Shown here: positions 1-64,000 of the stretch, piece by piece
Numbering within the stretch: position 1 is the first letter of the stretch
Layout of the letters: each line of letters opens with the position of its first letter
From: Sinomicrobium soli
Lineage (GTDB): Bacteria > Bacteroidota > Bacteroidia > Flavobacteriales > Flavobacteriaceae
DNA: 64,000 nt
Direction: 5' to 3'
Assembly (NCBI RefSeq): GCF_003285545.1
Contig: NZ_QLNV01000013.1
Coordinates: 1-64,000, forward strand
Notes under the pieces: generated by a model
What the model was told of the DNA's origin: nothing
Seen by the model: the letters and a program-made list of their open reading frames with translations, nothing else
Databases searched by the model: none
Program-made: the position numbers and the translations under genes

Positions 1-193
1 AATGGTGCCGATGGGCCGATGGGGGAATGTGCCGATGGGCCGATGGGAGAATGTGCCAATGTGCCAATGGGAGAATGTGCCAATGTGCCAATGAGGGAAT
101 GTGTCAATGTGCCGATGGGGGAATGTGCCGATGGGCCGATGGGGGAATGTGCCGATGGGCCGATGGGGGAATGTGCCGATGGGCCGATGGGGG
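1..193. repeat. 24-bp minisatellite, 8 tandem copies
   Basis: Eight head-to-tail copies of a unit close to AATGTGCCGATGGGCCGATGGGGG can be read. The first copy has one extra G; the copies at 50-121 carry CCAAT in place of CCGAT. Copies 122-193 are identical to each other. Each unit contains two GCCRATG-like sub-repeats. Because 24 is a multiple of three, a frame stays open through the array (MGECADGP-like octapeptides, positions 19-240), but this follows from the period and is not evidence of a gene. The array may extend beyond the left edge of the window. Confidence 0.95.
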
Positions 194-234
194 AATGCGG
201 GGGTTGTACGACGACCCTGGGGTGGCCGGGTGTT

Positions 235-270
235 TTGTAAAACAAAAAACCACGCCGGAAAGCGTGGTTT
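235..270 (-). terminator. Intrinsic terminator after rng
   Basis: An 8-bp stem, AACCACGC (248-255) pairing with GCGTGGTT (262-269), is followed on the minus strand by a T-rich run reading GGTTTTTTGTTTTAC. It lies just beyond the rng stop codon at 275, so it should end the rng transcript. Confidence 0.8.
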
Positions 271-274
271 CTTA

Positions 275-1819
275 TTACGATAAAAGTGTTCCCTTTTTAT
301 CTTTAAATCGGTATTCGAGGTACGTGTAAGCATCTCTTGGTAAAATCTTTACCCATTTTTTATATTCCAGGAACCACCTGGAACGGATGGATGGAAATCC
401 TTTGGTTAAATAAGCTGCAATAAACGGGTGTGTATTGAGTACAATTCCGTTGTTGTAGCTTTTACTCTGCATAATTCTTTCAAGATCGGCAGCAATCTTG
501 TTAATAATAACAATAGGGGCTTCAACTTCCCCGGTTCCGTTGGGGTTGTCTTCCCTGGTCTTGATATTCATTTCCGGTCTCACTCTCTGCCTGGTGATTT
601 GTATGAGGCCGAATTTACTGGGCGGGAGTATCTTGTGCTTTGCCCTGTCTTCCTTCATCTCCTCCCGGAGATGGTCGTACAGTTTCCTGCGATTTTCCTG
701 CCTGGTCATATCTATGAAGTCTATGACTATAATACCTCCCATATCGCGCAACCGCAGTTGCCTCGCTATTTCGGTAGCCGCAATGAGGTTTACCTCCAAT
801 GCGGTCTCTTCCTGGGATTTGGCTTTGTTGGAACGGTTTCCACTGTTTACATCTATCACATGCAGTGCTTCTGTGTGTTCTATCACCAGGTAAGCACCTC
901 TGCTCATGGATACCGTTTTTCCGAAAGAAGTTTTTATTTGTCTTTCCACCCCGTATTTTTCGAATACAGGTATACGGGATTCATACAATTTTACAATGGA
1001 TTCTTTCTCCGGTGCAATTTCATGCACATAATCCTTAATCTGATAATAAAGCGTTTCGTCATCTACGTGGATCCCGGTGAATTCATCGCTGAAGACATCC
1101 CTTAAAATGGATGCCGCACGATTCATTTCACTCAGAACCTTGGACGGATGAGGCGCTTTATAGATTTTTTTACACATGGCTATCCACCTGCTGTACAGGT
1201 TGTGTAAATCTTTGTCCAGTTCTGCGACTTTTTTGCCTTCTGCTACGGTACGAACTATAACACCGAACCCTTTGGGCCTGATGCTCTGAACAAGCCTTTT
1301 CAACCGGTCTTTTTCCTCCTTGCTTTCAATTTTCTGCGAAATCGAGATACGATCGGAGAACGGGACCAGTACCAGGTACCTTCCCGCTATGGAAAGTTCC
1401 GAACTGATCCTCGGACCCTTGGTTGAAATGGGCTCCTTTACAATTTGTACCAATATAGACTGGTTAGCTTTGAGTACATTCAATATACTGCCGTCCTTGT
1501 CTATATCTTCTTCAAATGGGAAGTCTTTTAAAGAAAAGTCTTTTAATTTACCTGTGCTTACACGTTTTATGAATTTCAATAAAGAAGGCAATTTGGGGCC
1601 GAGATCGTGATAATGCAAAAAAGCATCTTTCTCATATCCCACATTTACAAAGGCAGCATTCAAGCCGGAAACAGGCTTGCGGATCTTCGCCAGCATAATA
1701 TCGCCAACGGCAAAATCACTGCTGTCCGCCTCTTTATGTAATTCGATTAGTTTTCCATCCTTTAACAAGGCAAAATCAACGTCAGAGGAACCAGACCGTA
1801 CGATAAGTTCCTTATTCAC
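275..1819 (-). CDS. rng: Ribonuclease G/E family endoribonuclease
   Basis: The product is a 514-residue RNase E/G catalytic protein, the length usual for flavobacterial RNase G. The family makes single-strand endonucleolytic cuts in rRNA precursors and mRNA. The N-terminal S1-like region contains GLNAAFVNVGYEKDAFLHYHDLG, and the DNase I-like catalytic part contains HVIDVNSGNR and GGIIVIDFIDM, whose Asp residues are the family's Mg2+ ligands. No long RNase E scaffold tail is present. I chose the GTG start at 1819 because VNKELIVRSG matches the conserved family N-terminus; an in-frame ATG at 1885 would add 22 unconserved residues. It lies downstream of the small basic peptide gene and hup on the same strand. 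Confidence 0.93.
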   Translation of the reverse strand: MNKELIVRSGSSDVDFALLKDGKLIELHKEADSSDFAVGDIMLAKIRKPVSGLNAAFVNVGYEKDAFLHYHDLGPKLPSLLKFIKRVSTGKLKDFSLKDFPFEEDIDKDGSILNVLKANQSILVQIVKEPISTKGPRISSELSIAGRYLVLVPFSDRISISQKIESKEEKDRLKRLVQSIRPKGFGVIVRTVAEGKKVAELDKDLHNLYSRWIAMCKKIYKAPHPSKVLSEMNRAASILRDVFSDEFTGIHVDDETLYYQIKDYVHEIAPEKESIVKLYESRIPVFEKYGVERQIKTSFGKTVSMSRGAYLVIEHTEALHVIDVNSGNRSNKAKSQEETALEVNLIAATEIARQLRLRDMGGIIVIDFIDMTRQENRRKLYDHLREEMKEDRAKHKILPPSKFGLIQITRQRVRPEMNIKTREDNPNGTGEVEAPIVIINKIAADLERIMQSKSYNNGIVLNTHPFIAAYLTKGFPSIRSRWFLEYKKWVKILPRDAYTYLEYRFKDKKGTLLS

Positions 1820-1900
1820 TCCGAATGATTTTATATCCGTCTGCTCTTGTCCGGTAAGACACCGACAGACGAAAGGATTAAACAATAATCTTCACAGGTC

Positions 1901-1917
1901 TCCCGCTTCTGGCGGGA
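1901..1917. repeat. Small inverted repeat (TCCCGC/GCGGGA)
   Basis: TCCCGC and GCGGGA are separated by TTCTG in the gap between rng and the small basic gene. It could be a small interspersed hairpin or an mRNA processing site. There is no T-run, so it is unlikely to be a terminator by itself. Confidence 0.5.
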
Positions 1918-1987
1918 TGATAAACCCGGCGAAACTTTTCCCCGGAGGGAACAGTTTCATTTTCAATGAACGTTTTTGTGTTTTATA

Positions 1988-2024
1988 AAACGAAAAACGG
2001 CAGAGACACACCTCTCAGTGTGTC
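1988..2024 (-). terminator. Probable terminator after the small basic peptide gene
   Basis: GACACAC (2005-2011) pairs with GTGTGTC (2018-2024) across a 6-nt loop. On the minus strand the hairpin is followed by CTCTGCCGTTTTTCGTTTTAT. It begins 7 nt past the stop of the 30-residue gene. It may separate that gene, and hup above it, from rng. Confidence 0.55.
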
Positions 2025-2030
2025 CCTACT

Positions 2031-2123
2031 TTATTTTTTCTTTTTATGTCGGTTAGCTCTCGCTCTTTTCTTGCGCTTATGCGTAGCTACCTTATGTCTT
2101 TTTCTTTTTTTACCACTCGGCAT
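2031..2123 (-). CDS. 30-residue very basic peptide, probable ribosome-associated protein
   Basis: This short frame reads MPSGKKRKRHKVATHKRKKR followed by ARANRHKKKK and a stop. About two thirds of the residues are Lys, Arg or His. From memory, peptides with this MPSGKKRKRHK start are strongly conserved in Bacteroidota next to rng and an HU gene. The composition resembles the small rRNA-binding peptides of ribosomes (THX/bS22-like), so a structural role in the ribosome is likely; that is inference. Standard gene callers often miss it because of its length. It lies between rng and hup on the same strand. Confidence 0.75.
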   Translation of the reverse strand: MPSGKKRKRHKVATHKRKKRARANRHKKKK

Positions 2124-2148
2124 AGTCTGTAAGAATTAGATTAATATT

Positions 2149-2439
2149 TTACTTTACTTTTACATTCGATTTTACACCCTCAACAAAAACTTTTGCAGGC
2201 TTGAATGCAGGAATATTGTGGGCAGGTATCTTGATGGTCGTATTCTTTGAAATATTACGCCCTGTTTTTTCTGCGCGGGTTTTAATGATAAAACTCCCGA
2301 ACCCTCTCAGATACACATTGTCTCCACTCTCCAGTGAGTTTTTCACCTCCTCCATAAAAGATTCTACTGTGGCCTGCACATCTCCTTTTTCCATGCCAAG
2401 CTTTTCCGAAATCCTGGCTACGATGTCTGCTTTCGTCAT
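2149..2439 (-). CDS. hup: HU/IHF-family DNA-binding protein
   Basis: The product is a 96-residue histone-like nucleoid protein that binds and bends DNA as a dimer. It starts MTKADIVARISEKLGM, typical of HU. The beta-arm region is recognisable from GFGSFIIKTRAEKTGRN to the IPAHNIPAFKPAK motif, which carries the conserved Pro that intercalates into DNA. I chose the ATG at 2439; the upstream ATG at 2481 would add a 14-residue extension unlike the family. It is transcribed divergently from mutY. The -7 promoter element at 2479-2486 is 40 nt upstream of this start, which supports the choice. Confidence 0.93.
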   Translation of the reverse strand: MTKADIVARISEKLGMEKGDVQATVESFMEEVKNSLESGDNVYLRGFGSFIIKTRAEKTGRNISKNTTIKIPAHNIPAFKPAKVFVEGVKSNVKVK

Positions 2440-2478
2440 TTTTATATTTGTTTTATTAACTGTATTATTTAGGGGATG

Positions 2479-2486
2479 CAAATATA
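2479..2486 (-). promoter_or_regulatory. Candidate -7 promoter element for hup
   Basis: On the minus strand this reads TATATTTG, an exact match to the Bacteroidota -7 consensus TAnnTTTG. It would give a short leader before the ATG at 2439. No good -33 TTTG was found at the usual spacing; a TTG (2502-2500) lies only 13 nt away. Confidence 0.5.
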
Positions 2487-2797
2487 TAAATTAATTACTC
2501 AATTTTTAAACCCTAATTAATTAAAATTCAATAGCGTCCAAAATGTTTTCCTACAACAGGTCAAAGCAATTGATTTTATCTGCCTTTTTCAGGTGCTTTT
2601 AATAAGTAGCGGAAATTATATAAATAACAGCCCGGGACTACCGTATCCGGGGGTGTAGGCTTCGGCATTACCAACTGAATGAAAAACAACACATTAAAGC
2701 ACAGTCATAAGTCGCAATTTCCCGAAGCCTTCCATCATCATCCCGATTAAAATGTTACTGATTGCCATTTAACCATAGGAAAACGGTCCAAACTTTA

Positions 2798-2805
2798 TAC
2801 TTTTG
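2798..2805 (+). promoter_or_regulatory. Candidate -7 promoter element for mutY
   Basis: TACTTTTG matches TAnnTTTG exactly and lies 38 nt before the mutY ATG. No -33 TTTG is visible 17-23 nt upstream, so the call rests on the -7 element alone. Confidence 0.4.
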
Positions 2806-2843
2806 ATCCACGAACCCTGTAAACGGACCCGGTATTTAAGAAC

Positions 2844-3878
2844 ATGAATTTTTCAAAGACAATTACAGACTGGTATCGCACATATAAGAGAGATCTGCCC
2901 TGGCGTAAAACCACAGACCCCTATTGTATCTGGTTGTCGGAGATCATGCTACAGCAAACCCGGGTAGAGCAGGGGCTGCCTTATTACCTGAAGTTTACGG
3001 CTGCTTATCCCACCGTTTTCGACCTGGCGGCGGCTCCGGAAGACGAAGTGCTCAAGCTTTGGCAGGGCCTGGGATACTATTCCAGGGCCAGGAACCTTCA
3101 TCACACCGCGCGTTATGTGGCAGAAGAACTGGGCGGGAGGTTTCCTTCTTCCTATAAGGAACTACTGAAACTCAAAGGCATAGGCGACTACACCGCCAGC
3201 GCCATTGCCTCCATTTCCTTTAACGAGGCGGCAGCCGTGGTAGACGGCAATGTGTACCGTGTGCTGTCCAGGTATTTCGGGGTCGCCATCCCGGTCAATG
3301 CTTCCGAAGGTGTAAAATACTTCAAGGAACTCGCCGGCGAGCTTATAGACCGGCAGGACCCTGCCACCTTTAACCAGGCCATCATGGAGTTCGGGGCCAT
3401 ACAGTGCAGCCCCAGGGCCCCCAAATGTCACGAATGCCCTTTAAACGACGGATGTGTGGCATTAAGGGACGACAAGGTACAACAGCTGCCCGTAAAGATC
3501 AGGAAGAACAGCATAAGGCACCGGTACTTTCACTATCTCGTCATAGAACATGACGAATACACCGTACTTCAACAGCGGAAACACAAGGACATCTGGCAAC
3601 ATCTCTATGAATTTCCGCTTATCGAGGCAGACGGTCCCCTGGACAAAAGCGATATTGAACATCACAAGGAATTCCGGAAACTCGTCGGCGACAGCCCGTT
3701 CCGGCTCGAACAATACGGAGAAACAGTCATACACAAACTGTCGCACCAGCATATCCATGCCTCCTTCTGGGTTGTATATCCCGGTGATCCCGTAAACGGC
3801 ACCGTCAGAAAATCGGAGGTCGGCGCCTACCCGGTACCCGTTTTAATCGCTAACTTTGTACGCGAGTATGAATTTTGA
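2844..3878 (+). CDS. mutY: A/G-specific adenine DNA glycosylase MutY
   Basis: This 344-residue base-excision repair enzyme removes adenine mispaired with 8-oxoguanine. The catalytic Glu33 sits in SEIMLQQTRVEQ. The helix-hairpin-helix reads LKGIGDYTASAIASI and is followed by VVDGNV with catalytic Asp134. The 4Fe-4S cluster ligands are Cys188, Cys195, Cys198 and Cys204 (C-x6-C-x2-C-x5-C). Residues from about 225 form the NUDIX-like domain that recognises 8-oxoG. The length is normal for the family. It is followed 61 nt later by ssb on the same strand, a common flavobacterial arrangement. Confidence 0.96.
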   Translation: MNFSKTITDWYRTYKRDLPWRKTTDPYCIWLSEIMLQQTRVEQGLPYYLKFTAAYPTVFDLAAAPEDEVLKLWQGLGYYSRARNLHHTARYVAEELGGRFPSSYKELLKLKGIGDYTASAIASISFNEAAAVVDGNVYRVLSRYFGVAIPVNASEGVKYFKELAGELIDRQDPATFNQAIMEFGAIQCSPRAPKCHECPLNDGCVALRDDKVQQLPVKIRKNSIRHRYFHYLVIEHDEYTVLQQRKHKDIWQHLYEFPLIEADGPLDKSDIEHHKEFRKLVGDSPFRLEQYGETVIHKLSHQHIHASFWVVYPGDPVNGTVRKSEVGAYPVPVLIANFVREYEF

Positions 3879-3909
3879 TCCCCGACGGGGAATACAGCTA
3901 TTTTTTTAG

Positions 3910-3917
3910 TATATTTG
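3910..3917 (+). promoter_or_regulatory. Candidate -7 promoter element for ssb
   Basis: TATATTTG matches the consensus TAnnTTTG and lies 22 nt upstream of the ssb ATG, between the end of mutY and ssb. No convincing -33 element was found. Confidence 0.45.
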
Positions 3918-3939
3918 AGTAATTGGAATTACAACTGTT

Positions 3940-4401
3940 ATGAACGGAACACTGAACAAAGTAATGCTGATCGGGCATTTGGGGGATGATGTGAAAATGC
4001 ATTATTTTGAAGGAGGCAACTCACTCGGGCGCTTCCCGCTGGCCACTAATGAGACCTATGTAAACAGGCAGACGGGAGAGCGGGTCACCAATACCGAATG
4101 GCACAATATTGTAGTTCGGAACAAGGCCGCCGAAATATGCGAGAAATACCTCAGTAAGGGAGACAAGATCTATGTGGAAGGCAGAATAAAGACCAGGCAA
4201 TGGCAGGGAGAAGACGGTAACACCCGCTATTCTACGGAAATACAGGCTACCGATTTCACCTTTCTCTCCACTAAAAAGGAAAGCGGGGACGATAATTATT
4301 CCCCGGCAAGCTCTTCTGCGTCGGCAGGAAACCGCCCTGTTGAGAACCGTCCCGAACCGTCACAGGATAACAACGGGGACGATGACGATTTACCGTTTTA
4401 A
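3940..4401 (+). CDS. ssb: Single-stranded DNA-binding protein
   Basis: The 153-residue protein coats single-stranded DNA in replication, repair and recombination. The OB fold covers about residues 1-110, from MNGTLNKVMLIGHLGDDVKM through NTEWHNIVVRNKAAEICEKY to YVEGRIKTRQWQ. A low-complexity acidic linker follows and ends in DDDDLPF, the conserved acidic tip that recruits partner proteins. The length and ending are standard. It sits between mutY and gldE on the same strand. Confidence 0.96.
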   Translation: MNGTLNKVMLIGHLGDDVKMHYFEGGNSLGRFPLATNETYVNRQTGERVTNTEWHNIVVRNKAAEICEKYLSKGDKIYVEGRIKTRQWQGEDGNTRYSTEIQATDFTFLSTKKESGDDNYSPASSSASAGNRPVENRPEPSQDNNGDDDDLPF

Positions 4402-4524
4402 TCCCCCCGGACGGGATTAAATTTCCCGTGCCCGGCCCCGGAACGGGGCGGGACATGTTTATTTGAATACCTCGAAGGCTTACTCCGGGGTAATCAATTT
4501 TAAGTTTAACCAAATTAACAGCGA

Positions 4525-5877
4525 TTGGACCCTGAACCCTCGAGTTTTATCGCCTTGCTGTCAGGTACGGAAGGCATTACCATTTTTAAATTCATCATCC
4601 TTGTCGTTTTGCTGTGCTGTTCTGCCCTGATCTCGGGAGCGGAAGTAGCTTTCTTTTCCCTTACCCAAACCGATATCAATGAAGAGATCGCCTCAAAGAG
4701 CAACAGGGGGACCCTCATCGTAAAACTCATGCAAAAGCCGAAAAGGCTGCTGGCGACCATACTGGTGGCCAACAATTTTATAAATATCGCTATCGTATTG
4801 CTGTTCAGTTCTCTCGGGCAATCGTTCTTCGGAGGTATGGAACAAACCATCTTCGGCATTGTGGAACTGCGCTTTATACTGGAGGTAGTGGTAGCCACCG
4901 CCCTTATCCTTCTTTTCGGAGAGATCCTCCCGAAAATCTACGCCAGCCGCAACCGGGTCAGGTTTGTCCACCTGATGGCTTATCCGCTGACCGTACTGGA
5001 CAGGGTACTGCTCCCCTTCAGCATTCCCATGAAAGCCTCCACGGCTTTCCTGCAGCACAAGCTCGGCAGGCAGAAGACCAACCTCTCCGTAGACCAGCTT
5101 TCCCATGCCCTCGAACTTACCTCCGAATCAGACACTACCCGGGAAGAACAGAAAATACTACAGGGCATAGTCTCTTTCGGAAACACCGACACCAAGCAGG
5201 TCATGTGCCCCCGTATCGATATTTTTGCCCTCAGTGAAGATCTGAAGTTCCAGGAGGTTATCCGCGAGATCGTCAAAAACGGCTATTCGCGCATCCCGGT
5301 GTACAAAGACCATGTAGACAATATTACGGGCGTACTTTACGTCAAGGACCTCCTGCCCCATATCGACAAAAAGACCTTTGCCTGGGCCCGCTTAAAAAGG
5401 GAAGCCTATTTCGTTCCGGAAAACAAGAAACTCGACGACCTGCTCAAGGAATTCCAGGACATGAAAATGCACCTGGCCATTGTGGTAGACGAATACGGGG
5501 GAACTTCCGGGCTGGTGACCCTCGAGGACATCATAGAAGAGATCGTAGGCGATATCAGCGATGAGTTTGACGACGAAGACCTCATTTTTTCCAAACTGGA
5601 CGAAAACAATTACGTCTTTGAAGGCAAAACAAGCCTGAAGGATTTTTACCGGGTACTCCGCCTGGAAAACGACGAGGCGCTTTTCGAGGAGAAAAAGGGA
5701 GAATCGGAGACCATTGCCGGTCTTGTTCTCGAGATCGCGGGTAAATTTCCCCGGATCAGGGAGAAAATAAACTTCCATCATTTTACGTTTGTCATAGAAG
5801 CGCTGGACGAAAAGCGTATCAAACAGATAAAAGTAACCATAGGGAAGCCCCGGGAGACAGAAAAAACTTCGCAATGA
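4525..5877 (+). CDS. gldE: Gliding motility-associated protein GldE (DUF21/CBS/CorC family)
   Basis: This is a 450-residue inner-membrane protein of the CNNM/CorC family. The N-terminal DUF21 membrane domain has hydrophobic segments around residues 20-45, 70-90 and 110-130, with the family signature SALISGAEVAFFSL. Two CBS domains follow around 200-325 (RIDIFALSED; VDEYGGTSGLVTLEDIIEEIVG) and then a C-terminal transporter-associated (CorC/HlyC) domain. The first codon is TTG, since no in-frame ATG lies upstream before a stop; LDPEPSS fits the family N-terminus. It overlaps gldD by 4 nt (ATGA), indicating translational coupling. In flavobacteria GldE supports GldD in gliding and type IX secretion. 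Confidence 0.9.
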   Translation: MDPEPSSFIALLSGTEGITIFKFIILVVLLCCSALISGAEVAFFSLTQTDINEEIASKSNRGTLIVKLMQKPKRLLATILVANNFINIAIVLLFSSLGQSFFGGMEQTIFGIVELRFILEVVVATALILLFGEILPKIYASRNRVRFVHLMAYPLTVLDRVLLPFSIPMKASTAFLQHKLGRQKTNLSVDQLSHALELTSESDTTREEQKILQGIVSFGNTDTKQVMCPRIDIFALSEDLKFQEVIREIVKNGYSRIPVYKDHVDNITGVLYVKDLLPHIDKKTFAWARLKREAYFVPENKKLDDLLKEFQDMKMHLAIVVDEYGGTSGLVTLEDIIEEIVGDISDEFDDEDLIFSKLDENNYVFEGKTSLKDFYRVLRLENDEALFEEKKGESETIAGLVLEIAGKFPRIREKINFHHFTFVIEALDEKRIKQIKVTIGKPRETEKTSQ

Positions 5878-6485
5878 AAATAACGCGACAACGCATTGCA
5901 TTCGCATTACCCGTTATTTTGCTGTTCCTGTTTACGGCATGTCATCACGACCCGGTGCCCAAACCCAGGGCCGTATTGCGGCTGGAATATCCGGAACCCT
6001 CCTACGAGGCCACCTCGCCCCCCCACTGTCCTTTCCGGTTTGAAAAAAACAGTATCGCACAGATCGGGGACAAAGGGCATTGCCGGCTCGATATCGGGTA
6101 TCCCGAAATGAAAGCAACCATCTTTCTCACGTATATGCCCGTGGAAAACAACCTGAAGGAACTGATGACAGACGCCGAAAAACTGACCTTCGACCACGTG
6201 GTCAAGGCAGATGAAATTGGCGTGGGCGGACAGTTCGAGAACGCGGAGAGCAGGGTATACGGCCGTTTATACGAGGTTGCCGGCAACGCCGCTTCACAGG
6301 TACAATTTTACGTTACCGACAGCACCTCACATTTTCTCACAGGCTCCCTGTACTTCTATTCCAGGCCCAATTACGACTCCATCCTTCCGGCAGCGAAATA
6401 CCTGGGCAGGGACATCCGGAGGCTTATGGAGAGTCTGCGATGGGAGAACAACGATATATCCCGCCCCGGGACCGTATCCGACTAA
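5874..6485 (+). CDS. gldD: Gliding motility lipoprotein GldD
   Basis: A 203-residue lipoprotein required for gliding in flavobacteria. The signal peptide is followed by the lipobox LFTAC, with Cys23 as the predicted lipidated residue. The mature part begins HHDPVPKPRAVLRLEYP and contains CPFRFEKNS, a pattern typical of GldD. It overlaps gldE by 4 nt. Its stop codon also overlaps by 4 nt (6482-6485) the stop of the convergent DUF5107 gene, so no terminator can fit between the two genes. Confidence 0.92.
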   Translation: MKITRQRIAFALPVILLFLFTACHHDPVPKPRAVLRLEYPEPSYEATSPPHCPFRFEKNSIAQIGDKGHCRLDIGYPEMKATIFLTYMPVENNLKELMTDAEKLTFDHVVKADEIGVGGQFENAESRVYGRLYEVAGNAASQVQFYVTDSTSHFLTGSLYFYSRPNYDSILPAAKYLGRDIRRLMESLRWENNDISRPGTVSD

Positions 6486-9421
6486 AAGAGATATTCATCT
6501 TCCCTGAAAGAAATCTGCCTTATTTCCTGTTCGAGATCGCTTTCACTCAGTGGTTTTCCGGGCAGTAACACCCTGTATTTCTCTTCCTGTTCCCTGTCCC
6601 CGAGCTTTCGGTACACATACATTCTCAGCGTATGCTGAAGATCCCTGTCGATCATATCCTCATAGGGTTTGCCTACCCCCAGGTGCTCCGGCCAGGTCTC
6701 GCTTTCCCCGGTTTTCCGCAATGCTTTTTCATATTGTCCTTTTTTATAGGCCTTATAAGCCAGCATCAGTTTTGTCTGCCTGAAGTATTTGTGTCCGTCG
6801 GTTGCTCCTTCAAAAGGTAATATCCTGATCCGTGACAACACTTCCTCTGCCCGCGGATATGCTCCCTGCTTCATAAGGAGCTTTATCAGGGCCAGCCCCG
6901 CCACATAATTGTCCGGGTTCCTGCGGTACAGTTTTTCAAGCATGCCGACCGCTTTTCCCGCTTCTCCCGACTTTTCCAGAAGATTCCCATACATAACCTG
7001 GTATCTCCACTGTTCCGGGGCCAGGTCTGTCGCCTTGTCCAGGTAACCGAGCTTTGCAGCCATACCACCCTGTTCGCCTACCCTGGCCTTCATCACATAA
7101 TACGGGGCATAATCCACTCCGGTAGCGTTCAGCAGAGAGTCCGCCTTGTGGTTATTGCCCCTGAAACTGTGTATTAATGCCAGGAGGTAGTTGAGCCGCC
7201 AGGAAGGCCTTTCCTGTTGTAACTGCTCCAGCATCATCGCACTTTCCTCCCGGAAGGGGAATACGTAATCCAGTGACATTTTTTCAGCCTGTTCAAAATA
7301 GCGGTCAGTGTCTTCTTCGCGGTCAGACAGAAAAGACAGCCAGTACGTGGCAAGTGCATTTCCGGGGGCGAGTTTTAACAGTGTCACACTTTCGTCCGTT
7401 CTTCCCAGTTCATAATACCAGATCGCCATCTCCAGGTAGGTTTCCAGCGGCATTTCATTCCTGATAAGCGAGGTAAAATCCGTTTTATCCTTTTCGGATC
7501 CCGTCCTGAGATAACGCTCAAACCGCATAAAGTGACTGAGAGGATTGAGTCTTTCAATCCTGCTTTCCATTTCGTTCATCGCCGCTTCATCGTGCTCCAG
7601 ACGGGCAATTACGTATAAGACCCGTAGCGCATCCATGTTCCGGTGACGGTTATCGAGGGCCCGCATTGCATATTCGCCTGCCTTGTCAAGGTCATTCTTT
7701 TTCAGGTAAAGGTGGCTCAGCCGGGTATAGGCAGCGTTCCTGTTACGGGAATCCAGGGCAGCCACTTCATAGCCATCCAGGGCATCGTAAAACCTTCCGG
7801 TTCCGGATGCCGACAGGGCATAGTAGTAATTGGCATCGCCGTCGTAAGTATCGATACTCAATGCTTTTTTCGCATACCGGAAAGCGGAATCGTACTCCAT
7901 CTTAAAGTACTTGATCTTCGCCATCTCTACCAGGGAGGGAACAAAAAAACCGTTCTCTTTTAAAGAAGCCCCGATGGTTTCCTCGGCCAGCCGGTATTTC
8001 CTGAAATTGGCATAGTCCCTTCCCAGAAGGTACAACCCGTAATAGCTGCCGGTATCAAATCCTTCGGGGGAAGACACCGGCCGGCTGAGTTTTTTCTGAT
8101 CGTTCCCGGCCAGGTCTATGCGGTCATCGCCGAGCTGTATAAACCGCAACCGGGCATTTTCCGGCAGTGTTACCCTTTTTTCAAGGGATCGCAGCGGACT
8201 GACCACAATCTCCTCCCTGTATATCTCATCACCATCTGCCCCCAGGAGGACCATATCTCCCTTGAATTCCTTTACCGGGGAAAGTGCAATATACAGGGCC
8301 GTACCCTGCAGCTTGATATTGAAAGCCCCCGCAGTATTCGCATGTGTAAACCCGCCGATATTACCGAAAGGATACCAATACTCTTTCCACGACTCATCGG
8401 TATAGGGTATCAGCCCGATCTGCTTAAAGGGCGTCTTACTGCTCTGGTCCACATTCTGGTTGTACAGCCTGCCGCTCTGTATTTCCACGTATTGCCCGCT
8501 GTGGTCGGTAAGCAGGTCTTCCCATATTTTTCCCTCTTCAGACTGGGCCCACAGAAAGATCTTTTTTCCCGGTTTGTCTCCCCTGTACGAATAGCGTATC
8601 ATGCCGTAATCACGCGCTTTCCACAAGGCACCGAAATACCGGCTGTAAACGCCCAGCACGTGATACGACTTCGATCCGTCAAAACCATTCTCCGAATACA
8701 GCGACAGATCCCTTCCCTGTGCATCCAGCGGCCAGGTATGCGCACTTCCGTCATGGCCAATGTAATGACTGCCCGGATAGAGGAATTGCAGGTCGTCTCC
8801 CGCGGGGATCCCTGCATTCATCCAGGTGTAATAGGGCTGTTCCACACCGGTCTGATTAAACCAGTAAGACTGCGTCGTAAAATACGCCCTGTCCTTTTCC
8901 AGGTTGATATCCAGTACCCACCGGGTCCTGGTGAGCAGGTCCAGTACACTTACCACACAGCTAACGCTGCCGTTTTCCCTGGTCATCACCTTGTAATCTA
9001 CCGGGGTGGCGCTGTTGGGAGTATGCCCTATAATACCGTAATTGGCCTCGATACCCCCGCTTACCCAGGGGCCCCTCATTGCTATATCCCTGAATTTTAC
9101 CACTTCATTGTTATACAAAAAGTATTCTTTATTGATCTTGTCATAGGCGGTCCATACCTTCCCACCTATTTCCGGCATGATCATCACCTTGATATAGTCG
9201 TTTTCCAGTTCCACAACCTTCCATTCCTTCTGCACCGCTTCCCGGGTAAAACCGTCAAAGCGGAAATACGGGTATAGTTTCGGTACTGCCGGTACCGGGT
9301 CAGGGTCGGAAAAGGGGTAAGTGGTGTATGGCTTCATGTATTCCCTGTACATAGCCCCCTGCTGGGCAAAGACCTCGCAGGAAATAAGGACCAGGATTAA
9401 AACTGTTGATAATTTTTTCAT
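6482..9421 (-). CDS. DUF5107 domain protein with TPR repeats, secreted
   Basis: A 979-residue protein with an N-terminal signal peptide (MKKLSTVLILVLISCEVFAQ). Residues about 40-330 match my memory of the DUF5107 family, with MIMPEIGGKVWTAYDKIN and GGIEANYGIIGHTP, a fold resembling galactose-mutarotase-type beta-sandwiches. The rest is helical with many tetratricopeptide-like units, for example NYYYALSASGTGRFYDALDG and AYTRLSHLYLKKNDLDKAGE. I chose the ATG at 9421, which overlaps the upstream gene by 4 nt; the ATG at 9445 would bury the signal peptide. It is the last gene of the sigma/FecR-controlled operon. Its biochemical role is unknown; carbohydrate binding or processing outside the cytoplasm is inferred from context. 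Confidence 0.82.
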   Translation of the reverse strand: MKKLSTVLILVLISCEVFAQQGAMYREYMKPYTTYPFSDPDPVPAVPKLYPYFRFDGFTREAVQKEWKVVELENDYIKVMIMPEIGGKVWTAYDKINKEYFLYNNEVVKFRDIAMRGPWVSGGIEANYGIIGHTPNSATPVDYKVMTRENGSVSCVVSVLDLLTRTRWVLDINLEKDRAYFTTQSYWFNQTGVEQPYYTWMNAGIPAGDDLQFLYPGSHYIGHDGSAHTWPLDAQGRDLSLYSENGFDGSKSYHVLGVYSRYFGALWKARDYGMIRYSYRGDKPGKKIFLWAQSEEGKIWEDLLTDHSGQYVEIQSGRLYNQNVDQSSKTPFKQIGLIPYTDESWKEYWYPFGNIGGFTHANTAGAFNIKLQGTALYIALSPVKEFKGDMVLLGADGDEIYREEIVVSPLRSLEKRVTLPENARLRFIQLGDDRIDLAGNDQKKLSRPVSSPEGFDTGSYYGLYLLGRDYANFRKYRLAEETIGASLKENGFFVPSLVEMAKIKYFKMEYDSAFRYAKKALSIDTYDGDANYYYALSASGTGRFYDALDGYEVAALDSRNRNAAYTRLSHLYLKKNDLDKAGEYAMRALDNRHRNMDALRVLYVIARLEHDEAAMNEMESRIERLNPLSHFMRFERYLRTGSEKDKTDFTSLIRNEMPLETYLEMAIWYYELGRTDESVTLLKLAPGNALATYWLSFLSDREEDTDRYFEQAEKMSLDYVFPFREESAMMLEQLQQERPSWRLNYLLALIHSFRGNNHKADSLLNATGVDYAPYYVMKARVGEQGGMAAKLGYLDKATDLAPEQWRYQVMYGNLLEKSGEAGKAVGMLEKLYRRNPDNYVAGLALIKLLMKQGAYPRAEEVLSRIRILPFEGATDGHKYFRQTKLMLAYKAYKKGQYEKALRKTGESETWPEHLGVGKPYEDMIDRDLQHTLRMYVYRKLGDREQEEKYRVLLPGKPLSESDLEQEIRQISFREDEYLF

Positions 9422-12420
9422 CTTTCCTCTATGATTAACATCCAACCCTTATTCCTTTCCACGGGGATCTCCTCGTCTGTACCGAAGGCCCTTCCGGGCT
9501 GGAAATCCCTGACTTCCGGAGCACGTATCCCAGCCTTTTTCCTGTCAATTCCCAGTGCTTTCCAGTCTATCTGCAACGTTACCGAAGTATCTTCTTCTGC
9601 CCAGCTCGCCACAGACACCAGGGCTTTGCCCTCTTTCCTGTATACTGTTGCCAGTACCTTTTCATTGCCGGTCTTTACCGGGTTCTTCTTCACCCAGTAC
9701 CCTATCATGTCTGAGCCCTGCATTCCGAAATCGTCCCAGACCTTCCAGATCGCATCGGGCCTTTTTTCCTGGTACGGCATCCTGTTGGTCATCCCGTATA
9801 CCATTCCCCTCCACGGGTTTCCCCCGTCCTGCAGCATCTCCCCCATAAGCCCGAACGGTATCCCGCTCACCTCGGTGAGATAAAAGGCGGGAGATGCTTT
9901 CTCATAATCGAAATACTCCCCGAACCAGAGCCTGTCTATATACGGAAAATGCTCCATATACAAGTGAGCGCTGTTGATGTAACCGTCGCGTTCATTGTAC
10001 TGATTGGCCGAATGCAGGTCTATAAGCCCGGGATGCCCGCCGCGGGTCAATACCCGTTTTATCCTTTTCATGGTGATGCGGTCGAAGGCCACATCATCGA
10101 GGTATATCCCGTCGATCCCTATGTTGCGCACCAGCCAGTTCATGCCTTCCACGTAATAATTGTGCCAGCGGTTCATGCCGCTGTTTATAATGGCGGCATC
10201 CTTGTATCGCGGCACATACCATGCCGCGATATAATGGTCCTGCAGATGTTCCTGCAGCCAGGCACTTCCTCCCCCGTCTCCTTCAGAAAAGACCTCGTTG
10301 TCCAGGCTTCTCAGGGGATAGAGTTCGTAAAGGCGGTTAGAGACCTCCCGAACCGTATTGTATATTTTGACTTTCAGGTTTTTACGGTGAGCTTCATCGA
10401 TATACGCCTTCATTTCCTTAGTCGCAATAAAGGGATAATTGATGTAGGGGTTGATCTCGTTCGCGTGATGAATATTGACCACATTCGATCCGCTCCTGAT
10501 CACAGAATCCACCGGTTTGTAGGCGTGAAAATAACGGTTGTTCCAGTGCTTATCGGTTTGCAGGGTGTGAAACGGGGTAATTAGCAGTGTAAAATTAAAA
10601 TACAGTTCCTCTCCTTTTTTCATCGATCGTTTTCCGCTGTAATTATCGACCACCACACGGCCTTCCGACGCACCGATGCGTATACCCCCCTTTCCGTCAT
10701 TGCCCCAGGAGGCGGGTAGCCTCAGCGGCTTCTGCAGGTAAAAATTGGTATTCAGCGGCCGCTGGTAATGCTCGTCCCTGAGGCTCAGCTGCATCCCTGC
10801 ATTTACATCCCCTATCCACCAGCCGTCCTGGTTCCTGTTCTTTACATCCCATTTCCAGTCTACCACATCCGGCAGCTCCCCACCTTCGAACCCCAGCCCG
10901 AGTAAGTATTCCGCACTGTCTTCAGACAAGGGCACCTCCAGGGAAACATCCTCAAGCTCCACATCGCGCTGCGCGGTAAGTTTTATTTCGTAATTCATAA
11001 AACCGTCAAATTCCAATGAGCCCGACACGTTCATCTGCAGGTCATGCCCGCTGCTCACAGCGCTCCAGCTGACCTTCCCGGATTCTTTTTCCAGGAAACT
11101 CACCCCGGAACCGTCCGTTTCCACAACCGGTCCGCCTGCCTTTTTAACGGAGAACCTGAACGGGGAGGCCAGGATATCTTTTGCTTTATCCGATACCGAG
11201 GTCATTTCTTCGGTAAAGAAGCTTTCGACCGCGGAAGGCAGGCCGTTTTCACCCAGGACTACCTTTCGTCCCAGTATCGACAGCGTGTTGCCCTTTACCT
11301 CTACCGGTGTATACGGGGCAATCACCGAGTTCTCCTGTGCCAGCGTGGAGTTGATCCAGGACAGCCTGGTCTGTTTCCACGGTTCGTCCATACCATTGTT
11401 CCCGGCGACCTCCTCCGTAACGGTAAGTTCGATCTTCGTCTTTACTTCCGCACTGTTCGACGGTTTAAGCACGATCTCCCCGGTATAGGTCCCGGCAGGG
11501 GTCTCTTCGGGCAGGTCTATCCCGAACCACAGTGGTTGTACCAGCCCTTTGGCGACATTGACGGTCTTTGAAAAAGGTGTTCCGGTATAGTCCGTACCTT
11601 CCTTGTTAAAGCAGGAAAAAAGGGTTTCGGGCAATATATTCCCGTCGCGGTCCCTGAAACCGGAATACGAGATGGATATATCGGTAAGGTCCTGGTCCTT
11701 TGCCCATACTCCCAGCTGAAAGGTGTAGTGCTCTCCCCGCTTTACCCGGTCGCTGAATACCGGCTTCAAGGTTCCGGTAACCCACTTCGCGGGCAGGTAT
11801 TTTTTCATTTTTACCGGGAATTCCCGGTACTCCGGAAAAACCACATAGGGCTGCCCTTTAACTTTTTTCTTAAATTCCTCCGTTTCCTCCCGGGTAGCAA
11901 TAACCTCCATAGGTGTATTGCTGTTAAAATCGTCTACCGGCTCCAAGCGGATCACTTCCGCCACAGACCGTTTCGATATCTTATACTTTTTACGGTTTTC
12001 CGTATTTTTGGCCGGTTGGTCCAGGTACCTGGCATCGGGATAATTCCCTCTCCCCTCCAGTTTATAAGGCAGGTAATACACATAATATATTCCTTTGTTC
12101 CCGTTGGTCGCAAAGGTCAGGACCCCTCTTTCCGGGGTGATATCGACCGGTTGTACTTCCGGTACGGCCTCCTGCCCGGCACTGTCGATTACAATAATCG
12201 CCTGGTTTCTGGTTACATTGCGATTTCGCCAGTTTATGGAAACGGTTACTCCGTCCACCTTTTTCTTTACCTGGACCACTGCCCGCTGGGTTCCCAGTGA
12301 ATCTGCATCCCATAATTCCTCCTGTGGAGGATACAGGTGTTGCTGGGCCGGAAGCGTATGCCCGGTAATCAAAAGGAAACTTATCAGTATAATACGGCCT
12401 ATGCCATTTGAATTTCTCAT
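9418..12420 (-). CDS. DUF6067-type putative glycoside hydrolase
   Basis: A 1000-residue exported protein (signal peptide ending near LPAQQ). The N-terminal half is beta-rich, with sandwich-like segments such as GIDLPEETPAGTYTGEIVL. The C-terminal half looks like a TIM barrel: MKAYIDEAHRKNLKVKIY, then GIDGIYLDDVAFDR and DRLWFGEYFDYE. The Asp pair and the Glu are plausible catalytic residues by analogy with other barrel glycosidases; this is inference. I recall similar proteins annotated as DUF6067 or glycoside hydrolase domain proteins. It overlaps the genes on both sides by 4 nt, so the three tail genes of this operon are translationally coupled. The substrate is unknown. Confidence 0.72.
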   Translation of the reverse strand: MRNSNGIGRIILISFLLITGHTLPAQQHLYPPQEELWDADSLGTQRAVVQVKKKVDGVTVSINWRNRNVTRNQAIIVIDSAGQEAVPEVQPVDITPERGVLTFATNGNKGIYYVYYLPYKLEGRGNYPDARYLDQPAKNTENRKKYKISKRSVAEVIRLEPVDDFNSNTPMEVIATREETEEFKKKVKGQPYVVFPEYREFPVKMKKYLPAKWVTGTLKPVFSDRVKRGEHYTFQLGVWAKDQDLTDISISYSGFRDRDGNILPETLFSCFNKEGTDYTGTPFSKTVNVAKGLVQPLWFGIDLPEETPAGTYTGEIVLKPSNSAEVKTKIELTVTEEVAGNNGMDEPWKQTRLSWINSTLAQENSVIAPYTPVEVKGNTLSILGRKVVLGENGLPSAVESFFTEEMTSVSDKAKDILASPFRFSVKKAGGPVVETDGSGVSFLEKESGKVSWSAVSSGHDLQMNVSGSLEFDGFMNYEIKLTAQRDVELEDVSLEVPLSEDSAEYLLGLGFEGGELPDVVDWKWDVKNRNQDGWWIGDVNAGMQLSLRDEHYQRPLNTNFYLQKPLRLPASWGNDGKGGIRIGASEGRVVVDNYSGKRSMKKGEELYFNFTLLITPFHTLQTDKHWNNRYFHAYKPVDSVIRSGSNVVNIHHANEINPYINYPFIATKEMKAYIDEAHRKNLKVKIYNTVREVSNRLYELYPLRSLDNEVFSEGDGGGSAWLQEHLQDHYIAAWYVPRYKDAAIINSGMNRWHNYYVEGMNWLVRNIGIDGIYLDDVAFDRITMKRIKRVLTRGGHPGLIDLHSANQYNERDGYINSAHLYMEHFPYIDRLWFGEYFDYEKASPAFYLTEVSGIPFGLMGEMLQDGGNPWRGMVYGMTNRMPYQEKRPDAIWKVWDDFGMQGSDMIGYWVKKNPVKTGNEKVLATVYRKEGKALVSVASWAEEDTSVTLQIDWKALGIDRKKAGIRAPEVRDFQPGRAFGTDEEIPVERNKGWMLIIEER

Positions 12421-13931
12421 TGTTGTTCTGTTTTAAAATAAGCAGACCAGGTAGACCGGGGCACATATTCTGCCCGGTACGGAATAAAATACGAGTTCAG
12501 GGCCCATAATACCTCTCCCTTCTGATCGCTGATCACGACCCCGCCTGTCTTGGAACTGGTAAACAGTATGTTATCATTCGGCAACAGGGTGGAGCTCCCC
12601 ATCCTGGACGTGTAGTACCTCCCCGGAAGTACGGTATTGATCTTTATGTTGGCCCGCATATTCACGGTATCCAGGTCAAAGGAAACACTCCTGGAGAACT
12701 TGTTGACCTTCGTGGTGTCGTTAGGTGAAAAATCACCGTTGTCAAACAGCATCAGGTCTCCAAGCCTGTTGATATGGGCATCGTGCTGAAAGTAGAAATA
12801 CGAGGTGGAATCCATTTCAAAATCTCCTCCCTTACCCAGTTTCCAGACAAGTTTTCCGGTTTTCGGGTTCACCTTCCACACCTGGTTTTCAATGGGAGTG
12901 GACAACAGGTAATTTCCATCCCGGTCGAGCCGGATCGAATTAAAGTGAAACCGGTCTCCCGCATATTCCTCCAGCCGGGTGTCCTTTTCGATGTCCCATA
13001 CCTCCCAGGCAGACCATTTTTTCACCACTTCCCCCAGGGTATCCATGATCATGACCCCGTCGCCCCACAGGGTATCTCTGGCCTCTCCCGAACCTTTAAG
13101 GTCATACATCCTGTAATCCCTGTAGATGCTCATGATCTGGCTTTGGTCATTCATCCGGATATCGTGATGGAATACCAGGTCCTTTTCTGCCACGTTTATA
13201 CGTCTCAGCTCATGTCCTTCGAGGTTGAGTTCCACGATTTCGGTTCCGCCGACAAACCCTGTTTTACCTGTTCTCATGTAATAGCTGGCTACCCCGGCAT
13301 TTTCTCCTTTCTTTTTTTTTCTGAACTCATCCTTCCGGGCCGGGGCCAATAAGGCCAGAATGGTTTTCCGGGGGGTTATCGTCGCTATCCGTACCCCGAG
13401 GTCATCATCCTGCCAATACCAGCGGACCACCCCGTTGCCGTCTACTATGGCAATATAACCGGGGTATCCCCTGTAACACAGCATGACCATGCCGTCGTCC
13501 AGTGCAGTCACGTCGCGGGGAGCCCCTTCTTTCATCCAGTCGTGAACCATCCACGGGGGAGCGTCCATAGTGTGAAAACTCCGGATATCCGTCGACTTGT
13601 CAAACAATCCCTTTACGGTAATCCTGTACTCGTATGTTGTTCCGGGTTCCAGGAGAAGAAGGTGAATATCGTGTTCTTCCCTATCCTCCGAAACCGGGGT
13701 CGTATACTTTTCGGCCCCGCCTTCTTTCCAGTACTCGACATACACCGAAGCCGTCTTGTTCAGCACGATATTTATGTCTTCCTTAAGTGCCGAGTTACCG
13801 GGAGAACTCAACCTTATCTCCCTGATCTCTACAGTACCGGAAAGCAGGTAAAAAACAGCCAGTACGATAACCAGAAGTACCCCGGACAGAATAATAACAC
13901 TTCCTCTTTTCAACGATAGTCCCATACGCAA
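12417..13931 (-). CDS. Arylsulfotransferase (ASST)-like membrane-anchored protein
   Basis: A 504-residue protein with one N-terminal membrane segment (about residues 11-31) and a periplasmic or surface domain. Residues about 35-125 look like a fibronectin-type sandwich (GTTYEYRITVKG). The rest resembles the beta-propeller of PF05935/PF14269 arylsulfotransferases. Three His-containing motifs fit that family in order: VFHHDIR, RFHFNSIRLD and YFQHDAHINRLGDLMLFDNG. In E. coli ASST the corresponding histidines take part in 3'-phosphoadenosine-independent sulfate transfer between aryl groups. The gene starts 3 nt after the susD stop and overlaps the next gene by 4 nt. An ATG at 13925 is an alternative start. 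Acting on a sulfated or phenolic glycan component is inference. Confidence 0.78.
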   Translation of the reverse strand: MRMGLSLKRGSVIILSGVLLVIVLAVFYLLSGTVEIREIRLSSPGNSALKEDINIVLNKTASVYVEYWKEGGAEKYTTPVSEDREEHDIHLLLLEPGTTYEYRITVKGLFDKSTDIRSFHTMDAPPWMVHDWMKEGAPRDVTALDDGMVMLCYRGYPGYIAIVDGNGVVRWYWQDDDLGVRIATITPRKTILALLAPARKDEFRKKKKGENAGVASYYMRTGKTGFVGGTEIVELNLEGHELRRINVAEKDLVFHHDIRMNDQSQIMSIYRDYRMYDLKGSGEARDTLWGDGVMIMDTLGEVVKKWSAWEVWDIEKDTRLEEYAGDRFHFNSIRLDRDGNYLLSTPIENQVWKVNPKTGKLVWKLGKGGDFEMDSTSYFYFQHDAHINRLGDLMLFDNGDFSPNDTTKVNKFSRSVSFDLDTVNMRANIKINTVLPGRYYTSRMGSSTLLPNDNILFTSSKTGGVVISDQKGEVLWALNSYFIPYRAEYVPRSTWSAYFKTEQQ

Positions 13932-13934
13932 ATT

Positions 13935-15476
13935 TTAAGGCATCCTGTTTGCATTTTCCCCTGCCATTTCCGGGTGAAGCATGGCTTCATCCAGCGGATA
14001 CGGGAAATACCTCATGTTTTCCGTAACCACGGGGGCCATTCCCCGCGAAACCAGGTAATCGTTGCACACCTCCACGTATTTCCCCAGCCGTATAAGATCT
14101 GCCCTCCTGTGGTATTCAAAAACCAGTTCGAAACCTCTTTCATCGACCAGTACATCTATCATTTCCTCTTTGCTTGCAGGAATGGGGAACTCTGCACTGC
14201 TTCCGTATTCCGGCGCATCGGCCCTGGCCCTGATCTCATTTACATAAGGCAGGGCAGCATCAGGACCGTTCAGGGCATTCTCGATTTCCGCCTTACAGAG
14301 GATCACATCGGCCAGCCTGAACACCTGTATGGTCCTTCCGTCCAGGTATGAATTGGAGATCATCTCATAAGAATATTTTTTAGTGGCCACATTTTGCAGC
14401 AGCTTTGTAGTATCGTTGGGAGGCACTGTTTCCCCCACCTCAGGCATTTTGTAATAGAAACCGCTTTCTGTATTGCCATCCCTGGGAGAGGCCCCTTCGT
14501 AGTCAAAGTAAAAGAACTGCTTTCTCGGGTCTTCATCCGCATATTTTCTCCAGAAAGGGAGCGATACGGCATAATACTGCCACCTGTTCTGGACCACTTT
14601 GTGATCTGACGGCCCGAAGTGATTGGTAATCTCTCCCCCGTTCTGTGCAGCTTCGTGCAATATCCCGAAAATGAGCCCGTCATCTATTTTATTGGACTCA
14701 GACCATTCGTCCTTAAAATCCGGGTTCAGGGTGTAGATGCCTTCATCTCTCAGGGCCAGCACCTGATCGATATACTCCTTGGCCCGGGCATAATCATGTG
14801 AACGCATATACACCTTTCCGAGGAGGGTCAGCGCAGCGCCTTTTGTAGCTCTCCCCAATCCGTATTCCGTATCCCAGGTTTTGGGAAGGTGTTCTATGGC
14901 AAATTCGCAATCTTCGATGATCACTTTTTCCACTTCTTCCACGGGCGACAGCGGGGAATCTGTGCTTTCTCCCGGGTTTTCATAGGTGGTGATCAGCGGA
15001 ACCGGGCCCCAGGAATCGGTCAGGTCTTTATAGGCCAGTGCCCTCAGGAAGCGCGCCTGCCCGGTAATATAATCTTTTCGGGCCTGATCCATTTCCACCT
15101 CCTCTATCCTGCCCAGCAGGATATTGGCATTGCTGATCACTTCATACATGTTCTGCCAGTTCAGCCGGAAATACCGGTTGTTATCATCATAGGTGAAATT
15201 GCTCATCTTCGTAGGATCTCCCGCTGCCGTGGAAAACCCCATATCGGTCGCGTAATCCGTGATCATGACCAAATACCCGGCATAGTAAAGATAGGCATCT
15301 CCCGGATACGGGTTCAGCTTGGAATAGATCCCGGTCAGGGCTGCTTCTATATCACTCTCCGTGCTATACGCATTTTTGGTGGTCAGGTCGCTGTACAGTT
15401 CGGGTTCCAGGTTGGTACACGCCGCAAAGACCAGGCTGATGACCGGTATGACAATATATTTTTTATAATCCATCAT
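13935..15476 (-). CDS. SusD/RagB-family glycan-binding lipoprotein
   Basis: A 513-residue surface lipoprotein that caps its SusC partner and delivers ligand. The signal peptide ends in the lipobox VFAACTN. SusD hallmarks include YSDLTTKNAYSTESDIEAAL near the N-terminus, FLRALAYKDLTDSWGPVPLI in the TPR region, and the C-terminal VDERGFELVFEYHRRADLIR. I chose the ATG at 15476, 10 nt after the susC stop; a longer reading from 15500 would overlap susC. It belongs to the ECF/FecR-controlled operon. Confidence 0.93.
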   Translation of the reverse strand: MMDYKKYIVIPVISLVFAACTNLEPELYSDLTTKNAYSTESDIEAALTGIYSKLNPYPGDAYLYYAGYLVMITDYATDMGFSTAAGDPTKMSNFTYDDNNRYFRLNWQNMYEVISNANILLGRIEEVEMDQARKDYITGQARFLRALAYKDLTDSWGPVPLITTYENPGESTDSPLSPVEEVEKVIIEDCEFAIEHLPKTWDTEYGLGRATKGAALTLLGKVYMRSHDYARAKEYIDQVLALRDEGIYTLNPDFKDEWSESNKIDDGLIFGILHEAAQNGGEITNHFGPSDHKVVQNRWQYYAVSLPFWRKYADEDPRKQFFYFDYEGASPRDGNTESGFYYKMPEVGETVPPNDTTKLLQNVATKKYSYEMISNSYLDGRTIQVFRLADVILCKAEIENALNGPDAALPYVNEIRARADAPEYGSSAEFPIPASKEEMIDVLVDERGFELVFEYHRRADLIRLGKYVEVCNDYLVSRGMAPVVTENMRYFPYPLDEAMLHPEMAGENANRMP

Positions 15477-15486
15477 TTGCTTCTCT

Positions 15487-18400
15487 TTAAAATTTAACAC
15501 TTAAACCAAAAGTGAACGATCTCATGCTGGGGTAGGAATTAAAGTCCAGTCCCGCTCCGGCATTCGCCGCCTGCTGATTTCCCCCTGCGCTGAGCCCGTT
15601 ATTATTCTCATATCCCTTGGTATCCACCTCCGGGTCCCATCCCGAATAGGAGGTTATGGTAAAAAGGTTTTCTCCCATCAGATACACCCGCAGCGATTCC
15701 ACTTTTTCCGTTTTCAGGGGTACGGTATATCCCAGGGTCAGGTTCCTCAGGCGCAGAAACGAGGCATCCTCTATAAAATGATCGTTGACATACCCTCCGT
15801 ACTGTGCGTAATAGAAACCATTTCTCGGAAGGTTGGTATCGGTATTATCCGGGGTCCACCGGTTCAATGCGTCCCTGGTCCTGTTCCATTCCAGGTTCAT
15901 CCTGGTCATATTCAGCAGGTCGTTCCCTATATTTCCGTACAGGAAAAACGACATGTCAAAATCCTTATAGGTAAGACTGTTCGTAAACCCCAGTGTCATT
16001 TTCGGAGTCGCATTCCCTATGATGGTCCGGTCTGCAGAAGTGATTTCCCCGTCATTATTAACATCAACAAACAACGGATCACCAGGCACCGCACCGGGTT
16101 GCGGCCCGTAGGTTTCACCCTCCTGGAGCACCCCCGCATATTTATACCCGAACAGCGACCCCAGGGGCTCTCCTTCCCTGATTATGGCATAGGCTTCTTC
16201 AGAAACCGTTCCCATAGGCTTGGACGAGGTAAGCAATATATCGCTTTCCCCTCCCAGCGACTTCACTTTATTACTGTTAAAGGCAAGGTTGAGATGAGTG
16301 GTCCAGGTAAAATCTTCTCCTACAACATTTTTGGATTCCATCCCGAATTCTATTCCCTTATTCTCAATGGCCCCGATATTTTTCAGGCCGGAAACATAGC
16401 CCGTATACATCGGAAGATTTACTCGTATCAGCAGGTTTTCGGTTTTCTTGTGATAGGCATCGACATTGAAGCTCAGCCTGTTGTCCAGGAAGCTGAAATC
16501 CACTCCCACATTGTACTGGTCTGTAGTCTCCCATTTCAGCCTGCTGTTTTCCGGGCTGGTATTGTTCAGGTATGCCCCCGAAGAATTCTGTTCCCCGTCA
16601 AAAGTGTATTTGGCATTGGACATAAGACCGTAAGAGGCGTAATCCCCGATCCTTTCGTTACCGGTCTTACCGTAACCCGCCCTGAATTTCAGGTCGGAAA
16701 ACAGGTTTTGGTCCTGCATGAACTGTTCATTGATAACCCGCCATGCAAACGACCCGGAGGGGAAAACCCCCCAGCGATTGTCCTCCCCGAACCGGGACGA
16801 ACCGTCGGCCCGGACCGTAAAGGTCAGTAAATACCGGTCGTCAAAGGTATAATTGACCCTTCCGAAAAAGGAGGCCAGTATGTTTTCGCTCTTATACGAA
16901 GATACCCCGGTGATCGTCGAGGCCGCCCCCAGATTGTTATAACCGTAGAGGTCGGTTGAAAAACCATATACATTTATTCCCTTCCGCTCATTGATAAACT
17001 TTTCATAAGAGTATCCGCCCATAAACTGGAAGGCGTGTTTTTCATTGAATTCCCTGTTATAGGTAAGGAACATATCGAACAGGTTATGGGTAAGCGAATA
17101 ATCGGAGGTCGAGGCCACCCCGTTGTCTGCGCTTCCCTGGTAAGATTCCCGCAACAGGTAGGTGCCCAGCTGATCGTGCCTTATCTCCGTCCCGGCATCC
17201 ACTCTGGCGGTAAGTCCTTCGGCCAGGTTAAATTCCATGAACATGGTTCCGTTGAAGGCATCTTTCTGAAGATCGTTCTGCCTGGACATCAGGTTGGCCA
17301 GCGGATTGTCTCCCCTTCCCCCGGGAGGCCGGGCAAAACTACCGTCTGCATTGTAAACGGGAACCGTAGGGTCGTACGTAAGAACCGCATACAGCACATT
17401 GGAATTCAATATATTACCACTATATAACTGGTAATCCGATTTTTCGCGCTGGGCCATCATGCTAACCCCGGTTTTGAGAAAATCATTGATCTTGTGATCT
17501 ATGTTTACCCTCCCGGAAACCCGGGAAAAGTTGGTATTCTTCAAAACCCCGTCCTGGTCAAAAAAACCCAGGCTGGTCAGTATCTTTGTCTTTTCATTTC
17601 CCCCGGTAACCTGTATACTGTAGTTTTGTATCACACTGTTCCGGGTAGTGGCTTCTACCCAATCGGTATTGACATCAGATTCCAGTTGCGAAGGAGTATA
17701 CACTCCGTATTCCTGGTTTTCCTGCCCGGGTATCTCTTTATACAGTGCGTTGGCCAGGCTCATATAATCCTTGCCGTTCAGCATGTCGAACGGATTGGTA
17801 ATATGCTGAATACTGGTATATGCGTTTACGGTGATATTGCTGATCCCTTCCTTTCCCCTCTTGGTAGTGATCATGACTACTCCGTTGGCTCCTCGCGAAC
17901 CGTAAATGGCCGTGGCAGATGCGTCTTTCAGTATTTCCATGGAGGCTATGTCGTCCGGGTTTATATTTACCCCGTTATCTGTAGGGAACCCATCTACCAC
18001 ATACAGGGGTTCATTGGTACTGCTCACCGAATTTGCGCCCCTTATCCTGATCGACATACTCCCTCCCGGCGCTTTCGAATTCTGGGTCACCACTACCCCG
18101 GAAGCCCTTCCCTGAATAGCCTGGGCCACATTGCTGACCGAGCCTCCCGAGGTCAGGTCTTCAGAGCTCAGGGAAGAAACAGCCCCGGTAAGATCGCTCT
18201 TTTTCTGTGTTCCGTACCCTACGACAACAACTTCTTCCAGGGCAGAAACATCTTCTCTTAATGCTACCTGTACCTCTGTCCGCCCGTCTACCGGAACTTC
18301 CTGGTTCACAAAACCGAGGTAAGAAACCTCCAGTACCGCATCCTTCCCGGAAACCGTCAAGGTATAATTCCCGTCAAAGTCGGTCTGTGTACCGTGTGCA

Positions 18401-18897
18401 GTCCCTTTCTCCAGTACATTTGCCCCGGGCAACGGCGTTCCCTGCGAATCGGTCACTGTTCCCGATATTTCCATCCCCTGTTCCCCTGCCGATATATTGG
18501 TTTCGGATGTACCCGGTTCGGGTATTTTTCCGGGTTTTTTGCGTACAATGACCTGTCTGCCGTCCAGTTCATAAGTAAGGGTAGTCTTCCCGAATATCTT
18601 GTGCAGGATATCCTCCAGGGTGGCATCCTTTACGTCGAGGGATACCTTTTCCCTTTCATCCAGCGTACCATCCTTATAAAAAAAGACGTATTCACTGTTC
18701 TTTTGTATTTCCTCGAATACCTGTTTTACCGTAACGTTCCTCATGTTAATGTCCATCCTGGTCTGTGCAGAAGAATGACTGGCATATACCGAAGACAATC
18801 CGATACCGATAAAGAGAAGAAATATTTTCATCGCGGTCCATAAGAACCTCACAGGGGGAAAGCCCCCCGGGAAGCCAGGGTTAGTATTTTTATTCAT
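15487..18897 (-). CDS. SusC/RagA-family TonB-dependent receptor with STN domain
   Basis: A 1136-residue outer-membrane transporter. After the signal region (about 20-44) comes an STN domain, about 46-118 (MDINMRNVTVKQVFEEIQKN), which marks receptors that signal through a FecR/ECF pair. Next are a carboxypeptidase-regulatory-like domain (about 145-225, GTVTDSQGTPLPGANV), the plug (EEVVVVGYGTQKKSDLTGAV; GANSVSSTNEPLYVVDGFP) and a beta-barrel ending FTFGLSVKF. The adjacent fecR and sigma genes fit this signalling role. The long N-terminus (MNKNTNPGFPGG...) may be trimmed if translation starts at an internal ATG (18831). Substrate is not deducible. Confidence 0.94.
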   Translation of the reverse strand: MNKNTNPGFPGGFPPVRFLWTAMKIFLLFIGIGLSSVYASHSSAQTRMDINMRNVTVKQVFEEIQKNSEYVFFYKDGTLDEREKVSLDVKDATLEDILHKIFGKTTLTYELDGRQVIVRKKPGKIPEPGTSETNISAGEQGMEISGTVTDSQGTPLPGANVLEKGTAHGTQTDFDGNYTLTVSGKDAVLEVSYLGFVNQEVPVDGRTEVQVALREDVSALEEVVVVGYGTQKKSDLTGAVSSLSSEDLTSGGSVSNVAQAIQGRASGVVVTQNSKAPGGSMSIRIRGANSVSSTNEPLYVVDGFPTDNGVNINPDDIASMEILKDASATAIYGSRGANGVVMITTKRGKEGISNITVNAYTSIQHITNPFDMLNGKDYMSLANALYKEIPGQENQEYGVYTPSQLESDVNTDWVEATTRNSVIQNYSIQVTGGNEKTKILTSLGFFDQDGVLKNTNFSRVSGRVNIDHKINDFLKTGVSMMAQREKSDYQLYSGNILNSNVLYAVLTYDPTVPVYNADGSFARPPGGRGDNPLANLMSRQNDLQKDAFNGTMFMEFNLAEGLTARVDAGTEIRHDQLGTYLLRESYQGSADNGVASTSDYSLTHNLFDMFLTYNREFNEKHAFQFMGGYSYEKFINERKGINVYGFSTDLYGYNNLGAASTITGVSSYKSENILASFFGRVNYTFDDRYLLTFTVRADGSSRFGEDNRWGVFPSGSFAWRVINEQFMQDQNLFSDLKFRAGYGKTGNERIGDYASYGLMSNAKYTFDGEQNSSGAYLNNTSPENSRLKWETTDQYNVGVDFSFLDNRLSFNVDAYHKKTENLLIRVNLPMYTGYVSGLKNIGAIENKGIEFGMESKNVVGEDFTWTTHLNLAFNSNKVKSLGGESDILLTSSKPMGTVSEEAYAIIREGEPLGSLFGYKYAGVLQEGETYGPQPGAVPGDPLFVDVNNDGEITSADRTIIGNATPKMTLGFTNSLTYKDFDMSFFLYGNIGNDLLNMTRMNLEWNRTRDALNRWTPDNTDTNLPRNGFYYAQYGGYVNDHFIEDASFLRLRNLTLGYTVPLKTEKVESLRVYLMGENLFTITSYSGWDPEVDTKGYENNNGLSAGGNQQAANAGAGLDFNSYPSMRSFTFGLSVKF

Positions 18898-18924
18898 ACT
18901 TTTGTTGTGTTTGTTGATTAATTG

Positions 18925-18984
18925 TTACCGGCAAGGCCCGGTAAGGTTAATTTTCCACCGGGAGATGTTGGAGCATCTTCCGGT
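18925..18984. promoter_or_regulatory. Two hairpins between fecR and susC
   Basis: In the 136-nt gap, TTACCGG (18925-18931) and CCGGTAA (18938-18944) form a perfect 7-bp stem. Next to it ACCGG-AGATG (18957-18967) pairs with CATCT-CCGGT (18974-18984) around TTGGAG. Neither has a T-run on the minus strand, so they look more like processing or attenuation structures setting the fecR:susC ratio than like a full terminator. This role is inference. Confidence 0.5.
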
Positions 18985-19033
18985 TTCTTGTTTTTAGAGC
19001 TGTGGTGTCATGTCATGATATTCAACAAGTTTT

Positions 19034-20095
19034 TTAGTTAATAATCCATTTATTATTTCCTGTTCCGGATCTGAAATATTCGAAATCCGTAGTTTTTCTG
19101 ATCGTCTCTATAACATTCTCTACGCTGTCCTTTAAGTCCAGGTACCCTGAAAATGTCTGCCTGGCCAATACCAGGTCGGTGATCTCTATCTCTATATTGT
19201 AATACCTGGCCAGCTTTTTTACGATCTCGTCCATCCTGCTGTTCTCGAGGATCAGCACGCCTTCCTTCCAGGAAAAGAAATCATCCACATCCACCTCCTT
19301 CGAGGTCATTCTCCCGGTGTTCTTCTCGTATTCGGTCATGGTCCCCGGTTTTATCCTGATGGTTTTCTCCCTTTGCCACATACTTTCCCCTTTATAGGCC
19401 ACTTCAACACTTCCGCTTTTCAGCACGGTTCTTACCGCATCGTCCCCGGCGTAATTGCTCACGTTAAACACGGTTCCCAACACCCGGATCCGGTGGTTAT
19501 CGGCCAGCACCATAAAAGGTTTCTCCTTGTTGTGGGTCACTTCAAAAATACCTTCACCTTCCAGGTATACTTCTCTTTTATCCCCTTCAAAAACAGCCGG
19601 GTATACCAGTTTCGAACCTGAGTTGAGCCAAACCGTGGTGCCGTCGGACAATGCTATCCTCGATCTTTTACCATAGGGCACGATAAGGGTGTTGAATGCT
19701 ACCTGTTTGTTATCGTCTTTTTTCTGCAATACGGTTTTCGATTTTCCTATGGTTACCTTCTCACCGTTCGGGGAATAGGAAACCGTAGAGTCGGCCGCGC
19801 CCAGGCTTATTTCCTGTTCTTCTCCCATAACAAGCCTGACTTCCCCGCCACTATCTTTCCCGCCTTGGTCCAGCGATCTGGCATAATGATAAACGCCCGG
19901 CGGCTGTGTGGCCCGGAAATACATCTTTCCAGCTACCAGTACCGACACCACGCACCCCAGGACCAGGGCTCCCCTCCTGATCCTGTTGCGCCTTCTGTAT
20001 CCGTGTACGGACCGCATAATCCGTTTTTTTAACAGGTCCTGCTCTTCCTCCCGGATCACGGCTGTTCCTTCTGTATTGTTATTACTTTTTTCCAC
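19034..20095 (-). CDS. FecR-family anti-sigma factor
   Basis: A 353-residue inner-membrane regulator. The N-terminal cytoplasmic part (about 1-40) should hold the ECF sigma factor. One membrane segment follows (about 43-59, GALVLGCVVSVLVAGKMYF), then the periplasmic FecR domain (IVPYGKRSRIALSDGTTVWL; EGEGIFEVTHNKEKPFMVLA) and a C-terminal STN-interacting domain (DUF4974-like, MDEIVKKLARYYNIEIEI). It would receive a signal from the STN domain of the downstream SusC and release the sigma factor. It lies 285 nt downstream of the sigma gene and 136 nt upstream of susC. Confidence 0.93.
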   Translation of the reverse strand: MEKSNNNTEGTAVIREEEQDLLKKRIMRSVHGYRRRNRIRRGALVLGCVVSVLVAGKMYFRATQPPGVYHYARSLDQGGKDSGGEVRLVMGEEQEISLGAADSTVSYSPNGEKVTIGKSKTVLQKKDDNKQVAFNTLIVPYGKRSRIALSDGTTVWLNSGSKLVYPAVFEGDKREVYLEGEGIFEVTHNKEKPFMVLADNHRIRVLGTVFNVSNYAGDDAVRTVLKSGSVEVAYKGESMWQREKTIRIKPGTMTEYEKNTGRMTSKEVDVDDFFSWKEGVLILENSRMDEIVKKLARYYNIEIEITDLVLARQTFSGYLDLKDSVENVIETIRKTTDFEYFRSGTGNNKWIIN

Positions 20096-20334
20096 GATAG
20101 TTTCTTCAACGATTATTATCCCGGCAAAAGCCTGAAATGCATTCCGACATTGCCCGATACAACATACAACGCATTTTCAGCATAAGTACCGGACTATTCC
20201 GCGTCCTGCATGGTGCGTACCGGGGGGCTCTATTATATAAAAGGCCGTTTTTGCCCCGGCATAGACAGTTTTTTAAAACTTTTTTCAGAAAATATCAGAT
20301 GTTTTCTTAAAACGGAAATAAAATATTTGAGAAA

Positions 20335-20367
20335 CAGGTGATTGACAAAAGCTGTTTCTATCACCTG
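20335..20367 (-). terminator. Hairpin after the sigma gene, possible weak terminator
   Basis: CAGGTGAT (20335-20342) and ATCACCTG (20360-20367) form a perfect 8-bp stem just past the sigma stop at 20381. On the minus strand it is followed by a U-rich but interrupted tract. It may partly end transcription between the sigma gene and fecR; the remaining gap to 20096 shows no gene. Confidence 0.45.
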
Positions 20368-20380
20368 CCCGTACGGGAAC

Positions 20381-20983
20381 CTATATGCAGAAAAACAACC
20401 CGGAAAGTATAAGCAGGCAGGGCAGCAAATGCGCACGAAGCACTTTTACCGCCCGGTAGATCAGTGTCCTGGAAGTTTCTATCGAAACATCCATGATCTC
20501 CGCTATTTCTTCATAGGGTTTCTCTTCCTTGTATTTGAGAAACAGGGCCTGTCGCTGCCTGTCCGTCAGCAGACCGAAAGACGATTCCAGGCGGAGCGCC
20601 CTTTCGGTATGCCATTCGTTAAAAATATAATCTTCTTCCGCAGAACATACGGACTGCTGGGGGACAAAAATATACTGCTCCGTATCTTCCACGGAAACCG
20701 TCCGCGTATTTTCCGCTGTCCTGAACCGGCGGCTGATCTTTCGCTGCAGTGACCGGACGAGATAAGCCTGTACGTTGGAACAGGCAGACAGCTTTTTCCT
20801 GTATTTGTAGAGGTCGAGAAAAAGATCATGTATGGCATCGAGCACTTTCTCCCTATCGCCCGAAACCCTCATTCCGTAAGAAAACAGTAAGCCCGCATAC
20901 CGGTCGTATAGGGCACCAAGAGCTTGTGTACTCCCCCTGCGAAGTTCTTCCCATAAATCGTGTATTTCCCTGTTACTTTTCAA
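20381..20983 (-). CDS. ECF-type RNA polymerase sigma factor
   Basis: A 200-residue group IV sigma factor. Region 2 covers ALYDRYAGLLFSYGMRVSG to AIHDLFLDLY. Region 4 covers LLTDRQRQALFLKYKEEKPY to VSIETSRTLIYRAVKVLRA, a helix-turn-helix for -35 binding. The last 15 residues (LLPCLLILSGLFFCI) are strongly hydrophobic, which is unusual for a soluble sigma factor and could attach it to the membrane near FecR. With fecR and the STN-type SusC it forms a trans-envelope signalling chain controlling this locus, as in characterised Bacteroides systems. Confidence 0.92.
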   Translation of the reverse strand: MKSNREIHDLWEELRRGSTQALGALYDRYAGLLFSYGMRVSGDREKVLDAIHDLFLDLYKYRKKLSACSNVQAYLVRSLQRKISRRFRTAENTRTVSVEDTEQYIFVPQQSVCSAEEDYIFNEWHTERALRLESSFGLLTDRQRQALFLKYKEEKPYEEIAEIMDVSIETSRTLIYRAVKVLRAHLLPCLLILSGLFFCI

Positions 20984-21408
20984 AATGCCTGAAATTCATA
21001 TAGTTAAAAAACTATCCGTTTTCAACCTGTTAACCCTTCCGCAAAACCGGAAGTCACAAGAAGGCAGTTCTTTATGTTATCGAACACATAATTGAAGTCG
21101 ACAGCATGGTAAAATCCGGCCGGGGCAACTATTTCCAGGATAAAAACATCCCGGGTATTCAGGGGGCATGCCCATATCTTTCGAGTAAAATTAACATTTT
21201 TTTTACAAAAACAAATTTTTGAAAATTAAATTCCCGTATATAATGTAAAAAAATAAAAACCCGGTTTTCCGGAACCGGGTATACGCACGCAGAAAGACGA
21301 GGCCACACGACGTACAGCCCGGAAAGAGAACGGCAAAATACCCCGGACTTGATATTTACATTTTTTTGTCGTAATTTAATTGCTGTCTAATCAATACATT
21401 GAAAGATC
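20984..21408. other. Intergenic region between the sigma gene and the DUF4199-like gene
   Basis: This 425-bp region separates divergent genes. It is AT-rich near 21190-21260 and contains the orphan terminator at 21240-21280. No coding frame of interest and no exact TAnnTTTG promoter was found; TACATTTT (21356-21363) near the DUF4199 side is a one-mismatch candidate. Confidence 0.5.
21240..21280 (-). terminator. Orphan intrinsic terminator on the minus strand
   Basis: ACCCGGTT (21259-21266) pairs with AACCGGGT (21273-21280). On the minus strand the stem is followed by TTTTTATTTTTTTAC, a strong U-tract. No minus-strand protein gene lies directly upstream, so it may end a small RNA or stop antisense read-through from the region near 21400. 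Confidence 0.65.
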
Positions 21409-21885
21409 ATGGGAGCAAAGTTCATACAGTTCAGATACGGCATTGTCACGGCTCTTGTGCTCATTGCCTATTTTTTGATCGTAAGGTTGTTCGACCTGCA
21501 TGAAAATATATGGCTCCGGCTGTTCAACGGATGTATCGTAGCCTATGGCATTTACGCTTCCATCCGTTTCAAAAGGCTGGTACAACGCGAGCAGTTCGAT
21601 TATTTTTCAGGGGCGATGACCGGTTTGTCCACCGGGTTTGTCGCCACTGTTCTCTTTGTTGGTTTTATGGCGGTATACATGTTCCACCTGGACCCGAAAT
21701 TCCCCGAAAGCATCATGAATACCTGGATCAAGGGGCATAACCAGGGTCCCGGTATGCTGTTGTTCATTCTGGGTATCGAAGGATTTGCCTCTTCGGTGAT
21801 ACTCACCCTCGCCTTTATGCAGAAATTCAAGCCCAGCTGGAACCTCTCTTCAAAAATACCGGAAAAGGCCAAAAAATTAGCCTGA
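21409..21885 (+). CDS. DUF4199-like integral membrane protein
   Basis: A 158-residue protein with four hydrophobic segments, about 12-27, 38-52, 74-92 and 117-135. The layout and the order of segments resemble DUF4199 proteins of Bacteroidota, whose function is unknown. The last 20 residues are Lys-rich and probably cytoplasmic. It lies upstream of rplU-rpmA on the same strand, but rplU has its own promoter, so a shared role with ribosome genes should not be assumed. Confidence 0.65.
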   Translation: MGAKFIQFRYGIVTALVLIAYFLIVRLFDLHENIWLRLFNGCIVAYGIYASIRFKRLVQREQFDYFSGAMTGLSTGFVATVLFVGFMAVYMFHLDPKFPESIMNTWIKGHNQGPGMLLFILGIEGFASSVILTLAFMQKFKPSWNLSSKIPEKAKKLA

Positions 21886-21889
21886 GCTG

Positions 21890-21920
21890 TTTGCCTGTTA
21901 AGGATTTAGGAGTATATTTG
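21890..21920 (+). promoter_or_regulatory. Promoter of rplU-rpmA
   Basis: TTTG at 21890-21893 and TATATTTG at 21913-21920 are separated by exactly 19 nt, matching the Bacteroidota housekeeping promoter (-33 TTTG, -7 TAnnTTTG). The leader to the rplU ATG is about 50 nt. Confidence 0.8.
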
Positions 21921-21979
21921 CACCCGCCTTTGCCATGGGCAGGGCTTATATAAAAAAATAATTCTTAATTAAGAACGCT

Positions 21980-22624
21980 ATGTACGCAATTGTAGAGATA
22001 GCAGGGCAGCAATTCAAAGTTGCGAAAGACCAGAAGGTATTCGTTCACCGCCTGGCAGAAGACGAAGGGTCGAAAGTTTCTTTCGACAATGTTCTTCTGG
22101 TAGACAACGGAGGTGATGTTACCATAGGCGCCCCGGCTATAGACGGCGCTTCGGTAGAAGCCAAGGTCGTCAAGCACCTCAAAGGTGACAAGGTTATTGT
22201 TTTCAAAAAGAAAAGGCGTAAGGGGTACCGTGTAAAAAACGGTCACAGGCAATTTCTTACCGAGATCGTAGTGGAAGACATCCTTGCCTCCGGAGCAAAA
22301 AAGCAGGCTCCCAAAGCCAAAGCGGAAAAACCCGCAAAAAAGGCTGCTGCTAAAAAGACAGCCAAAAAAGGGGACGACCTGAAAAAAATTGAGGGTATCG
22401 GACCGAAAATTGCCGAATTGTTTAACAGCAACGGTATTGTAACCTATACGGATCTCGCCGCCACTGCTGTAGACAAGCTCAGGGATATCCTGACAGAAGC
22501 CGGCCCGAATTACGCCAACAAGGTTCCGGATACCTGGCCGCAACAGGCCCAGCTTGCTGCAGATGGCAAATGGGACGAACTGAAGGATCTGCAGGAAAAA
22601 CTGGACGGCGGTATTGAAAAATAA
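21980..22624 (+). CDS. rplU: 50S ribosomal protein L21 with C-terminal helix-hairpin-helix extension
   Basis: A 214-residue form of bL21, about twice the usual 100. Residues 1-103 are the normal L21 domain (MYAIVEIAGQQFKVAKDQKV to KRRKGYRVKNGHRQFLTEI). A Lys/Ala-rich linker follows (about 108-133), then a helix-hairpin-helix domain starting LKKIEGIGPKIAELFNSNGI. As I recall, such extended L21 proteins occur in other flavobacteria, so this is not an assembly fusion. The extension may bind rRNA; that is inference. It is followed by rpmA after 74 nt. Confidence 0.93.
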   Translation: MYAIVEIAGQQFKVAKDQKVFVHRLAEDEGSKVSFDNVLLVDNGGDVTIGAPAIDGASVEAKVVKHLKGDKVIVFKKKRRKGYRVKNGHRQFLTEIVVEDILASGAKKQAPKAKAEKPAKKAAAKKTAKKGDDLKKIEGIGPKIAELFNSNGIVTYTDLAATAVDKLRDILTEAGPNYANKVPDTWPQQAQLAADGKWDELKDLQEKLDGGIEK

Positions 22625-22698
22625 CCCCCGTAAACGATAATTAAAGTATAACCCTCCCTGTTTACCACTAAGTAGACCGGGATAAAAAACCGAACAAA

Positions 22699-22959
22699 AT
22701 GGCTCACAAGAAAGGTGTAGGTAGTTCCAAGAACGGTAGGGAATCAGAATCTAAACGTCTTGGTGTAAAGATATACGGAGGGCAGGCTGCCATTGCCGGA
22801 AATATCATCGTACGTCAGCGCGGGACAGCCCACAATCCGGGTGAAAACGTATACATGGGTAAAGATCATACCCTGCATGCGAAAGTTGACGGTGTCGTAA
22901 AATTTGAAAAGAAAAGGAACAACAAATCTTACGTTTCCATCGTTCCGTTCGAAGCGTAA
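22699..22959 (+). CDS. rpmA: 50S ribosomal protein L27
   Basis: An 86-residue bL27. It starts [20 protein letters not shown] without the cleavable N-terminal extension seen in Firmicutes, and contains the conserved [17 protein letters not shown] and [12 protein letters not shown] segments. The N-terminus reaches the peptidyl-transferase centre of the large subunit. It is co-transcribed with rplU and followed by a strong terminator. Confidence 0.97.
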
Positions 22960-22981
22960 GGAACACTTCCTTTACAATATT

Positions 22982-23019
22982 AAAAAACCTTCATCCGGAA
23001 CCGGATGAAGGTTTTTTTT
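22982..23019 (+). terminator. Terminator after rpmA
   Basis: A long perfect stem, AAAAAACCTTCATCCGG with CCGGATGAAGGTTTTTT, has a two-base loop and ends in a run of eight T. It lies 23 nt past the rpmA stop. Confidence 0.92.
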
Positions 23020-23037
23020 GTTAATTCCAAAAAATAC

Positions 23038-23068
23038 TTTGCCATTACAGAGGGGTTAAATACTTTTG
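23038..23068 (+). promoter_or_regulatory. Promoter of the siderophore receptor gene
   Basis: TTTG at 23038-23041 and TACTTTTG at 23061-23068 are separated by 19 nt, a full match to the Bacteroidota promoter consensus. The ATG follows at 23102. No clear Fur box was recognised. Confidence 0.8.
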
Positions 23069-23101
23069 CATTGTTTGAATTTATTCTAAATAAAAACCAC
23101 T

Positions 23102-25567
23102 ATGAAAAAGCTATTTGCCCTTTTAACCCTTGTACTGGTCGCTACCGGCGTCGCAGCGCAGAGCGGAACCATCCGGGGAACTGTGATATCCACAAAGAAC
23201 AACCCTATAGAATATGTGACCATTACCCTGGGCCATAACGGCACCACGAAGGGAACTCTTACAGACAGCCGGGGAAACTATGAGATCCGGAATATTTCGC
23301 CGGGAACGTATACCCTGAAAGCTTCCTCGGTAGGATACAAGACCCGTGAAATCCGCATTGTGGTAGATGCAGGAGGGGTTACCACACTACCGGACATTAC
23401 ACTTCCCGAACAGCAGGAGCAGCTTCGGGAAGTTGTTGTTGCAGGCAACAGGACCAATAAGTACGCACAGAAAGAAAGCACTTATGTCTCCAAACTTCCT
23501 TTGAAGGATATCGAAAACCCGCAGGTATTCAACAGCATAGGCAGCCAGCTCCTGGAAGACCAGGTCATTACCGGTTTTAACGATGCCATCCGCAATGCGC
23601 CGGGAGTTACCATGCTGTGGGAACCTACCGGAAGGGCCAGTGACGGAGCCGGATATTTTTCCGTCCGCGGTTTTGCCGTGCAGCCCACCATGCTGAACGG
23701 TCTTCCCTCCCTTACCAACGGGAGCCCGGACCTGGCCAATACAGACCGGATAGAGGTCATCAAGGGCCCCTCGGGAACACTTTATGGCAGCAGCCTGATC
23801 TCCTATGGCGGATTGATCAATATCGTCACCAAAAAACCCTTTAACATGTTCAAGGGCAATGTTTCCTATACCGCCGGGAGTTACGGGCTCAACCGGGTCA
23901 CCGTAGATGTAAATACTCCCCTGAGTACGGAAAAGAACATCAACCTCCGGGTAAACGGTGCCTACCATACCCAGAACAGTTACCAGGATGCCGGTTTCAG
24001 GAGGTCGTTCTTCTTTGCTCCCTCGCTTTCCTACGAGGTCAATGACAAACTCTCTTTCCTGGTCAATGCCGAGATCTATAACGGACGAAGTACCAACCAG
24101 ACCATGCTGTTCCTGGACAGGGTAAACCCCATAGGGGCACACAACATAGACGAGCTGGGATACGACCATAAACGATCGTACACCAGCAATGATCTGTATA
24201 TCGACAACCCTTCATACAGCTTTCAGGCACAGATGAACTACAAACTCAGTGAAACATGGACTTCACAGACTGTACTTTCCAATTCCTCTGCGAAATCCGA
24301 AGGATACTACTCCTACCTGACCGAAAGTACTACAGCAGCAGAAACAGCAGCCGACGTAACCCTGAATGACGGAATGGTATTCGGCCGGTATATCAGCGAC
24401 CAGAATTCCGAGACCATAGGAACAGACATACAACAGAACTTCATCGGCGATTTCAAGATAGGATCAGTCCGCAACAGGATGGTCGTAGGCATTGATTACC
24501 TGAAAACCACCGTTACCTCCAACAACAGTCCGTATATCCTGAACGGCATGGTGTATATGGGCGGAACGGACATGGAAACCTTTAACCGTGATATCCTCGG
24601 GATCACAGATCCTTCGCAATATACAGACGACAGCGGGGTACTGACCGCAGCCGGCACCGATGCGCTGCTGGCCAACGGAAAGATAAGCCCGTCCAGGGCC
24701 ATTCAGGAAATTTTCAGTGTATACGCCTCCGACGTGATCAATATTCTGCCCGAGCTTTCCGCAATGGCCAGCCTTCGGGTAGACCGGTTCTGGGACAACT
24801 CCTATAACCAGACCGCTTTTTCCCCGAAATTCGGGATCGTTTATCAGCCCGTAATAGATCAGGTCGCCATCTTTGCCAATTATATGGACGGCTTTACCAA
24901 TATAGGCCCGAGGGAAGAGGTCAGGAATTCGGTATCTTCCTTCCGTTCCTTTGATCCGGAACATGCCACCCAGCTTGAATTCGGAACAAAACTCAACCTC
25001 TTTAACGACAAACTCACTGCTACCCTGAGCTACTACGACATCAAGGTTGCCGACATGTTACTGCGTGTCGACGACCCGACCGCCGATAACCCCACCGATT
25101 TTTACTATGCCAAAAACGGGGAGCAGCGCAACAAGGGATTTGAGGCCCTGGTCAATGCCAGTCCGGTCAAGGGGCTGAACCTCATTGCCGGATACAGTTA
25201 CCTGGACAGCAAACTCGAAAAGGGGACCGAAGACCTGGTCAACAGGAGGCCAGAAGGAGCAGGGCCCGTAAATACCGCAAACCTGTGGGCCGGATACCAG
25301 TTCAGCACAGGAAAACTCAAGGGCTTCGGGATTGGCTTCGGCGGAAACTACGCCGGGGAGAACAAGATCATGAACCGGAATACCGTAGGCACCTTTACCG
25401 TTCCGGAATACACCGTACTCAATGCCTCCGCATTCTACGGCACCGAAGACTTCAGGATTACCCTGAAACTCAACAATATCACAGACGAGGAATACTATAC
25501 CGGATGGTCTACGATAAACCCGCAGCTGACCAGGAACCTGGCAGCCGGCTTCTCGTATAATTTCTAA
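23102..25567 (+). CDS. TonB-dependent siderophore-type receptor
   Basis: An 821-residue outer-membrane receptor. The signal peptide is MKKLFALLTLVLVATGVAAQ. A carboxypeptidase-regulatory-like domain covers about 22-105 (GTIRGTVISTKNNPIEYVTI). The plug includes LLEDQVITGFNDAIRNAPGV, YFSVRGFAVQPTMLNGLPSL and DRIEVIKGPSGTLYGSS, a pattern typical of ferric-siderophore receptors (FhuE/FpvA group). The barrel ends RNLAAGFSYNF. It lacks a neighbouring SusD and stands alone with its own promoter and terminator. The siderophore is not deducible. Confidence 0.9.
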   Translation: MKKLFALLTLVLVATGVAAQSGTIRGTVISTKNNPIEYVTITLGHNGTTKGTLTDSRGNYEIRNISPGTYTLKASSVGYKTREIRIVVDAGGVTTLPDITLPEQQEQLREVVVAGNRTNKYAQKESTYVSKLPLKDIENPQVFNSIGSQLLEDQVITGFNDAIRNAPGVTMLWEPTGRASDGAGYFSVRGFAVQPTMLNGLPSLTNGSPDLANTDRIEVIKGPSGTLYGSSLISYGGLINIVTKKPFNMFKGNVSYTAGSYGLNRVTVDVNTPLSTEKNINLRVNGAYHTQNSYQDAGFRRSFFFAPSLSYEVNDKLSFLVNAEIYNGRSTNQTMLFLDRVNPIGAHNIDELGYDHKRSYTSNDLYIDNPSYSFQAQMNYKLSETWTSQTVLSNSSAKSEGYYSYLTESTTAAETAADVTLNDGMVFGRYISDQNSETIGTDIQQNFIGDFKIGSVRNRMVVGIDYLKTTVTSNNSPYILNGMVYMGGTDMETFNRDILGITDPSQYTDDSGVLTAAGTDALLANGKISPSRAIQEIFSVYASDVINILPELSAMASLRVDRFWDNSYNQTAFSPKFGIVYQPVIDQVAIFANYMDGFTNIGPREEVRNSVSSFRSFDPEHATQLEFGTKLNLFNDKLTATLSYYDIKVADMLLRVDDPTADNPTDFYYAKNGEQRNKGFEALVNASPVKGLNLIAGYSYLDSKLEKGTEDLVNRRPEGAGPVNTANLWAGYQFSTGKLKGFGIGFGGNYAGENKIMNRNTVGTFTVPEYTVLNASAFYGTEDFRITLKLNNITDEEYYTGWSTINPQLTRNLAAGFSYNF

Positions 25568-25595
25568 ACCGGAACAGTTAAAAAGCAACCGTACC

Positions 25596-25639
25596 GAAAA
25601 CCCTGTCTTATGGCTTCTGATCATGATGACAGGGTTTTC
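25596..25639. terminator. Probable bidirectional terminator
   Basis: GAAAACCCTGTC (25596-25607) pairs perfectly with GACAGGGTTTTC (25628-25639) across a 20-nt loop. Short T-runs flank it on both strands. It lies 28 nt after the siderophore receptor stop and could also catch the rhamnose operon arriving from the other side. Confidence 0.6.
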
Positions 25640-25831
25640 CGGTTACAGGTTACAGGGTTGCTGGTTACAGCTGCAACACGGAAGCGCCGGAGATTCCTCC
25701 TTTCGTCGGAATGACAATATCCTGTTATTCAGAGCGGAGTGCAGTGGAGTCCTGCCTACCGGCCGGCAAGGAAGAATCCCGACCCCAACTCAAAGAAACT
25801 CCTGGCTTCGTGTTTCGTGCTCTTCCAGGCA
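25640..25831. repeat. Flavobacterial interspersed repeat segment (copy C)
   Basis: The segment contains GGTTACAG repeated three times (25641-25672). A block with CGGAGATTCC and TCGGAATGACA follows, then ATTCAGAGCGGAGTG and AAGAATCCCGACCCCAACTC. Related sequence occurs in inverted orientation at 27366-27470 and in part at 30300-30390. No gene is visible. It fills the gap between the receptor and the permease. Confidence 0.6.
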
Positions 25832-27256
25832 TCACCCTTCTTTCTTCTTCTGAAAATAACGGCTGAACAACAGGAATAATACACCACAGGCAAGCCATGT
25901 GGGAAGGGTTACAAACGAGAGGAACACATCGAATTTCAGGGAGATAAAATAAAACAGCCCGAAGCTGACCAGCCAGGCCAGGAAAACGGCATTATTAAAC
26001 CGTATCCCCGCCTTTTCGGCATAAAACCGCTGTATCCCCGCCTTTTCGGCATAAAAGTGTTCAAATACGATAATGGCACCAAAAGGGGCGAGTATAAACC
26101 CGTATAGCGCCACGAAATCCAGGAGTTTCATGGCTATGGCCGGAAACAGCCCGGCAACAGTAGCTATGCCGCCGGCAATCATGGTCACTTTTGCCGTGGA
26201 GGTTCTGGGCATAATAGCCTGAAATGCAAGCCCCGCCCGGTATATCGTCGGGTTGGCTGTGGTCCACCCGGCCAGGATCACGGCAATAATACCGAAAACC
26301 CCGAGGGTATCATAGGCCAGGGGGCCCGGAGCGACCGAAGGAGCTTCCCCTGAATTCAGTATGGCCTGTACTTCGGGAGAACGGAGGTATACCGCATAAA
26401 TAAGGGCTGCCGAGATCCAGGCCATATAATGCCCTACGTACATTCCCGCTGCCGTGGTCCACCCCACCGAGGGTTTATCTGCATAGCGGAAGACACTGAG
26501 ATCGGACATACCTATATGCATGGCCGCATTGGCAAACCAGGACCACAACACCACATGCCAGAAGGTAAACTTTACCTGCCCGGGAAAAGGTTCACTGCCC
26601 TCACCCCATATATCCCAGAAGTCTGAAAAACCCGAAACCCCCAGTTTGTTCAGGGCAACGATCCCGCAAAGCAGGAATGCCAGCACTATGAACGGCGACA
26701 TCCAGTTGGCCGCTTTAGAAACCGTTTCATAACCCCTTGCGGCAATGACGGAAATAACCATTCCTATGGCTATTACGATAACAATCCAGGTAATGCCGTT
26801 CGGCATGGTATCGGTAAGCCTGGGCATTTCCATATCAAAGGGAATCCCGACCGCCGTAGCCGATATGGTCACCATAGACCCGGCAAGGAAGCAGAACAGC
26901 ACACCGTTGGCCAGGTTATATGCGGTAACCAGCTTTCTTCCGCAGATCTTCTCCAGCTGATAGTAAAGCGTCCAGCGGTACTTTACCGCTATCCCGGCAG
27001 TGAGGAACCTCCAGCTCAGTACGGCCAGGAAATTGCCCAGTAAAAGCCCCACAATAAGGTCGAAAGCGCTGACCCCGGTGGTCAGGAACAGCGGGCCGAT
27101 AACAAATTCGGTACCGGCGGCATGCTCTCCGGCATACATTCCGAGAAAACTTTTCCATCCTTTCCATTTCGATGCGGGTACTGCCTCCCTTTCGAATTCG
27201 CCCCCGGAAGAAGCGGTCCCATCCGGTGTATGTCCTTCGGTATTGGTCTGTTCCAT
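25832..27256 (-). CDS. NCS1-like (purine-cytosine permease type) transporter, candidate rhamnose permease
   Basis: A 474-residue polytopic membrane protein with about 12 hydrophobic segments after a polar N-terminus of about 45 residues. The segment MYAGEHAAGTEFVIGPLFLT and the overall pattern resemble NCS1 nucleobase-type symporters and not the classical RhaT. Its position at the end of the rhamnose operon suggests it imports L-rhamnose or a related sugar; this is inference from context. A 10-residue tandem duplication (FYAEKAGIQR then FYAEKAGIRF, encoded at 26002-26056) lies in a polar loop near residue 408. Its leader sequence repeats that of the isomerase gene. Confidence 0.7.
   Translation of the reverse strand: MEQTNTEGHTPDGTASSGGEFEREAVPASKWKGWKSFLGMYAGEHAAGTEFVIGPLFLTTGVSAFDLIVGLLLGNFLAVLSWRFLTAGIAVKYRWTLYYQLEKICGRKLVTAYNLANGVLFCFLAGSMVTISATAVGIPFDMEMPRLTDTMPNGITWIVIVIAIGMVISVIAARGYETVSKAANWMSPFIVLAFLLCGIVALNKLGVSGFSDFWDIWGEGSEPFPGQVKFTFWHVVLWSWFANAAMHIGMSDLSVFRYADKPSVGWTTAAGMYVGHYMAWISAALIYAVYLRSPEVQAILNSGEAPSVAPGPLAYDTLGVFGIIAVILAGWTTANPTIYRAGLAFQAIMPRTSTAKVTMIAGGIATVAGLFPAIAMKLLDFVALYGFILAPFGAIIVFEHFYAEKAGIQRFYAEKAGIRFNNAVFLAWLVSFGLFYFISLKFDVFLSFVTLPTWLACGVLFLLFSRYFQKKKEG
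26002..26056 (-). repeat. 30-bp in-frame tandem duplication inside the permease gene
   Basis: Twenty-five identical bases at 26002-26026 recur at 26032-26056 with a 30-bp period. The duplication adds ten residues to a cytoplasmic-type polar loop without breaking the frame. Confidence 0.9.
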
Positions 27257-27290
27257 TTAGTTTATTAGTTTGTAGTTCTTAGTTGTTAGT
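27254..27290 (-). repeat. Leader repeat before the permease gene
   Basis: The bases directly upstream of the permease start, ACTAACAACTAAGAAC then AATAAACTAAATG on the minus strand, recur before the isomerase gene (30252-30281) in the same orientation. The copy here has 8 extra bases in the middle. Confidence 0.75.
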
Positions 27291-27294
27291 TGCA

Positions 27295-27365
27295 CATTCC
27301 GACAGCCTGTCCCGAACATCGGGAAAGGAGAACCCCAAAGGGCTCAACGCAGTTAAATCTCCGGG
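27295..27365 (+). repeat. 71-bp inverted repeat, copy A
   Basis: This segment is the reverse complement of 30309-30379 with a single mismatch (70 of 71). It contains an internal hairpin, CCCGA-aca-TCGGG. It lies in the gap between the permease and kinase genes. Confidence 0.93.
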
Positions 27366-27530
27366 CTTTTCGTTATGCTGTTGAAGTTTCTTTGGGCTGG
27401 GGTCGGGATTCTTCACTCCGCTGCGCTACGTTCTGAATGACAACTCCCGACTTCCAGCTTCGGACTTCCAACTCCCGCCCGTTTCGTCGTTTGCAAACTA
27501 ACGACAATTCACATCTTTTTAGTACGGTTG
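27366..27530. repeat. Interspersed repeat segment (copy D)
   Basis: In reverse orientation this reads like the segment near 25725-25815: TCATTCAGAACGTAGCGCAG, then GAAGAATCCCGACCCCAGCC. Downstream is a run of ACTTCC/AACTCCC-like words (27446-27480). No coding content is seen. Confidence 0.6.
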
Positions 27531-27541
27531 ATAAAAAACGG

Positions 27542-28975
27542 TCAGACCCTGTCTGTCTCCGGTGAGAGCAGCAGGGGTGAAAGTTTTTCCATTTTATATG
27601 TTTTTTTCAGGAATTTGGGCCCCGGCTTTTCTTCAGAGATCACCATGGCAGCGCCCAGGGCCGACCCCAGTGAATTCCGGGTTGTTCTTACCTTGAAATC
27701 CTTGAAATGATGTGCCATCAGTTTTACAAAAACCTCATTATCCGTAAACCCTCCGTCTATAAATATCTTCCTGAGTTCCGTATTTCCGATAGCCCTTCTG
27801 GAGGTCTCCACCTGTAGTTCCATGAGCTCTATCATCAACTGGTGAAAAGCCTCCTCAAAGGACGCAAAAGGGGCCAGGTCGGTCTTGTTGAGCTTTCTGC
27901 GCCGCAGCCTGATCCCTTCAAATTTAAAGTGAACGGAAGCGCGGGAAATAAGTTTCTTATAGATCTCCTTATCAAACTTCACCTTCCGGTGATATCCGTA
28001 AGCCTTTCCGTAATACTCCCCGAGCTTCTTCACCTGTATCCGGTACTCATTGCCCATAAAGAAACGGGTGGCCTTCACTCTTTTACCTTTGGTCCGCATA
28101 TAGTTCAGGCAGTTGTACTCGATATCCTCCCTGGTCAGCGGCTCCTGGTTAAAGGGGTTCAGCGAAATACTCCAGGTACCCGTCGATACCAGCAAAAACG
28201 GCTTTTTCTCACTCAGTATATAGGGCAGGAGCGCTGCGGAACTATCGTGAATCCCTACCCCCACTTTTATCTTTCTCCTCTTATAAGTCATACCGAGACT
28301 GGTTTCCGACGGCACTATCGGGGGGAGTTTTTTATCGATCTCTTCCCTGTATACCCAGGAGTGATAATCATTGGCCTCATAATCCCACAACCCGGTATGG
28401 CACCCTATACTGGTATAGTCACTGAGGGGTACGCCCGTAAACAAGTAGGAGAGGTATTGCGGAAAGTGGATGGAATATTTTATCTTACTGAAAACTTCCG
28501 GCCTGGTCTTTTTTAACCAGTACAACTGCATTCCCGAATTCAGCATTCCCTCCCTGGGCGATGCGGTCTCGGCAGCCACGGATAAGGCGTCGCCATAGGT
28601 ATTATAAAATTCATCCGCTACACTTTCCGGAAAAGGCTTGGTGTAATTATACAGCGGGGTAAGCACATTCCCTGTTTCGTCGAGATGAACAAAACTGGCG
28701 CCGTAACTGGAAAAATTGATGGCCCTTACCCTGTATTCGCCCGAATGCAGAATACGGTCGAACACTCCCTTGAGCCACTGCTGGAGCTGGGGGAGGTTCT
28801 CTGCGGGATAGCCGTCTTCATCTGTCGTTTCATCCAGTGTGGTATATTCCCTGTACACTTCATTGAACTCCTTGTCGAACAGGAAAAATTTCTTATTGGT
28901 CTTGCCTATGTCGAATACGGCGGTTACCTCGGTTTTGGCTGTCATGGCGGTAAAATGGTTATACTTGGTTGACAA
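27542..28975 (-). CDS. rhaB: FGGY-family carbohydrate kinase, probable L-rhamnulokinase
   Basis: A 477-residue sugar kinase expected to phosphorylate L-rhamnulose at O1 with ATP. The N-terminal phosphate loop is AVFDIGKTNKKFFLFD. The FGGY C-terminal signature region includes KIFIDGGFTDNEVFVKLMAH and LGSALGAAMV, and GVGIHDSSAALLPYI lies in the middle. Assignment to rhamnulose rests on the operon, between an isomerase of the rhamnose type and a permease. It begins 4 nt after the isomerase stop; an internal ATG at 28945 (MTAKTEV) is an alternative start that gives a more typical N-terminus. Confidence 0.85.
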   Translation of the reverse strand: MSTKYNHFTAMTAKTEVTAVFDIGKTNKKFFLFDKEFNEVYREYTTLDETTDEDGYPAENLPQLQQWLKGVFDRILHSGEYRVRAINFSSYGASFVHLDETGNVLTPLYNYTKPFPESVADEFYNTYGDALSVAAETASPREGMLNSGMQLYWLKKTRPEVFSKIKYSIHFPQYLSYLFTGVPLSDYTSIGCHTGLWDYEANDYHSWVYREEIDKKLPPIVPSETSLGMTYKRRKIKVGVGIHDSSAALLPYILSEKKPFLLVSTGTWSISLNPFNQEPLTREDIEYNCLNYMRTKGKRVKATRFFMGNEYRIQVKKLGEYYGKAYGYHRKVKFDKEIYKKLISRASVHFKFEGIRLRRRKLNKTDLAPFASFEEAFHQLMIELMELQVETSRRAIGNTELRKIFIDGGFTDNEVFVKLMAHHFKDFKVRTTRNSLGSALGAAMVISEEKPGPKFLKKTYKMEKLSPLLLSPETDRV

Positions 28976-28979
28976 AGCT

Positions 28980-30254
28980 CTACAGTCCGGTGGCCCGGGT
29001 ACTGCTGCCCCTCTCTTTTACCAGCTGTTTTCTCACTTCCAGGGAACGATAGGTTTCCAGCGGATCAAAAGCTCCCCCCGCGCGGAGCCTGGCCTCGCGG
29101 AGCAATGGCCGTACGTCGGTACGGTAAGCATGCTGCAATATCTCCTGGCACCGTACCACATCGCTTTCCTGCTGTGCTGTAAACAGGGCGTTGCGGTCTA
29201 CCAGCAATGCCTGGGCATATGCTATCAGGATCGCTTCGAGCGACTGTATAAGGTCTTCAAGGGGATCTTTTATATTATGGCTTGCATCGATCATCCAGGC
29301 CAGATCCGGGTTCTGAGGGTTGTTTTCCATACCGTAGACCAGTTCGTTAAAGATCAGGAACAGGTTATACGGTTTTATGGCTCCCACGGTAAGGTCGTCA
29401 TCTCCGTATTTGCTGTCGTTGAAGTGGAAGCCTCCCAGTTTCCCCTTCTTCATCAGGGTGGCCACGATCTGTTCTATATTGGTATTGGGCAGGTGATGCC
29501 CGAGGTCTACCAGGGTAAATGCTTTTTCGCCACAGGCATTGGCCAGGGCAAAAGATGTGCCCCAGTCCTGTATAACGGTACTGTAAAAATGCGGTTCGTA
29601 GGGTTTGTATTCTATCAGCAGCTTCCAGTCGTCCGGCAATTCCGAATAAATATGCTTCAGGCTGTCTTCGGTATGTTGCAATACGGTCTGAAAATTGTAC
29701 TGCCCCGGGAAACTGGCCCCGTCTGCCAGCCATACCGTAAGACTTTTGGAGCCCAGCTGCTCCCCGATACGGATCACCTCTATGTTATGTGCAATGGCCT
29801 GTTCCCTGGCAGCCCGGTGTACACTGCTCAACGATCCGTTCCTGTAACTCTCCCCGGCTCCTGCCTGGTCCTGAAAGGTATTCGAGTTCATGGCATCGAA
29901 CGAAATTCCCAGTTCATCAGCCAGTTGCCTGATGGCGGCTACATCTTCCGGGATATCCCACGGAATATGTAAAGACACGGCCCCTGCCGTGCGGGTAAGC
30001 TGGTGTATAAGTCCTATATCCTCTATCTTCTGTTCCAGGTTTCCGGGCTCGCCCCCATAGGAAAAACGTCCGAAGCGCGTGCCCCCGGCCCCAAGGGCCC
30101 AGCTGGGCAGGGCTACCTGGAAATCCGCGAGTTTCTGTATGGTCTGTGCCATCCGTTTTTCCTCATACAGCGTCCGAAGCCCGTCCAGCTGCTGCCTGTG
30201 AAAACTATCCTGCTGCCTGTTCAGGGCATCGATCTGTTCTTGTTGTATTCTCAT
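28980..30254 (-). CDS. rhaI: L-rhamnose isomerase, TIM-barrel type
   Basis: A 424-residue sugar isomerase of the Pseudomonas/Bacillus rhamnose-isomerase group, converting L-rhamnose to L-rhamnulose in the cytoplasm. The metal-binding pattern is visible: LIEYKPYEP (Glu), LVDLGHHLPNTNIEQ (Asp) and GGFHFNDSKYGDDDLTVG (His/Asp cluster). It belongs to the xylose-isomerase-like TIM-barrel superfamily and differs from the classic E. coli RhaA. It is translationally close to the kinase. Inverted 71-bp repeats lie outside the isomerase-kinase pair. Confidence 0.9.
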   Translation of the reverse strand: MRIQQEQIDALNRQQDSFHRQQLDGLRTLYEEKRMAQTIQKLADFQVALPSWALGAGGTRFGRFSYGGEPGNLEQKIEDIGLIHQLTRTAGAVSLHIPWDIPEDVAAIRQLADELGISFDAMNSNTFQDQAGAGESYRNGSLSSVHRAAREQAIAHNIEVIRIGEQLGSKSLTVWLADGASFPGQYNFQTVLQHTEDSLKHIYSELPDDWKLLIEYKPYEPHFYSTVIQDWGTSFALANACGEKAFTLVDLGHHLPNTNIEQIVATLMKKGKLGGFHFNDSKYGDDDLTVGAIKPYNLFLIFNELVYGMENNPQNPDLAWMIDASHNIKDPLEDLIQSLEAILIAYAQALLVDRNALFTAQQESDVVRCQEILQHAYRTDVRPLLREARLRAGGAFDPLETYRSLEVRKQLVKERGSSTRATGL

Positions 30255-30281
30255 TTAGTTTATTCGTTCTTAGTTGTTAGT
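30252..30281 (-). repeat. Leader repeat before the isomerase gene
   Basis: Same words as at 27254-27290, 8 bases shorter in the middle, again ending at the start codon. Confidence 0.75.
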
Positions 30282-30308
30282 CCGGGAGTTTGACAGCAGA
30301 ACGGAAGC

Positions 30309-30379
30309 CCCGGAGATTTAACTGCGTTGAGCCCTTCGGGGTTCTCCTTTCCCGATGTTCGGGACAGGCTGTCGGAATG
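30309..30379 (-). repeat. 71-bp inverted repeat, copy B
   Basis: Reverse complement of 27295-27365 with one mismatch. It lies in the 176-nt gap between the aldolase/dehydrogenase and the isomerase genes. Confidence 0.93.
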
Positions 30380-30430
30380 ACAACTTCCGGCTTCTGACCA
30401 TTTCATCATTCGCAAGTATCCCGGGATCCC

Positions 30431-32542
30431 TTACCTCACAAAGGCATTGGCCATGCCTCCGTCTACATTAATGGTATTCCCGGTGCTCTTATCCAGTATC
30501 CCCAGCAGGGCATATACCCCATTGGCTATATCTTCAGGGCGTATGATCTCATGGAGCAGGTTGCGTTTGGCATAATGTGCCGGCAGCTCCTCCACGGTTA
30601 TTCCGTAAGCCCTGGCCCGTCCTTCGGCCCATGCTCCTTCCCATATCTTGCTTCCCACGATAACGCCGTCGGGGTTTACCGTGTTCACCCGTATCTTGTC
30701 CGGCCCCAGTTCGGCTGCCAGCAGTCTTGTCATGTGCTGCTGGGCTGCCTTGGCGGTCCCGTATCCCACATTATTGGGGCCTGCCACCAGCCCGTTCTTG
30801 CTGGCAATACTCACAATATCTCCGCCCAGCCCCTGCTTTCGCATAATATCAACCCCGCTTTGAGCCAGGAGGAACTGTCCTTTGACCAGTACATCCTGCA
30901 ATAGTTGCCAGTCCTTTTCCGTAGTCTCTTCGAGGGGCTTCGAAATGGCCAGCCCGGCAGAATGTACGATGATATCCACTCCCCCGAAACCGAGACATGC
31001 CTGCCGGAAGGCCCCTTCCACATCAGCTGCACCGGTAACATTACAGACTACCGCAGAAACCTCATCTTTCCCGTACGTTCCCTCCGCCTCTTTCAGGAGC
31101 TCCGCATCCAGGTCGGTAAGCACCACATTGGCTCCTTCCTCCACGAGTTTATCAGCTATGGCCTTCCCGATACCTCCCGTTGCGCCGGTAACCAGGGCTA
31201 CCTTCCTCGACAATGGCTTTTCCTTGGGCATACGCTGCAGTTTGGCCTCTTCCAGCAACCAGTACTCTATATCAAAGGCCTCCTGTCTCGGAAGAGAGGT
31301 ATATTCGCTGATCGCTTCGGCCCCTCTCATGACATTGATTGCGTTGACGTAAAACTCCGATGCCACCCGGGCGGTCTGTTTGTTCTTGGCAAAGGTAAAC
31401 ATTCCCACACCGGGCCAGAGTATGACCACCGGGTTGGAATCGCGGATAGCCGGGCTGTTATCGTGTTTGCAGCTTTCATAATATTCCCTGTATTCCGCCC
31501 TGTACTGTTCGAAGGCCGGTTCCAGTTTTCCGAGCAGCTTTGTGGTATCAGACAGGTCGGCCCCGGCCTCCAGGGGCAGGATAAGCGGCTGTATCTTGGT
31601 GCGGAGAAAGTGGTCCGGGCATGATGTACCCATAGGGGCCAGTCTTTCCAGGTCATTGCTGTTGATATACTGCAATACCCTGTCGGCATCGGTAAAATGC
31701 CCGATCATCCGCTTTTCGGAAGAACACAGCCCGCGCAGCAAAGGTGCGATGGCTGCCGCCTGCGACTTTCTCTTTCCGGGTTCCAGGCTCTTTATTTTTT
31801 CCCCTCCGAAAACAACTCCTCCGTTTCCCGCAATCTTCTTTTCTATATATTCCGAGGCCATTTCGATAACCTCAAGACTGTTGATATAACATTCATAAGC
31901 CGTATCCCCCCAGGTAAAAAGTCCGTGGCTTCCGAGGACTATCCCCCTGATACCGGGGTTTTCGGCCAGGCACTTCTCGATCTGTAACCCGAGGTCGAAT
32001 CCCGGGCGCTGCCAGGGTACCCACCCCATACTGTCGCCCCAAATCTCCCGGGTCACTTTCCTGCTGTCTTTTGCCGCCGCCACGGCGATCAGGGCATCCG
32101 GATGCAGATGGTCTATATGTTTAAAGGGCAACAGGCCGTGCAGGGGAGTATCTATAGAAGGTGCTTTACTGTCAAGGTCATAGATGCAGTGATTAAACAG
32201 GGCTACCATTTCATCCTCGTGTTCAATGCCGCGGTATACCTTCTTCAGGGCCCTCAGCTTATCTACATACAATCCGGCCAGGCCGCTCCTGGTAAGGCTT
32301 CCGATATCTCCTCCCGATCCCTTGATCCACATGATCCCGGTTTCTTCCCCCGTTAAGGGATCTTTCTCAACAGTACGGCAACTGGTATTTCCCCCGCCGT
32401 AATTCGTGATCCGGAGATCTGTTCCGAGCAGATTGGAACGATAGAGCAATAAATCCACTTCGTTGCCCTCCAGTGTGGCAGCCTTTGCTTCATCCCACAG
32501 GTAATCCACGTATTTGAAATTCTTTTTCTCCACTATTTTCAT
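30431..32542 (-). CDS. rhaEW: Fused rhamnulose-1-phosphate aldolase / L-lactaldehyde dehydrogenase (RhaEW type)
   Basis: A 703-residue fusion. Residues about 1-420 are a class II aldolase/adducin-type domain (NTSCRTVEKDPLTGEETGIM; HIDHLHPDALIAVAAAKDS; GSHGLFTWGDTAYECYINSL), expected to split rhamnulose-1-phosphate into dihydroxyacetone phosphate and L-lactaldehyde. Residues about 445-703 are a short-chain dehydrogenase: VALVTGATGGIGKAIADKL binds NAD, and YGTAKAA carries the catalytic Tyr-xxx-Lys. This half is expected to oxidise lactaldehyde to lactate. The same fusion is known from other bacterial rhamnose operons. It is the first gene of the operon, divergent from the GntR-type regulator. 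Confidence 0.92.
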   Translation of the reverse strand: MKIVEKKNFKYVDYLWDEAKAATLEGNEVDLLLYRSNLLGTDLRITNYGGGNTSCRTVEKDPLTGEETGIMWIKGSGGDIGSLTRSGLAGLYVDKLRALKKVYRGIEHEDEMVALFNHCIYDLDSKAPSIDTPLHGLLPFKHIDHLHPDALIAVAAAKDSRKVTREIWGDSMGWVPWQRPGFDLGLQIEKCLAENPGIRGIVLGSHGLFTWGDTAYECYINSLEVIEMASEYIEKKIAGNGGVVFGGEKIKSLEPGKRKSQAAAIAPLLRGLCSSEKRMIGHFTDADRVLQYINSNDLERLAPMGTSCPDHFLRTKIQPLILPLEAGADLSDTTKLLGKLEPAFEQYRAEYREYYESCKHDNSPAIRDSNPVVILWPGVGMFTFAKNKQTARVASEFYVNAINVMRGAEAISEYTSLPRQEAFDIEYWLLEEAKLQRMPKEKPLSRKVALVTGATGGIGKAIADKLVEEGANVVLTDLDAELLKEAEGTYGKDEVSAVVCNVTGAADVEGAFRQACLGFGGVDIIVHSAGLAISKPLEETTEKDWQLLQDVLVKGQFLLAQSGVDIMRKQGLGGDIVSIASKNGLVAGPNNVGYGTAKAAQQHMTRLLAAELGPDKIRVNTVNPDGVIVGSKIWEGAWAEGRARAYGITVEELPAHYAKRNLLHEIIRPEDIANGVYALLGILDKSTGNTINVDGGMANAFVR

Positions 32543-32644
32543 CGACTTTCTTTTTTAGGCCCCATAGCATTGCAAGGCTATAACGGCCAGGGTTTACAAT
32601 TCAAGCATGGACGAAAATATATGTTCTGTATCAAACAACTATCC

Positions 32645-32665
32645 TGTAGTGTACTGCTCAATACA
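32645..32665. promoter_or_regulatory. Candidate operator of the rhamnose regulator
   Basis: TGTAGTG (32645-32651) and CAATACA (32659-32665) form an inverted repeat with 6 of 7 matching positions and a 7-nt spacer. It lies in the 242-bp gap between the divergent aldolase and regulator genes, where a GntR-type dimer would be expected to bind. The rest of the gap is AT-rich and shows no gene. Confidence 0.45.
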
Positions 32666-32784
32666 AAACACAAGCTTCCCGCAATATAGTGTGTAAGAAA
32701 CACATTTTTTATTATTTTTACCATTATAATAAAACACCTCTCCTTTTTAACAAAATTGCTATTAATTAACATAAAGGGTGCACT

Positions 32785-33840
32785 ATGAATATTACACCAG
32801 CCATTTCTGATATTCGGATCAATGAAAATTCCCGTATTCCCAAATACAAACAGATCGTAGATTCCATTATCGAGGGAATAGCCTGCGGAGACCTGAAGAT
32901 AGGGCAGAAAATCCCCTCCATAAACGAGCTCAGTGAGGAATGTTATCTTTCGAGGGACACTGTAGAAAAGGCGTACCGGCTCCTGAAAGAGAAGAAGATT
33001 ATAGTATCGGTAAAAGGAAAAGGCTATTATACGGCACGTACGGACCTGATCTCCAGGATCAATGTCTTTTTTATGGTCAACAAGCTCAGTTCGTATAAAA
33101 TGCGGATATACAATTCCTTTGTAGACCGTATCGGGGTAAACGGCCACGTCAGTCTCTTTGTCTACCACTGTGAAGAATCCCTCTTTGTCAGGACCCTTGA
33201 AAAAAATATAGGCGCATACGATTATTACGTGATCATGCCACACTTCAAGAACGACAAGCTGATGCACATCAGCAATACCGAAGAAGTCGTACGGGCCATA
33301 GAGAAGATCCCGAAAAACAAGCTGTTGCTGCTGGACAACGGCAAGCCTCCTGTTTCCGGGAAATACCCCTCCATTTACCAGGATTTTGAAAATGACATAT
33401 ACCAGGCCCTCACCGAAGCCCTGAACAAACTGCAGCGCTACAACAAGCTTATCCTGGTATACCCGCGAAAAGCGGTATACCCTTATCCGCTACGCATTCT
33501 TCACGGTTTCCGGAAATTCTGTGTGGAGCATTCCTTCGACTTTGAGATCCTCGACGAAATTTATGACGATATGGGGCTACAGTCGGGAGATACCTACATT
33601 ATCATAGAAGAAAACGACCTGGTAAATCTTGTAAAACAGGTCAGGGAAAAACAACTCGTACCCGGGCGGGACATAGGTATCATTTCGTATAATGACACTC
33701 CGCTCAAAGAGTTGCTGGGCATCACCGTGATCAGTACCGATTTCAGGATCATGGGAGAAACCGCAGCAGACCTGTTGCTGCAGGGCAGGAATGACAATAT
33801 CAGGAATGTCTTCCGCTTTCTGGACCGGAATTCCGTATGA
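32785..33840 (+). CDS. GntR-type regulator with LacI-like sugar-binding domain, rhamnose regulator
   Basis: A 351-residue transcription factor. Residues about 15-80 form the winged helix (PKYKQIVDSIIEGIACGDLK; SRDTVEKAYRLLKEKKIIVS). Residues about 90-345 resemble a periplasmic-binding-protein fold (VFRFLDRN at the end; DIGIISYNDTPLKELLGITV is typical of LacI/Peripla_BP_3 domains). This architecture is used by Bacteroidota sugar regulators such as AraR-type proteins. Its divergent position makes it the likely sensor of rhamnose or a rhamnose metabolite for the catabolic operon. Confidence 0.87.
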   Translation: MNITPAISDIRINENSRIPKYKQIVDSIIEGIACGDLKIGQKIPSINELSEECYLSRDTVEKAYRLLKEKKIIVSVKGKGYYTARTDLISRINVFFMVNKLSSYKMRIYNSFVDRIGVNGHVSLFVYHCEESLFVRTLEKNIGAYDYYVIMPHFKNDKLMHISNTEEVVRAIEKIPKNKLLLLDNGKPPVSGKYPSIYQDFENDIYQALTEALNKLQRYNKLILVYPRKAVYPYPLRILHGFRKFCVEHSFDFEILDEIYDDMGLQSGDTYIIIEENDLVNLVKQVREKQLVPGRDIGIISYNDTPLKELLGITVISTDFRIMGETAADLLLQGRNDNIRNVFRFLDRNSV

Positions 33841-33947
33841 TCCTCTCTGTGAATCTCCGGGCTTCACAGTGATGATTTAAACCTGCAACCTGCCACTAAC
33901 AACGAAAACAATATATGGTATAACCCCTGAAATGATATAGATCAGTT

Positions 33948-34856
33948 ATGAAAAAACTCCTGATTTTTGCTTATTTCCTGTGTTCGGGTATTTTCTGCCA
34001 TGCCCAGTCGCTCCGGTTCGAAGAAGGGAACGGGACGGTGACGCTGGTAGAAAACGGTACTCCCAGGTATACGTACCAGTCGGATACCAAAAGCCTTGAC
34101 GGGCGCTATCCCAGGGCAAATTACATCCATCCCCTTTACGACATGCAGGGCAATATGCTCACCGAAGACTTTCCTGGTGACCATCCCCACCACCGGGGTA
34201 TCTTCTGGACGTGGCACCAGCTTTTTGCCGGAGAGGAGAGGCTTGCCGATCCGTGGTTTTGCGAGAATATTACCTGGACAAACGAAAATATCCAAACCCG
34301 GATCAAGAGCAATTCGGCCGTATTGGAAACGGAAGTACTGTGGAAAGCCGGGGAAGAGGGAGAGGCCGTCATCCGCGAAAAGACCTCCATAACCTATTCT
34401 CCCGGAAATGGTTTTTACATCCTGGATTTCGATACCACTCTTTCAGGGCTCAGGGAAGATATCCGTATAGGAGGCTCCGAAGACGATAAGGGGTACGGTG
34501 GGTTTTCCGCAAGGATACACGCTGCGAAAAGCATCAGCTTCTTCTCCGGGAAAGGTGAAGTGGCTCCCCGGAATACCGCCGTACAGGCCGGAAACTGGAT
34601 ACAGGCCATCCCCGATTACGGGGCGGGGAAGGAGCAGACCGGCGTAATTATCATGTGTGAACCTGAAAAATTACCTTCCTTTCAGGGCTGGATACTCCGG
34701 GCGGAAAAAAGCATGCAGAACCCCGCATTCCCGGGCCGGGGACTTCTTGGGGTACCCGTGGATGAACCCCTGAAATTTCGTCACAGAGTCATAGTACACC
34801 ACAGGAAACTCCCTGTTGCGCGTATTGAAAAACTATACCGGGATTTTGCAGATTAG
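33948..34856 (+). CDS. DUF6807 (PmoA-like) secreted protein
   Basis: A 302-residue exported protein (signal peptide MKKLLIFAYFLCSGIFCHAQ). The motif DFPGDHPHHRGIFWTWHQ is characteristic of the DUF6807/PmoA-like family, beta-sandwich proteins often found in glycan or sugar-acid gene clusters and of unknown reaction. The His-rich motif may bind a metal or substrate. It is the only plus-strand gene between the regulator and the glycan enzymes, and it converges on the GH65-like gene with just 2 nt between their stops. Confidence 0.82.
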   Translation: MKKLLIFAYFLCSGIFCHAQSLRFEEGNGTVTLVENGTPRYTYQSDTKSLDGRYPRANYIHPLYDMQGNMLTEDFPGDHPHHRGIFWTWHQLFAGEERLADPWFCENITWTNENIQTRIKSNSAVLETEVLWKAGEEGEAVIREKTSITYSPGNGFYILDFDTTLSGLREDIRIGGSEDDKGYGGFSARIHAAKSISFFSGKGEVAPRNTAVQAGNWIQAIPDYGAGKEQTGVIIMCEPEKLPSFQGWILRAEKSMQNPAFPGRGLLGVPVDEPLKFRHRVIVHHRKLPVARIEKLYRDFAD

Positions 34857-34858
34857 TT

Positions 34859-37057
34859 TCAGGGCATTTTCTGTAATCCTTCCCATTTTATTTTCCAGTT
34901 CCCGTTTTCAGGGAATCCCGGGTTCTTACCCCTGCTTCCGTCCCATCCTGCACACATCATGGCCACAGCGGTAAGCACCCCGCCATTACCGGGAAGATAT
35001 AAACGAAGCCGCTCGTCCTGATAATTGTGTCCGTTGGGCAGATAGGTGTTGGTCTGTATATCCATAAGCAATGCATCTACAGCCTTTTCCCTGAGTCCCA
35101 GCCTTGCAGCTGTCATGGCCGTCATCGGAAAGTCCCATCCCCAGGTATCCTCCCAGGACCAGTGCTCCCAGATATAGCCGAACGTATTTTTCATGATTTC
35201 CTTATCCAGTCCGTCCGTCTCCGGCAACATCCCGAAAGTCCCGAAAACAGAAGGATGGTCGGTTATATATTCCGGATTGGTATACGAATCCGGGGCGCTT
35301 TCGGCCGCGAGGTACAATCCGTCCTGTACGGGCAGGGGAGACAGCTTATCCAGTACATCATCCCATTTTGCTACCCGTTCCTCCCCGAGCCGCTCCTTCC
35401 ACTGCTGCGCCGTTTCGAGCGCCCATCGCCAGTACGCCAGTTCGTAGGTAGGGTTAAAGGTTTCCTCTGCCCTGAAACGCTCCTGGGCAGGAATGAGTAC
35501 CGGACCCAGCATATAACGCTGCTTTTCCTCGTCGTAATGTGCAAAGGAAGCCATAAAATCGGCTGTAGCGAAAACCAGGTTGCCATATTCCTCCAGTACG
35601 CTCTCACCATTCCCGGAACGGTACAGCAATTCGGCAAAAGTAATGTAATGCGGTTGCTGCCAGATCAGTACCGCACCGATGGAGGATGGGGATTCATTTC
35701 CGTAAATATCCGTCATCTTTTGCCATCGCACCCCTTCAAAACCTTGTCTTTCCGCTATTTTCCGGGCCTTCCGGGAAACCTTCTTATACCAGTCCATACT
35801 TTTCGCCAGCAGTTCCGGCCTACCCCATAGGGGATAGTGTACCCCATGCCACCAGTGCATTTCCAGGTGGGGCTTTCCAAACCAGCTGTTCTGCGTAAGC
35901 CCGGTTTCCTGAGGGGGCACAGCTCCCGCACACTGAAGCCTGGTCAGATATTGGGACAACACCACCCTCCTTTCGATCTCACCGGCTCTCGGGTCTGTAC
36001 TTCCCGAAAAGTCAACGGCTCCCCCCGATTTCCAGAAGGACTCCCATCCATCGGCACTCGCCGACGCCACTTGCGGGAACGAAGGAAGTTTGCCCGTATC
36101 ACTACGATCCGTCGTAAAAAGGCAGCTCATCGAAAAAGAATTTTCTTCTTCTCCGGGAGCAACAATAAAATAATGCGGTTCCTTTTCACTGACCTGTGCT
36201 TTCTCCTCCCAGTTCATTTTAACCGCATAGGATAACGAATCCAGCTGATGTACTACGGTGGCCCCCTGACCGGTTACCGACGACAATGCCGTTTTATGCC
36301 GGCCGGCACTCCCCCGGTTGGTACCGGTATCGGCCCAGCCGGCGGTGGGATAGGGAAAACGCAGCCTTATCTTCAGACGGCCCTGCCCGATAAGCCCGGA
36401 TTTTACCCGGAAGCTCACCAGGTCTGTCCCCGGATCTGCAACCGTCCATACTTCCACGACCTCGTCGTCTACCCTGAATACACTTTTTATCTGCCCTGTC
36501 CAGAGATCGAGTTCCTGCCGGATGTCCTTTATATCATCCGGCGTTACCATACTGCCGTCCTGCTTCGCTATCTCGAACCCGAGATTGCCCAGCTGGAGAC
36601 GATGCGGGTTTTTGCGGAACCAGTCCGCAGCATCCCTGTGTCTTCCCGCTTCAGACCACTGCGAGGCATAGGTGATCTTCCGGCCGTACTGTTCATAGGT
36701 CTTAAGGCTCTCCACAAACCGGTACCCCCGGCTGTTCTCCAGGCTGTTCCATCCCCATTCTGATTGAGTGCCCAGCGCAATCCCGTTCTGATATGCCGCA
36801 GGAAAGGATTGCAGACCGGTAACATCAACGGTAAATGCGAAACTTCCGTTCCCTACAGACAGCGAAGCCAGGGTGTCCACTTCATTTACTTTTACATTAT
36901 GCCGTTTTACCAGGGCTTCCCGGTCTATGACCGCGATAGTGTTTTCCTGTTTTCTCTCCCCTTGTTTTTCCCCGCATCCCCAGGCCGGGACCAGCACAAG
37001 GGCAAGAACGGATATTCTCTTCACAAAAGTTATTAAATTCCGTAAATTTCCAATCAT
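34859..37057 (-). CDS. GH65-like (alpha/alpha)6-barrel lipoprotein
   Basis: A 732-residue lipoprotein (lipobox PAWGC). The N-terminal half is a beta-sandwich (LASLSVGNGSFAFTVDVTGL, the same position and style as in GH65/GH15-type enzymes). The C-terminal half is a helical barrel with HLEMHWWHGVHYPLWGRPEL, ETFNPTYELAYWRWALETAQ and WSWEDTWGWDFPMTAMTAAR. These features indicate a glycosidase or phosphorylase-like fold. I am not sure of the family number, and the substrate is unknown; context suggests a rhamnose-containing glycan. It lies 54 nt downstream of the GH43-like gene. Confidence 0.65.
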   Translation of the reverse strand: MIGNLRNLITFVKRISVLALVLVPAWGCGEKQGERKQENTIAVIDREALVKRHNVKVNEVDTLASLSVGNGSFAFTVDVTGLQSFPAAYQNGIALGTQSEWGWNSLENSRGYRFVESLKTYEQYGRKITYASQWSEAGRHRDAADWFRKNPHRLQLGNLGFEIAKQDGSMVTPDDIKDIRQELDLWTGQIKSVFRVDDEVVEVWTVADPGTDLVSFRVKSGLIGQGRLKIRLRFPYPTAGWADTGTNRGSAGRHKTALSSVTGQGATVVHQLDSLSYAVKMNWEEKAQVSEKEPHYFIVAPGEEENSFSMSCLFTTDRSDTGKLPSFPQVASASADGWESFWKSGGAVDFSGSTDPRAGEIERRVVLSQYLTRLQCAGAVPPQETGLTQNSWFGKPHLEMHWWHGVHYPLWGRPELLAKSMDWYKKVSRKARKIAERQGFEGVRWQKMTDIYGNESPSSIGAVLIWQQPHYITFAELLYRSGNGESVLEEYGNLVFATADFMASFAHYDEEKQRYMLGPVLIPAQERFRAEETFNPTYELAYWRWALETAQQWKERLGEERVAKWDDVLDKLSPLPVQDGLYLAAESAPDSYTNPEYITDHPSVFGTFGMLPETDGLDKEIMKNTFGYIWEHWSWEDTWGWDFPMTAMTAARLGLREKAVDALLMDIQTNTYLPNGHNYQDERLRLYLPGNGGVLTAVAMMCAGWDGSRGKNPGFPENGNWKIKWEGLQKMP

Positions 37058-37111
37058 TACTCCAGGTTTTATCTTTTAAGAACTTGTTTAAATTTCTACG
37101 GGCACCACTGG

Positions 37112-38194
37112 TTATCCTTCCGCAATTTTCAGAAGGACAGCAGTCGATGTACCGTACCTGCCCCCCTGTGCCGCCGTAAAGAGGTAGGCCGGTTTTCCGT
37201 CCAGAAAAAGCAGCTGCGGCCTTTCCATCCTTCCGTACCTCCGGAGATATGAAGGAGCGGCTTTTTCCCTGATATATGCCTTGAGGGGTTTGTATCCCAA
37301 AGAAGGTTCTCCCCAGTGAATTCCGTCGTCAGATTCCATATACAATCCCACATCATCACCAAACACTCCCATATCTCTTGCCAGCATCCTGAATTTATCC
37401 CCGCGGTACCATATAAAGGCATCCTCGAACTGCGCATGATCTCCCCGCCCGGAAAAATCCACTACAGGATTGTTTTCATACCTCACATAAGGCCCCTCCA
37501 GGGTCTTTCCGATAGCCAGCCCGTATTTTCTATTGCCTCTTACCGCCTTTCCGGCGGCCTTGCGGTACTCGGCAGTATTCCAGGACTTGTAGAAAAGCCA
37601 GTATTCGCCGTTGGGATGTTTTATAAAAGAAGGGTTGGTCGTACAATGATCGTCCCATGCCCCCGGTTCTCCTGCTTCCAGCAAGGGCCTGTCCGGGCGT
37701 TTCCACGGACCGTAAAGGGAATCGGAAGTAGCCAGTCCGATCCTTTTGGTATTGGTCTTTCCGTTAGAATTCCCCATAAAAAACAGGCAGTACTTTCCGT
37801 CTACCTTTCGGATATGAGGATTGTGACAGGTAGTCGCATCCCAATAGTTACCCCCTCTCGGTGCCAGTACCACACTCATAAACCGGAAGGGTGCTTCCGG
37901 ATGATCGGCCACGGCGTGGCATACCTCCGAGCCGCGTATCCAGCCACTCATTGATTTTTCGGCTTTCCACCTCGAGAAAAATACGTGTATCTTTCCGTCG
38001 TCCCCTTGTATCGGGCTGTTACACCAGACGTAATATCCTTCCAGTTGCAGGCGCCGCCCTACGGGTATAAGCCGTTCCGCAAAACCTTCCGGGTTCCGGT
38101 TGTTCCATGTCCCCGGAACAGCGATCCCGGGAGCAGGAAGCAGAACTCCTGCCGAAAACAGGGATATGCGTTGTAAAAATTCTTCTCTTGTCAT
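37112..38194 (-). CDS. GH43-like five-bladed beta-propeller protein
   Basis: A 360-residue protein starting MTREEFLQRISLFSAGVLLP, an export signal reminiscent of Tat-type leaders without the full twin-Arg. Repeated blades are visible: GKIHVFFSRWKA, GKYCLFFMGNSNG, GEYWLFYKSWNT and KFRMLARDMG. Putative acidic residues occur in CHNPHIRKVDG and AQFEDAFIWYRG. This matches the GH43/GH32/GH117-like superfamily often annotated as glycoside hydrolase family protein. I chose the ATG at 38194; a longer frame from 38236 would overlap the upstream gene by 11 nt and hide the signal peptide. Confidence 0.75.
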   Translation of the reverse strand: MTREEFLQRISLFSAGVLLPAPGIAVPGTWNNRNPEGFAERLIPVGRRLQLEGYYVWCNSPIQGDDGKIHVFFSRWKAEKSMSGWIRGSEVCHAVADHPEAPFRFMSVVLAPRGGNYWDATTCHNPHIRKVDGKYCLFFMGNSNGKTNTKRIGLATSDSLYGPWKRPDRPLLEAGEPGAWDDHCTTNPSFIKHPNGEYWLFYKSWNTAEYRKAAGKAVRGNRKYGLAIGKTLEGPYVRYENNPVVDFSGRGDHAQFEDAFIWYRGDKFRMLARDMGVFGDDVGLYMESDDGIHWGEPSLGYKPLKAYIREKAAPSYLRRYGRMERPQLLFLDGKPAYLFTAAQGGRYGTSTAVLLKIAEG

Positions 38195-38225
38195 GTTCTG
38201 TATTTTTATTCCGGAAACAACGGTT

Positions 38226-41200
38226 CTATTCGGCATATTGCATCAATGTAGCGCTCATCAAGCCTACAATCACATCATTGGCTACCGTTCTTACCTGCAT
38301 TTTCCTCAAATTCTTTTCAGCATCCAGCGACAGGTCAAGAAGGGTTCCGGCCCCTCCGTCCACTCCGTAACCGGTAAAGCCCTTTATCGTTATAAAATCA
38401 TTAAAATCGCGGGTAATCTTTCCCTCTTTAAAATACACTCTCGGTGGTTTCGGCGCTCCCGTATCGAAAGCATACCGGTCGGTAAAGTAGTCCTGTTCTA
38501 CGGGCCACCAGTTTTCGGGATTGCGGAGTTGCAGTACATCCCGGCTGCCATCGTCATATTCCACAACAACCTCACCGTTTACCAGCTGGCTCTGCATGGG
38601 ATTGGTAGACCCCGCCATGATCATATACAGATGGGAGGCCTTTCCCGAGAGGGGAATCTCCACCGCTTCGGGATAATTGTCCCACATGGAAGTGTAAACA
38701 ACATTGTGCGCCCCTTCCGCACCGGGGGTATCAAAAGGGATTCCCTGCGGACTTACGACGCGGTTGCCAGCACCGGCCTTTTTGCGCCATCCGGAGTCGT
38801 CTATATTAACCTGGACCCCGGGATAACACCAGTTTCCTATACCGTGTAATGGCAGTTGCAGTGTCGGGGATACCGGTCGGGGCGACTTGTATTCATTTTT
38901 AAAGATATCACCTACCCGGCTGTTGTAATATTGCTTCAGATCGACGGTTTTCCACGTTGTCTCCGGACTGGCCTGCTGCTCCCAGCACAGAACTTTTTCC
39001 TTCACCTCTGTTCCGTTTTCCAGGCTGATCCGTACGGTATTGCTTCCCGGCACGAGAGTTGCAGGGGGCAACCGTACGGTGATTCCGGAATGTCCCGGGA
39101 TATGAATATCCCCGGCAGGCTGCCCCTTTCCCGGGTTTACTGTCATCCTGCCATTGATCTCTTCTCCCGTATTATTATGTATTGTGATTTCATTGCCCTT
39201 CTCATTTTCCCGGTACATATCAGGAGGCGGGATAATGGTTACCGCACGGCCCACAGAGACCTCAACGGGCAGCCACCAACGAAATTCTCCCTGTCCTACA
39301 TGTACAAAAAATGTTTTTTCCCCTTTTTCCGAAGCTATTCCGGCCGACACTTCATTTTCCGAAACCGAGGGGCTGTCGAGCACCTGCTGAGGATCATACA
39401 CCCCTGATATCTCCGCACCGGGAACATGAAAGTTTACCGTCCCGCCCGTAAAAGCAGTTATCGCATTCCCGCCGGATATCCCTGTCCCCTTCAGCTGTTC
39501 CGCAGGAGGGCTTCCTTCCCATTCCACCACAATATCATAGGTTTTGGCGGAGGGAGCCCGGATGACCACGGAAGGAAACCCGACAGCATTCTCCTCGGCC
39601 GCCCAGTCTGCCTCTTCTCCGTTTACCGTCACGGCCCCGACCTGGGCACCACGAGCGGGAATAACCAGTTCGAGGTCCATCTTCGTCTTAAAAGAAGGGA
39701 CAATACCGTATTCGTCGCGGTTGTCCCGGCGTTTATAGTCCAGCCTGACATCGGGAATATCGAGAGTTGCCGCTTCCCAGTCCCGGGGAAACCCGGGGCG
39801 GATGGCGAGCTTTCCCGAAACAGCATCCGGCCGGATCCCGAAAAGCCCCTCTGCCAGGGTTCGTCCCGCCATACCTATGGGGTCTGCGAAATCCCGGTAC
39901 AGTTCTCCCCTCATGGCATCGTAAAAGGAAAGCTGGTGAAACCCTCCGGGGCTGGCCCCGAGGTACATGCTTTCGGCAAGTGCGCTTTCCCAGAGACGGA
40001 AAGCTTCAGCGGGCCTGTTTCCCTGCCAGTAGGCCAGCGCGGTATGCAGTACTTCAGCCAGCGCTACATTGTTTACAGACCAGGTATAGGGTTGCCATGT
40101 TGTGGTGGGGACAAGATAGAGGCTATCCTTCCCAAGGCCGTTTGCGCGTACCGGAATACGCGGCAGTTCCGTATCCACATACCGCAACAGCTGCCATGCC
40201 CTGAAGGCATCCGGGATCCCTGCATCCATAGCGTGATAAACGGTCCATAACCCGGGATAGGGATGGAGCAAACGGTTTCCCATGATATCCTTGTATTCCG
40301 CATACCTGCCCGGGCCGGGCATCCACAGCACCTCATTGACGGCCGCGTATATTTTATCCGCTTCCTCTGTGTATTCCGAAGGGTCTTTACCCAGTTTTTC
40401 CGCCAGAAGGGCCGCCAGGAGATTTGCCCTGTAATTGTAGGCCGAGGAATGGGTGACACCACCGCCGTTATACTGCAGGGCATCACTGGCCCAAATGGAA
40501 GCATAGGCATCATACAGTCCGTCTCCGTCGGTATCGAAGTTCCTTTTCTCCCAGTCGAGGTGCCTTTGAAGCACCGGCCACATTTTTTCCATAAACTCCC
40601 GGTCTCCCGTCCACATCATATGGTGCAGTACCTGGTCTATAAATACCAGGTTCATATCGTAATGGTGCGGCCGGGTATTATTATTGGGATTCCGGCTGAT
40701 ATAACCGCTGCTGAACAACGAGGTCCCCATCACTTCTTTCTGGCGGGCCAGCTGAAGTGCCGTATCGGCAACCACGGGCCCCGTTTCCGGACGGGTCACC
40801 TGCGAATTGGCATATCCTCCGAAATGAATCCCGGCACGGTCATGCCACCCGAGAGGATCGGCGATATAAGCTCCCCTCCACCCGTTGAGCGGCATTCTCC
40901 AGGCCACGGCACCGTGCTGATAGGCCTCTCCTCCCCATATCCCGTCGGCTGCAACCGCAAGTGCCCCTCCCAGGGTATTGATAAACGGATCAGGAGTTTG
41001 CACCTTTACCCTGGAAGTCAGCTCCCTGCGAAATTCTTCTGCTTTCAGAAATGCCTGTTCCGGCGTCTCATTCTCTTTTGCCCCTGAGGCATTCCTGATC
41101 ATCCAGAACATGGATATGTCCGGGTCCGGCTTACTCATTCCCGAAATTAAGGGCAGGGAACCCTCCCCGGATGCAAAGAGTCTCGCCGGCGTATCCTGTT

Positions 41201-41924
41201 TTTCTGCATCGGCAATCCTGACCTCCGAGCCTGCAGGGAATATCCCGAATATTTTTCTGTTGTTAGTCCCCCCATTCCTGTTGGAAGCCGCTCCGTATTC
41301 CAGTTCGAATCTATTGCCTGAAACCCGGTACTCATTCTCCGTACAATACCCGGGCTGAAGATAGAAGACCGATTCAGGGTCTGCTCCTATATCACCGTTT
41401 CTTGAAAATTTCTTCCCGCTTGCCCCTCCGAAAGCCCAGAAAATCCTGACCTCCCCGGGAAGATCTTCCGCTTCGCTTTTCAGCACGAAGCCCTCTTCGT
41501 CGGCAAGAGGCAGCAACTGTAGTCTCACGGTCCCTTCCCCCAGCAGGCTGTCGCGTATGGCATACAACATACTTCCGGGACGGTAACGGGTTTCGATGGA
41601 ATCTGCATCGATAAGCCACTTACTGCTGTCATTCCGCACTATTCCCAATTTAAAATTTCCGCCCATACCCGGCATGTACATGGCAAATTCGGGCAGGTCG
41701 CCCGCTTCCACACGGAATGCGGAACCGGAGCCGTACAATGCACGGTTGAACCTTCTCTTTCCCCGGTAAAGCACAAAATCCTCCCCGTCCGGAAGATAAT
41801 GTACATGCCTTTCCTTTCCATGCCACCATAAAGAGGACTCCCCGGATTGCGGCCGCGAAATCTCCTTACGGCACGAGCAGAGTGTTGTGATGCATATAAG
41901 TGGTAAGAATAAAATACTGCGCAT
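38226..41924 (-). CDS. DUF4450-type putative glycosidase, lipoprotein
   Basis: A 1232-residue lipoprotein (lipobox around TLCSC). Residues about 30-270 are beta-rich. Residues about 310-720 form an (alpha/alpha)6-type barrel (GWRGAYIADPLGWHDRAGIH; HYDMNLVFIDQVLHHMMWTG; NYRANLLAALLAEKLG), as in GH78-like or GH15-like enzymes. The C-terminal third contains carbohydrate-binding-like sandwiches. I recall this architecture as DUF4450, found in Bacteroidota loci for pectic or rhamnose-rich glycans. It is the first gene of a three-gene minus-strand run; a terminator at 42035-42080 separates it from the esterase operon. Confidence 0.7.
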   Translation of the reverse strand: MRSILFLPLICITTLCSCRKEISRPQSGESSLWWHGKERHVHYLPDGEDFVLYRGKRRFNRALYGSGSAFRVEAGDLPEFAMYMPGMGGNFKLGIVRNDSSKWLIDADSIETRYRPGSMLYAIRDSLLGEGTVRLQLLPLADEEGFVLKSEAEDLPGEVRIFWAFGGASGKKFSRNGDIGADPESVFYLQPGYCTENEYRVSGNRFELEYGAASNRNGGTNNRKIFGIFPAGSEVRIADAEKQDTPARLFASGEGSLPLISGMSKPDPDISMFWMIRNASGAKENETPEQAFLKAEEFRRELTSRVKVQTPDPFINTLGGALAVAADGIWGGEAYQHGAVAWRMPLNGWRGAYIADPLGWHDRAGIHFGGYANSQVTRPETGPVVADTALQLARQKEVMGTSLFSSGYISRNPNNNTRPHHYDMNLVFIDQVLHHMMWTGDREFMEKMWPVLQRHLDWEKRNFDTDGDGLYDAYASIWASDALQYNGGGVTHSSAYNYRANLLAALLAEKLGKDPSEYTEEADKIYAAVNEVLWMPGPGRYAEYKDIMGNRLLHPYPGLWTVYHAMDAGIPDAFRAWQLLRYVDTELPRIPVRANGLGKDSLYLVPTTTWQPYTWSVNNVALAEVLHTALAYWQGNRPAEAFRLWESALAESMYLGASPGGFHQLSFYDAMRGELYRDFADPIGMAGRTLAEGLFGIRPDAVSGKLAIRPGFPRDWEAATLDIPDVRLDYKRRDNRDEYGIVPSFKTKMDLELVIPARGAQVGAVTVNGEEADWAAEENAVGFPSVVIRAPSAKTYDIVVEWEGSPPAEQLKGTGISGGNAITAFTGGTVNFHVPGAEISGVYDPQQVLDSPSVSENEVSAGIASEKGEKTFFVHVGQGEFRWWLPVEVSVGRAVTIIPPPDMYRENEKGNEITIHNNTGEEINGRMTVNPGKGQPAGDIHIPGHSGITVRLPPATLVPGSNTVRISLENGTEVKEKVLCWEQQASPETTWKTVDLKQYYNSRVGDIFKNEYKSPRPVSPTLQLPLHGIGNWCYPGVQVNIDDSGWRKKAGAGNRVVSPQGIPFDTPGAEGAHNVVYTSMWDNYPEAVEIPLSGKASHLYMIMAGSTNPMQSQLVNGEVVVEYDDGSRDVLQLRNPENWWPVEQDYFTDRYAFDTGAPKPPRVYFKEGKITRDFNDFITIKGFTGYGVDGGAGTLLDLSLDAEKNLRKMQVRTVANDVIVGLMSATLMQYAE

Positions 41925-42034
41925 GGTCCTGAGCTTTCATTTCGAAAGCCAATATCCCTTTTTTAAAGTGTATGCGCATCCTGTACAATCCTGTTTTCCG
42001 CTGCCGGTTACGGCATCAAAGCGCAATAAATGAC

Positions 42035-42080
42035 AAAAAAGCTGTCCCCGGTATTTTCAGGCACCGTGAAACAGCTTTTT
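42035..42080 (-). terminator. Terminator after the esterase gene
   Basis: AAAAAGCTGT (42036-42045) and ACAGCTTTTT (42071-42080) form a 10-bp stem whose A-run becomes a U-tract on the minus strand. It lies 17 nt past the esterase stop and separates the GH106-GH105-esterase unit from DUF4450. Confidence 0.75.
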
Positions 42081-42097
42081 ATGTTCAAACCTTATGG

Positions 42098-43018
42098 TTA
42101 TAACCAGTCATTCATTTTCAGCCAGTTTTCCAGTGCCCGGGGCCAGGTACTTTCCGTCTTATCCGACCTCCCGGTACCATAACCGTGCCCTCCATAGGGA
42201 TATACATGCAGTTCTGCCGGCACGCCGTGGTCTTTAAGAGCCAGGTAATACCGGATACTGTTCTCTACCGGCACTACGGTGTCGTCAGAAGAATGGACCA
42301 TAAAGGTCTTCGGGGTATCTTCCGAAACCATCAGTTCATTAGAGAATTCTTTCACCAGGTGCGGATCGGGATTCTTGCCGATAAGGTTATTTCTCGACCC
42401 TTTATGAGTAATCTTTTCATCCATGGAAATCACCGGGTAGACCAGCACGGAAAAATCGGGCCGGGCACTGACTTTCTTATCCACCGGGTATACCTTGGCA
42501 TTGTAGTGGGTAGACAGGGTAGAAGCCAGGTGCCCCCCGGCCGAAAATCCCATGATCCCGATCCTGTCGGTTTTTATGTGCCACTTCCCGGCATTGCGCC
42601 TTACGATCCGCATGGCTTCCTGTGCATCCTGAAGCGGGCCCGTACTTTTCTCTTCCATGATAACATCGCTCGGCAGGCGGTACTGCAACACAAATGCCGC
42701 AATGCCGAGGCTGTTGAACCAGGCAGCGATATCCCTGCCCTCATGATCAATGGCCAGCACGGAATACCCTCCGCCCGGACAGATCACGACTGCCGTACCA
42801 TTGGCCTTTTCCGCAGGAGGCAGGTAAACTTCCATAACGGGATCTGTGACCTTGCTGATACGCGGCGATTTCCCGTTACTGTCGTATTTTATTTCCTTTT
42901 TATACGAACCGGCGTCAATAGCACCGGGTATTTTTCCGGGCCATACCTCTACGGTTTTTTGCTGTCCGAAAGAAACTGCAGAATAAAAAAATGTCAAAAG
43001 AACCAAATGTAACTTCAT
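42098..43018 (-). CDS. Alpha/beta-hydrolase esterase (acetylesterase-like), exported
   Basis: A 306-residue serine hydrolase with a short signal peptide (MKLHLVLLTFFYSAVSFGQQ). The oxyanion region is VVICPGGGYSVLAIDHEGRD. The nucleophile elbow is MGFSAGGHLAS (G-x-S-x-G), and the other triad residues are probably the Asp in SSDDTVVPV and the His in GGHGYG. The family includes acetyl- and feruloyl-esterases of plant and algal polysaccharide loci. With GH105 and GH106 beside it, deacetylation of a rhamnose-uronic acid glycan is a fair inference. Confidence 0.85.
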   Translation of the reverse strand: MKLHLVLLTFFYSAVSFGQQKTVEVWPGKIPGAIDAGSYKKEIKYDSNGKSPRISKVTDPVMEVYLPPAEKANGTAVVICPGGGYSVLAIDHEGRDIAAWFNSLGIAAFVLQYRLPSDVIMEEKSTGPLQDAQEAMRIVRRNAGKWHIKTDRIGIMGFSAGGHLASTLSTHYNAKVYPVDKKVSARPDFSVLVYPVISMDEKITHKGSRNNLIGKNPDPHLVKEFSNELMVSEDTPKTFMVHSSDDTVVPVENSIRYYLALKDHGVPAELHVYPYGGHGYGTGRSDKTESTWPRALENWLKMNDWL

Positions 43019-43087
43019 CTGTTTTAAAAATTGTTTTCACTTTCCAAGAAACTGTCTAAAGGTACATAAAAAACAAAGACGTCCTGT

Positions 43088-44212
43088 TTATGGGTTCTCT
43101 ATCCGGTATACCTCACTTCCCGCACAGAGGAAGGCCCCGAGAGCATAATCTTCGAAATCAGGGACCTTGGTATGGCTCAAAGGCTGCCCGTCTCCGGGCT
43201 CCTTCCCGGTAGACTGTACATACCCCAGGAACCCGTTGTCATGGAGGGCATCACCGACCATGGCATTCCACCCTTTAAGGATAACAGGCAGGTAAGTCTC
43301 CCTGTCCAGAAAACCGTTATTCACACCATAGGCCATCCCGTACACAAACATGGCTGTTCCGCTCAGCTCCTTTCCTCCGAAATGGGTAGGGTCGTGAAGG
43401 CTTACATTCCAGAAACCATCCTTGCGCTGGACCGGGACCAGTGCCCTTGCCATATGTTGGAGATCTTTGATATACTGATCCCTGTGTGGTGCATCCTCCG
43501 GAATGATCTCCAGTACTTTTGCCAGGGCCATGATCACCCAGCCGTTGCCCCGGCTCCAGTAACAGTCTTCACCGTTGGGCTCCTTATACGGAGGTACAAA
43601 ACTGGCATCGCGCCACCACAAGCCGTCCTTTTCGTTGAACAGGCCGTTTTTACCATGACGGTTACGGGTATACATATACATCTCGTACATCTTTTCAAAA
43701 TACCGGTCGTCCTGCTCCAGAACGCCCATCTTTGCCAGGACCGGCATCCCCATCTGTATGGCGTCGATCCACGACCAGTCGTCGTTCTGGGGGGTATGGA
43801 GCAACATATTGGTCTGTATACGGATATTCCTGAGTTTTTCAGCACCGGGAGCCAGGTTGTACAGGTCTATATAAGTCTGTGCGGCACAATAGTTATCCGC
43901 ATTCCGGGTAGTGTTGCCTCCCCGGAGCCCCCACTGATGAAAATCGGCCCAGTCTTTGGCATAGTTGTAATATTCCTCCCTGGGATGAATGGTATGCAGC
44001 GCCATAAGCCCCTCGTAATACACTGCCCTGGTCCAGATATGGCTCGGGCGCTCCTTATTGGTAATAATGGTTTTGCCCACATCAGGCCATTTTTTCATGA
44101 AGTAGGTATTGGCCCGTTCCATCTGTTTGAGCACTCCGGCCCTGTCGGGAGGTGTTTGTGCCTGTATTATTCCGCATGCCCCCGCCAAAAGGGCAACCCA
44201 TATCTTTTTCAT
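43088..44212 (-). CDS. GH105 unsaturated rhamnogalacturonyl/glucuronyl hydrolase
   Basis: A 374-residue (alpha/alpha)6-barrel enzyme with a short signal peptide. Family features include HIWTRAVYYEGLMALHTI, DDWSWIDAIQMGMPVLAKMG (the Asp here fits the family's catalytic residue) and YWSRGNGWVIMALAKVLEII. GH105 enzymes remove the 4,5-unsaturated uronic acid left at the non-reducing end by polysaccharide lyases, releasing it from rhamnose. No lyase gene is in the window. I chose the ATG at 44212, 13 nt after the GH106 stop; the ATG at 44236 would overlap GH106. Confidence 0.9.
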   Translation of the reverse strand: MKKIWVALLAGACGIIQAQTPPDRAGVLKQMERANTYFMKKWPDVGKTIITNKERPSHIWTRAVYYEGLMALHTIHPREEYYNYAKDWADFHQWGLRGGNTTRNADNYCAAQTYIDLYNLAPGAEKLRNIRIQTNMLLHTPQNDDWSWIDAIQMGMPVLAKMGVLEQDDRYFEKMYEMYMYTRNRHGKNGLFNEKDGLWWRDASFVPPYKEPNGEDCYWSRGNGWVIMALAKVLEIIPEDAPHRDQYIKDLQHMARALVPVQRKDGFWNVSLHDPTHFGGKELSGTAMFVYGMAYGVNNGFLDRETYLPVILKGWNAMVGDALHDNGFLGYVQSTGKEPGDGQPLSHTKVPDFEDYALGAFLCAGSEVYRIENP

Positions 44213-44225
44213 GATTTCTGTTTTA

Positions 44226-46982
44226 TCATTTATCATCCCGGACCAGGGCCACCAGTTTCACCTGGCCCAAAAGCCCGGAGGGCATGGGTTCCCAGCCGGT
44301 CGCATCAAACTTTTTGTAATTGCGGTCCACTATATTGGCATCGTAGAATATTTTCCATTCTTCACCCTTCAATTCCATATCCCGTATCCGGTTTGCCGAA
44401 AGGTTGGTCACCTCGATTTCCAGCTTGTTGTTCCTTTTGCGCAATTTCCCGGTTTCAAGCACATAGGGTACCGACCATGCGCTACCGAGATATTTTCCGT
44501 TGAGCCATACCTTCGCGCTTTCCCTTACATCTCCCAGCTGTAACTGCCAGTTCTCGGCCCTTCCAGTCGGGCGGTCGAACAGAACGGTATACCTGGCGGT
44601 ACCGGAAAATGCCTCGTAGTTTTCACCGTAATCCGTCCATGATCCCGTATTTTCCGCCTTTACCGGTTCGGGGAGAACCGGGCCTCCCCTCAGAAAAGAT
44701 ATTTCCCACATCCCTTTTACAGCGAATGATGCATCTTTCTTATAATAGGTCCATTCCTCTCCTTCGGGTAAACGGGGCATCAGGTGTACCAGAAGGCTCT
44801 GCCCCGGTTCCAGCTGCACCCTGACCTTTACAAGATCTCCTTCCTGGAGTACCTTTACCCTACCCGAACCACCCGTAAGCGGGTCTGTCAGTTCTGCGCC
44901 TTTGGCACGGGTTCGCAAGGGAAGCCATTCGTCGATAGCTTTGTCCTGATGATTGACCAGGTAATAATAACTTTCATCCCCTTTGACCCTTTTCAGATAT
45001 TTGATCCCGGAAGCAGCCAGAGGTTCTCCGGACACCCCTGACCTTTCAAGGGTTTCCAGAAGGTTTCCCCCTGTTATGGTTGTGATGCTGTGCTGTGCAA
45101 GAAGCTCCCCCATCTGCCTGTTTTGCTGTTTGTATCGGTGAAATCCCGGCACCGATCCGGGAAGCCCCGCAAAAATGACCTTTGCTCCCTTATCCTTGAG
45201 TTCCAATAGTTTTTTCAGCGTTTCCAGCGGCATTTTATCACTGTCCGGAACCACTATTGCCTTGTAGTTCCCTCCCGGAAGCTTTATACTTCCGTTCTCG
45301 TTCCCGGCCTGTAAAATATAACGGTCCGAAATAAAATCCACAGCATATCCGCCATCGAGCAACAGGTTGGCCATCTCGTAAAACGATGTTCCGTACAACC
45401 ACTCTTCAAGAGAATGGATCTTGAACTGGAAAAACCGTGTACCCCCGAGATTTTTACCCCATGTATCGTAAATAGGCCAGTACAGCAGTACATCGCGCCC
45501 GGGTTGCCCTGTCTGCAATACAGACTGCACCCTGTCGATATAAGAGAACAATCCCGGGGCATCTTCCCAGATCGTGTTGTTGGGATGAAAGTTGACAGAG
45601 GCATAGAATTTCCATCCCGGCCACTGCGCCCGTTCCGGGGCATATGTGGTTCCGTGCAGGAAAGTGTGGTTTACGCCGGCCAGGAACAATTCTTCCACCT
45701 CGGGCTTACACTGGGAAAGTGCGGTCTTGAAATGTTCCCGCAACCACGTAAAGCTTTCAGAAGACACCAGGGGTTTACCCGCAATGTGAGCTGCAGAAGA
45801 GGCAAACTTCAGCATCATCCTGTCAGCGTCCCCTTCACGGATGTCCGAAGCTTCCCTCCGGAACCCCGGAATATCAAATGGCATGGAGCCAAAGGTCTCA
45901 CATTCCGGAATATCCGCAGCTGCATACAGGTCGATCAGGTTTCCCGGGGAACCGTGGGCCTGAAGCTTGCTTTTACTGCCTTTTTCATGAGACCAGGCAG
46001 TCCATTGCCGTACAAAATTTTCCAGCAGCATATCCGATATGGTTTCCCGGTAATCGCTCTTCACCCTGTTCCCCGCTTCCGAAGAAAGCGTATCCAGTAA
46101 CAAAGGCAATACCCGCGCCAGGTCGTAGCCCCTTTTCTTCCTGAAATATTCAAAAAGGTCCGGGGTATAATCGGTACCGTATACTTCGTAGCTGTCATTA
46201 AAAAATGCCCTGAGCCTGCCGTGAAGTCCTTTCAAGGCTTTATCGTACGGATTTACGTAGTGTTTAAAAGCATTGCCGGAGTAATGATCCAGTGTAAACC
46301 CTTCTCCGCCCGGGGCCGCTCTTTTTACTTTCTGCCCGGTCTTGTCGCAGAATACGGCGTAGATCGTACAGGGCGATGTACCTGCCTGCCACTGTAACCT
46401 TCCGCCCTTTACATCAGCTGTTATATTTTCAAACTCTCCGTCGCCCCTAAAGGCAAAGACATATTGTAACACCGCATTTACAGACCCTGGCCCGTATTCC
46501 TTCTGCAGGTTGCGGTCCATACTTTCACCGGGACGAAGGTGATATTCACTGACCCCCAGCTTACCGGCTGCATATTCCGGTGAAACCTGGGGACCACCAT
46601 AAGGCCAGCCTGTACCCAGAACCATATCAACGCCCATCCCCAGGCTATCGGCTACATCCAGGGTATGCTCAAGCATGGCGGTCCACCGGTCTGAAAGATG
46701 AGAAATAAAATGGCTTTCTTCCCCCTTTACCCCATAAATGGGAGTGATCTCCACCCCCCCGATACCCGCTTTTTTCAGGGCCGAAAGATTTGCAGTGATC
46801 CCTTCCCTGTCGACTGCATTTCCCATCCACCACCACCTCGTCCACGGCCTGGTCATTTCGGATGTTGCCTTATGCTCCCCGTCCTTCACGGGCGCCGACT
46901 GTGCATAACTCTCCCGGCAAACGGCCAGCAGGAACCAGATTAGAAACACTCTCCCCAGTAAAAATAAAATCTGCTTGCTCAT
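44226..46982 (-). CDS. GH106 alpha-L-rhamnosidase
   Basis: A 918-residue exported enzyme. The family start motif RPWTRWWWMGNAVDREGITA leads a TIM barrel (GGVEITPIYGVKGEE; MGVDMVLGTGWPYGGPQVSP). Downstream are HGTTYAPERAQWPGWKFYAS and a C-terminal beta-sandwich with YTVLFDRPTGRAENWQLQLG and KVWLNGKYLGSAWSVPYVLE. GH106 enzymes release terminal alpha-L-rhamnose from pectins, arabinogalactans or ulvan-type glycans. I chose the ATG at 46982 (MSKQILFLL), which starts directly at the signal peptide; the upstream ATG at 46997 is less likely. First gene of the GH106-GH105-esterase unit. Confidence 0.9.
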   Translation of the reverse strand: MSKQILFLLGRVFLIWFLLAVCRESYAQSAPVKDGEHKATSEMTRPWTRWWWMGNAVDREGITANLSALKKAGIGGVEITPIYGVKGEESHFISHLSDRWTAMLEHTLDVADSLGMGVDMVLGTGWPYGGPQVSPEYAAGKLGVSEYHLRPGESMDRNLQKEYGPGSVNAVLQYVFAFRGDGEFENITADVKGGRLQWQAGTSPCTIYAVFCDKTGQKVKRAAPGGEGFTLDHYSGNAFKHYVNPYDKALKGLHGRLRAFFNDSYEVYGTDYTPDLFEYFRKKRGYDLARVLPLLLDTLSSEAGNRVKSDYRETISDMLLENFVRQWTAWSHEKGSKSKLQAHGSPGNLIDLYAAADIPECETFGSMPFDIPGFRREASDIREGDADRMMLKFASSAAHIAGKPLVSSESFTWLREHFKTALSQCKPEVEELFLAGVNHTFLHGTTYAPERAQWPGWKFYASVNFHPNNTIWEDAPGLFSYIDRVQSVLQTGQPGRDVLLYWPIYDTWGKNLGGTRFFQFKIHSLEEWLYGTSFYEMANLLLDGGYAVDFISDRYILQAGNENGSIKLPGGNYKAIVVPDSDKMPLETLKKLLELKDKGAKVIFAGLPGSVPGFHRYKQQNRQMGELLAQHSITTITGGNLLETLERSGVSGEPLAASGIKYLKRVKGDESYYYLVNHQDKAIDEWLPLRTRAKGAELTDPLTGGSGRVKVLQEGDLVKVRVQLEPGQSLLVHLMPRLPEGEEWTYYKKDASFAVKGMWEISFLRGGPVLPEPVKAENTGSWTDYGENYEAFSGTARYTVLFDRPTGRAENWQLQLGDVRESAKVWLNGKYLGSAWSVPYVLETGKLRKRNNKLEIEVTNLSANRIRDMELKGEEWKIFYDANIVDRNYKKFDATGWEPMPSGLLGQVKLVALVRDDK

Positions 46983-47603
46983 ATCTGTTCTACACAAATA
47001 AATTCAAATTAAGAGATTAAAAAGTTATTTCTGTGTGGGGTTGCAAATTAGACAAACCTGCACCTGTAACGTGCAACCCGAAACCTGCCAACTTCGCGTT
47101 CCGTGGGTTATGGGTTTTTCATATACACCATACACTTCCGTGTTATCAGAACCAGGCATCTCTCTTCCGAAATAAAATTAGAACACGGGCCTGAAGTACG
47201 CATCCTGCACTATCCTGTTTCCCCTCTTAAACCAGCCGGATAACACCTTGCGGATGTTCACGGATATGTTTTCGGGAATTATATTTGTACGGTGGTTTTC
47301 AGGCAGGTAACAAGTTATTACACTTTAACGTTTTTAAGCCGCTTTTTATCGAAATAATTAGGTCTGTAAAAATATTGGCTATACTTTCGGATCACCATAG
47401 CATAAGTAGGTTAAGTTCATGGTAAGATTTGGGGCAAAAAGGCGGAGTTCTACTCCGCCTTTTTTTATGGATGAATACACCCCGAATACTGCTTCAAGGG
47501 CTTCTCCCGGTCCGGATGACACTCCGGAAACAAAAAACCGCCCCGGATCATACTCCGGAACGGCTCTCCCCTGAAATCCGGGTTAGTGTAAAGTGTAAGT
47601 TTA
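46983..47603. other. 621-bp intergenic region before GH106
   Basis: The region separates GH106 from the sulfur operon. Near 47054-47095 it contains words such as CCTGCACCTGTAACGTGCAACC and AACCTGCC. These recur in other gaps of the window (for example 33877-33905). A strong hairpin lies at 47441-47467. No protein gene or tRNA was found, and no clear promoter was recognised. Confidence 0.6.
47436..47467. terminator. Orphan bidirectional terminator
   Basis: GGCGGAGT and ACTCCGCC form a perfect 8-bp stem (47441-47459) with a 3-nt loop, preceded by five A and followed by a run of eight T. It has intrinsic-terminator form on both strands. On the minus strand it could end the MBL-rhodanese operon (stop at 47604). 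On the plus strand no upstream gene is known. Confidence 0.75.
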
Positions 47604-49016
47604 TTAAAGCGAACAGGGTGTTCCGCCTTCTCCGGAGATTGCTATACCGGTTTCTTTAATGGCCCCGAATCCTCCGGAAACATCGGCAAAATTGTGTATT
47701 CCCCGGCTTTTTAATATCGACGCCGCGATCATGGAGCGATATCCTCCGGCACAATGCACATAAAAGACCTCCTTTTTCGGAAATTCATCGAGATGGTCAT
47801 TTATAAAATCAAGGGGGGTGAGATGTGCCCCGTGAATATGGCCGTTTTCGTATTCGCTTTCCTTGCGGACATCAAATACCGGGATCTCCCCGGCAGCAGC
47901 TCGTTTTTCGAGTTCTCCGGCGGGTATGGTATTTACGGTATCGTATTCCCTGCCTTCTGCCTTCCAGGCTTCGAAACTTCCTTCCAGGTATCCGAGGGTA
48001 TGGTCGAACCCTACCCTGGAAAGCCTGGTCACCACCTCTTCTTCCCTGCCTTCGGGAGTGATCAGCAGGATCGGCTGCTTCGTATCCATGATAAGCGCTC
48101 CGGCCCATGGGGCAAAACTACCGTCTATACCGATAAATACGGACCTCGGGATATGTCCCTTTTCAAAATCGGACTGGTGGCGTACATCGAGCACCACGGC
48201 ACCGGTTTCATTGGCCATAGCCTCAAATGCTTCGGGGGCCAGGGGGCGGGCACCCCTGGCGAGCACCTCATCAATATCGGCATAGCCCTCCTTATTCATC
48301 CGTACATTATGCGGAAAATACTGAGGAGGAGGGAGAAGCCCGTCTGTGACCTCCGCTATAAACTCTTCCCGGGTCATGTCGCTGCGCAGGGCATAGTTTA
48401 TTTTCTTCTGGTTACCGAGCGTATCCACGGTTTCCTTCATCATGTTCTTGCCACAGGCCGACCCCGCTCCATGTCCCGGGTATACGATGACCTCGTCCCG
48501 GAGCGGCATTATTTTGTTCCGGAGACTGTCATACAGCAACCCGGCCAGTTCCTCCCGGGTCATGTGAGCAGCTTTCTGCGCCAGGTCAGGACGCCCTACA
48601 TCACCGAGAAAAAGGGTGTCCCCGCTGAATATGGCGTGGTCTCTTCCTTTGGCATCGCGAAGCAGGTAGGTCGTGCTCTCCATGGTATGTCCGGGAGTAT
48701 GCAGCGCGACGATGGTAATTTCTCCCAACCGGAATTCCTGTCCGTCCCCGGCTATGACCGCTTCAAAACCGGGACTGGCGGTAGGGCCGTAGATCACAGG
48801 CGCCCCGGTGGCCCTGGAAAGCGTCAGGTGCCCGCTCACAAAATCGGCGTGAAAATGAGTCTCGAAAATATATTTGATACGGGCTCCGTTCTTTTCCGCC
48901 TTTTCCATATAAGGTCTTACCTCCCGGAGGGGGTCTATAATGGCCACTTCGCCTTTGCTCTCTATATAATATGCCCCCTGAGCGAGGCATCCGGTATAAA
49001 TCTGTTCTATTTTCAC
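47604..49016 (-). CDS. MBL-fold persulfide-dioxygenase-like protein with two rhodanese domains
   Basis: A 470-residue cytoplasmic protein. The MBL domain (about 1-240) carries THFHADFVSGH (His54, His56, Asp58, His63), HTPGHTMES, FSGDTLFLGDVGRPD and YPGHGAGS, the pattern of ETHE1/CstB-type non-haem iron persulfide dioxygenases. The first rhodanese domain (about 260-355) has LLITPEGREEE where the catalytic Cys loop should be, so it is probably inactive. The second (about 365-470) has VHCAGGYRS with Cys422 in the catalytic place. The expected role is oxidation of glutathione- or low-molecular-weight persulfide and sulfur transfer in sulfide detoxification. It lies 37 nt after the TauE/SafE gene. 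Confidence 0.9.
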   Translation of the reverse strand: MKIEQIYTGCLAQGAYYIESKGEVAIIDPLREVRPYMEKAEKNGARIKYIFETHFHADFVSGHLTLSRATGAPVIYGPTASPGFEAVIAGDGQEFRLGEITIVALHTPGHTMESTTYLLRDAKGRDHAIFSGDTLFLGDVGRPDLAQKAAHMTREELAGLLYDSLRNKIMPLRDEVIVYPGHGAGSACGKNMMKETVDTLGNQKKINYALRSDMTREEFIAEVTDGLLPPPQYFPHNVRMNKEGYADIDEVLARGARPLAPEAFEAMANETGAVVLDVRHQSDFEKGHIPRSVFIGIDGSFAPWAGALIMDTKQPILLITPEGREEEVVTRLSRVGFDHTLGYLEGSFEAWKAEGREYDTVNTIPAGELEKRAAAGEIPVFDVRKESEYENGHIHGAHLTPLDFINDHLDEFPKKEVFYVHCAGGYRSMIAASILKSRGIHNFADVSGGFGAIKETGIAISGEGGTPCSL

Positions 49017-49053
49017 AGGTTCTTTTTTGTAATTAACTATTTCTCACGCACTC

Positions 49054-49854
49054 TTACAACCGGATGAATTCGGTAGTAAGGATATACAGGGCCATGACGA
49101 GTACGAACCATCCGAACCCCTTCTTCAGTTTCTTCCCGTCTGCCTTGTCAGAAAGGTAGCCGCCGAGGAATATCCCCAGGACGGCAATACCGGTAAACAG
49201 CAATAATAACGTCCAGTCGATCTCCATCACCCCCACATCGCCGGTAAAGCCTATCAGGGAGTTGATGGAAATGATAAGCAGGGAAGTGGCAACGGCCTTT
49301 TTCATGGGCAACCTGGCAAAAAGCACCAGGGCGGGAATAATGAGAAAACCGCCTCCGGCCCCTACAAATCCCGCAACGACCCCTACCAGTATCCCTTCCA
49401 TAAAAAGGATGTGATAGTGATAGTCGGAAACATTGGTAATAATATTCTTCTTCTTATTGCGCAGCATACTTACCGAGGTGATCAGCATGATCACGGCAAA
49501 GACCACCATAATGACATCGGCCTTGGTGACCACCGTATTTCCCAGGGACATCATAGTATCCGGAAGGGCCGGTACCACATAGCGCCGCATGAGGTAAACC
49601 ACCACAAAGGCAGGAAAGGCAAACACAAATGCCGTTTTTACTTCCACCAGTCTTTTCCGCATATTGATCAGGGCCCCGACCAGGGAGGAAGTACCGACCA
49701 CAAAAAGGGAATAACCGGTAGCCGTAACGGGGTCGACCCCCATAAGGTAGACCAGCACCGGCACCGTAAGGATAGAACCTCCGCCACCTATGAGCCCGAG
49801 CACCACGCCTATCGCAAAAGCCCCCAGATAACCCGATATGAGAAATACATCCAT
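49054..49854 (-). CDS. TauE/SafE-family sulfite/sulfur-anion exporter
   Basis: A 266-residue membrane protein with about 8 hydrophobic segments and the duplicated family motif: GLIGGGGSILTVPVLVYLMG near the N-terminus and GFVGAGGGFLIIPALVLFAR in the middle. The family moves sulfite, sulfoacetate or similar anions across the inner membrane. Position between a Crp/Fnr regulator and a persulfide-dioxygenase-like enzyme suggests export of the sulfite made by the latter; that is inference from context. Confidence 0.9.
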   Translation of the reverse strand: MDVFLISGYLGAFAIGVVLGLIGGGGSILTVPVLVYLMGVDPVTATGYSLFVVGTSSLVGALINMRKRLVEVKTAFVFAFPAFVVVYLMRRYVVPALPDTMMSLGNTVVTKADVIMVVFAVIMLITSVSMLRNKKKNIITNVSDYHYHILFMEGILVGVVAGFVGAGGGFLIIPALVLFARLPMKKAVATSLLIISINSLIGFTGDVGVMEIDWTLLLLFTGIAVLGIFLGGYLSDKADGKKLKKGFGWFVLVMALYILTTEFIRL

Positions 49855-49948
49855 AGTTTCTGCCTCGATTCACTGCAAAAGTAGCAGCTGCATCATTGGC
49901 AAACGTAACAAAGGTTACATGACCGGTTACAGGCCAGGGATATTACAA

Positions 49949-50581
49949 CTACAGGTCTATCACTTTTACGCTATTGCGGAACAGCTGTATTTTCCCCTGG
50001 TTTTCCAGCTTTTTCAATAGCCGTGAGATCACTACTCTCGAAGTATTCAGATCCCGGGCTATCTCCTGGTGTGTGGTATGTATCACCTCGTCCCTGGCGA
50101 TCATGGCCTTGTCCCGAAGGTATTTGAGAAGCCGTTCGTCCATCTTGAGAAAGGCAATGCTGTCTATGGTTTCGAGCATTTCCATCAGCCGGTCGTGATA
50201 ACTCTGCAGTATAAACTGCCTCCAGGTCTTGTAGGTGGCCATCCAGACCTCCATTTTCTCCACCGGGATCATCACCAGGGTGGTATCGGTCTCGGCCACG
50301 GCACGGATCTCGCTTTTTGCCGAGCCTACGCAGCACGACAGGGTCATGGTACAGGTATCGCCCTTTTCTATAAAATAAAGGACCAGCTCCCGGCCCTTGT
50401 CGTCCTCCCTCAGTATTTTTACCGCTCCGTTAAGAATGAGCGGCATCCCTCTTATAGGGTCTCCGATATCCATGAACTGAAATCCTTCCGGTACTTTCTT
50501 AAGGGACCCGATCCTGCTGATCTCCTCGAGAAGAGCCGGTTCGAAAAGATAGTCGTAGTTTTGCTTTAGCACTTCTAACAT
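49949..50581 (-). CDS. Crp/Fnr-family regulator of the sulfur operon
   Basis: A 210-residue regulator. Residues about 15-125 are a cyclic-nucleotide-binding-type sensor fold, and residues about 140-210 a winged helix with HQEIARDLNTSRVVISRLLK. A Cys pair in TMTLSCCVGSAKSEIRAVAE lies in the sensor domain and could react with persulfide or oxidants; this is inference. It heads the operon with TauE/SafE (94 nt gap) and the MBL-rhodanese protein, and is the natural candidate to bind the palindromes upstream at 50762-50815. Confidence 0.87.
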   Translation of the reverse strand: MLEVLKQNYDYLFEPALLEEISRIGSLKKVPEGFQFMDIGDPIRGMPLILNGAVKILREDDKGRELVLYFIEKGDTCTMTLSCCVGSAKSEIRAVAETDTTLVMIPVEKMEVWMATYKTWRQFILQSYHDRLMEMLETIDSIAFLKMDERLLKYLRDKAMIARDEVIHTTHQEIARDLNTSRVVISRLLKKLENQGKIQLFRNSVKVIDL

Positions 50582-50824
50582 ACCTCTAATATAATCAATA
50601 ATTACATTACGGGAAGCGGATTAAATACTGAACCCGTTCAAACTTTCATTTATCCCGGTAAGCAGGACTTCCTCTGTAGACCTTGTTGATTACTGACCGG
50701 TGAACATTCGGGGAGATATCTTCCGGTCCTTGTTGAAACTGTTTTGCTAAAAACTCCATAATTGTTTATTCCGGCAAACAAAAACACATATTTTTTGTTT
50801 ATTCCAGTAAACAAAATTGATTTT
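50582..50824. other. Upstream region of the Crp/Fnr gene
   Basis: AT-rich gap with the two palindromes at 50762-50815 and a degenerate third site around 50649-50663 (TTTATCCCGGTAAGC). No exact TAnnTTTG element was recognised on the minus strand. Confidence 0.5.
50762..50815. promoter_or_regulatory. Tandem palindromic operators
   Basis: Site 1 (50762-50781) has arms TTGTTT and AAACAA around ATTCCGGC. Site 2 (50794-50815) has perfect 8-bp arms TTTGTTTA and TAAACAAA around TTCCAG. The two centres are about 33 bp apart, close to three helical turns. They lie 181-234 nt upstream of the Crp/Fnr start. Confidence 0.7.
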
Positions 50825-50935
50825 TCACAATACCCTCCTTATCACTGCCGCGACAAAGACCATCGAGAATACCGGGGCAAACCCGAGGTATGAAACGGAA
50901 ACCTGCCTGCTGATCCCGGTTATCGGGTAAAACAT
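50825..50935 (-). CDS. Possible 36-residue small protein
   Basis: A short frame starts with ATG one base after the acyl-CoA dehydrogenase stop and would encode a peptide starting MFYPITGISRQVSVSYLGFA and ending in a hydrophobic stretch plus RRVL. Tight spacing and hydrophobicity allow a small membrane peptide, but no homologue is known to me and it may be chance. Confidence 0.2.
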   Translation of the reverse strand: MFYPITGISRQVSVSYLGFAPVFSMVFVAAVIRRVL

Positions 50936-50936
50936 C

Positions 50937-52127
50937 CTATTTAAAAGCTCCGAATCCCGTAATATCGGCCCCGGTGATCAGCAGGTGTATATCGTGGGTA
51001 CCCTCATAGGTGATCACACTTTCCAGGTTCATCATATGCCTCATAATGCTGTATTCCCCCGTAATACCCATGGCCCCGAGCACCTGCCGGGCCTCCCGGG
51101 CAATCCGGAGGGCCATTTCCACGTTATTCCGCTTGGCCATGGAGATCTGTGCCGAGGTGGCCCTGTCTTCATTGCGCAGCACCCCCAGCCTCCAGGTCAG
51201 CAGCTGGGCCTTGGTAATTTCGGTGATCATCTCGGCCAGTTTTTTCTGCTGTAACTGTGTCGCCGCTATGGGTTTGCCGAACTGTATACGTTCCCTGGCA
51301 TACCTCAGGGCAGTATCATAGCAGTCCATGGCCGCGCCTATCGCCCCCCAGGCAATCCCGTAACGGGCCGAATCCAGGCACCCCAGCGGAGCGCCGAGAC
51401 CGCTCTTTTCCGGAAGCAGGTTTTCTTTGGGCACCTTTACATTGTCAAAGATCAGTTCGCCCGTAGCCGAAGCCCGGAGCGACCATTTATTATGCGTTTC
51501 CGGGGTGGTAAATCCTTCCATGCCCCGTTCTGCGATCAGGCCGTATACCCTGCCTTCTTCATTTTTTGCCCACACTATGGCCAGGTCGGCAAAGGGCGCA
51601 TTGGATATCCACATTTTGGCCCCGTTGAGCAGCAGGTGGTCTCCCATATCCCTGAAAGTGGTGGTCATCCCACCCGGATTAGATCCATGGTCGGGCTCGG
51701 TAAGCCCGAAACAACCCATCAGTTTCCCTTCGGCAAGGCCGGGGAGATATTTCTTCTTTTGTGCCTCGGTACCGTATTTCCATATGGGGTACATGACCAG
51801 CGACGACTGTACCGATGCCGTAGAACGGATACCGCTATCGCCCCGCTCTATTTCCTGCATGATAAGCCCGTAACTGATCTGGTCCAGCCCGGCCCCGCCG
51901 TACGCTTCCGGAATATACGGCCCGAAGGCGCCTATCTCTGCCAGTCCTCCCAGAAGTTTTTCGGGAAACTCCGCACGCTGGGCAAAGTCTTCGATAACCG
52001 GTGATACTTCCCGCTTCACCCATTCCCTGCACGCCGAACGCACCAGCTTGTGCTCGTCGGAAAGAAGGTCGTCGAGATGATAATAATCGGGGGCTTCAAA
52101 AAGATCGGCTTTCATGGATGTCTGCAT
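50937..52127 (-). CDS. Acyl-CoA dehydrogenase, glutaryl-CoA dehydrogenase type
   Basis: A 396-residue flavoenzyme of normal length. FAD and substrate motifs include CFGLTEPDHGSNPGGMTTTF and the C-terminal ITGEYSIMRHMMNLESVITY. The catalytic base is Glu375 in TYEGTHDIHLLITGADITG, the ending typical of glutaryl-CoA dehydrogenases, which oxidise and decarboxylate glutaryl-CoA to crotonyl-CoA in lysine and tryptophan breakdown. It has its own promoter and appears monocistronic. A short-chain acyl-CoA specificity cannot be excluded from sequence alone. Confidence 0.9.
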   Translation of the reverse strand: MQTSMKADLFEAPDYYHLDDLLSDEHKLVRSACREWVKREVSPVIEDFAQRAEFPEKLLGGLAEIGAFGPYIPEAYGGAGLDQISYGLIMQEIERGDSGIRSTASVQSSLVMYPIWKYGTEAQKKKYLPGLAEGKLMGCFGLTEPDHGSNPGGMTTTFRDMGDHLLLNGAKMWISNAPFADLAIVWAKNEEGRVYGLIAERGMEGFTTPETHNKWSLRASATGELIFDNVKVPKENLLPEKSGLGAPLGCLDSARYGIAWGAIGAAMDCYDTALRYARERIQFGKPIAATQLQQKKLAEMITEITKAQLLTWRLGVLRNEDRATSAQISMAKRNNVEMALRIAREARQVLGAMGITGEYSIMRHMMNLESVITYEGTHDIHLLITGADITGFGAFK

Positions 52128-52138
52128 TAAATTACACT

Positions 52139-52169
52139 CAAATATATCTAATCAAATATAACATTACAA
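52139..52169 (-). promoter_or_regulatory. Promoter of the acyl-CoA dehydrogenase gene
   Basis: On the minus strand TATATTTG (52146-52139) is preceded by TTG (52169-52167) at 20 nt. A second TATATTTG lies at 52160-52153. Both -7 matches are exact. Confidence 0.55.
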
Positions 52170-52220
52170 GTTGCTAATGTGATATTTCACAAAAAAACAG
52201 CATAACAGGGGAAAACCGGG

Positions 52221-52256
52221 AATAAAAAACCCCTCCGGACCCGGGGTCCGGAGGGG
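52221..52256 (-). terminator. Terminator of the GH92 operon
   Basis: A perfect 12-bp GC-rich stem, CCCCTCCGGACC (52230-52241) with GGTCCGGAGGGG (52245-52256), is followed on the minus strand by TTTTTTATT. It lies just past the last GH92 stop at 52277. Confidence 0.92.
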
Positions 52257-52276
52257 CTACCGGTAATCAGGAGCAA

Positions 52277-54673
52277 TTACCGGTAAAGGGTTGTGTTGGG
52301 TTTATCGCTCATATAAAATTTCAGGGTCCCTCCCGCGAGAATGTCCTCATGAGTGATAAAAGGCCGTTGCAATACTTCTCCGTTGAGCTCTGCCTTTTCT
52401 ACATACACATGGTCATCAGACTGGTTTTCGGCAACCACTTCAAAGGTGTTTCCGTTCTCGAGGTTGAGGACGGCGTGTTTTACCGCCGGGCTTCCGAGGG
52501 CATAGTCTGCCGAACCGGGAGCTACGGGATAGAAGCCGAGAGCGCTGAAAATGTACCAGGCACTCATCTGCCCGAAATCGTCGTTCCCGCCCAGACCGTC
52601 TGCCCCGGTCCGGTACATGCTGCGGAGGATCATCCGTATCTTGTCGTTGGATTTCCAGGGCGTGTCGGTCCAGTTGTACAGGTACACCACATGGTGCGAA
52701 GGCTCATTGCCGTGCACGTAGTTCCCGATGATCCCCTCCCGGCTGATATCTTCGGTCTTCTCGAAATACTTGTCAGGCAGGTCCATCGTAAACAGGGTGT
52801 CGAGGTGACTGGAAAAGAATTCCTTTCCTCCCATCATACCGATCATGGCAGCAGGGTCGTGAGGGACGTAAAGGCTGTAATTCCAGGCATTCCCCTCTAT
52901 AAAGCCCTGCCCGTGCGTGTCCAGGGGGTCAAAATCTTTTTTGAACGTACCGTCGCTGAGCTTCGGCCTCATAAAGCCGATGGTACTGTCGAATACGTTT
53001 TTGTAATTTTCCGATCTCGCCATAAACTCCTCATACTCCTTGTTCTTCCCGAGTTTTTTTGCCGCCTGTGCAATGGCCCAGTCGTCATAGGCGTATTCCA
53101 GCGTTTTGGAGACCGATGCCCCGCTTTTGTCTTCCGGCACATAGCCCAGGTCCATATAATATCCGAGTCCGTCATAATAAGGTACCCTGGCCGACCTTAC
53201 GCTGGCTTCAAGGGCGTGTTCCGCATCAAAATCCGCATTGCCCTTTACGATGGCATCGGCAATCACCGAAACACTGTGATATCCTATCATGCACCAGTTC
53301 TCGTTGGCGTAGTGCGACCATACGGGCAGCATGGGATGTACGCTCTGGTCGTAATGCGCCATCATCGACCTGACCATATCGGCATTGCGGGAAGGCTGCA
53401 ATACATTAAACAACGGATGCAGCGCACGGTAGGTATCCCATAGTGAAAAGCTGGTATAATTCACAAAATCTCCGGCCTGGTGCACGTTCATGTCCAGCCC
53501 CCGGTATTGGCCATCCACATCCATATATTCGGTAGGGCCGAGGAAGGCGTGGTACATGGCGGTATAAAAACTGACCTTGTCCTCGTCAGACACGGTTTCC
53601 ACCACCGCCTTGTTCAGTTCCCTGTTCCACAGTTCCCGGCCTTCTTCACGCACACGGTCGAAATCCCAATGGGGGATTTCCTCCTCCATGTTGGCCAGGG
53701 CCCCTTCGGTACTTACCGGTGATATGGCCAGTTTCACCTGTACCTGTTCCCCTTTTTCCACGTCAAAATCGAAGTAGGTACGCAGCTTTTTCCCGGCCAT
53801 TTCCGGAAAATTCTCATTCTGGTCAAACTTCCGCCAGAACCCCTTGTACACATTGTTGTCGTAATTGGCCTGGCCGTAATTCACAAATGGCTTGCTGAAC
53901 GACATGGCAAAATACACCGTACGGGTACGCGCCCAGCCGTGGGTTTGCCGGTAACCGGTAACCAGGGTATCGTTTTCCACCCTCACAAAGGTCCATACAT
54001 TCTTATCATCGTAATTGTAGATGCCCGACATGAGGTCGAGTATGACATGGGCCTTTTCCGTTTCGGGAAAAGTATACCGGTGCATGCCCACCCGGTTGCT
54101 GGCCGTGAGTTCGGCATTGATGCCATGATCGTCGAGCAGTACACTGTAATAGGCCGGTTCGGCTTTCTCATGGTCATGGGAAAACCGCGAACGGAAGCCG
54201 TTTTCCGGTTTATCTGCCGTTCCCGGATTGAGTTGCAGTTCTCCCATAGTGGGCATCACGAGAAAATCACCCAGGTCGGAGTGCCCGGTACCGCTGAAAT
54301 GGGTATGGCTGAACCCCACTATGGTCTGGTCGTCGTATTGATAGCCTGCACAGTACCGGTATACATCGGGGTTGTATTTCCCGTCTACCGCATAGGGTAT
54401 GGTATCGGTATCCGGGCTGAGCTGTACGCTTCCGAAAGGCACGGTGGCCCCGGGGTAGGTATGGCCCATTTTTGCCGTACCGATCATGGGATCCACATAA
54501 CGGGCCAGGTCTTGTATTTCCTGTTTTTCTCCGTTTTCCGAAGCCCGGGAAGCTGTTTCCTTATGATCTGAGCATGCCGCCAGCAAAACCGAGGTGGCGA
54601 TCATAAGCCCCGTATATCCCTTCCTGAGAAAGGGATATACGGCAGGTCTCATTTGTTCTGAATGTTCCGACAT
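52277..54673 (-). CDS. GH92 alpha-mannosidase-type lipoprotein (second copy in operon)
   Basis: A 798-residue lipoprotein (lipobox LLAACSD). The family start DLARYVDPMIGTAKMGHTYP-GATVPFG is complete, followed by GFSHTHFSGTGHSDLGDFLV, NENWCMIGYHSVSVIADAIV and the C-terminal acidic signature GGNDDFGQMSAWYIFSALGF. GH92 enzymes are calcium-dependent exo-acting alpha-mannosidases. An ATG at 54652 is an alternative start. It lies 9 nt after the other GH92 gene and is probably translationally linked to it. Confidence 0.93.
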   Translation of the reverse strand: MSEHSEQMRPAVYPFLRKGYTGLMIATSVLLAACSDHKETASRASENGEKQEIQDLARYVDPMIGTAKMGHTYPGATVPFGSVQLSPDTDTIPYAVDGKYNPDVYRYCAGYQYDDQTIVGFSHTHFSGTGHSDLGDFLVMPTMGELQLNPGTADKPENGFRSRFSHDHEKAEPAYYSVLLDDHGINAELTASNRVGMHRYTFPETEKAHVILDLMSGIYNYDDKNVWTFVRVENDTLVTGYRQTHGWARTRTVYFAMSFSKPFVNYGQANYDNNVYKGFWRKFDQNENFPEMAGKKLRTYFDFDVEKGEQVQVKLAISPVSTEGALANMEEEIPHWDFDRVREEGRELWNRELNKAVVETVSDEDKVSFYTAMYHAFLGPTEYMDVDGQYRGLDMNVHQAGDFVNYTSFSLWDTYRALHPLFNVLQPSRNADMVRSMMAHYDQSVHPMLPVWSHYANENWCMIGYHSVSVIADAIVKGNADFDAEHALEASVRSARVPYYDGLGYYMDLGYVPEDKSGASVSKTLEYAYDDWAIAQAAKKLGKNKEYEEFMARSENYKNVFDSTIGFMRPKLSDGTFKKDFDPLDTHGQGFIEGNAWNYSLYVPHDPAAMIGMMGGKEFFSSHLDTLFTMDLPDKYFEKTEDISREGIIGNYVHGNEPSHHVVYLYNWTDTPWKSNDKIRMILRSMYRTGADGLGGNDDFGQMSAWYIFSALGFYPVAPGSADYALGSPAVKHAVLNLENGNTFEVVAENQSDDHVYVEKAELNGEVLQRPFITHEDILAGGTLKFYMSDKPNTTLYR

Positions 54674-54682
54674 ATTATACTT

Positions 54683-56983
54683 TTATTCATTAGACAGGGA
54701 ATAGGGAAAATCAGCCTTATCCGTTCCCCGGTTCCGGTTGGGCTCCCCGGACATCTCCATATCGATCACGGCCCCTTTCATGAGTTCCTCGTGGCTCAGC
54801 CAGTTTTTGCCGTACTCCTGTCCGTTGACGCTCATCCTGCTGATATACCGGTTGTCCCTGTCATTTCCGGGAGCGTTGATCACCACTTCCTTCCCGTTCT
54901 GCAATTTCAGGGTCATCTTCTTAAACAGCGGAGCTCCCATCACGTATTGATCGGTAGCAGGGCATACCGGGTAGAATCCCATGGCTGAGAACACATACCA
55001 GGCCGAGGTTTGCCCGTTATCCTCATCCCCGCAGTACCCGTCTGGAGTAGGCCGGTACATCCGCTCCATGGTTTCACGTACCCAGTATTGGGCTTTCCAG
55101 GGTTCTCCCGCGTAGTTATACAGGTAGATCATATGCTGTATGGGCTGGTTCCCGTGTGCGTACTGGCCCATATCGGCGATCTGCATTTCGCGGATCTCGT
55201 GGATCACACCACCGTAATAACTGTCGTCAAATACAGGGGGCAGGCTGAATACGGTGTCCAGTTGCTTTACGAACTCCTTTTCTCCCCCCATCAGGTCTAT
55301 AAGCCCCTGCACGTCGTGAAATACCGACCAGGTGTAATGCCAGCTGTTCCCTTCGGTAAAGGCATCACCCCATTTGAAGGGATTGAAAGGCGCCATGAAT
55401 TTGCCATCCTTGTTCTTTCCCCTCATCAGCCTGGTCTCAGGGTCAAAAAGATTTTTGTAATTAAGGCTCCGTTTTTTATAGCGCTTTATTTCCTTTTTGG
55501 GTTTTCCCAGTTTTTTGGCCAGTTGATAGATGGTAAAATCATCGTAGGCATACTCCAGGGTACGGGCTGCATTTTCGTTGATGCCAACGTCATAGGGCAC
55601 ATAACCGAGGTCTGTGTAATACGCTGCTCCGGCACGTCCCACGGCAGTGAGCGGACCGGCGTTGTTTGCCCCGTGGATCAACGCTTCGTACAGGGTCTCG
55701 ATATCGTAATCGAAGTCTTCCCCGATCTTCAGGTAGGCATCGGAGACCACGGAGGCGGAATTATTCCCCACCATGACGTTCCTGAGCCCCGGGCTGGCCC
55801 ATTCCGGCAGCCATCCGCTTTCCTTATAGGCATTGGCCAGGCCTTCCTGCATCTGGGCGTTCATCTCCGGGTACAGCAGGTTCAGGAAGGGGAAAAGGGA
55901 ACGGAAGGTATCCCAGAAACCGGTATCGGTAAACATATAGCCGGGCAGGACCTCCCCGTTGTAAGGGCTGTAATGTACTACATCACCATTTTCATCGTAT
56001 TCGAAAAACTTTCTCGGGAACAGCAGCGAGCGGTACAGGCAGGAATAGAACGTACGCATCTGCTCCACGGTACCTCCTTCGGGGGTAATGCGCCCCAGTA
56101 CCTTGTTCCACTCGTCGTATCCCTTTTGTTTTACTGTATCGAAACCGTCGTTGCCGATCTCGTTGAGATTGCGCTCTGCCTGCTCGTAGCTTATAAAGGA
56201 AGAAGCCACTTTTGCATTGACCTGTTCTCCCTTTCCTGTCCTGAATCCTATAACAGCACCGGCGTGATCGGCCTCGACCTCGAGGGCATCGCCCAGCTTG
56301 TCCCCGCTGAAGGTATGGGTAAATTCAAAAGGTTTATCAAATACGATAACAAAGTAATTTTTGAAATTATCCGGTACCCCTCCGCTGTTTTTGGTAGTGT
56401 AACCGATAATCTTGTTTTCGGAAGGGATGATCTTTACCCGGGACCCTTTGTCGAAGGCATCGACAACCACAAACGACTTGTCGTTCTCCGGGAAGGTAAA
56501 GCGAAAACGCGCCGCCCGTTCGGTTGGCGTGATCTCGGTAGTCACATCGTGGTCGGCCAGGTAAACGCTGTAGTAATACGGCGTTACCGTTTCGGCCTTG
56601 TGGGAAAACCAGCTGGCACGGCCGTCCTGGTCAAACCGCAGTTCTCCCGTTACCGGCATGATGGCAAACTGTCCGTAATCATTCATCCACGGTGAGGGCT
56701 GATGCGTCTGTTTGAACCCCCGTATCTTGTCTGCACTGTACATATACGCCCAGCCATCGCCCATTTCCCCGGTCTGGGGCGTCCAGAAATTCATCCCCCA
56801 CGGGCGGGCAATTGCCGGGTATACATTACCGTTGGAAAGACTGTGTTTGGAATCGGTTCCCATTAGCGGACTGGCCCATTCCACCGGGTTCTCCACCCGG
56901 TCTACCATAACCGTCTGCGCCCGGGGCACTCCGGACAGCATTGTTACGGCGAGTAGAAATACTGTTAATGATCTCTTATTCAT
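54683..56983 (-). CDS. GH92 alpha-mannosidase-type enzyme (first copy in operon)
   Basis: A 766-residue exported protein with a cleavable signal peptide (MNKRSLTVFLLAVTMLSGVP-RAQ), not a lipobox. Family motifs are present in diverged form: VEWASPLMGTDSKHSLSNGN-VYPAIARPWG, GFKQTHQPSPWMNDYGQFAI, PEWASPGLRNVMVGNNSASV and CGDEDNGQTSAWYVFSAMGF. The differences from the neighbouring GH92, in the loops around the active site, suggest another linkage or substrate. It follows susD by 39 nt. Confidence 0.92.
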   Translation of the reverse strand: MNKRSLTVFLLAVTMLSGVPRAQTVMVDRVENPVEWASPLMGTDSKHSLSNGNVYPAIARPWGMNFWTPQTGEMGDGWAYMYSADKIRGFKQTHQPSPWMNDYGQFAIMPVTGELRFDQDGRASWFSHKAETVTPYYYSVYLADHDVTTEITPTERAARFRFTFPENDKSFVVVDAFDKGSRVKIIPSENKIIGYTTKNSGGVPDNFKNYFVIVFDKPFEFTHTFSGDKLGDALEVEADHAGAVIGFRTGKGEQVNAKVASSFISYEQAERNLNEIGNDGFDTVKQKGYDEWNKVLGRITPEGGTVEQMRTFYSCLYRSLLFPRKFFEYDENGDVVHYSPYNGEVLPGYMFTDTGFWDTFRSLFPFLNLLYPEMNAQMQEGLANAYKESGWLPEWASPGLRNVMVGNNSASVVSDAYLKIGEDFDYDIETLYEALIHGANNAGPLTAVGRAGAAYYTDLGYVPYDVGINENAARTLEYAYDDFTIYQLAKKLGKPKKEIKRYKKRSLNYKNLFDPETRLMRGKNKDGKFMAPFNPFKWGDAFTEGNSWHYTWSVFHDVQGLIDLMGGEKEFVKQLDTVFSLPPVFDDSYYGGVIHEIREMQIADMGQYAHGNQPIQHMIYLYNYAGEPWKAQYWVRETMERMYRPTPDGYCGDEDNGQTSAWYVFSAMGFYPVCPATDQYVMGAPLFKKMTLKLQNGKEVVINAPGNDRDNRYISRMSVNGQEYGKNWLSHEELMKGAVIDMEMSGEPNRNRGTDKADFPYSLSNE

Positions 56984-57022
56984 AGGAGGTTTAAAAATTT
57001 ATTAAAAATACGGTTTTCTTAT

Positions 57023-58534
57023 CTACCACCCCGGGTTCTGGGACAGTTTGGTATTGTTGTTAATCTCTCTTTGGGGTACGGGAAACAGCAGGTACTTTTC
57101 CGTAAGGGTAGGGGGATTTTCTCCGTAAGAGAACCTATGTCCCACAAAATCATCCCATTGCCCGGACTCGAGGTTGAGTACTTTCCTCCTTCTTACCATA
57201 TCGAACCAGGTCTTGTTTTCAAAAGCCAGTTCGTGAAAACGCTCTTTCCAGATATCTTCCCGGCTTACCGAGGCATCAAAAAGCGGCAGGTTGGCCCTGT
57301 CGCGCACCTGGTTTACGGCATCCAGCACCTCTGCGGTAGCTCCGTAAGCCTCAAAACCGGCCTCCGCATAAGTCAACAGTACTTCCGCATAACGGATAAA
57401 TGTCCAGTTCAGGTCGTTTTGAGCCGTGCTCAACACCGCATCTTCATTAAAATATTTAAAAATATAATAATTGCCGAAAGAAACGGTATTGTCCGCATTT
57501 TCAATAGAAGGATATTCGGTAAAATAAAATTCCTGCTCTTCTATCCGCTTATCTCCGGCCTCATGAGACGCTATAAAGCTATTGGTAGGGTACATACATC
57601 CGAATTCATCAGAGAACCTGGATATCTTTTTTGCGCGCGGCAGCAACCAGGCAGTAAGGCCATTGGTAATATTTGCACCGGCAAAATACTGGTTCTGAAA
57701 AATAAATTCCCCGCTGTTCTCATTCTCCTTGTCATGAAGTTTACCGTAGGTATCAAACAGCTCGTAATCAAAATCATCTATCACTTCCTTAGCCTTATCG
57801 GCTGCGAGTTGATAATACTGATCCCCTGCCTGTAAGGGATAGCCTGCCATAGTGAGGTAAACACTGGAGAGCAGAGACTTTACCGTTCCGAGGGTAACCC
57901 TTCCGCTATCGTCAGTCTCGGGCAGACTGGCATTTTCAGCATCTGTAAGGTCCTGTACAATAAGCTCATAAACATCTGCCTGCGGAGACCTCTCGGGATA
58001 CAGCAATTCCGAATCAGCTTCTACCGGTTCCAGGATCAGCGGCACATCCCCGAAGATCCTTACCAGGTTGAAATAACTGAAGGCACGCATAAACCTGGCC
58101 TGCCCTATCAGGTTACTGACCTGGTTTTCATCCATTCCCTCGATTTCAGGGATACGCTCAATGGCCAGATTGGCGTTTGCGATTATCTTATACGACCTCT
58201 CCCACCATACGAAAAGGTAATTGTTCTCTGCATTGGTAGTCAGGGTACGCAGGTCATTATTGGCCTGGCTCTGCCCTACCTCGGTATTTACAAGCCCGGT
58301 AGGGAATTCCAGCATCATAAACGGGCTTTCCCCGTACGTCCCGGAGCCGTCGGACACAAACCTTAGCTCCGTGTAAAGTGTATTAATAGCGGCTTCGGCC
58401 TGGTCTGCCGTTTGAAAATATTCATCTTCCGTATAGTTGGATTTGTTATCCTCTTCGAGAAAATCCGAACACGATCCGAGCAGTAATGCAATACTGCCCA
58501 GAGCTGCCATATATGTATGTTTGATCAATTTCAT
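57023..58534 (-). CDS. SusD/RagB-family lipoprotein of the mannoside locus
   Basis: A 503-residue lipoprotein (lipobox LLLGSCSDF). SusD features are QTADQAEAAINTLYTELRFV, QARFMRAFSYFNLVRIFGDV-PLI and the C-terminal WKERFHELAFENKTWFDMVR. It lies 18 nt downstream of its susC and upstream of two GH92 genes, so it probably binds mannose-containing glycans or N-glycans at the surface. Confidence 0.94.
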   Translation of the reverse strand: MKLIKHTYMAALGSIALLLGSCSDFLEEDNKSNYTEDEYFQTADQAEAAINTLYTELRFVSDGSGTYGESPFMMLEFPTGLVNTEVGQSQANNDLRTLTTNAENNYLFVWWERSYKIIANANLAIERIPEIEGMDENQVSNLIGQARFMRAFSYFNLVRIFGDVPLILEPVEADSELLYPERSPQADVYELIVQDLTDAENASLPETDDSGRVTLGTVKSLLSSVYLTMAGYPLQAGDQYYQLAADKAKEVIDDFDYELFDTYGKLHDKENENSGEFIFQNQYFAGANITNGLTAWLLPRAKKISRFSDEFGCMYPTNSFIASHEAGDKRIEEQEFYFTEYPSIENADNTVSFGNYYIFKYFNEDAVLSTAQNDLNWTFIRYAEVLLTYAEAGFEAYGATAEVLDAVNQVRDRANLPLFDASVSREDIWKERFHELAFENKTWFDMVRRRKVLNLESGQWDDFVGHRFSYGENPPTLTEKYLLFPVPQREINNNTKLSQNPGW

Positions 58535-58552
58535 TGCTCCTGATTTTTCAGA

Positions 58553-61500
58553 TTAAAAACTTACGTTCAACCCAATAGTATACGTTCTGGGTTTGGGATA
58601 GTCAAAAAAGGTGATCCCCTGGGCAAAGGCATCCCCGTAGGTAGTCACTTCGGGATCATAACCGCTGTAATCGGTTATAATAAAAAAGTTCTGAAGAGAT
58701 GCGTAAACCCTCAGGTTCCCGAGCCTTAATTTATCCAGTACCTCCGAGGGAAAATTATACCCCAGGATCAGGTTGCGCCCCCTGATAAAGGACCCGTCCT
58801 CCACCATTCTGCTGTCTACCGTAGAAGTGTATCCGGCTCTTACGGGCCTGTTGGCTGCAATCATGGTATTCTGATTGTCCGGTGTCCATCCGTTCAGTAC
58901 GGTAGCATAACTGTTCGCCTGTCCCGTCCTGTCTTCCCCGGAATGTTTTGAAAGGTTCAGGATATCGTTCCCGTACATAAACTGCAAATCCAGGGTCAGG
59001 TCGAAATTCTTGTAGCGGAAGGTATTGAACAAGGCCCCGAAGCCTTCGGCAAAACCATTTCCTATGATCACACGGTCCGCATCGTTGATCTGTCCGTCCC
59101 CGTTGGTATCGGCATGCTTGATATCTCCCGGCAAGGCCCCGTACGACGCCGCTTCCGAGGCCTCGTCAGCCCCCCAGGTACCCAGTCTTTTGAGACCGTA
59201 AAAAGACCCGACCGACTCTCCGACTCTCAGAATATTGGTATTGGAAAGGAACCAGGGATTGGGAAATATATCGTCATCCGCCTCTCCCAGGGCCAGGATC
59301 TCGTTTTTGTTCACGGAGAGGTTAAAAGATGTGGTCCAGGTAAAATCCTCGGTATCGATATTGGTCGTATTCAGGGAAATTTCAAATCCCTTGTTCTCCA
59401 TACTCCCGACATTGGTATAAATACTGGAATAACCGCTGGAGGTAGGGATCGGGGCATCGAGCAACATGTCGGTCGTCTTTTTATAGTAAAAATCGGTTTC
59501 CAGTCTTATGCGGTTGTCAAAGAAACCGAATTCCACACCGGCATCGAACTGTGCGGTCTTTTCCCATTTCAGGTCCGGGTTGGCCAGCGAACCTATCCCT
59601 GTGCCCGAGGCCCTGTCTCCGCCCAGGATAGCCGTATTTGCCGCCATATTGGCCAGAGACTGGTAAACCCCTATTTCAGAGTTCCCGGTTTCACCGTAGC
59701 TCGTTCTGAGCTTTAATGTAGACAGTCCGTGGCTGTCTCTCAGGAAATCTTCTTCCGAAACTTTCCACGCAAATGCCGCCGAGGGAAAGAAAGCCCTTTT
59801 TTTATCGGCCCCGAATTTCGAAGAACCGTCGAGCCGGCCCGTTACCGTAAACAGGTATTTGTTCATCAGGCTGTAATTTACCCGGGCAAAATAGGAATTC
59901 ATGGCCCATTTTTCGTTCAGCGAGGTAGGGGTGAGCGGGTTAGATCCCGCTTCGAGATTATTCCACATATAGAAATCATCGTTAAAGCCCCTGCTTCCCG
60001 CACGGCTCCTGAAAAAGTCGTACTGCTGCCATCCCAGTCCGGCCAGGGCGGTAAGCCTGTGGTCTTCATTAAATTCCTTCGTATAGGTCAGGTAGTTCTC
60101 AAACTGCCAGTAGTTGGTCCTGGTATTTTCTACCCAGGCCTCCCCGTTGTAGTCCGCACTGAGCTGACGCAGGTCCTTACCGGAGTAAAAGCTTTCCTGG
60201 ATATTCTGGATATTCATTCCGAGACTGGTCTTGAGTTCCAGCCCTTCCGCCAGGTCGATAGTTGCACTGACATCCCCCAGAACACTCTGGGTCTTGAAAA
60301 TATCCTTTCTGTTCTCCAGCAGGTTTACGGGGTTTTCGCCCCCCTCCATATTGGGGTAGTCCCCATTGCCGCCCCAGCTACCGTCTTCATACTTTACAGG
60401 AATTATCGGAAGGGTCTCCACGATCATTCTCAGCGGAGTAAGGCCTCCTACCGAACCGTCGACCCTGTTCTCCTCGATGTGGTTAAAGGTAATGCCCCCG
60501 CTTACTTTCATCCATTCCTTGACCTGGCTGTCTATCACGAACCGGCCGGAATACCGTTTCAAATACGATTGCTTGACAATACCTTCCTGATCTGCATAGT
60601 TCAGGAATATCCCGTACGAGGTATCGTCGTTGCCCCCGGTAAAGGAAAGGTTATGGTTCTGTGTAATTGCGGTACGCATGGCTTCCTTTTGCCAGTCGGT
60701 ATCGTACAGCGGGTTGCCTTCGGCATCAAAAAGCCGACGGTTCTCCCTGTATTCCATAGGGTTTACATATATCCCGTTGGCCCACTCGTCCGGGTCGTAG
60801 ATACTGGCATTGTTATACGCATTCATCTCCACCTGCAGAAACTCCTGTGCGTTGAGAACATCCAGTCTTTTGGAAAGCTCCCCTATGCTCAGGAAGGTAT
60901 CGTAACTGACGCGGCCACCTTCCTTGCTTCCTCTTTTTGTAGTAATGATAATGACCCCGTTAGCGCCCCGGGCCCCGTAGATCGCGGTAGCGGAAGCGTC
61001 TTTCAGTACCTCCATCGATTCGATATCGTTGGGGTTCAGGTAATTGATAGGCCCGGCCCCAATGACCCCGTCTACCACGTACAGCGGACCATTACTGGCA
61101 TTAATGGAGTTGTTACCACGTATCCTGACGTTGGTGTTACCTCCCGGACGCCCGGAGTTGGTAGACACATTGACCCCGGCCGCCCTGCCCGCCAGGGCCT
61201 GTTCGGGGTTGGTTACCGGCGCTTCCTGGAGCGATTCGCTGCTAACTGTCGAGACTGCCCCTGTCAGGTCAGATCTTCTTTGCGTTCCGTAACCAACGAC
61301 CACCACTTCATCCAGAGCCTGGGTATCCTCTTCAAGAGTAACATTCAGGGTTGTCTCTCCCGATACATCGATTTCCTGTTCCCTGTAACCGATATAGCTG
61401 AACACCAATACGGCATCTTCGGGAACACCGTCCAGGGTATAATTCCCGTCAAAATCAGACTGGGTACCGTTGGTCGTTCCCTTGACCACAATATTGGCCC

Positions 61501-61624
61501 CGGGAAGAGGTCCTGTAGCATCAGAAACGGTCCCGGAAACCGTAATCTGAGCATACACTTGTGCCCCGACAGCACAAAAAAATGCTGTAAAAAGCAAAAG
61601 CCTTCGCATTAAACTTGTCTTCAT
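58553..61624 (-). CDS. SusC/RagA-family TonB-dependent receptor of the mannoside locus
   Basis: A 1023-residue outer-membrane transporter. The signal peptide MKTSLMRRLLLFTAFFCAVG begins at the ATG at 61624; an open frame extends to 61738, but that part would include promoter and operator sequence. Domains in order: carboxypeptidase-regulatory-like (about 28-105, ITVSGTVSDATGPLPGANIV), plug (DEVVVVGYGTQRRSDLTGAV; NGPLYVVDGVIG) and barrel ending TYTIGLNVSF. There is no STN domain, so it is not expected to signal through FecR; control by another regulator fits the palindrome upstream. Confidence 0.95.
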   Translation of the reverse strand: MKTSLMRRLLLFTAFFCAVGAQVYAQITVSGTVSDATGPLPGANIVVKGTTNGTQSDFDGNYTLDGVPEDAVLVFSYIGYREQEIDVSGETTLNVTLEEDTQALDEVVVVGYGTQRRSDLTGAVSTVSSESLQEAPVTNPEQALAGRAAGVNVSTNSGRPGGNTNVRIRGNNSINASNGPLYVVDGVIGAGPINYLNPNDIESMEVLKDASATAIYGARGANGVIIITTKRGSKEGGRVSYDTFLSIGELSKRLDVLNAQEFLQVEMNAYNNASIYDPDEWANGIYVNPMEYRENRRLFDAEGNPLYDTDWQKEAMRTAITQNHNLSFTGGNDDTSYGIFLNYADQEGIVKQSYLKRYSGRFVIDSQVKEWMKVSGGITFNHIEENRVDGSVGGLTPLRMIVETLPIIPVKYEDGSWGGNGDYPNMEGGENPVNLLENRKDIFKTQSVLGDVSATIDLAEGLELKTSLGMNIQNIQESFYSGKDLRQLSADYNGEAWVENTRTNYWQFENYLTYTKEFNEDHRLTALAGLGWQQYDFFRSRAGSRGFNDDFYMWNNLEAGSNPLTPTSLNEKWAMNSYFARVNYSLMNKYLFTVTGRLDGSSKFGADKKRAFFPSAAFAWKVSEEDFLRDSHGLSTLKLRTSYGETGNSEIGVYQSLANMAANTAILGGDRASGTGIGSLANPDLKWEKTAQFDAGVEFGFFDNRIRLETDFYYKKTTDMLLDAPIPTSSGYSSIYTNVGSMENKGFEISLNTTNIDTEDFTWTTSFNLSVNKNEILALGEADDDIFPNPWFLSNTNILRVGESVGSFYGLKRLGTWGADEASEAASYGALPGDIKHADTNGDGQINDADRVIIGNGFAEGFGALFNTFRYKNFDLTLDLQFMYGNDILNLSKHSGEDRTGQANSYATVLNGWTPDNQNTMIAANRPVRAGYTSTVDSRMVEDGSFIRGRNLILGYNFPSEVLDKLRLGNLRVYASLQNFFIITDYSGYDPEVTTYGDAFAQGITFFDYPKPRTYTIGLNVSF

Positions 61625-61687
61625 AGATAAATGGTTTAGAATTAAGGTTTTTAATAAATCTTCTCCCTGATTTTCATTAAATGTTCG

Positions 61688-61703
61688 GCTAAAACGTTTT
61701 AGC
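61688..61703. promoter_or_regulatory. 16-bp perfect palindrome, LacI-type operator candidate
   Basis: GCTAAAACGTTTTAGC is fully self-complementary with a central CG, the form of LacI/GalR-family operators. It lies 64-79 nt upstream of the susC start codon at 61624. No LacI-family gene is in the window. Confidence 0.65.
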
Positions 61704-61821
61704 GAAATGTGAAAATTTTTAATCCCCCCCTCGTTCACCCGTTATAAAACGCAGGGAAAATCTGCAGAATACGAGCCGAAAAAAATCAGGTACATTTCGG
61801 CACAAGGACATTTCACATTTC
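61704..61821. repeat. 11-bp inverted repeat spaced by 96 nt
   Basis: GAAATGTGAAA (61704-61714) and TTTCACATTTC (61811-61821) are perfect reverse complements. The left arm directly abuts the 16-bp palindrome. It may be a second pair of regulator sites. Confidence 0.55.
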
Positions 61822-62204
61822 ATCCGGTGAGTAAAGATTTACAGATTTGGTTGTTAATTTTTAACACTTTGTTCAGACATGCTATTTTACGCAAAAAAAA
61901 TATATCTGGCAAAAATAAGGTCATAGAATTGTATTTTTAAGAAAACACCATTGGCTTTCCTTTATAGATTATTATTACTAAACACATACTTTTCAAGATC
62001 AATTTACACAAAAAACAATATTTGATTAAGCGATAACCCCTTATTAACATAATTTATACAAAATTCATTAAAAACAAAGATTACCGGCAAGCTGTTTTAC
62101 TGTTATCAAACCCGGCTGCAATTGCAATGACCGTCATTTGCGGAAATCATCGGCTACTCCTGCCTCCGGATTCTTGTTTGCAAATGCCGGTTATGATATA
62201 AAAC

Positions 62205-62235
62205 GAAAAAGAGGGACGATATGGCCCTCTTTTTC
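62205..62235 (-). terminator. Terminator of the third SusC/SusD operon
   Basis: GAAAAAGAGGG (62205-62215) pairs with CCCTCTTTTTC (62225-62235) across a 9-nt loop, with a T-rich tract beyond on the minus strand. It is 23 nt past the susD stop, showing that this pair is not co-transcribed with the mannoside locus. Confidence 0.8.
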
Positions 62236-62258
62236 ACTTGCTTTACTTGTTTTACAGT

Positions 62259-63893
62259 TTAATACCCGGGGTTCTGCTTCAGGTTGGGGTTACTGGCAAT
62301 CTGGTTAGATGGTATGGGATATAATTCCCTGTTCGGGTCATTCGAAGGTTCGTGATCCCACCAGCTTGCGGTAACATACTTATCAAACCTTATCAGGTCG
62401 GTCCGCCTTTTGCCTTCAAAAATAAATTCCCTTCCCCTTTCCGCCAGGAGTTCATCCATGGTAAGCGTGGCCGTAGTATACATTGCATCCGGCCAGTCTG
62501 CCCCGGTAAATGCCCTTTCCTTGCTGGCATTGACCAGATCGACAGCCTCCTGGGGAGCAACACCGTCATTCCTGCGCATCAATGCTTCGGCCTTGTTAAA
62601 ATAAATTTCGGTCAGGCGATAGATAACATAATTGTTTTCCTGATAGTTTTCGTCATCAAGGGTTCCCGATTTATACTTGTGAAACCGTGCGCCGCTGTTC
62701 TCCTCGCCTTCGGCCATACTTCCCTCACTGCTGGTATCGCCTTCGCTTTCTCTCCGGATACTATTGACATACACAAAAGGTTGCCCTTCCCATTCCTCGG
62801 TTCCCATAACCGGTTCGTCGGTCCCGTATTTATATTGCGGGCCGAAAAGGAACCACTCTTCTTTTCTGAGGTCGTTTTCTTCAAAGGCATCAAAAGCACT
62901 CGGAATAACCACAAAGGCATTCCATCCTCCATAACCTACATTGAGTACCTCCTTGATGTTGTCGTAGCCCATAAAAAATCCTCCCCAATCAAGAGTGTTT
63001 CCTCCATCCCGGCTATAAGCGATCTGAAAGAGGTTTTCTCTCGCATTCCTGTTGGTATTCCCGAAAGTCTCAAGCAGGTCGGGCGCGAGCTGAGGGGTCC
63101 CGTTAATTCCTCCGGCCTCTCCTTCGATGATCTTGTCGCATGCCGCGATACACTCGTCCCACATGGGAGTTCCTGTCCATTTTTCCGCATTCAGGTATAA
63201 TTCGGAAAGCATGGCATAACCGGCCGTAGCGGTAACCCTTCCTATCAGTTCTTCCGAATAGGGCTGAAGATTGGGTACATTTTCTTCCAGTTCGGTCCTG
63301 ATAAAATCGAAAACCTCTTCACGGGGCCTGGTTTCGGGATTCGTAGGCTGTCCGTAAGCAATTTCCGTTACGACCGGGACATTTCCCCAGAGTTCCATGA
63401 TCTTCATATAGTGAAAAGCCCGGAGTACCCGAAGTTCAGACAATATGCTTTCCAGCTCCGTATCGGTCATTTCGAGTGCTGTCGCGTCTTCTATGGCCGA
63501 AATATCCTCTATGGCCGCATTGATATACCCTACGCCGGTCCACAACAGCGTCCATGCCGTACGCATTCTTCCTTCATTACTGGTCCAGGTATGATAGTGC
63601 TGCCGGAAGTGATCTCCCCCGTCATAACCGTGCCTTCCCTTCTGCGGCCACGCCAGCTGGTCGGAAGAAAGTTCGGAATGATAGTAATACCCGTTTTGTC
63701 CGCTGGGCGCAATCCAGGCTCCCATATGGGTTATCGGGCGCAGGGCAGCCTGCAATACTTCAAGCCTGTTGCGGTAAAAGTTGTCCTTTACCAGGTCGCT
63801 GTAAAGTTCTTCGTCCAGATCCGTACATCCGTTCGTTCCGAACAAAAGGCCCGTAATCAATATATAGATTATCTTTTTTATATATTTTTTCAT
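62259..63893 (-). CDS. SusD/RagB-family lipoprotein of a third locus
   Basis: A 544-residue lipoprotein (lipobox GTNGCTDLDEELYSDLVKDN). SusD features include VLRAFHYMKIMELWGNVPVV, TATAGYAMLSELYLNAEKWT and the C-terminal LAERGREFIFEGKRRTDLIR. It is clearly different in sequence from the other two SusD proteins here. It lies 12 nt after a susC that runs off the right edge. No enzyme gene follows, so the substrate cannot be guessed. Confidence 0.94.
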   Translation of the reverse strand: MKKYIKKIIYILITGLLFGTNGCTDLDEELYSDLVKDNFYRNRLEVLQAALRPITHMGAWIAPSGQNGYYYHSELSSDQLAWPQKGRHGYDGGDHFRQHYHTWTSNEGRMRTAWTLLWTGVGYINAAIEDISAIEDATALEMTDTELESILSELRVLRAFHYMKIMELWGNVPVVTEIAYGQPTNPETRPREEVFDFIRTELEENVPNLQPYSEELIGRVTATAGYAMLSELYLNAEKWTGTPMWDECIAACDKIIEGEAGGINGTPQLAPDLLETFGNTNRNARENLFQIAYSRDGGNTLDWGGFFMGYDNIKEVLNVGYGGWNAFVVIPSAFDAFEENDLRKEEWFLFGPQYKYGTDEPVMGTEEWEGQPFVYVNSIRRESEGDTSSEGSMAEGEENSGARFHKYKSGTLDDENYQENNYVIYRLTEIYFNKAEALMRRNDGVAPQEAVDLVNASKERAFTGADWPDAMYTTATLTMDELLAERGREFIFEGKRRTDLIRFDKYVTASWWDHEPSNDPNRELYPIPSNQIASNPNLKQNPGY

Positions 63894-63905
63894 CGTCGTG
63901 TCTTT

Positions 63906-64000
63906 TTAGAATCCAACATTCAAACCAATCGTCCAGGATTTGGTCCTGGGATAAAACCCTCTGCTATCTATCCCGGTCTCAAAACCGGCATCTTCCAGTT
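63906..64000 (-). CDS. C-terminal end of a SusC-family receptor (partial)
   Basis: The last 31 codons are visible, ending YPRTKSWTIGLNVGF and a TAA stop. The aromatic end of a TonB-dependent barrel and position directly upstream of susD identify it. The rest lies beyond the window edge. Confidence 0.85.
   Translation of the reverse strand, partial: LEDAGFETGIDSRGFYPRTKSWTIGLNVGF

Follow-up and report, generated by a model that had tools for sequence, protein, structure and literature searches.

Among the described systems closest to the locus reported here, caprazamycin biosynthesis involves a two-step sulfation pathway, and its PAPS-independent sulfotransferase Cpz4 (9KF4) acts in sulfation of the antibiotic. 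As given in the accessible part of PMC13426309, Cpz4 sulfates a sugar hydroxyl, and the active site of the aryl sulfotransferase (ASST) comprises His252, His356, Asn358, Arg374, His436, and Thr501, with His436 being the residue that is sulfurylated. The ASST of E. coli CFT073 (3ELQ) combines a beta-sandwich with a beta-propeller. The GH123 beta-N-acetylgalactosaminidases (5L7R, 5FQE) possess a GH123 catalytic domain with a DE motif (accessible part of PMC11087588), and mutation of Cys96 abolishes the activity of A. vinosum TsdA, as reported in the available portion of PMC6879331. In addition, one protein combining DUF5107 and TPR domains has been solved (5CD6), and its listing names no function. 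The window analysed in the present study, a 64,000-nt stretch of Sinomicrobium soli DNA (contig NZ_QLNV01000013.1), contains a locus with relatives of these proteins, except for TsdA, whose relatives occur in related loci only. This locus is a real, widely conserved, and uncharacterised variant of a SusCD locus.

The seven genes of the locus run in the order ECF sigma factor, FecR, STN-SusC, SusD, ASST-like protein, PF19543 protein (hereafter GH123L), and DUF5107-TPR protein (Table 1). The preliminary description had reported this order and two 4-nt overlaps, and both were reproduced by Pfam analysis and by direct reading of the sequence: the ASST stop and the GH123L start share ATGA at 12417-12420, and the GH123L stop and the DUF5107-TPR start share ATGA at 9418-9421. 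The spacing between the SusD and ASST genes is 3 nt. The SusD gene probably has its true start at an internal ATG, judging from the sequence, and for the DUF5107-TPR gene the ATG at 9421 is preferable to the TTG (9445) given in the ORF list. The DUF5107-TPR protein has a signal-peptide-like N-terminus, and the 3' end of its gene overlaps the convergent gldD gene on the other strand by 4 nt. Its DUF5107 plus TPR architecture is common to 5CD6, and the window protein belongs to a SusCD operon. SusC and SusD are adjacent and accompanied by a dedicated sensor/regulator, as in a SusCD-type PUL.

Table 1. Genes of the SusCD-type locus in the window, with the evidence for each assignment
Feature	Position	Strand	Evidence
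ECF sigma factor	20381..20983	(-)	Pfam Sigma70_r2 4.8e-7, r4_2 1.2e-11; NCBIfam sigma70-ECF
FecR-type anti-sigma regulator, FecR + FecR_C	19034..20095	(-)	Pfam FecR 6.3e-14
SusC-type TonB-dependent transporter, N-terminal STN signalling domain	15487..18897	(-)	Pfam STN 3.9e-10, Plug, beta-barrel; TIGR04056 929.6 bits
SusD-type protein, lipobox-like FAAC	13935..15500	(-)	Pfam SusD_RagB 9.6e-24; sequence
ASST-like protein	12417..13931	(-)	Pfam Arylsulfotrans 3e-30; structure model; Foldseek; alignments
GH123L (PF19543)	9418..12420	(-)	PF19543 1427.6 bits over 36-998 of 1000 aa
DUF5107 + TPR protein	6482..9421	(-)	Pfam DUF5107 1.2e-111 + TPRs; solved relative 5cd6 4.3e-24

A profile of 12 aligned GH123L sequences retrieved at least 537 related loci, of which the best 80, ranked by likeness to the window, were analysed, so fractions among them are not population rates. 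Genes were predicted by simple ORF calling, by which starts may be misplaced and genes missed, and neighbours were labelled by BLAST to a few references. A search for the three-gene tail together with SusCD in other Bacteroidota had been proposed in the preliminary description. Among these 80 top-ranked loci, 41 had an ASST gene within the co-directional run that contains GH123L, and these harbored SusC and SusD in 41/41, DUF5107-TPR in 39/41, and a cytochrome gene in 24/41. The order SusC-SusD-ASST-GH123L-DUF5107TPR was uninterrupted, as in the window, in 15 of the 80 loci, and 24 more possessed the five-gene unit with extra genes (an inserted GH123 gene in L127 and the cytochrome in the other 23). 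Flavobacterium accounts for 23 of the 41 ASST-linked loci, which are hence not independent; the gene order also recurs in five families of Bacteroidota and in a separately drawn genome sample.

The other 39 of the best 80 loci had no ASST in the run. Among these, 27 lacked SusCD and DUF5107, 10 had SusCD only, one had SusCD and DUF5107, and one had DUF5107 only; L187 is included in this count, and its ASST-SusCD set lies divergently beside GH123L. A whole-genome ASST search covered 38 of the 39 (L187, with its ASST on the other strand, was left out) and revealed a match elsewhere in 16 genomes, one being a short remnant, and no match in 22, indicating that GH123L does not need ASST. In the separate sample of 395 Bacteroidota genomes, PF19543 matched in 23, of which 12 were full length (over 1000 bits), and ASST and DUF5107 occurred in 107 and 45 genomes, respectively, among the matches listed; scoring of these two families was limited to the top 4-5 candidates of each genome, and the weakest ASST matches were not included. 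An ASST gene lay within 3 kb of full-length GH123L in 8/12 genomes (G000, G172, G364, G387, G403, G427, G458, G466), six of them from genus g127; among the matches listed, the nearest ASST was ~14 kb away in G239, and no ASST match was found for G245, G278, and G281. DUF5107 was likewise within 3 kb of full-length GH123L in 8/12 (G000, G172, G278, G364, G387, G427, G458, G466). By simple arithmetic, two given genes of a 4-5 Mb genome would lie less than 3 kb apart by chance in roughly one genome per thousand.

Conversely, 20 further ASST loci without GH123L (20 fetched of 21 full-length ASST genes found elsewhere in genomes) had SusC in 20/20 and SusD in 19/20. The trio proposed in the preliminary description as a coupled, uncharacterised unit behind a full sigma/FecR/SusCD set is conserved, but it is not the smallest unit, since SusC-SusD-ASST exists without the other two genes and GH123L often occurs without ASST. 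Domain-name searches of full-text literature, mostly non-subscription, returned no paper describing the ASST-SusCD unit and no functional paper on PF19543 or DUF5107.

The genomic site of the locus is a variable one, as other genes adjoin the same flank both in G094, the sole other genome of the genus in the sample, and in Sinomicrobium weinanense. The left flank (RNase E-MutY-SSB-CNNM-gldD) is kept in G094, where a different SusCD set lies within a few genes of it and no match to any of the three tail families (ASST, PF19543, DUF5107) was found. Comparison of the window with eight loci from Echinicola, Arenibacter, Salegentibacter, Olivibacter, and Sphingobacterium showed identities of 63-69% for SusC, 70-79% for SusD, 53-67% for ASST, 56-65% for GH123L, and 45-57% for DUF5107-TPR (68%, 79%, 67%, 65%, and 57%, respectively, for Echinicola shivajiensis), whereas FecR, and the sigma factor where matched, were merely 21-39% identical. 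Because of this difference, the five-gene part looks like a travelling unit whose regulators are exchanged or fast-evolving. S. weinanense (L108), whose GH123L is the closest within the 80 top-ranked loci, retained GH123L (75%) and DUF5107-TPR (72%) and lost ASST. A C-terminal ASST remnant is found directly before its GH123L at 9901-9993, corresponding to window residues 471-501 with 74% identity; GH123L still starts at ATGA there, but the frame of the remnant passes through without stopping. The ASST-GH123L-DUF5107 order thus probably predates the split of the window strain and S. weinanense, and ASST can be lost.

The ASST-like protein was modelled with a pLDDT of 84.3 as an N-terminal membrane helix (9-31), a beta-sandwich, and a beta-propeller, and it scored 105.9 bits with PF05935 (cut-off 24.2). 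Its top Foldseek match was Cpz4 (9kf4; E 6.5e-16, TM 0.53, 23% identity), which was also the best sequence match among solved structures (9.3e-17), and the E. coli ASST (3elq_A) was matched at E 2.0e-15 and TM 0.62. Thiocyanate dehydrogenases, which appear from Foldseek rank 22, were set aside as a copper-propeller model, the histidines being accounted for by ASST. In the profile alignment to 3elq, His255, His329, Asn331, and His383 fell on His252, His356, Asn358, and the sulfurylated His436, so that the fold and these residues are common to both proteins. The window protein differs from 3ELQ (~15% identity by structural alignment) in lacking Arg374, in having His386 and Arg443, in its N-terminal membrane helix, and in its SusCD operon; Cpz4, which does not sit in an uptake locus, also keeps Arg at the 374 position.

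A residue table of 63 clade ASSTs (42 from the best 80 loci, 20 from further genomes, and the window) revealed that His255, His256, His329, Asn331, His383, His386, and Arg443 were present in 63/63, and that the Arg374 position was never Arg (Tyr 46, Pro 16, Phe 1; Pro346 in the window); proteins shorter than 400 aa (80-locus table) or 350 aa (further genomes and neighbour counts) were left out. Given this replacement in all 63 proteins, the chemistry of the ASST may be altered or lost. The region aligned with Thr501, RMGS, is conserved, with an unsure alignment register. Outside the clade, the SusCD-linked proteins of L101-L103 have Arg at the 374 position and Ser at 443, and L104 combines Arg at the 374 position with both His386 and Arg443, which are thus found beyond the clade as well. 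In the ASST tree, whose deeper forks connect long branches and are uncertain, the window protein grouped with those of Arenibacter and Echinicola (97/97) within a branch (100/100) of 16 members with N-termini resembling membrane anchors; in the other branch of 27 members, 24 were accompanied by the cytochrome and many had a lipobox-like motif.

SusD lay directly upstream in 59 of the 62 ASST genes with called neighbours, and a TsdA-like di-heme cytochrome gene lay directly downstream in 36/62. In the remaining cases the direct downstream gene was labelled GH123L in 16 (15 GH123L and one GH123 in L127), DUF5107-TPR in one, and a chromate-type transporter in one, and eight had another gene or nothing downstream on that strand. 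The cytochrome of L090, the sole one searched, had solved thiosulfate dehydrogenases among its best relatives (~1e-30). Aligned with TsdA (4WQ7, 5LO9), 36/36 cytochromes kept the catalytic Cys, which corresponds to Cys96 of the A. vinosum enzyme, together with two Arg and the distal Met, and 35/36 kept the heme-1 His (absent in L181). Arg109 and Arg119, named in the available portion of PMC6879331, would correspond to the two aligned Arg, assuming precursor numbering. Within the best 80 loci, 23 of the 24 cytochrome cases were in Flavobacterium. Unlike these relatives, in which the TsdA-like gene sits directly behind ASST in a SusCD operon, the window has no such gene, and a search of the window genome, run without a positive control, gave no match.

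GH123L consists of a signal-peptide-like N-terminus, a GH123-type N-terminal domain, a beta-rich region, and a barrel. Among 26 aligned members (L150, L173, L179, and L182 were left out; L179 has in-frame stops in its match range), PF19543 and the GH123 N-terminal domain PF22680 were detected in 26/26 and the GH123 catalytic domain PF13320 in 0/26. Solved GH123 enzymes were matched by the profile over the N-terminal domain only (profile positions 207-330, best 3.6e-7), and membership of GH123 was rejected, the catalytic domain being absent. The isolated window barrel matched GH66 at 3.8e-5 (22.9 bits), short of the family cut-off of 23.7, and DUF6259 at 3.2e-4 (20.3 bits, cut-off 28.7); DUF6259 was seen in 7/7 and GH66 in 6/7 barrels scanned, whereas the N-terminal domains of these families differ from that of GH123L. 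When solved structures were searched with a barrel-only profile, no relative emerged (best 1.3, not related). Invariant acids of the barrel include Asp770, Asp775, Asp776, Glu835, Glu850, and Glu861, with Asp775 matching the DG-x3-D pattern of GH31/GH66 nucleophiles. The model was poor in the barrel (blocks mostly at pLDDT 30-50; pTM 0.50), and the blood-group galactosaminidases at the top of the Foldseek list for it (8x1b, 9awt; TM 0.21-0.32, rmsd ~16) were rejected as relatives. GH123L is thus weakly predicted, from its GH66/DUF6259 likeness, to be a glycosidase-like barrel. The earlier statement that a classical glycoside hydrolase is missing from the locus is correct only in terms of family names, as GH123L fits no established GH family; however, this protein, the DUF6067 protein of the preliminary description (PF19543, formerly DUF6067, is GH123_N in the Pfam release used), has a GH123-type N-terminal domain and a barrel with weak likeness to GH66/DUF6259, and some relatives carry GH109-, GH110-, GH123-, or GH35-like genes.

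The accompanying genes were counted in the 80 top-ranked loci by BLAST to references typed by Pfam. M1 peptidase genes were found in 22 loci (22 in Flavobacterium), GH109-like in 18 (17), DUF3472 in 12 (8), GH35-like in 7 (6), GH110-like in 5 (5), and M60 in 3 (2), and those never found in Flavobacterium were Sulfotransfer_3 (3), APS kinase (3), chromate-type transporter (2), GH123 (1), and sulfatase (1). The sulfate genes (Sulfotransfer_3, APS kinase, and sulfatase) were confined to four of these 80 loci (L127, L181, L184, L187). GH109, GH110, and M60 enzymes act on GalNAc- or Gal-capped O-glycans and glycoproteins, and by analogy their company supports a GalNAc- or Gal-capped O-glycan as a candidate ligand for the window. 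The window branch has no adjoining M1, GH109-like, GH110-like, or M60 genes, save one GH109-like match of 29% identity in L125, and a GalNAc activity of the GH109-like protein is not certain, because its nearest NCBIfam models are other Gfo/Idh/MocA dehydrogenases, far under their cut-offs.

The window genome yielded 47 sulfatase-domain matches (some genes had two, and four matches were at 28 bits or less), suggesting that sulfated substrates are probably part of the diet of this organism; no sulfatase match was located on the contig of the window. Sulfotransfer_3 (PF13469) and APS kinase gave no match in the window genome, in searches that found them in 2/14 and 11/14 control genomes, respectively. 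The absence of both counts against sulfation biosynthesis in this genome, and the organism seems, from its gene content, unable to make PAPS via the known kinase; the ASST would therefore need external sulfuryl donors. Of the two substrates suggested in the preliminary description, a sulfated polymer gained partial support from the kept catalytic histidines, the sulfate genes of a few relatives, and the sulfatase-domain matches of the host, whereas a phenol-bearing one became less plausible with the loss of Arg374 in 63/63 aligned ASSTs, and no pointer to a phenolic was found.

Taken together, the reading tentatively preferred here, at somewhat less than even confidence, is that the locus is a substrate-induced, TonB-dependent PUL of the SusCD type that takes up and processes a sulfated glycoconjugate of the GalNAc type and includes a modified sulfuryl-transfer enzyme. 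Binding of a ligand at SusC/SusD would be relayed by the STN domain of SusC to FecR, and further to the ECF sigma factor, switching on the operon, and SusC/SusD would import a glycoconjugate fragment into the periplasm, where the three exported proteins would process it. The membrane-anchored ASST-like propeller may pass SO3 from the ligand via a conserved histidine to an acceptor, GH123L may cleave a glycosidic bond and would most likely do so as a retaining enzyme of the alpha type, and the released sugars may be bound or epimerised by the DUF5107 region of the TPR protein. The likeliest ligand would be a sulfated GalNAc-bearing glycan, possibly attached to protein. Counted for this reading were the conservation, the ASST residues with the Cpz4 and E. 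coli fold matches, the sulfate and GalNAc/O-glycoprotein contexts, and the GH123L barrel. Counted against it were the Arg374 loss, the 22/38 genomes with GH123L and no ASST, the ASST loss in S. weinanense, the near-restriction of M1, GH109-like, and GH110-like genes to Flavobacterium, the sulfate genes in 4/80 loci, the contig free of sulfatases, the poor barrel model with GH66/DUF6259 below cut-offs, and the Flavobacterium-heavy set of ASST loci.

Several other explanations were weighed. The ASST-like protein could be a non-sulfotransferase beta-propeller with a ligand-binding or structural role, passing the import from SusD to periplasmic enzymes; its gene position directly after SusD (59/62), the missing Arg374 equivalent (63/63), ligand-binding propellers such as BtuG lower in the Foldseek list, and the retention of GH123L and DUF5107-TPR without ASST in S. 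weinanense would all fit. However, binding alone does not require the invariant His255, His256, His329, Asn331, and His383, and the downstream TsdA-like gene in 36/62 together with APS kinase/sulfotransferase genes in a few loci points to sulfur chemistry, which leaves this explanation unlikely. It is rather improbable that the locus is an ordinary PUL for an unsulfated glycan with the ASST-like protein as a passenger: GH123L and SusCD do occur without ASST in 11 of the best 80 loci (one with DUF5107-TPR), and 22/38 genomes have no ASST match whatever, but ASST keeps the same position in 41 of the best 80 loci across five families (with the order rearranged in L184) and is accompanied by SusC in 20/20 further loci without GH123L.

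The cytochrome neighbour raises the question of sulfur-oxyanion redox, in which the ASST-like protein would yield thiosulfate or thiosulfonate to be oxidised by a TsdA-type cytochrome. The direct adjacency in 36/62, the thiosulfate dehydrogenase matches of L090, and the residues kept in the cytochromes speak for this idea; yet this gene is absent from the window locus and was not matched in the window genome by the uncontrolled search, 23/24 cases in the best 80 loci are from Flavobacterium, and TsdA-like cytochromes might merely accept electrons, making it quite improbable. Equally doubtful is a more specific version, in which the SusCD-linked ASST clade would be a new catalytic subfamily moving SO3 from an imported ligand to a sulfur nucleophile and giving thiosulfate or thiosulfonate for the TsdA-type cytochrome of the sister branch. 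In this version, the subfamily would be marked by the loss of Arg374 with His386 and Arg443 fixed, the donor would be an organosulfur compound or sulfated ligand, and the window would carry the branch that lacks the cytochrome; if true, it would couple a glycan-uptake operon to periplasmic sulfur-oxyanion redox. Least probable, and very unlikely for this genome, is a relay of the caprazamycin type, in which an aryl sulfate made in the cytosol by a PAPS sulfotransferase is used by an extracytoplasmic ASST to sulfate a sugar. It would agree with Cpz4, a sugar-sulfating enzyme (accessible part of PMC13426309), as the top fold match, with SusC-SusD-ASST-ChrT-Sulfotransfer_3 in L101-L103, L268, and L184 (APS kinase also in L101 and L184), with the same genes in rearranged order in L187, and with a sulfotransferase (L127) or an APS kinase (L181) beside the unit, but the window genome has no PF13469 or APS kinase match.

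The surprising parts of the preferred PUL reading are the altered active site of the ASST and the TsdA-like cytochrome company in its sister branch, which predict a sulfur chemistry that we did not find described for the ASST fold. Moreover, the locus supplies a genetic context for PF19543 and DUF5107. According to the accessible part of PMC13426309, most aryl sulfotransferases of the PAPS-independent kind have unknown natural acceptors and physiological roles, Cpz4 being one whose role is established. The conserved operon puts an ASST behind its own importer and sensor, and the inducer of SusC would thus reveal its substrate.

Besides the ASST/SusCD locus, the window harbored a probable rhamnose-glycan locus, comprising FGGY sugar kinase, isomerase-like and aldolase/short-chain dehydrogenase fusion genes together with GH106, GH88, GH43-like and DUF4450 proteins, and a probable alpha-mannan locus, in which two GH92 genes immediately follow SusC and SusD genes.

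Coordinates of features in the window and in related loci
Sequence	Positions	Feature
Window	25832-27256	ORF of 474 aa, no Pfam match at 0.001
Window	34859-37057	ORF of 732 aa, no Pfam match at 0.001
Window	27542-46997	Probable rhamnose-glycan locus
Window	52277-61738	Probable alpha-mannan locus
L105	7340-18948	SusC, FG-GAP/ASPIC-UnbV protein (1140 aa, Pfam), DUF5107-TPR
L108 (Sinomicrobium weinanense)	9901-9993	ASST C-terminal remnant
G000 (genome of L056)	C33:75647-76555	Additional DUF5107 protein

Among the related loci from other genomes, the FG-GAP/ASPIC-UnbV protein of L105 is flanked by a SusC gene and DUF5107-TPR, a slot that in L106 and L107 holds an ORF comparable by size alone, and proteins resembling it adjoin ASST or sit one gene away in L104, L199, L211, L212, L219, L223 and L244. 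The remnant in L108 precedes GH123L (PF19543, formerly DUF6067), and the DUF5107 protein tabulated for the Bacteroidota genome G000 is the second, more distant one that this genome encodes.

In addition, SusCD was grouped with ASST, a chromate-type transporter and a PAPS-type sulfotransferase in L101-L103, L184, L187 (gene order rearranged) and L268, some of which also carried an APS kinase or inositol-phosphatase/CysQ-like gene. Such sets possibly constitute a sulfation relay in Bacteroidota other than that of the window.
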